Below, piece by piece: positions 1 through 17,685 of a stretch of 17,685 nucleotides of DNA. The stretch comes from Ruminococcus flavefaciens. Its GTDB lineage: Bacteria > Bacillota > Clostridia > Oscillospirales > Ruminococcaceae. The translations under genes and the position numbers were made by a program. Every line of letters starts with the position of its first letter. Within the stretch, counting starts at the first letter, position 1. The DNA is taken from NCBI GenBank assembly GCA_002373775.1, contig DFJW01000099.1, forward strand, positions 1-17,685, in the 5' to 3' direction. The notes beneath the pieces are model-generated. The model saw only the letters and a list, made by a program, of their open reading frames with translations, did no database searches and was not told the DNA's origin.

Positions 1-485
1 AATATCTCATACTGTCCGTCGCCGTTTACATCACCTACAACACAGTCGTTAGGCGAATACTGATTTCCGGGACGGTCAAGTTTTACATCGAAATAATTGC
101 TGCCTGAAGTGAATTTGCAGTTCTGCGAATTGATGACCTTGCCGCCGTCTAAGCAGTCAACGCGGTATTTCGAACCCGTTCCTCCGCCGTTGTCCTGATA
201 GCAGGTAGGATCGCCTGCCTTGCTTGTATATATGAGTTTGTCATCACGGTAGAGCCTGAATTCTGCATTGTCCGGATCGTCCGCATTGTATCTCCAGCTG
301 ACGAACATGCCGTTCCCGTTCTTTACGGCATATATTCCGCGGTCGAGATACTCCATTATAGCCTTGCCGTTGCCGCCTGCTCCGTATGCAGCGTCAGCTT
401 TCAGCACCGGACCTGTAAGATCACCTGCCGAAGCTATCATAGCCATGCATGCGGCAGCTGCTGTTATTCTTTTGAACTTTCCCAT
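1..485 (-). CDS. Secreted rhamnogalacturonan lyase, PL11-type (N-terminal part, gene runs off the window)
   Basis: The frame is open from the ATG at 485 to the window edge (161 codons seen). It begins with a signal peptide: MGKFKR, a hydrophobic Ala/Met-rich stretch, and a likely cut after Ala-Asp-Ala near residue 32. The mature start reads YLDRGIYAVKNGNGMFVSWR, followed by FRLYRDDKLI, a QDNGGGTGSKY segment and VGDVNGDGQYEI, an order I recognise from family 11 polysaccharide lyases (YesW/YesX type). These cleave the rhamnogalacturonan I backbone of pectin outside the cell. Family members have roughly 600 residues or more, so about a quarter is visible. AGGAGG sits 10 bases before the ATG. Family assignment is from memory of the conserved N-terminus; a C-terminal dockerin or binding module could follow but is out of view. 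Confidence 0.85.
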   Translation of the reverse strand, partial: MGKFKRITAAAACMAMIASAGDLTGPVLKADAAYGAGGNGKAIMEYLDRGIYAVKNGNGMFVSWRYNADDPDNAEFRLYRDDKLIYTSKAGDPTCYQDNGGGTGSKYRVDCLDGGKVINSQNCKFTSGSNYFDVKLDRPGNQYSPNDCVVGDVNGDGQYEI

Positions 486-549
486 TATTCTGATCCTCCT
501 TATTTATTAATACCCCAATTTTATCGTGCGCACCAACTTTGTTAATAAT

Positions 550-578
550 ATGATAACATTTGCTTCATAGTATATCAA
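550..578 (-). promoter_or_regulatory. Predicted promoter of the PL11 lyase gene
   Basis: On the minus strand TTGATA (573-578), a 17-base spacer and TATCAT (550-555). It lies about 65 bases upstream of the lyase ATG and back to back with the AraC-regulator promoter, so the two genes share a short control region. Confidence 0.6.
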
Positions 579-622
579 TGAATAATTCGATCAGAATATT
601 GTGTTTTTACAGCAGGTTATGT

Positions 623-651
623 TTGACTTTCCAGCCGTTTTGCTATATAAT
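623..651 (+). promoter_or_regulatory. Predicted promoter of the AraC-family regulator
   Basis: TTGACT (623-628), a 17-base spacer and TATAAT (646-651), about 36 bases before the chosen start at 687. A start further upstream at 669 would leave almost no leader, which agrees with the later start. Confidence 0.7.
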
Positions 652-686
652 TAAATCAGAGCAATATAATGCAGAGGAGGGAAGAT

Positions 687-1460
687 ATGATAGTAAATAT
701 GTCAGGCTGGCACTGGAAGCATCCGGAGGATATGAAGATAATCCGTCCGAACGGCATCCATGGCATGCAGATAGTGCTGATACAGTCAAGAGCCCGTGTC
801 GTGATAGCGGAAAAGGAATATAAGGTCGGAGCAAATACTGCTTTTGTCATGGACAGCTGCGTACCGCATGATCTTTACGCGGACGGTGAGGAATACATTG
901 ACGACTGGATCAGATTTGAGCTTGAAGACAATGATAAGGATCTGCTTTATGAAATGGGGATAGAACTGAATGTCCCCATAGAACTGGACGACGATATAGT
1001 ATCAAGGCTCATCTCAGTATGCGTGGACGTTGCGGCATCAGGCAAGCCGGAAAAGGAAGAAGTGGAAAGAAAGCTTATGTCAGCTATTTTTCTTCAGATC
1101 AAGAGCTGCTGCAATCCTGAAAAAAAGACGAAAAGAACGCATTATGACAGTGAACTGGACTCCATGCGCAGGCAGATATACGATGATCCGTCTGCTGACT
1201 GGAACATTCCTGCAATGGCGGAGCAGCTCAGCCTTTCTGTGCCGCATTTTCAGCGGCTTTATAAGCAGAAATACGGCGTACCGTGTACGAAGGACATCCT
1301 TACGAGCCGCATGGAATATGCAAAGCAGCTGCTGACAAGTACGGACCTTTCAGCAGTTGAAGTGTCGGAAAAATGCGGATATTCGGATTATTCTCATTTT
1401 TCTAAAGTGTTCCAGAAATATGCCTGTGTATCGCCTGCAAAGTTCAGAAAAGATAAATAA
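687..1460 (+). CDS. AraC-family transcriptional regulator
   Basis: A 257-residue protein with an N-terminal cupin-like sensor half (about residues 1-130: GIHGMQIVLIQS, VPHDLYADGEEY) and a C-terminal AraC/XylS double helix-turn-helix (about 160-255). The second helix-turn-helix shows the family signature VSEKCGYSDYSHFSKVFQKY followed by SPAKFRKDK. The start at 687 was preferred over an in-frame ATG at 669 because GAGGAGGG (674-681) lies between them as a well-placed ribosome binding site. It is divergent from the PL11 lyase gene with about 200 bp between, so control of pectin-degradation genes is plausible, but that is inference from position. AraC regulators of this layout usually answer to a sugar or sugar acid. 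Confidence 0.88.
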   Translation: MIVNMSGWHWKHPEDMKIIRPNGIHGMQIVLIQSRARVVIAEKEYKVGANTAFVMDSCVPHDLYADGEEYIDDWIRFELEDNDKDLLYEMGIELNVPIELDDDIVSRLISVCVDVAASGKPEKEEVERKLMSAIFLQIKSCCNPEKKTKRTHYDSELDSMRRQIYDDPSADWNIPAMAEQLSLSVPHFQRLYKQKYGVPCTKDILTSRMEYAKQLLTSTDLSAVEVSEKCGYSDYSHFSKVFQKYACVSPAKFRKDK

Positions 1461-1479
1461 CGAGAGCGTTCATTGACCT

Positions 1480-1526
1480 GAAACGGTAAAGAAGTCGAAA
1501 AACTTATCTTTACCGTTTCTTTTTTG
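1480..1526 (+). terminator. Rho-independent terminator after the AraC-family gene
   Basis: Perfect 12-bp stem GAAACGGTAAAG (1480-1491) with CTTTACCGTTTC (1508-1519), a 16-base loop, then a run of six T. It ends 20 bases past the regulator stop. Confidence 0.85.
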
Positions 1527-1546
1527 TTATAGACCGAATCTATAAC
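1526..1546 (+). promoter_or_regulatory. Perfect dyad upstream of metY, candidate operator
   Basis: GTTATAGA (1526-1533), five bases, TCTATAAC (1539-1546). The inner 17 bp have the form TATAG-N7-CTATA, a T-N11-A type dyad like LysR-family sites, including the methionine/cysteine-control boxes of some Firmicutes. It ends 19 bases before the -35 box of the metY promoter. No T-run follows, so it is less likely a terminator. The regulator is not in the window. Confidence 0.45.
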
Positions 1547-1565
1547 AGGCTATGTATATTATGGA

Positions 1566-1595
1566 TTGGACAAATATATAAAACCGATGTATAAT
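1566..1595 (+). promoter_or_regulatory. Predicted promoter of metY
   Basis: TTGGAC (1566-1571), an 18-base spacer and TATAAT (1590-1595), leaving a leader of roughly 50 bases. That leader is too short for a SAM riboswitch, and none is recognisable. Confidence 0.6.
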
Positions 1596-1651
1596 ATAGG
1601 CATACCAAACGAATACAACTCAAATTCATAAAATATCAGGAGGAATCAACA

Positions 1652-2941
1652 ATGGCTGAAAATAAACTTCATTTCGAAACATTACAGCTCCATGTAGGAC
1701 AGGAGCAGGCAGATCCCGCAACAGATGCAAGAGCAGTACCGATATACGCTACAACATCTTATGTATTCCACGATTCACAGCATGCTGCTGATCGTTTCGG
1801 GCTCAAGGATGCAGGAAATATCTACGGAAGACTTACAAATTCCACACAGGATGTATTTGAAAAGCGCATAGCTGCACTGGAAGGCGGAGTTGCAGCACTT
1901 GCAACGGCTTCAGGAGCAGCTGCTATCACCTACACTATACAGGCACTTGCAAAGGCAGGTGAGAATATCGTAGCTTCCAAGACCATTTACGGCGGCACAT
2001 ATAATCTCCTTGCACACACGCTTCCGCTTTACGGTATCACAACAAAGTTTGCAGATCCCGATGCCGAGGGCAGCTTTGAGGCAGCTATAGATGAGAATAC
2101 CAAGGCGCTGTACATCGAAACACTGGGCAATCCGAATTCCAACGCCATAGATATCGAAAAAATAGCTGAGATAGCACATAAACACGGTATCCCACTGGTA
2201 GTTGACAATACCTTTGCAACACCTTATCTTGTTCGTCCGATCGAATACGGCGCAGATATAGTAGTTCATTCCGCAACAAAGTTCATAGGCGGACATGGTA
2301 CTGCTATCGGAGGAGTTATCGTAGACAGCGGAAACTATGACTGGGCATACTCCGGACGCTATCCGTGGATATCAGAGCCCAATCCGAGCTATCACGGTGT
2401 AAGCTTTACAGCTGCCGCAGGTCCGGCTGCATTTGTGACATATATCCGTGCTATACTTCTCCGCGATACAGGTGCGACTCTTTCACCTTTCCACGCTTTC
2501 ATCTTCCTTCAGGGACTTGAGACACTCTCACTCCGCGTAGAGCGTCATACATCAAATGCCAGCAAGATAGTGGAGTATCTTGCAGCACATCCGCAGGTAG
2601 AAGCTGTACATCATCCTGTTCTTGAATCCGAACCGAGCCATGAGGTGTACAAGAAGTACTTCCCCAACGGCGGCGGAAGCATCTTTACATTCGATATCAA
2701 GGGCACTGAAGATGATGCAAAGAAGTTCATAGACAATCTTGACATCTTCTCACTGCTTGCAAATGTAGCAGACGTCAAGTCCCTTGTTATCCACCCGGCT
2801 TCGACTACACATTCACAGCTCACAGAAGCTGAACTTGCAGAGCAGGGCATCAAGCCGACTACTATCAGACTGTCAATAGGCACTGAGCATATCGACGATC
2901 TCATCAATGCACTCGACAAGGCATTTGCAGCTATCAGATAA
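1652..2941 (+). CDS. metY: O-acetylhomoserine aminocarboxypropyltransferase (O-acetylhomoserine sulfhydrylase)
   Basis: A 429-residue PLP enzyme of the Cys/Met metabolism family. It joins O-acetylhomoserine with sulfide (or methanethiol) to give homocysteine (or methionine) in the cytoplasm. The N-terminus FETLQLHVGQE, the YGRLTNSTQDVFEKRIAALE segment, ASGAAAITY, VVDNTFATPYLVRP and the PLP lysine in SATKFIGGHGTA (Lys210) are visible. The C-terminal ADVKSLVIHPASTTH and RLSIGTEHIDDLI are typical of the MetY branch; cystathionine gamma-synthases are usually nearer 380 residues. An AGGAGG site precedes the ATG. It is a single-gene unit with its own promoter and terminator, and converges on the recombinase/spoVT reading frame. 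Confidence 0.95.
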   Translation: MAENKLHFETLQLHVGQEQADPATDARAVPIYATTSYVFHDSQHAADRFGLKDAGNIYGRLTNSTQDVFEKRIAALEGGVAALATASGAAAITYTIQALAKAGENIVASKTIYGGTYNLLAHTLPLYGITTKFADPDAEGSFEAAIDENTKALYIETLGNPNSNAIDIEKIAEIAHKHGIPLVVDNTFATPYLVRPIEYGADIVVHSATKFIGGHGTAIGGVIVDSGNYDWAYSGRYPWISEPNPSYHGVSFTAAAGPAAFVTYIRAILLRDTGATLSPFHAFIFLQGLETLSLRVERHTSNASKIVEYLAAHPQVEAVHHPVLESEPSHEVYKKYFPNGGGSIFTFDIKGTEDDAKKFIDNLDIFSLLANVADVKSLVIHPASTTHSQLTEAELAEQGIKPTTIRLSIGTEHIDDLINALDKAFAAIR

Positions 2942-2954
2942 CAGAAATTGAAGT

Positions 2955-2994
2955 AAAAAAGGCTGTCCGGTAAATCTACGACCGGGCAGCCTTT
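2955..2994. terminator. Bidirectional terminator between metY and the recombinase/spoVT 3' end
   Basis: Stem AAAGGCTGTCCGGT (2958-2971) with ACCGGGCAGCCTTT (2981-2994), one G-T pair and a 9-base loop. On the minus strand the stem is followed by six T, a strong terminator for the spoVT 3' half. On the plus strand the T-run is interrupted but still serves metY. Confidence 0.85.
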
Positions 2995-2997
2995 GCT

Positions 2998-3447
2998 TTA
3001 TTCTATCTGCTTTGCAAGGAACTGCGCAGCAGCATTTATCAGACTCTTTTTCAGATCAGTGGACTCCGTGCTTTTCTCACTTGTGAGGAACACGACTGCT
3101 CCGGATACATCTCCGGCAGTTATGATCGGCACGGCAGCAACAGCTTTTCTGTCCGAGCCTTCCGCCGGGAAGAAATCATGCACCGGACTTCCTGCCCTGT
3201 AATACTGGGCCCTGTTTTCCATAAGCTCTTCCAGCTGACCAGAGACGCGCCTTTCGACTATCTCTTTTTTGGGCATGCCTGATGCGGCAATGGCGTGATC
3301 CTTATCGAATATGATAACAGGACATCCTGCCGTCTTATACATTACTTCCGCAACGTTTGCGGCATTTTCGCTCATTTCGCTTATTGCTGAATATTTTCTG
3401 AATATTACTTCGCCTTCATTGCTTGTGTATATCTCTAAGGGGTCACC
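2998..3447 (-). other. spoVT: 3' half of spoVT (codons 31-179 of the reconstituted gene)
   Basis: From the shared Gly-Asp-Pro codons (3439-3447) to the stop, this stretch encodes GDPLEIYTSNEGEVIFRKYS and a GAF-like SpoVT_C domain. No in-frame start with a ribosome binding site was seen just after the junction, so it is expected to be made only as the tail of the recombinase. Together with 11502-11600 it gives a 179-codon frame that matches SpoVT along its whole length, as I recall the family. SpoVT is a DNA-binding regulator of late forespore genes in spore formers; many Clostridia also carry it or a close AbrB-like relative. Confidence 0.9.
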
Positions 3448-5106
3448 GTTATTTACACTGTTGACACAGAGAGGAACGTCCATGTTCCTTCCGGAATTGC
3501 CGTCAGGTTTTCCACAGTGCAGGAGCTTGTCGATATCGGCTTTGAGCTTTACCTCAACGCTGTCATTGCGGACGGTTATCCTGTCAACTATGAAGGCAAC
3601 ATCATTCTTGTCGAGAGACTGCTTTTCAATCATGCTGTCAAATATCTCCAGCACATCCTTAGCGATACGGTTTGCCTTGACCATTGTATTGTGCTTGTCG
3701 GCGGTCATCTGCAACTGATTCCGGAGACCGGTTATCTTCTTTGTGAGAGCCTCTATTTCTTCCGCATAGACCTCTTCGGTCATCCCGGCGCGTTCGGGAT
3801 TCCTTGCGATATCACGCGCCTGCTGACGAGTGAGTATCTTTATCTGGAGCTTTGCTTCCTCTATTTCGGAGTTGATGCTCTCCACCAGAGACTTGCTCTG
3901 CTTTGTTTCTTTCTGCTGTTTCTGTATGCTTTCGCGGAGTTTAGCCAGCATGTCAGCTGAGTTTTCCCGTATCCGCAGGATATAGCTTTTCAGTATCCTG
4001 TCCAGTACATCCGTCCTGATGTAGTGTGAAGTGCATCCGCTCAGTCCGTGTTTGTGATAGCTTGAACAGTGGTAGGCACTGAGATTCGGACGACTCAGCG
4101 AAAACATGGGTGCACCGCAGTCGCCGCAGAAAAGACAGCCTGAGTAAACGTTGTCGTATTTCCGCTTGCCGTTGTATCCGGACTTGCTGCGCAGTTTTAT
4201 CTGTTCCTGTACCTGCGAGAAAAGCTTGTAGTCGATGAGCGGTTCGTGGAAGTCCTCGAACACCAGCTGGTCTTCCGCAGAGACTTTTTCCTCCGGACCG
4301 TTGATGCGTTTCCGTCGGTATTTTCCCTGCCGGAGAGTGCCGATGTAGAAATCGTTCTGCAAAATCTGTCCCACAGTTACGGCTGACCACTTTTTACTTG
4401 CGCGGATACGGCTCTCGCGTCCGCTGGCAGTTATTATCTCATCGCGTCTTGCTGAGGGAGTGCTGATACATTTTTCAGTCAGATACTCCGCGATCTTATG
4501 GTATCCCCAGCCTTTGATATAGAGGTCGAATATAGTCTTCACCACATCTGCTGCTTCTTCATCAATGATATAACGATTGCCTATGCTGTGATTAGGGAGG
4601 AAGGTGTAGCCGTATGGCGCACCGCACTGCCACTGTCCTTCTTCCTGTCTGCGTTTCACTACCGCTTTAACCTTTCTCGACGTATCGGTGACGGGCATTT
4701 CGTTCATCAGGAAGTGGAAAGATATCATCTGCCAGTTGTCGCTCTCAGAGGAATAGTCGATGTTGTCACCGATAGATATTATCCTTACCCCGGCGTCGCG
4801 CAGGTCTTCCAATTCAACAAGCCCCTTGCTGTTACGGCGGCTGAATCGTGAGAAGTCCTTCACGATAAGTATGTCATATTCGTGTGACATCATCTTCCGG
4901 CGCAGTTTCTGGTATCCTTCGCGCTGTTCGAAGGTGTAGCCGGAACGGTCACGGTCTTCGTAGAAGTCCACATCACGATCCGGGAAATGACGGCTGACAT
5001 AATCGGATATGATGAGCTTCTGGTTTTCGATGGAGGTATTATCGCGGTCCAGTTCAAGGTCAACGGAGATACGGCAGTATCCTGCGATGTTGCATCTGAC
5101 GCTCAT
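2998..5106 (-). CDS. Large serine recombinase fused in frame to the SpoVT C-terminal domain
   Basis: A 702-residue frame. Residues 5-155 are a resolvase-type catalytic domain: YCRIS with likely nucleophile Ser14, DRDRSGY and KDFSRFSRRNS. Residues 160-300 are the recombinase domain (GQWQCGAPYGY, WSAVTVGQILQNDFYIG). A zinc ribbon follows (CGDC at 327-330, partners Cys347 and Cys358), then a coiled coil (385-470) and a C-terminal region (about 480-530) as in TndX/TnpX-like recombinases. The recombinase proper ends near residue 553. Gly-Asp-Pro 554-556 lie on the att core, and the last 146 residues are the remaining part of SpoVT (EGEVIFRKYS, GCPVIIFDKDHAIAASG, VPIITAGDVSGAVV). The start at 5106 was chosen over 5244 because GGAAGG and a promoter (5156-5184) lie between them. 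It would integrate and excise the surrounding element. The chimeric tail is a consequence of insertion. Confidence 0.93.
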   Translation of the reverse strand: MSVRCNIAGYCRISVDLELDRDNTSIENQKLIISDYVSRHFPDRDVDFYEDRDRSGYTFEQREGYQKLRRKMMSHEYDILIVKDFSRFSRRNSKGLVELEDLRDAGVRIISIGDNIDYSSESDNWQMISFHFLMNEMPVTDTSRKVKAVVKRRQEEGQWQCGAPYGYTFLPNHSIGNRYIIDEEAADVVKTIFDLYIKGWGYHKIAEYLTEKCISTPSARRDEIITASGRESRIRASKKWSAVTVGQILQNDFYIGTLRQGKYRRKRINGPEEKVSAEDQLVFEDFHEPLIDYKLFSQVQEQIKLRSKSGYNGKRKYDNVYSGCLFCGDCGAPMFSLSRPNLSAYHCSSYHKHGLSGCTSHYIRTDVLDRILKSYILRIRENSADMLAKLRESIQKQQKETKQSKSLVESINSEIEEAKLQIKILTRQQARDIARNPERAGMTEEVYAEEIEALTKKITGLRNQLQMTADKHNTMVKANRIAKDVLEIFDSMIEKQSLDKNDVAFIVDRITVRNDSVEVKLKADIDKLLHCGKPDGNSGRNMDVPLCVNSVNNGDPLEIYTSNEGEVIFRKYSAISEMSENAANVAEVMYKTAGCPVIIFDKDHAIAASGMPKKEIVERRVSGQLEELMENRAQYYRAGSPVHDFFPAEGSDRKAVAAVPIITAGDVSGAVVFLTSEKSTESTDLKKSLINAAAQFLAKQIE
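3437..3447. repeat. Left att core, 11-bp direct repeat
   Basis: AAGGGGTCACC on the plus strand, identical to 11500-11510. It covers the Gly-Asp-Pro codons of the SpoVT frame plus two bases of the next codon. On the element side lies the arm ACACTGTTGACACAG (3455-3469); on the spoVT side lies GTATA (3427-3431). Confidence 0.88.
3455..3469 (+). repeat. Element-end inverted repeat, left arm of attP
   Basis: ACACTGTTGACACAG, 7 bases inside the left core. Its reverse complement matches 11481-11495 at 14 of 15 positions. In the excised circle the two arms would flank the 11-bp core in a 52-bp dyad, the usual size of a large-serine-recombinase attP. Confidence 0.8.
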
Positions 5107-5155
5107 TTCTGACACTTCCTTCCATGTTTTCTGAGCGGAATATGTGCGCACTATA

Positions 5156-5184
5156 ATTCTATCATTTTGCAGCATGAAAAGCAA
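5156..5184 (-). promoter_or_regulatory. Predicted promoter of the recombinase
   Basis: On the minus strand TTGCTT (5179-5184), a 17-base spacer and TAGAAT (5156-5161). Transcription would start near 5149, downstream of the long-frame ATG at 5244, which supports the start at 5106. Confidence 0.6.
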
Positions 5185-5205
5185 TCGGAAACAGTAATAA
5201 AAATC

Positions 5206-5225
5206 CTGGTAAATACTGGTAATAT
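5206..5225. repeat. Tandem 10-bp repeat just upstream of the recombinase promoter
   Basis: CTGGTAAATA (5206-5215) followed directly by CTGGTAATAT (5216-5225), the shared CTGGTAA recurring at exactly one helical turn. It ends 21 bases upstream of the -35 box, a position suited to a regulator binding one DNA face. No match to a named operator is claimed. Confidence 0.45.
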
Positions 5226-5247
5226 GAGGCGGACATTGCAGCACTCA

Positions 5248-5454
5248 TCAGCCTGCAAGATTATTGAGTAACAGCCCTTCTGCTGAAGTGAAAAGATCAC
5301 CGTTTCCGGATCTGAAAACTGCAACGGTGTATTCTCCGCCCTCCCAGACAGAGCAGAGTCTTCTGACTTCTGCATCAGTTCCAGGATCCAGCTGATCTTC
5401 ATTTGTGAGCCATATCTCGACAGTCTTTGTATTTTCTCTGAAGCTAAGTTCCAT
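5248..5454 (-). CDS. 68-residue protein of unknown function next to the recombinase
   Basis: A small acidic protein, MELSFRENTKTVEIWLTNED at the start and YTVAVFRSGNGDLFTSAEGL near the end. It resembles short conserved proteins that I recall near serine recombinases and in mobile elements of Clostridia, but I know no assigned function. AAAGGAG lies 9 bases before the ATG at 5454, which favours this start over 5562. It is on the recombinase strand, 141 bp upstream, with a separate recombinase promoter between. Small size and position make it a candidate excision (directionality) factor or recombinase regulator; this is inference only. Confidence 0.7.
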   Translation of the reverse strand: MELSFRENTKTVEIWLTNEDQLDPGTDAEVRRLCSVWEGGEYTVAVFRSGNGDLFTSAEGLLLNNLAG

Positions 5455-5810
5455 ATCACACCACTCCTTTGATAACAGTTTTGGAAGATATCGTATGTGA
5501 TATTCACTTTGTTCACATCCTGCAAACAGTCTGAGAATTGGACTATGTGTATTAGTATGCACAAAATATTATACTATCTGTATGATTATGCCGCGTTCAA
5601 TGAGGGATCCGGGGGCGGTGCTGAAATCCAAGTCTGTCTCATTTCAAAACATGAAAAATACGTTGAAACAACCGGTGTTCGCGATATTTGATGCTTTTGG
5701 AAGACGGTATATCTACTGATCCGAGCTGTTCCACGGGCTTTTGGCATGAAGCCAAAATCAAATTATAGTTCAAAAATAATACTTGTTGATGTATGTTTGC
5801 ATAATGACTT

Positions 5811-5822
5811 TTTACATGTAAA
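5811..5822. promoter_or_regulatory. Perfect 12-bp palindrome upstream of the polysaccharide cassette promoter
   Basis: TTTACATGTAAA, 48 bases before the -35 box at 5871. A candidate operator for a dimeric regulator; no specific family is claimed. Confidence 0.4.
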
Positions 5823-5870
5823 CGAAATTGTGCTGAATAGACAAAATTGGTTTGTGAAAATTATGGATAC

Positions 5871-5900
5871 TTGACATAAACCGGCAGAATGTATTATAAT
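5871..5900 (+). promoter_or_regulatory. Predicted promoter of the polysaccharide signalling cassette
   Basis: TTGACA (5871-5876), an 18-base spacer and TATAAT (5895-5900), a near-consensus housekeeping promoter. The leader is about 80 bases and contains two ATTATAAT copies (5943-5950 and 5956-5963) inside a longer dyad, ACATTAT (5941-5947) with ATAATGT (5962-5968), just before the ribosome binding site. This may affect translation or bind a regulator. Confidence 0.75.
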
Positions 5901-5985
5901 TAAGATATAAGACTATATAAATACGATATGTATATTTTTGACATTATAATACACTATTATAATAATGTAAAGTGAGGAAACAAAA

Positions 5986-7479
5986 TTGAAAAACAGCGGA
6001 AAAGATACTATGGATCTTAAATCACTTATCTCATTGCTGCTCAGTAAGATCTGGCTGATAATCCTTGCGGCGATATTGGGCGGAACGGCAGCTTTTTGCA
6101 TTTCTAAGTTTGCCATGCCGCTGAAATACGCATCGCATATCTCGATGTATATCCAGAGCTACACAGCTTTCAGTGAGAATCCGGATCAGAACATCAACAA
6201 CATCAACAACTCAAAACAGCTTATCAATACATACATGGAAGTTATGAAGGATGACGCGGTCATGAACGCAGTCGCTGATGAACTGAGCGGCGAGTTCGAG
6301 GAAAGCATTCTTAAAAACTGCTTCTCATTTTCAGACGGGAAGATCACTCCTTCGTCTCTGCGCTCATGTATCAAGATAACGTCCGTAACTGATACCAGCG
6401 CACTTAAACTCACAGCTACTACCAAGAATGCAGAGGTTTCCGCAGCGATCTGCAATGATATTGCAAAAGTCGCTCCCGACTATCTCCATGACGCTGTTGG
6501 TGTCGGACAGATAAACACTATAGATACAGCAAAGGTATATGACACACCGGTAGCGCCTAATAAGAAAAAGAATGCTCTTATCGGAACGCTTGCAGCTGCT
6601 ATGCTTGCGATCATGATAATAATCGCCGTGGATTTCTTCGACAATACAGTCAAGGATGCAGCATGGCTGGGGGACAGTTACAAGAAAGCGATAATCGGCG
6701 AGATACAGCAGTTCGATGATGATAAGAAGAGAAAGAAAGATGCTGATGACAAACACATAAAGCTCACCGACAAGAATGTGCCGTTTGCGGTGGTCGAGAG
6801 CTACAAGTCTATCAGGACTAACATATCATTTGCCCTTTCAACTACTGATAAGAAGATATTCATAGTATCTTCTGCAAATCCTGCTGAGGGAAAGTCCACA
6901 TCATCCGCAAATATAGCAATAGCTCTTGCACAGGGCGGCAATAAGGTACTTCTTATCGACGCAGACCTGAGAAAGAGCTGTCAGCATAAGATATTCGGGC
7001 TGAAAAACAAGAAGGGACTTTCAACAGCTATCAGTAAAATGGCGTCAGTCGATGACTGCATCTCAAAGAATGTCATGGATAATCTTGATGTAATGACATC
7101 AGGACCGCTGCCTCCGAATCCTTCCGAGCTCCTTGCTTCGAAGAATATGGAGACGCTGCTTGAACAGCTTGGCGAGAAGTATTCGGTAATAGTTATCGAC
7201 ACTCCGCCGGTAAATGTTGTGACCGATGCAATGGAGCTTGCGAATAAGGTATCAGGCATCATAATGGTCGCACGTTACGGCAGGACAAAGATAGACGATA
7301 TCGACGATGCTATGAAGCGTATCGAGTTTGCTCAGATGAACATGCTCGGATTCATACTCAATGACATAAAGACCGGACGCAGCGGTAAGTATTATTCGAA
7401 ATACAGATACGATAAGAAGTACGGCTACGGAAACAGCGATACTTCCGATGACGAGAAGGAGACTTCTGAAAAGAAGTGA
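5986..7479 (+). CDS. Wzz-type chain-length regulator fused to a bacterial tyrosine kinase (CpsC-CpsD type)
   Basis: A 497-residue membrane protein. TM1 (about 20-42) and TM2 (about 197-218) bracket an outer Wzz-like loop, with a Pro-containing segment before TM2. The cytoplasmic half is a BY-kinase with Walker A SANPAEGKST (Lys303), Walker A' VLLIDADLRK (321-330) and Walker B VIVIDTPPV (401-409). The C-terminal Tyr cluster (469, 470, 473, 475, 479, 481) is the usual autophosphorylation site. Such proteins control length and export of capsular or extracellular polysaccharide. In most Firmicutes the two halves are separate genes. The start is a TTG at 5986 preceded by GTGAGG; an ATG at 6010 is the alternative but has a poor ribosome binding site. 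First gene of a three-gene rightward cassette. Confidence 0.9.
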   Translation: MKNSGKDTMDLKSLISLLLSKIWLIILAAILGGTAAFCISKFAMPLKYASHISMYIQSYTAFSENPDQNINNINNSKQLINTYMEVMKDDAVMNAVADELSGEFEESILKNCFSFSDGKITPSSLRSCIKITSVTDTSALKLTATTKNAEVSAAICNDIAKVAPDYLHDAVGVGQINTIDTAKVYDTPVAPNKKKNALIGTLAAAMLAIMIIIAVDFFDNTVKDAAWLGDSYKKAIIGEIQQFDDDKKRKKDADDKHIKLTDKNVPFAVVESYKSIRTNISFALSTTDKKIFIVSSANPAEGKSTSSANIAIALAQGGNKVLLIDADLRKSCQHKIFGLKNKKGLSTAISKMASVDDCISKNVMDNLDVMTSGPLPPNPSELLASKNMETLLEQLGEKYSVIVIDTPPVNVVTDAMELANKVSGIIMVARYGRTKIDDIDDAMKRIEFAQMNMLGFILNDIKTGRSGKYYSKYRYDKKYGYGNSDTSDDEKETSEKK

Positions 7480-7517
7480 TCTTTCTTGAAATCCGGGATG
7501 AGAAAAGGCGGTAAACA

Positions 7518-8195
7518 ATGCTTACTGAATATCATTGCCATGTTCTTCCGTCCATTGATGACGGTTCGGACAGCGTTGAAACATCACTTGCTATGCTTGA
7601 GGTCATGAAGCAGCAGGGCGTGGAAAGAGTGGTCTTTACTCCGCATTTCTATGCTCACAGAGAAGAGTCTGTGGAGAGCTTCATTGAAAAGCGTGCAGCT
7701 GCTTTTGACGCTATCAAAGACAAGTCGCCTATCAGAGATATGCGGCTCGGAGCAGAAGTGGCAGTTGAACATGGTATTTCCGAAGTCAGGAATATCGAAA
7801 AGCTGGCAATGCAGGGGACGAAGCTCATTCTTATGGAACTTCCGTACCGTGGGTATAAGGAATGGATGTCCGAGGAGATATATAACATCTCAGCAGAGTT
7901 CGGGCTGAAAATAGTTTATGCCCATATCCACCGGTATACCGAGTACTACACAAAGTCACAGCTGGCAGGCGTCCTTGACAGGAACTCTGTTTATCAGATA
8001 AACAACGAGGCTTTCGGAAGCTTTTCCTCAAAGCGGTTTGTAAAAGGTCTGATGAAGGAAGGATATCCGCTGATTTTCGGGAGCGACGCTCACAATCTTA
8101 CGTCCCGGCGTCCGAACTGGGATCTTCTTATGAAGAAATGCAGCAGGGAAGAGATAGAAAAGTCAGACAGTACCATGGACAGTTACTTTGTCTGA
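7518..8195 (+). CDS. PHP-type protein-tyrosine phosphatase (CpsB/YwqE type)
   Basis: 225 residues with the polymerase/histidinol phosphatase metal-binding fold. The N-terminal TEYHCHVLPSIDDGSDS (His6, His8), VVFTPHFYAHREE, the internal LGAEVAVEHG, YAHIHRYTEY and the C-terminal LIFGSDAHNLTSR supply the metal ligands of the family. It is expected to dephosphorylate the Tyr cluster of the preceding kinase, completing the phosphorylation cycle that tunes polysaccharide export. It starts 38 bp after the kinase stop, so co-transcription is likely. AAAGGCGG lies before the ATG. Confidence 0.9.
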   Translation: MLTEYHCHVLPSIDDGSDSVETSLAMLEVMKQQGVERVVFTPHFYAHREESVESFIEKRAAAFDAIKDKSPIRDMRLGAEVAVEHGISEVRNIEKLAMQGTKLILMELPYRGYKEWMSEEIYNISAEFGLKIVYAHIHRYTEYYTKSQLAGVLDRNSVYQINNEAFGSFSSKRFVKGLMKEGYPLIFGSDAHNLTSRRPNWDLLMKKCSREEIEKSDSTMDSYFV

Positions 8196-8264
8196 CATAA
8201 CAGATCATATCTTGTGTTTATCATAAAGTCAGGCTTATTATCGATCACTGAAGGAAGGATGTAT

Positions 8265-8789
8265 ATGAGTAATTTGCTTATTTTAGGTGCCGGACAGTAT
8301 GGGCTGGTGGCAAAGGAAATAGCTGTATCAATGAAAAGCTTTGACAGGATCAATTTTTTAGACGACAACAGTGAGATAGCGATAGGTAAGATAGGGGATA
8401 TTGCAAAATTCAGAGATGAGTATGACATGGCGGTAGTTGCTATCGGTAATTCTTCACTTCGGTTGAAACTGATAGATGAGCTTTGCAGGATAGGATATAA
8501 AGTTCCGTATCTTGTTCACGAACGTGCATATGTATCTCCTTCTGCCAAGATCGGAATGGGTTCGTTTATTGAGCCAATGTCAGTGGTACATGCTTCTGTA
8601 GTCGTGGAGAAAGGTTGCATTATTTCAGCAGGTGTTGTTCTTAATCATAACAGCACGATACATGAAGGCTGCCATATCAATTGCGGTTCTGTAGTTAAGG
8701 CGCGAGCAGTGATAGAGCCTAACACAAGGACAAGTTATAATGAGATATGTGACACACAATACAAGAACGCTGCTTTAGTTGCAGTATAA
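8265..8789 (+). CDS. Sugar O/N-acyltransferase, NeuD/PglD-like
   Basis: 174 residues. The N-terminal LLILGAGQYGLVAKEIA is the small nucleotide-sugar-binding fold of NeuD/PglD proteins. The second half is a left-handed beta helix with hexapeptide steps (AYVSPSAKIGMGSFIEP, ASVVVEKGCIISAGVVLNHN, CHINCGSVVKARAVIEP), with the His of LNHN near the usual catalytic place. These acetylate sugar precursors for surface glycans. It is shorter than typical members (about 200-210), and the closing pattern of the helix is replaced by NEICDTQYKNAALVAV, so the last coil may be lost. AAGGAAGG lies 6 bases before the ATG at 8265, which decides this start. It follows the phosphatase by 69 bp. Confidence 0.82.
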   Translation: MSNLLILGAGQYGLVAKEIAVSMKSFDRINFLDDNSEIAIGKIGDIAKFRDEYDMAVVAIGNSSLRLKLIDELCRIGYKVPYLVHERAYVSPSAKIGMGSFIEPMSVVHASVVVEKGCIISAGVVLNHNSTIHEGCHINCGSVVKARAVIEPNTRTSYNEICDTQYKNAALVAV

Positions 8790-8792
8790 GTT

Positions 8793-8816
8793 ATCCCCGA
8801 GCCGTGGCTCGGGGAT
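8793..8816. terminator. Hairpin between convergent acyltransferase and dockerin genes
   Basis: ATCCCCGAGCC (8793-8803) and GGCTCGGGGAT (8806-8816), a perfect GC-rich stem of 11 bp (closing loop effectively larger than the two middle bases). The T-run on either strand is poor, yet position between two converging stops suggests a bidirectional terminator. Confidence 0.6.
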
Positions 8817-8836
8817 TATTAATCTATGGTGGTGCA

Positions 8837-11056
8837 TTATTGAACGTTGATCTTTGTTCCGCCCCATTCTACAACGGAGAATCCTTTTCTTTCAAAGGTG
8901 GGAAGTTCCTGAGGTTCGATATCCACAGCATCTTCAAGCGGAACATAAGCCATGAAGATACGGCACTCGCTGTCAGGTGCCGGAGTGATCTTCAGTTTAG
9001 CTGAATTCGTATACGCATCTCCCTGGAAGGAAATGAGGTTATACGCATTATGCTCCATGAGCGGCAGCCAGTAGACGATAAACTCGTTCATTTCATCTTC
9101 GGTCAGTCCCATATATGTGAGTTTTTCTTTGAGGAAGCTTTCGGTATCGCATCCGGCAACACAGAATCCCTTGGAGAGATCGAAGTGCGTGCGCACATTT
9201 ACAGCATCCCAGAAAAGGTATCTGTGACGACTTCCGTCGGCCTTGTTCAGAAGTGTGCCGTCCGGATAAGCGACCACATCCCAGCCGTTGTTATATTTCG
9301 GATATGTGGTAGAGAGATCTGCTTCTGTGAGTTCAAGTTCCACATGAACATCGGTTTCCTGTTCGGGGTAGAGATAGATGACCGGTTTGTCTGCAAGTTC
9401 TCCCCAGAACATATTCATTTCGCCGTCGTCACCGCGGACCTGTATCCACCCGCAGCGTCCTTCAAAATCCGTGAATACCCAGTCATTGTTATCCTTCATA
9501 TACCCAAGTTCCTTGACTCTGGTTTCAGGTATCGTCAGGAGCACAGGATAGCTGGTGTCCGGACCAGTGTACATTTTGATCGGTCTGATTATAAAGAGAG
9601 TCGATGGATATTCCGTTCTTACTTCCGGCTCAACATAGTTTTTATAAGTCTCGATAAGCTTCTGTTTCATGATGCAAAGGTCAAACACATCCAGCTTATT
9701 GTCTTTGCAAAAATCAGCAGCTTTCCAGTTGACGAGCTGAGCTTCCGGAGACTTTATGAGCCATTTCTGAAGCAGTACCACATCAGCGATATTGAACTCT
9801 CCGTCGCCGTTGACATCGCCTGTAGGAGAAGACTTCAGCCGGAATACAACATCAGCAGAACCATTGTCAAATCTTGATACTTTTATGCTGCCTTCCGGGA
9901 TGATCTTTCCGTTGTAATAGCCCATTTGATCGGAATTATCCGGGAATACATAGCCTTCCGGCAGACCATTTTCATTCAGACTGAATGAGAAACTGTCTGC
10001 GTCAAAGAATCTGCCAATGTTGTTATCCACTATCGAAGGATTGGACTCCATTACAAGTACCGGGCCGGTGGAAACTTCACCTTCTGGTGTACTCATACTG
10101 ATATTCGTTGATATGGAGGGATGAGTATCTGTACCGAACTCTATCGGTTCACCTGTGTCATAGTCCACAAGAGTTGCTCTCATCTGACCGTCAAGCAGGA
10201 TCGTCTGTGCATCATTAAAAACGGCACAGTCGGCAGTCCGTGTTTCCATGACTTCCATGTTGCCGAACATTTTACCGTAGTTGTATGAGATCTTGGCACA
10301 GCCGTCATTTACTGCTTTATAAGCGTATACTGTGTTTATGGCACCACCGGCTGTGGCAAAGGTATCAACAGAACAGCAATTACTTATTTCATCAAGCTCA
10401 AAGGTGCCTTCACCGTTGTTATCTTCATACCACTGATAAGGTGTGCCGGCTGAGTGAGTGAGGCAGAATACTACATAGTTGTTCCTGACAGAAAGGTATC
10501 CGTTATCATCAATGTAAGATTTATACTCTGTAACACAGTCAGGAAGCCAGCTGTATATATCGGTCTCTGTAACATTAAGGTCATTATCAGCGTTGAAGGT
10601 GTAATATGCAGACGCATGGCTGTATCCAAGATCCAGAGAAGTGGATTTTGCCCATGTATCAATTACGGCGATGTCGATATCTCCGGAAGTTGTTGGCTTG
10701 TATACATATACTTCAAAAATTACGCCCGTTTCATCGGATCTGTAGACATCATGGCTGCATGTTTCCATGACATTTTCTGTCGTCATAAGCCGATAGCGTA
10801 ATTCGTCTGATTGTTCATTATAGGAATTTGCGTTTTCAAGGACAATACAGATCAGACCGCTTTCAATATGCGTTGCTCCATAGGTGTTGCGGAATTCTAA
10901 AGCAGACTCAAAGTCGGACGGTACCCAGTCCTGCAAAGAAGGCTGATCTACAGCGGAGACAGAGGCTGGAGAAAGAAAAACGCTGCTGTTTAATGAAAGC
11001 GGCATGATCGTGGTCGCAGCTGCCATTATCGCAGCTGTCAGTTTTCGGAACTTCAT
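8837..11056 (-). CDS. Secreted dockerin protein with internal dockerin, SH3-like and KPVIYLYPE-type C-terminal domain
   Basis: 739 residues. The signal peptide spans about 1-35 (MKFRKLTAAIMAAATT, cut near Ser-Val-Ser-Ala). A long N-terminal part (about 40-405) that I do not recognise has several Cys and acidic stretches. A type I-like dockerin occupies about 411-469: TGDVNGDGEFNIADVVLLQK and LDVFDLCIMKQKLI, two calcium loops of Ruminococcus type. An SH3-like module follows (about 485-540, MYTGPDTSYPVLLTIPETRV, GWIQV), then a C-terminal domain (557-739) beginning KPVIYLYPE and ending FERKGFSVVEWGGT, a pattern I recall in secreted clostridial proteins without a function. No glycoside hydrolase is recognisable. 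The ATG at 11056 follows GGTAGGTGA; the upstream GTG at 11065 is part of that ribosome binding site. It lies inside the element. Confidence 0.88.
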   Translation of the reverse strand: MKFRKLTAAIMAAATTIMPLSLNSSVFLSPASVSAVDQPSLQDWVPSDFESALEFRNTYGATHIESGLICIVLENANSYNEQSDELRYRLMTTENVMETCSHDVYRSDETGVIFEVYVYKPTTSGDIDIAVIDTWAKSTSLDLGYSHASAYYTFNADNDLNVTETDIYSWLPDCVTEYKSYIDDNGYLSVRNNYVVFCLTHSAGTPYQWYEDNNGEGTFELDEISNCCSVDTFATAGGAINTVYAYKAVNDGCAKISYNYGKMFGNMEVMETRTADCAVFNDAQTILLDGQMRATLVDYDTGEPIEFGTDTHPSISTNISMSTPEGEVSTGPVLVMESNPSIVDNNIGRFFDADSFSFSLNENGLPEGYVFPDNSDQMGYYNGKIIPEGSIKVSRFDNGSADVVFRLKSSPTGDVNGDGEFNIADVVLLQKWLIKSPEAQLVNWKAADFCKDNKLDVFDLCIMKQKLIETYKNYVEPEVRTEYPSTLFIIRPIKMYTGPDTSYPVLLTIPETRVKELGYMKDNNDWVFTDFEGRCGWIQVRGDDGEMNMFWGELADKPVIYLYPEQETDVHVELELTEADLSTTYPKYNNGWDVVAYPDGTLLNKADGSRHRYLFWDAVNVRTHFDLSKGFCVAGCDTESFLKEKLTYMGLTEDEMNEFIVYWLPLMEHNAYNLISFQGDAYTNSAKLKITPAPDSECRIFMAYVPLEDAVDIEPQELPTFERKGFSVVEWGGTKINVQ

Positions 11057-11106
11057 GTAATTCACCTACCATTTCTGAAATTAGCAGTATAGTGCTGCTT
11101 AACCTC

Positions 11107-11135
11107 ATTATATCATGTCACAGTTGCAATTGCAA
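11107..11135 (-). promoter_or_regulatory. Predicted promoter of the dockerin protein gene
   Basis: On the minus strand TTGCAA (11130-11135), a 17-base spacer and TATAAT (11107-11112), about 50 bases before the ATG. Confidence 0.65.
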
Positions 11136-11276
11136 TAGAAAACGCAAAAAAACTGCCTGTATTTTGGCTTTTTTAGGTTTATGATAACGTGTATAGAATG
11201 CAGAAAGGCTATATATGTATTCTGTCAAAGCGGAATGGAACTATCACTTTTTTGTGTATATGAATACCTTCAACTG

Positions 11277-11314
11277 AAACTGGCGTGACTCAAAATGTGA
11301 GCCGCGCCAGTTTT
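11277..11314. terminator. Hairpin upstream of the dockerin gene, possible bidirectional terminator
   Basis: AAACTGGCG (11277-11285) with CGCCAGTTT (11305-11313), plus an inner CTC/GAG pairing. TTTT follows on the plus strand. On the minus strand it could stop readthrough from the spoVT 5' half into the element. Confidence 0.55.
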
Positions 11315-11326
11315 AGTAATACAATA

Positions 11327-11363
11327 AACAGGCGTATCCGACAAAAAGCCGGATACGCCTGTT
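11327..11363 (-). terminator. Terminator after the spoVT 5' half
   Basis: Perfect 14-bp stem AACAGGCGTATCCG (11327-11340) with CGGATACGCCTGTT (11350-11363). On the minus strand it is followed by TTTATTGTATT and lies 40 bases past the stop of the truncated frame. In the excised circle it would serve as the recombinase's own terminator. Confidence 0.65.
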
Positions 11364-11480
11364 ATACGTTATTCTCAGTCCTCATGCGGAGAAACTGAAT
11401 GATTATGTAATGCTGTGGTTGGACATACCAATATGAGCTCTGCATCCCAATTCTAACATAGCTATGCAGAAATCCCACTC

Positions 11481-11495
11481 CTGTGTCAACACTGT
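11481..11495 (+). repeat. Element-end inverted repeat, right arm of attP
   Basis: CTGTGTCAACACTGT, 4 bases inside the right core and inverted relative to 3455-3469 with one mismatch. The dyad axis of the joined site falls inside the 11-bp core. Confidence 0.8.
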
Positions 11496-11499
11496 CTGA

Positions 11500-11510
11500 A
11501 AGGGGTCACC
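11500..11510. repeat. Right att core, 11-bp direct repeat
   Basis: AAGGGGTCACC, the second copy of the core at 3437-3447, in the same orientation, so recombination between them would excise rather than invert. On the spoVT side TATAC (11517-11521) mirrors GTATA at 3427-3431, giving a predicted attB dyad of about 32 bp. Confidence 0.88.
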
Positions 11511-11682
11511 CTCTCGTATACGCATAGTGCGGCGGATCTCTTTGGGTATAACGACTCTGCCGAGATCGTCTATCCTTCTGACTATTCCAGTAGCTTTCAT
11601 AGTATTACCTCCGAAAAAAATGGTTGCGGTAATATTATCTGCCGGAATTCGCTTAATATACGTTTTGTGAACAAGTGCTGTC

Positions 11683-12894
11683 TTATGATAAGCTCTTTAC
11701 AAGTTCTGAAAAACGAGCCATTGCCTCGATAGTGCGGCCTTTGTCGCCGAACGCGGTAAGTCTGAACCAGCCTTCACCGTTTTTACCGAAGCCTGCACCC
11801 GGAGTTCCGACAACAGCAATTTTTTCCAGCATGAGATCAAAGAAGTCCCAGCTTTTCATATCGCATGGGCACTTGAACCATATGTACGGTGAATTTATAC
11901 CGCCGGTGAACTTGACGCCGAGCTTTGTCATGGTATCGGCAATTATGCGTGCATTCTCCTGATAATACGCGATATTTTCGTGTACCTGTTTCAGACCTTC
12001 TTCTGTGAAAACAGCGGCTGCGGCACACTGAACAGGGTAGGACACACCGTTGAATTTGCTGCCTTGTCTGCGTCCCCAGAGCTGAGAAAGGCTGACTTGT
12101 GTGCCGTCGGATGCGGTCACTTTAAGTGCATCCGGTATAACAGTATAACCGCATCTCATACCAGTGAATCCGGCTGTCTTTGAGAGTGAGCACATTTCAA
12201 TAGCTGTCTCTTTAGCACCTTCAATGCAGTAAATGCTTCTCGGAACATCGGGATCGGTTATGAAAGCCTCATATGCTGAATCATAGATTATCACAGCATT
12301 ATTCTTTCGTGCGTAGTTGATCCATACCTTCAGCTGATCTCTGGTGTACACTGAACCGGTGGGATTATTAGGTGAGCAGAGGTAGATGATATCAGCGTGT
12401 ACGTTTTCGTCGGGCATAGCTGCGAATCCGTTTTCCTCATTCGAGTCTGCATAGATTATTTTTCTGCCGCTCATAAGATTGGAATCGACGTATACCGGGT
12501 ATGCAGGATCAGTAACGAGTATCACATTGTCATCTCCGAAAATATCAACGATATTTCCGCAGTCTGATTTTGCTCCGTCGTTTATGCGAATCTCGTCAGG
12601 GAAAACGTCAGCCCCGAAACTCTTGTAGTATCCGGATACTGCTTCACGCAGGAAATCATAACCTGCACCGCTGTCTTCGTATCCGCGGAATGTCTCTTTC
12701 ACACCCATTTCATCGCAGCCTTTTTTCATGGCTTCGATGACTGCCGGTGCGATCGGCAGAGTCACATCTCCGATACCCATTCTTATGATATCGGCATCGG
12801 GATGCTCGTTTTTAAAAGCTTTTATCTTTTTTGCGATATTGATAAATAAATAGTTCTTTTCAAGTTTCAAGAAATTTTCATTCAGCTGCGGCAT
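11683..12894 (-). CDS. dapL: LL-diaminopimelate aminotransferase
   Basis: 403 residues, class I/II PLP aminotransferase. It converts tetrahydrodipicolinate directly to LL-diaminopimelate with glutamate as amino donor, bypassing the succinylase or acetylase steps of lysine and peptidoglycan precursor synthesis. Seen: MGIGDVTLPIAPAV, KETFRGYEDSGAGYDFLREA, SPNNPTGSVY, IYDSAYEAFI and the PLP lysine in SLSKTAGFTG (Lys239). The C-terminal GTPGAGFGKNGEGWFRLTAF is also typical. Its ATG overlaps the end of dapF by 13 bp, with AAAGGAGA inside dapF, so the two are translationally coupled. Confidence 0.96.
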   Translation of the reverse strand: MPQLNENFLKLEKNYLFINIAKKIKAFKNEHPDADIIRMGIGDVTLPIAPAVIEAMKKGCDEMGVKETFRGYEDSGAGYDFLREAVSGYYKSFGADVFPDEIRINDGAKSDCGNIVDIFGDDNVILVTDPAYPVYVDSNLMSGRKIIYADSNEENGFAAMPDENVHADIIYLCSPNNPTGSVYTRDQLKVWINYARKNNAVIIYDSAYEAFITDPDVPRSIYCIEGAKETAIEMCSLSKTAGFTGMRCGYTVIPDALKVTASDGTQVSLSQLWGRRQGSKFNGVSYPVQCAAAAVFTEEGLKQVHENIAYYQENARIIADTMTKLGVKFTGGINSPYIWFKCPCDMKSWDFFDLMLEKIAVVGTPGAGFGKNGEGWFRLTAFGDKGRTIEAMARFSELVKSLS

Positions 12895-13760
12895 ATGACA
12901 TTCTCCTTTGCTTCATTAAGTGCGCTGTCGTCCACTGTACCTTCAAATACAAGAGCGGCAGGTCCTTTCATAATAACTGTTCCGTCTGATCTGTAGGTTA
13001 TCTGTAGATCTCCACCGCGGAGATGCACAAGTACTTCTTCATCGTACCGGCAGATCCCGTTGAGTACAGCGGCAACTACCGTTGCACATGTTCCTGTACC
13101 GCAGGCGAATGTCTCGCCGCTTCCGCGTTCCCATACGCGCATTTTCAGTGTCCTGCTGTCAATGACTTCGCAGAATTCCGTATTTACACGGTTCGGGAAG
13201 AGGGGATGGTTCTCGAATGAAGGACCGATCTTTTCGAGGTCAAGACTATCGGTGTCATCGGTGAAGATAACAGCATGCGGATTCCCCATAGAAACACAGG
13301 TGATATCATATGTGCTGCCGTCAACCTCTACAGGCTGACTTATAAAACGGTCAAGTTCACTGCGTACAGGAATGTCGGCAGGGGATAGTATCGCTTTTCC
13401 CATATCGACAGTCACAGATGAGACTTTTCCGTTTTCGGTGGATAATCTCAGGTACTTTATACCTGAATTTGTTTCAAGAGTTATGTCAGTCTTATCGGTA
13501 AGGCCTTTATCGTAAACATATTTTCCTATGCAGCGAGTAGCGTTGCCGCACATCATAGCCTCAGAGCCGTCCGCATTGAATATGCGCATGCGGAAGTCAG
13601 CCTTGTCAGAAGGCATAATGAGCACCAAACCGTCACCGCCTATGCCTTTATGGCGGTCACTGAGCACTACAGAGACTTTTTCGGGTTCAGTGACAGTTTC
13701 CTCAAAACAGTTTACATAGATATAGTCATTGCCGATGCCGTGCATTTTTGTAAACTTCAT
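12882..13760 (-). CDS. dapF: Diaminopimelate epimerase
   Basis: 292 residues, cofactor-independent racemase that converts LL- to meso-diaminopimelate, the step after DapL. Both catalytic cysteines are present: Cys71 in MMCGNATRCIGKY and Cys220 in ETFACGTGTC. The start MKFTKMHGIGNDYIYV is the family N-terminus. The ATG at 13760 has GGGAG upstream, while the ATG at 13784 would add eight unrelated residues. It is the first gene of a dapF-dapL operon with its own promoter; in a genome where spoVT is intact, spoVT would be the next gene downstream. Confidence 0.96.
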   Translation of the reverse strand: MKFTKMHGIGNDYIYVNCFEETVTEPEKVSVVLSDRHKGIGGDGLVLIMPSDKADFRMRIFNADGSEAMMCGNATRCIGKYVYDKGLTDKTDITLETNSGIKYLRLSTENGKVSSVTVDMGKAILSPADIPVRSELDRFISQPVEVDGSTYDITCVSMGNPHAVIFTDDTDSLDLEKIGPSFENHPLFPNRVNTEFCEVIDSRTLKMRVWERGSGETFACGTGTCATVVAAVLNGICRYDEEVLVHLRGGDLQITYRSDGTVIMKGPAALVFEGTVDDSALNEAKENVICRS

Positions 13761-13796
13761 ATTCTTCTCCCTTTTGTGACTCACGGGAGAGCAGCG

Positions 13797-13842
13797 TGTA
13801 CAGTATCAATTCCATTTGCTGCTAACTCAAAGGGACTGTACA
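13797..13842 (-). promoter_or_regulatory. Inverted repeat in the dapF leader
   Basis: TGTACAGT (13797-13804) and ACTGTACA (13835-13842), perfect 8-bp arms 30 bases apart, the second at the predicted transcription start. The loop also holds GCTGCT that could pair with GAGCAGC next to the first arm, so two exclusive folds are possible. No lysine riboswitch consensus was recognised. Confidence 0.35.
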
Positions 13843-13847
13843 TCACT

Positions 13848-13876
13848 ATTATATACTATATTTTATAAAAAATCAA
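13848..13876 (-). promoter_or_regulatory. Predicted promoter of dapF-dapL
   Basis: On the minus strand TTGATT (13871-13876), a 17-base spacer and TATAAT (13848-13853), leaving a leader of about 80 bases. Confidence 0.7.
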
Positions 13877-13940
13877 TAGCATTATTAACTTAATTAAAAA
13901 ACAAAAAAGCGGCGCATGCTGTACCAGATACAAATAAGAA

Positions 13941-13969
13941 CCCCGGAGTGACCTGATATCACTTCGGGG
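13941..13969 (-). terminator. Terminator after the small membrane protein gene
   Basis: CCCCGGAGTGA (13941-13951) with TCACTTCGGGG (13959-13969), one G-T pair. On the minus strand it is followed by TTCTTATTTG. It lies 28 bases past the stop of the membrane protein gene. Confidence 0.75.
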
Positions 13970-13997
13970 CTTAATTTATCAGTATGACCGGAGACGT

Positions 13998-14474
13998 TTA
14001 CCGTTTCCTGAAGAGTTCTTTCAGTACCATTGCTGCACCAGCGGCAGTGAGACCGAACATTATGATGAATGTGTATGCACTGGTCGATTTCCAGTAAACA
14101 TTGGTCGTGAGGAAAACGCTCAGCAGGATTATCGCGATACCTATCGCAAGAACTATCCAGCCGAAGATCTTTCTGTCCATCAGAAAGAGCATACCTATGC
14201 CGATTATTGAAGGCAGAAGTATGAGACCGTTAGAGAAGTGAAAAGAACCGATATGATACGAATAGAAGCCCCAGCTGCTTGTTACATTGATATTCTGCAA
14301 TATCATGTAAAGTCCGCCGGCGAGCATAACAAGACCAACGAAGAATCTGAGCAGATCACCGTCAGTGCTGCTTTCACTTCTGTAGCTGTTGTGAGAGCTG
14401 TCGGAGCTTATGTTGTTATCACGGAGTTCCTTGTAGATCCTGTCCAGCTCCTTATCGCCTGTTGATTTTGCCAT
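13998..14474 (-). CDS. Small integral membrane protein, function unknown
   Basis: 158 residues. A soluble, Ser-rich N-terminus (MAKSTGDKELDRIYKELRDN, then SSDSSHNSYRSESS) is followed by four predicted membrane helices (about 43-61, 78-97, 103-122, 130-150) and a basic end (KELFRKR). I do not recognise a family. AAGGAGG precedes the ATG at 14474, preferred over the upstream frame start at 14501. It has its own consensus promoter and terminator, so it is a single-gene unit. Confidence 0.8.
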   Translation of the reverse strand: MAKSTGDKELDRIYKELRDNNISSDSSHNSYRSESSTDGDLLRFFVGLVMLAGGLYMILQNINVTSSWGFYSYHIGSFHFSNGLILLPSIIGIGMLFLMDRKIFGWIVLAIGIAIILLSVFLTTNVYWKSTSAYTFIIMFGLTAAGAAMVLKELFRKR

Positions 14475-14532
14475 AGTAAATCCTCCTTTATTCAGAATCA
14501 TCCCTATATTGCAGTGCTTTCACTGCAAATAC

Positions 14533-14561
14533 ATTATAATACATTCGGAAGGATTTGTCAA
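14533..14561 (-). promoter_or_regulatory. Consensus promoter of the small membrane protein gene
   Basis: On the minus strand a perfect TTGACA (14556-14561), a 17-base spacer and a perfect TATAAT (14533-14538). The -10 region reads GAATGTATTATAAT, shared with two other promoters in the window. Confidence 0.85.
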
Positions 14562-14571
14562 GCTGTCCGGC

Positions 14572-16047
14572 TTATGCCTGATATTTAGGCTCGCAGGTGA
14601 GATTTACACCGAGACGTTTGAATATTCTTTCGTCTACGGGCGAGAGGATAACAGTTGAGTGAACCTCACATCCGCGGAGTTTTGAAATCTGCTGCATTGC
14701 AAGCTTTGCATTCTCATCAGTGTTGGCACAGATCGAAAGTGCAAGAAGAGTCTCATCGGTATGTATACGCGGGTTGTTATTTCCGAGATGATTTACTTTG
14801 AGGTCGGTAATAGGCTCGATAACGTGAGGAGACATAAGGAGAACGGAATCATCAAGACCGGCAAAGTATTTAAGAGCGTTGAGCAGAAGAGCTGAAACAG
14901 CGCCGAGAAGATCGGATGTCTTGCCTGTGAGTATAGTTCCGTCAGGAAGCTCCATAGCGGCAGCAGGACCGCCGGTCTGTGCCTCGCGCTCAAGAGCGGC
15001 TGAAACGCATTTTCTGTCCGATGTTGTGACATTAGCCTGCTTCATGAGCAGTTCAAGTTTATATACTTCATCTTCAGATATGAGACCTTTTTTGTGGTCG
15101 CACATTGCAGTATAGTATCTGCGGATTATCTCATCCTTAGCAGCACGGCATACTACCTCATCGTCGATGATGCAGTTGCCAGCCATGTTGACGCCCATAT
15201 CCGTAGGCGACTTATAAGGAGATACGCCGAGAATATTCTCAAACATAGCATTGAGTACAGGGAATATCTCAACATCGCGGTTGTAGTTTACAGTAGTCTT
15301 TCCGTATGCTTCAAGGTGGAAAGGATCTATCATATTAACGTCGTTGAGGTCGGAGGTAGCTGCTTCATATGCGATGTTTACAGGGTGACGGAGTGGGAGG
15401 TTCCATATCGGGAAGGTCTCGAATTTAGCATATCCTGCGTTCACACCGCGCTTGTGCTCATGATAGAGCTGAGAAAGGCATGTAGCCATTTTACCGCTTC
15501 CGGGACCGGGAGCAGTGATAACTACGAGACGGCGTGTGGTTTCAATATAGTCGTTCTTGCCGTAGCCTTCGTCGCTGATGATAAAAGGAAGGTTAGAGGG
15601 ATAGCCTTTGATATGGTAATGGTGGTAGACCTTGATGCCGAGAGCTTCAAGTCTGCTCTGGAAGGCATCAGCCTGAGGCTGTTCATTGTACTGTGTCAGT
15701 ACAACACTGCTGACATAGAGGCCTATCTTCGTGAATACATTGAAGAGGCGTATTACGTCAACATCGTAAGTTATGCCAAGATCTCCGCGTATCTTATTCT
15801 TTTCGATGTCGCCTGCATTGATGACAATGACGATCTCAGCCTCATCTTTCAGCTGGAGAAGCATCTGAAGCTTGCTGTCTGGCTTGAAGCCGGGGAGTAC
15901 CCTTGATGCGTGATAGTCGTCAAACAGCTTTCCGCCGAATTCAAGGTAGAGCTTGTCTCCGAACTGAGCAATGCGCTGACGAATGTGTTCTGACTGCATT
16001 TTCAGGTATTTTTCGTTGTCAAATCCGATCCTGCTTTCTGTATTCAT
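14572..16047 (-). CDS. DUF1846 (UPF0371) family protein
   Basis: 491 residues, full length for the family. Seen: MNTESRIGFDNEKYLKMQ, FGGKLFDDYHASRVLPGF, the phosphate-loop-like TAPGPGSGKMATC (GPGSGKM at 181-187), KFETFPIWNLPLRHPVN, DMGVNMAGNCIIDD and LNALKYFAG. The family is common in Firmicutes, and I know of no established function. The glycine-rich loop suggests nucleotide binding but lacks the Ser/Thr after Lys of a standard Walker A. AGGAGGT precedes the ATG at 16047. It is transcribed alone from the promoter at 16078-16106. No clear terminator follows; the next promoter overlaps its 3' side. Confidence 0.9.
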   Translation of the reverse strand: MNTESRIGFDNEKYLKMQSEHIRQRIAQFGDKLYLEFGGKLFDDYHASRVLPGFKPDSKLQMLLQLKDEAEIVIVINAGDIEKNKIRGDLGITYDVDVIRLFNVFTKIGLYVSSVVLTQYNEQPQADAFQSRLEALGIKVYHHYHIKGYPSNLPFIISDEGYGKNDYIETTRRLVVITAPGPGSGKMATCLSQLYHEHKRGVNAGYAKFETFPIWNLPLRHPVNIAYEAATSDLNDVNMIDPFHLEAYGKTTVNYNRDVEIFPVLNAMFENILGVSPYKSPTDMGVNMAGNCIIDDEVVCRAAKDEIIRRYYTAMCDHKKGLISEDEVYKLELLMKQANVTTSDRKCVSAALEREAQTGGPAAAMELPDGTILTGKTSDLLGAVSALLLNALKYFAGLDDSVLLMSPHVIEPITDLKVNHLGNNNPRIHTDETLLALSICANTDENAKLAMQQISKLRGCEVHSTVILSPVDERIFKRLGVNLTCEPKYQA

Positions 16048-16077
16048 AAGTATGTACCTCCTAACAAATCAATATAT

Positions 16078-16106
16078 ATTATAATACATTCCTGACGGAA
16101 TTGCAA
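16078..16106 (-). promoter_or_regulatory. Predicted promoter of the DUF1846 gene
   Basis: On the minus strand TTGCAA (16101-16106), a 17-base spacer and TATAAT (16078-16083), with the same GAATGTATTATAAT -10 context as at 14533. Confidence 0.75.
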
Positions 16107-16140
16107 GGGCTATTCACAAATTTGGCGAAAAAAGAAAGAA

Positions 16141-16175
16141 AAAATAAAATCAGATGCCCCGGGAGGAGCATCTGA
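16141..16175 (-). terminator. Terminator of the ABC transporter operon
   Basis: On the minus strand TCAGATGCTCC with GGGGCATCTGA (plus positions 16150-16175), an 11-bp stem with one G-T pair and a 4-base loop, followed by TTTTATTTT. Confidence 0.9.
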
Positions 16176-16185
16176 CTTAAAAGTG

Positions 16186-16941
16186 TTACTTAATATCCTG
16201 TTTATTGAAAATAGCTATGCCGCCGAGTGTAGAGAGCAGGATGATAACAGCAGTTGATATCGGTATCCACGAGATCTCTATATTGTCACCGAGCATGCTT
16301 GGATCTACTGCATAATACTGTACAGAATCGAACTGTATAGCAGGATTGCAGTTGTTGAAGATCTTGCTGAATGTCTCGTTATCAATGAAGTATTCGAGTA
16401 TCGAACTCATACCCATAATATAATAGAGCATGAACGATAATACTGTTCCGCGTGTTTTCTGACATATCATGCAGACTAATACTGTAAGTGCAGTATAGCT
16501 GAGCATTGGACAATATGCAAGCAGGATGCATTTGAACGAAAATGCAGCATCAAAAGAACTGGAGAATCCCATAGCAATGCCGCCTATACCATAGCATGCA
16601 AATATGTAAACGCCATAGAGGATGACAGTACCCAGCATGGAAGTTATCCAGTTGGACATGTATATCTTCGTTCTGGAATGGCCGAAGATTATCTTGTTAC
16701 GGATTGTGTTGTTAGTATAGTCCTGGCTTATGTAAAGACCGCCGATTATAGCTATTATACTCGGGAAGAAAGATATAACAGTGAAAGGCAGGTTGTCTAC
16801 ATGGCCGTCTTTATCATGCGTTAAAGCAATGTATATAATAAGAAGAATTATGCAGACGGGGATCAGTGTGCCTATGACAAATCTTTTGGTCTTGTAACAG
16901 CGCCTGAAATCTACAGAAAGAAGTTTAATCAATGCTGCCAC
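16186..16941 (-). CDS. ABC-2 type transporter permease
   Basis: 251 residues with six predicted membrane helices (about 20-40, 55-72, 97-123, 137-160, 165-187, 222-244). After a cytoplasmic N-terminus MAALIKLLSVDFRRCYKTKR comes the GLYISQDYTNNTIRNKIIFG motif between helices 2 and 3, seen in permeases of bacitracin/lantibiotic-type exporters. It overlaps the upstream ATPase gene by 17 bp, so the two are coupled and form one exporter. The substrate cannot be read from sequence. Confidence 0.9.
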   Translation of the reverse strand: MAALIKLLSVDFRRCYKTKRFVIGTLIPVCIILLIIYIALTHDKDGHVDNLPFTVISFFPSIIAIIGGLYISQDYTNNTIRNKIIFGHSRTKIYMSNWITSMLGTVILYGVYIFACYGIGGIAMGFSSSFDAAFSFKCILLAYCPMLSYTALTVLVCMICQKTRGTVLSFMLYYIMGMSSILEYFIDNETFSKIFNNCNPAIQFDSVQYYAVDPSMLGDNIEISWIPISTAVIILLSTLGGIAIFNKQDIK

Positions 16942-17685
16942 CTCCTATCAGGCTGATAAAGTAATCCTCAAGACTGCCGGCTTTCTCAGTCATTGAGATG
17001 ACGTTGCAGTTAGCGTGAGAAAGCGCGATAACAAGCGGAGTTACAGTGAAATCAGAGTAAATGACAGCCTCATCAGCAGACAAAATCTTGTATTCGAGGT
17101 TGCGCTCAGCCATAACATTTTTGAATGCCTCAATGTTGTCGATCTTCAGCGATGCGCCGCGTTTCGTGGTGTCGTGCAGTTCTTCTGCGCTCATTTCCTT
17201 GAGAACTACGCCTTTGTCAATGAAGCCGTAATGTGTAGCGAGCTTTGAAAGCTCATCGAGGATGTGGCTGGAGATGAAAATCGTGATGCCCTTTTCGGTG
17301 TTGAGCTTCATGAGCAGCTCACGCATCTCCATGATACCCTGAGGATCGAGACCGTTTATAGGTTCATCGAGGATCAGAAGTTCGGGGTCGTTGATAAGAG
17401 AGAAGGCGATGCCGAGTCTCTGACGCATACCGAGAGAGAAGTCGCCTGCTTTCTTCTTGCCTGTATTTGAGAGTTCTACCATTCTGAGCACATTGTCGAT
17501 ATTGTCAGCCGGCTTTCCGAGAAGGCGGCACATCATTTTCATGTTCTCAGCAGCACTGAGGTCGGGATAGATCGAAGGCGTCTCAACGACTGCGCCTATC
17601 CTTGAGCGCACATCACACATTGCCTTATCCTTGTAGTCTACTCCATTGATAGTGTAATTCCCGGATGTAGGGAGATTAAGACCGC
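16925..17685 (-). CDS. ABC transporter ATP-binding protein (BcrA-like), N-terminus outside the window
   Basis: The frame is open to the window edge. It shows GLNLPTSGNYTINGVDYKDK just after the expected Walker A, the Q-loop region IGAVVETPSIYPDLSAAENM, the signature FSLGMRQRLGIAFSL, Walker B LLILDEPINGLDPQG and the H-loop ISSHIL. A C-terminal domain of about 80 residues follows, as in bacitracin/lantibiotic-type exporters. Walker A itself is cut off. It powers the permease encoded immediately downstream. Confidence 0.92.
   Translation of the reverse strand, partial: GLNLPTSGNYTINGVDYKDKAMCDVRSRIGAVVETPSIYPDLSAAENMKMMCRLLGKPADNIDNVLRMVELSNTGKKKAGDFSLGMRQRLGIAFSLINDPELLILDEPINGLDPQGIMEMRELLMKLNTEKGITIFISSHILDELSKLATHYGFIDKGVVLKEMSAEELHDTTKRGASLKIDNIEAFKNVMAERNLEYKILSADEAVIYSDFTVTPLVIALSHANCNVISMTEKAGSLEDYFISLIGGGSID

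What the first reader, a model, noticed from the sequence alone, without database searches (positions are those of the whole stretch)
2998..11600. spoVT split by an 8,063-bp recombinase element that could excise precisely and restore a 179-codon gene
Seen: the first 33 codons of SpoVT (11502-11600) and the remaining 146 (2998-3438) lie on the same strand in the right order. Both break points carry the identical 11-bp GGTGACCCCTT, in the same phase at the Gly-Asp-Pro codons. Joining them over one copy gives 33 + 146 = 179 codons without shift or stop, against 178 residues in B. subtilis SpoVT. The intervening DNA encodes a serine recombinase with an intact catalytic motif. Known: skin elements interrupt sigK in B. 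subtilis and C. difficile and are removed by serine recombinases during sporulation; other sporulation genes are interrupted similarly. Inference: this is an intervening element in spoVT, a target I do not know to be described, in a lineage where sporulation is rare or doubtful. It may act as a developmental switch, a phase switch, or simply use the site as a safe landing place.
Basis: partly seen in the sequence, partly recalled or inferred. Interest (0 to 1): 0.95.

Follow-up and report, generated by a model that had tools for sequence, protein, structure and literature searches.

The report
Sporulation-gene splitter with self-swapping recombinase
A sporulation gene (spoVT) of a bacterium that is likely a Ruminococcus is split by an 8-kb DNA element whose own cutting enzyme reads straight into the severed half of the gene; the element is predicted to pop out cleanly, which would repair the gene and give the enzyme a different tail, and the genome assembly of a related strain contains the unbroken gene together with both edges of the split one.

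Summary
In detail: spoVT is cut in its Gly-Asp-Pro codons (31-33) by an 8,063-bp segment, and joining over one core gives 179 codons. Beyond the other core copy the element encodes a conserved tail of about 30 residues in the same frame; an excised circle would give the recombinase that tail instead. Matching inverted arms flank the cores (one symmetric attP, centre GA). The same junction occurs in 23 (+2 broken at the core) of 66 spoVT-bearing genomes of the genus, in 9 further genera and in 38%-identical Clostridia, with varying cargo. The assembly of strain MC2020 holds intact spoVT plus both split junctions with 100% identical flanks; one congener holds an assembled circle-type junction. 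Within the genus the recombinase does not track the host, so the element is mobile rather than a stably domesticated skin. Hosts keep spo0A, spoIVA and SASP genes. Excision in this genome, its timing, and any role of the borrowed sensor domain are untested. A new variant of sporulation gene-intervening elements.

The parts
11502..11600 (-). spoVT codons 1-33 (AbrB-type N-terminal part)
   Evidence: NCBIfam spore_V_T 3.6e-19 on ORF 11403-11600; 33 residues identical in most intact relatives
2998..3438 (-). spoVT remaining codons (SpoVT_C sensor domain)
   Evidence: Pfam SpoVT_C 3.6e-34
3437..3447 (-). core copy at the recombinase end (GGTGACCCCTT), predicted crossover GA at 3444-3443
   Evidence: centre of symmetry of the arms
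11500..11510 (-). core copy at the spoVT 5' end, predicted crossover GA at 11507-11506
3444..3473 (-). left attP half with arm CTGTGTCAACA
   Evidence: 16 of 26 positions match the reverse complement of the right half
11477..11506 (-). right attP half with arm TGTTGACACAG
3448..5106 (-). large serine recombinase, in frame with SpoVT_C (whole ORF 2998-5244; start at 5106 chosen from the alignment)
   Evidence: Pfam Resolvase, Recombinase, Zn_ribbon_recom, SpoVT_C; M47 invariant
11403..11501 (-). alternative recombinase C-terminal tail FQTVLTQEWDFCIAMLELGCRAHIGMSNHSIT, read when the ends are joined in a circle
   Evidence: conserved in relatives; joined reading
5248..5454 (-). small protein MELSFRENTKTVEIWLTN..., candidate directionality factor
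   Evidence: homologue within 1.9 kb upstream of the recombinase in 38 of 41 loci with enough upstream DNA; no Pfam or NCBIfam match; role inferred
5986..7479 (+). cargo: Wzz plus AAA_31 ATPase (chain-length regulator/tyrosine-kinase type)
7518..8195 (+). cargo: CpsB/CapC
8214..8789 (+). cargo: PglD_N plus hexapeptide transferase
8837..11065 (-). cargo: dockerin type I protein
   Evidence: homologue at the same end in G046 (51%) and G048 (39%)

Best explanation
An 8,063-bp element splits spoVT inside its Gly-Asp-Pro codons, its serine recombinase gene runs in frame into the spoVT 3' half, and the recombinase is predicted to recombine the two cores at their central GA and release a circle, which would restore the 179-codon spoVT and would exchange the recombinase's borrowed SpoVT sensor domain for its own conserved tail of about 30 residues. 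Shown by sequence: the junctions, the in-frame fusion, the inverted arms, the tail, the recurrence in many hosts, and intact spoVT plus both split junctions in one strain's assembly (MC2020). Inferred: attP lies inside the 3' end of the recombinase gene, so the tailed form integrates a circle into spoVT and the fused form, probably with the small upstream protein as directionality factor, excises it. The element family moves horizontally with variable cargo (here capsule genes and a dockerin protein). While it sits in spoVT the host would be expected to lack SpoVT and to sporulate poorly until it leaves.
For: In-frame fusion at the same codon: 23 of 66 spoVT-bearing genomes of the genus are joined to the recombinase there, 21 of the 23 in frame (G073 and G046 frameshifted; G036, G053, G057 and G079 seen only to a contig end), and 9 genera outside it. 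Of the 120 database proteins listed (146 found), 117 join recombinase to SpoVT_C there, some partial. Tail in 16 of 17 5'-side ends examined, and in G008, G354, G046, G061 and distant G418. Natural tail-form recombinases P0039, P0073 and L078; L078's genome has an intact SpoVT. Own arms match at 17.0 of 26 positions, 15.3 when swapped between genomes, 6.7 when shuffled; own against swapped p = 5e-5, 18 genomes. MC2020: contig ends of 95 and 158 bp are identical to its intact spoVT and overlap in a 10-bp core; the best matches in fetched DNA of other genomes are 91.4% and 94.3%. G039: assembled junction recombinase-core-tail. Mobility: recombinase and SpoVT_C distances uncorrelated within the genus, r = 0.005, p = 0.46, 22 genomes; relaxase genes next to the recombinase in two relatives, whose far element end was not seen.
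Against: No excised or circular form is assembled in the window's own genome. The window's element has no recognised mobility gene besides the recombinase. Some relatives are damaged: frameshifts in G073, G046, G405 and G394, tail lost in G049, recombinase remnant in G060. G039's circle-type junction differs from its other end by one base, so a strain mixture or a tandem copy is possible. MC2020 could in principle hold a second identical spoVT, and no circle junction is assembled there. In database protein P0059 the sequence after the core is not the tail motif. A search with the tail alone found only P0039 itself. AlphaFold models were too poor to judge the tail.
Confidence: 0.82

Rival explanations
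1. A skin-like developmental element: stably kept by the host and excised in each sporulating cell so that SpoVT appears at the right time.
For: Hosts keep spo0A, spoIVA and SASP genes. SpoVT is required for mature spores in C. difficile (PMC3789822, passages). The split gene stays open in most split hosts. Elements in other sporulation genes are described as excised during sporulation (PMC5595907, passages; PMC10747680, passages).
Against: The recombinase does not track the host within the genus; cargo varies. SpoVT acts in the forespore in C. difficile, so excision there would be inherited by the spore, unlike excision in the terminal mother cell.
Confidence: 0.2
2. Ordinary mobile element with a convenient landing site: the in-frame fusion and the tail swap are by-products with no regulatory meaning.
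For: Variable cargo, horizontal spread, a viral contig using the same site, a copy outside spoVT in G031.
Against: Frame kept across 38%-identical recombinases, and a tail conserved as protein (codon-position variability 0.34/0.31/0.52; median dN/dS 0.40 from 81 of 153 pairs, a weak test). The tail at least is under constraint, but that needs only a working integrase.
Confidence: 0.45
3. In this genome the element is a dead remnant: a large capsule element that lost its middle and no longer moves.
For: The G048 element has the same recombinase-side genes (79% and 84% identical regulators, 55% transferase) and a dockerin protein at the other end but spans about 46 kb; the window's is 8 kb. The same-cargo relative G046 has a frameshift just after the core.
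Against: Recombinase frame, both arms, both cores, tail, small ORF and both spoVT halves are open and recognisable here. Excision would need only these.
Confidence: 0.2
4. Assembly or binning artefact.
For: The window's genome is a draft (115 contigs, 87% complete, 5.84% contamination).
Confidence: 0.02

Closest known systems
gin in gerE, B. cereus ATCC10987 (PMC5595907, passages read)
   Same: Non-phage element splitting a sporulation regulator gene, serine recombinases, short direct repeat, excision reconstitutes the gene
   Different: 28.6 kb, mother-cell gene, no fusion of recombinase to target mentioned in the passages read; here spoVT (a forespore gene in C. difficile) and attP inside the recombinase gene
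yin in yabG, C. botulinum (PMC10747680, passages read)
   Same: A pure culture held both integrated and excised forms, as the MC2020 assembly suggests here
   Different: Other target gene; there the recombinase gene follows the 5' end of the target, here it abuts the 3' half in frame
skin elements in sigK (B. subtilis, C. difficile; passages of the two papers above, otherwise recalled)
   Same: Serine recombinase, precise excision restoring a sporulation gene
   Different: Here horizontal within the genus, many unrelated cargoes, and the target is spoVT
Mycobacteriophage BPs integration-dependent immunity (PMC4557955, abstract read)
   Same: attP lies inside a phage coding gene, so integration changes that protein's C-terminus
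   Different: There the repressor loses 33 residues; here the recombinase itself would exchange its tail for a host sensor domain

Membership tests
Sporulation gene-intervening elements | Element splits the coding region of a sporulation gene | tested here: met
Sporulation gene-intervening elements | Site-specific recombinase inside, short direct repeat at both ends, in-frame rejoining | tested here: met
Sporulation gene-intervening elements | Precise excision restores the gene | tested here: inconclusive
   Intact gene and both split junctions in the MC2020 assembly; not seen in the window's own genome
Sporulation gene-intervening elements | Excision is tied to sporulation | not testable with these tools
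   Needs cultures; sporulation genes are present
Sporulation gene-intervening elements | Directionality factor encoded in the element | tested here: inconclusive
   Conserved small upstream ORF in 38 of 41 loci; function not tested
Large serine integrases | Resolvase + Recombinase + zinc-ribbon domains | tested here: met
Large serine integrases | attP with inverted arms around a non-palindromic central dinucleotide | tested here: met
   Arms and centre GA; recombination itself not tested
Integration-dependent C-terminus swap (BPs type) | attP inside a coding gene; integration changes the protein end | tested here: met
   By sequence: fused form; tail form in P0039, P0073, L078 and the G039 junction
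Integration-dependent C-terminus swap (BPs type) | The two protein forms differ in activity | not testable with these tools
   Needs biochemistry
Vertically kept (domesticated) element | Recombinase divergence follows host divergence | tested here: not met
   Mantel r = 0.005, p = 0.46, 22 genomes of the genus; with 8 genomes of other genera added r = 0.54, p = 1e-4 (only in-frame fusions were used, SpoVT_C stands for the host)
Prophage | Phage structural genes in the element | tested here: not met
   None by Pfam among the element's ORFs scanned; a related viral contig L080 has an apparent tail-sheath ORF (name recalled, not searched)

The most novel reading that the evidence does not exclude
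The recombinase is a self-rewiring enzyme: on integration it captures the ligand-sensing domain of SpoVT, and that sensor then gates its own excision, so the element leaves when the cell commits to sporulation. The act of leaving hands the sensor back to SpoVT and gives the recombinase an integration-competent tail. Because spoVT is a forespore gene (shown in C. difficile), this would be a germline, heritable and reversible switch, unlike the mother-cell-only skin type.
Probability: 0.2. Interest if true: 0.93.

Novelty: new variant of a known kind. Interest (0 to 1): 0.82.

Why it matters
About a third (23 of 66) of the spoVT-bearing genomes sampled in this genus carry spoVT split at one codon by a mobile element, which may help explain why such gut bacteria carry sporulation genes yet are seldom seen to sporulate (inference). 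It also offers a natural recombinase whose C-terminus depends on whether it is integrated, a direct way to test how serine integrases choose between integration and excision.

Tried and rejected
AlphaFold of the tail form P0039 (mean pLDDT 54.1, pTM 0.29) and of the window fusion (57.8, 0.29; the SpoVT_C part is the most confident stretch): too poor, no fold search made. A viral-contig hit to the attP pattern (L130) was judged chance: no recombinase in that record. Tail-only protein search found only P0039 itself (1 of 3 candidates). Two closest records of the phage collection: MT836658.1 carries the fused form (716-aa frame ending in SpoVT_C), MT839487.1 ends before the junction; the 15 plasmid hits listed of 205 are about 25-30% identical. 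Frames of 311-501 aa before SpoVT_C in six other-genus genomes are intact spoVT with a chance upstream frame. L078 shows no terminal repeat, so a closed circle is not shown there.
Full report
OBSERVATION. On the minus strand, spoVT codons 1-33 lie at 11502-11600 and the rest at 2998-3438, with an 8,063-bp segment between them. GGTGACCCCTT at 3437-3447 and 11500-11510 are the only two copies in the genome. The joined gene reads 179 codons. The genome has one SpoVT_C, the split one.

ANATOMY. ORF 2998-5244 is a recombinase joined in frame to SpoVT_C: Resolvase 53-205, Recombinase 229-351, Zn ribbon 367-422, SpoVT_C 623-748. Inside each end lies an arm of an inverted repeat (CTGTGTCAACA / TGTTGACACAG). 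Their centre of symmetry is the GA of GGTGACC, so the two ends together form one symmetric attP. Over 18 genomes own arms match at 17.0 of 26 positions, against 15.3 when swapped between genomes (permutation p = 5e-5) and 6.7 +/- 2.2 for shuffled arms. Beyond the 5'-side core the element encodes FQTVLTQEWDFCIAMLELGCRAHIGMSNHSIT in the same frame. Cargo: Wzz/kinase, CpsB, PglD-type transferase, dockerin protein.

THE TAIL. In one search, 16 of 17 5'-side ends carry a similar tail ending in a stop (G049 has lost it; G057's is divergent). Four more ends in the genus or family (G008, G354, G046, G061) and one distant Clostridia genome (G418) also have one. Outside the arm, codon positions vary 0.34/0.31/0.52, and median dN/dS is 0.40 from 81 of 153 pairs (18 genomes; G049 and G057 left out, G061 and G418 not used; short and partly saturated, so weak). 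Natural recombinases with such a tail instead of SpoVT_C exist: P0039, P0073 (core Gly-Ser-Pro) and L078. P0059 lacks SpoVT_C but its end does not match. L078's genome has an intact SpoVT, and its tail resembles that of the similarly distant G418. A search with the P0039 tail alone found no further protein. So the recombinase gene has two alternative ends; I read them as one per state.

HOW COMMON. Of 80 genomes of the genus, the window's included, 66 have SpoVT_C. I classified 64 by script and two (G003, G061): 41 intact, 23 joined to the recombinase (19 by script pattern, and G019, G046, G077, G079 assigned by eye from the same output), 2 with the contig broken at the core (G039, G059). At the junction 21 of the 23 are in frame, four of them seen only to a contig end (G036, G053, G057, G079); G073 and G046 are frameshifted. 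Of 125 genomes of the genus 32 have the recombinase at E <= 1e-100. In the family search (297 genomes, 251 with SpoVT_C; the list of matches is truncated) eight listed genomes outside the genus had frames over 700 aa; all eight, and contig-truncated G151, carry the fusion, nine genera in all. Distant Clostridia (38% identity) share it. Of 120 listed database proteins (146 found) 117 are such fusions, some partial (the query came from this family).

BOTH FORMS. Strain MC2020 (G417, same coordinates as G008; named, its record not marked as a MAG) has intact spoVT on a 294-kb contig, one contig ending 158 bp into the 3' half and one starting 95 bp inside the 5' half. Both pieces are identical to the intact gene and overlap in the 10-bp core GGCGACCCCT; the best matches among fetched DNA of other genomes are 94.3% and 91.4%. 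In G039 the contig reads from recombinase across the core into the tail, while the spoVT 3' half starts another contig; one base differs from the tail at its other end. That junction pattern was found in 1 of 125 genomes of the genus, with no match to the reversed control pattern in any genome listed.

MOBILITY. Among 22 genomes of the genus (in-frame fusions only) recombinase and SpoVT_C distances are uncorrelated (r = 0.005, p = 0.46); adding 8 genomes of other genera gives r = 0.54, p = 1e-4, so relatedness shows only at the wider scale. G043 and G011 have 97% identical recombinases and 31.5% divergent SpoVT_C. Elements with both ends on one contig span about 8, 14 (G354), 18 (G019), 46 (G048) and 54 kb (G072) (sizes by subtraction). 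Inside such bounded elements lie a radical-SAM/PqqD cluster (G019), type I restriction-modification genes (G354, G072) and a polysaccharide flippase-type gene (G048). Upstream of the recombinase in stretches whose far end was not seen lie relaxases (L087, L089), a C39-peptidase ABC exporter (L086), another restriction-modification gene (L090) and a glycosyltransferase (L083). A viral contig has the same fusion.

SPORULATION. Spo0A_C 79 of 80, SpoIVA 77 of 80, SASP 67 of 80 genomes of the genus, the window's genome positive in each. In C. [quoted passage not shown] R. bromii forms spores (PMC5814915, passages). So a host with split spoVT would be expected to sporulate poorly until the element leaves. 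That is inference.

MECHANISM. Shown: anatomy, recurrence, two alternative C-termini in nature, intact and split junctions in one strain's assembly. Inferred: recombination at GA, tail form integrates, fused form excises, small upstream ORF (38 of 41 loci with enough upstream DNA; misses G038, G378, G045; two more loci too short; truncated loci were not given to the script) is the directionality factor, and the SpoVT domain may influence excision.

NOVELTY. Interrupted sporulation genes are known (sigK, spsM, spoVFB, gerE, yabG; passages). spoVT as target was not seen in the listings of searches (37 and 38 listed only part of their matches). A phage system where attP lies in a repressor gene is known (abstract). 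A serine recombinase that exchanges its own C-terminus was not seen in one search (12 of 192 listed), which was narrow.

IDENTITY. MC2020 is labelled Anaerotruncus but G008 groups in the same held genus.

Noticed in passing
L112 (G031) 7312-9192: A related recombinase sits about 500 kb from an intact spoVT and its 3' end runs into unrelated DNA, so another insertion site may be used.
   Followed up: partly
L120 (G060) 1365-2063 and 2883-3419: A truncated recombinase remnant lies just upstream of an intact spoVT, possibly a scar of a past element.
   Followed up: no
L047 (G019) 12640-18901: Cargo cluster with radical SAM protein, PqqD, methyltransferase, ABC exporter and nucleotidyltransferase: looks like a RiPP biosynthesis cluster inside the spoVT element.
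   Followed up: partly
L087 (G126) 12640-14532: A reverse transcriptase domain protein beside a relaxase upstream of the recombinase (far element end not seen).
   Followed up: no
L080 (IMGVR_UViG_3300001914_000157) 1556-8632: Viral contig whose integrase is fused to SpoVT_C: prophages seem to use the same site.
   Followed up: partly
L155 (G061): A second spoVT 5' half with tail (Gly-Asn-Pro core) beside an intact spoVT on another contig; could be a second population or a remnant.
   Followed up: partly
L068/L042 (G038): The left arm is of one recombinase clade and the right arm of the other, suggesting two elements in or at the same site.
   Followed up: no
window 11403-11600: The split 5' half reads on into the tail as a 65-aa hybrid (33 SpoVT residues plus tail); whether it is made or folds is unknown.
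   Followed up: no
window 14572-16047: DUF1846 gene lies on the 5' side of spoVT here, but about 0.5-8 kb downstream of spoVT in several relatives, so the host neighbourhood was rearranged.
   Followed up: partly
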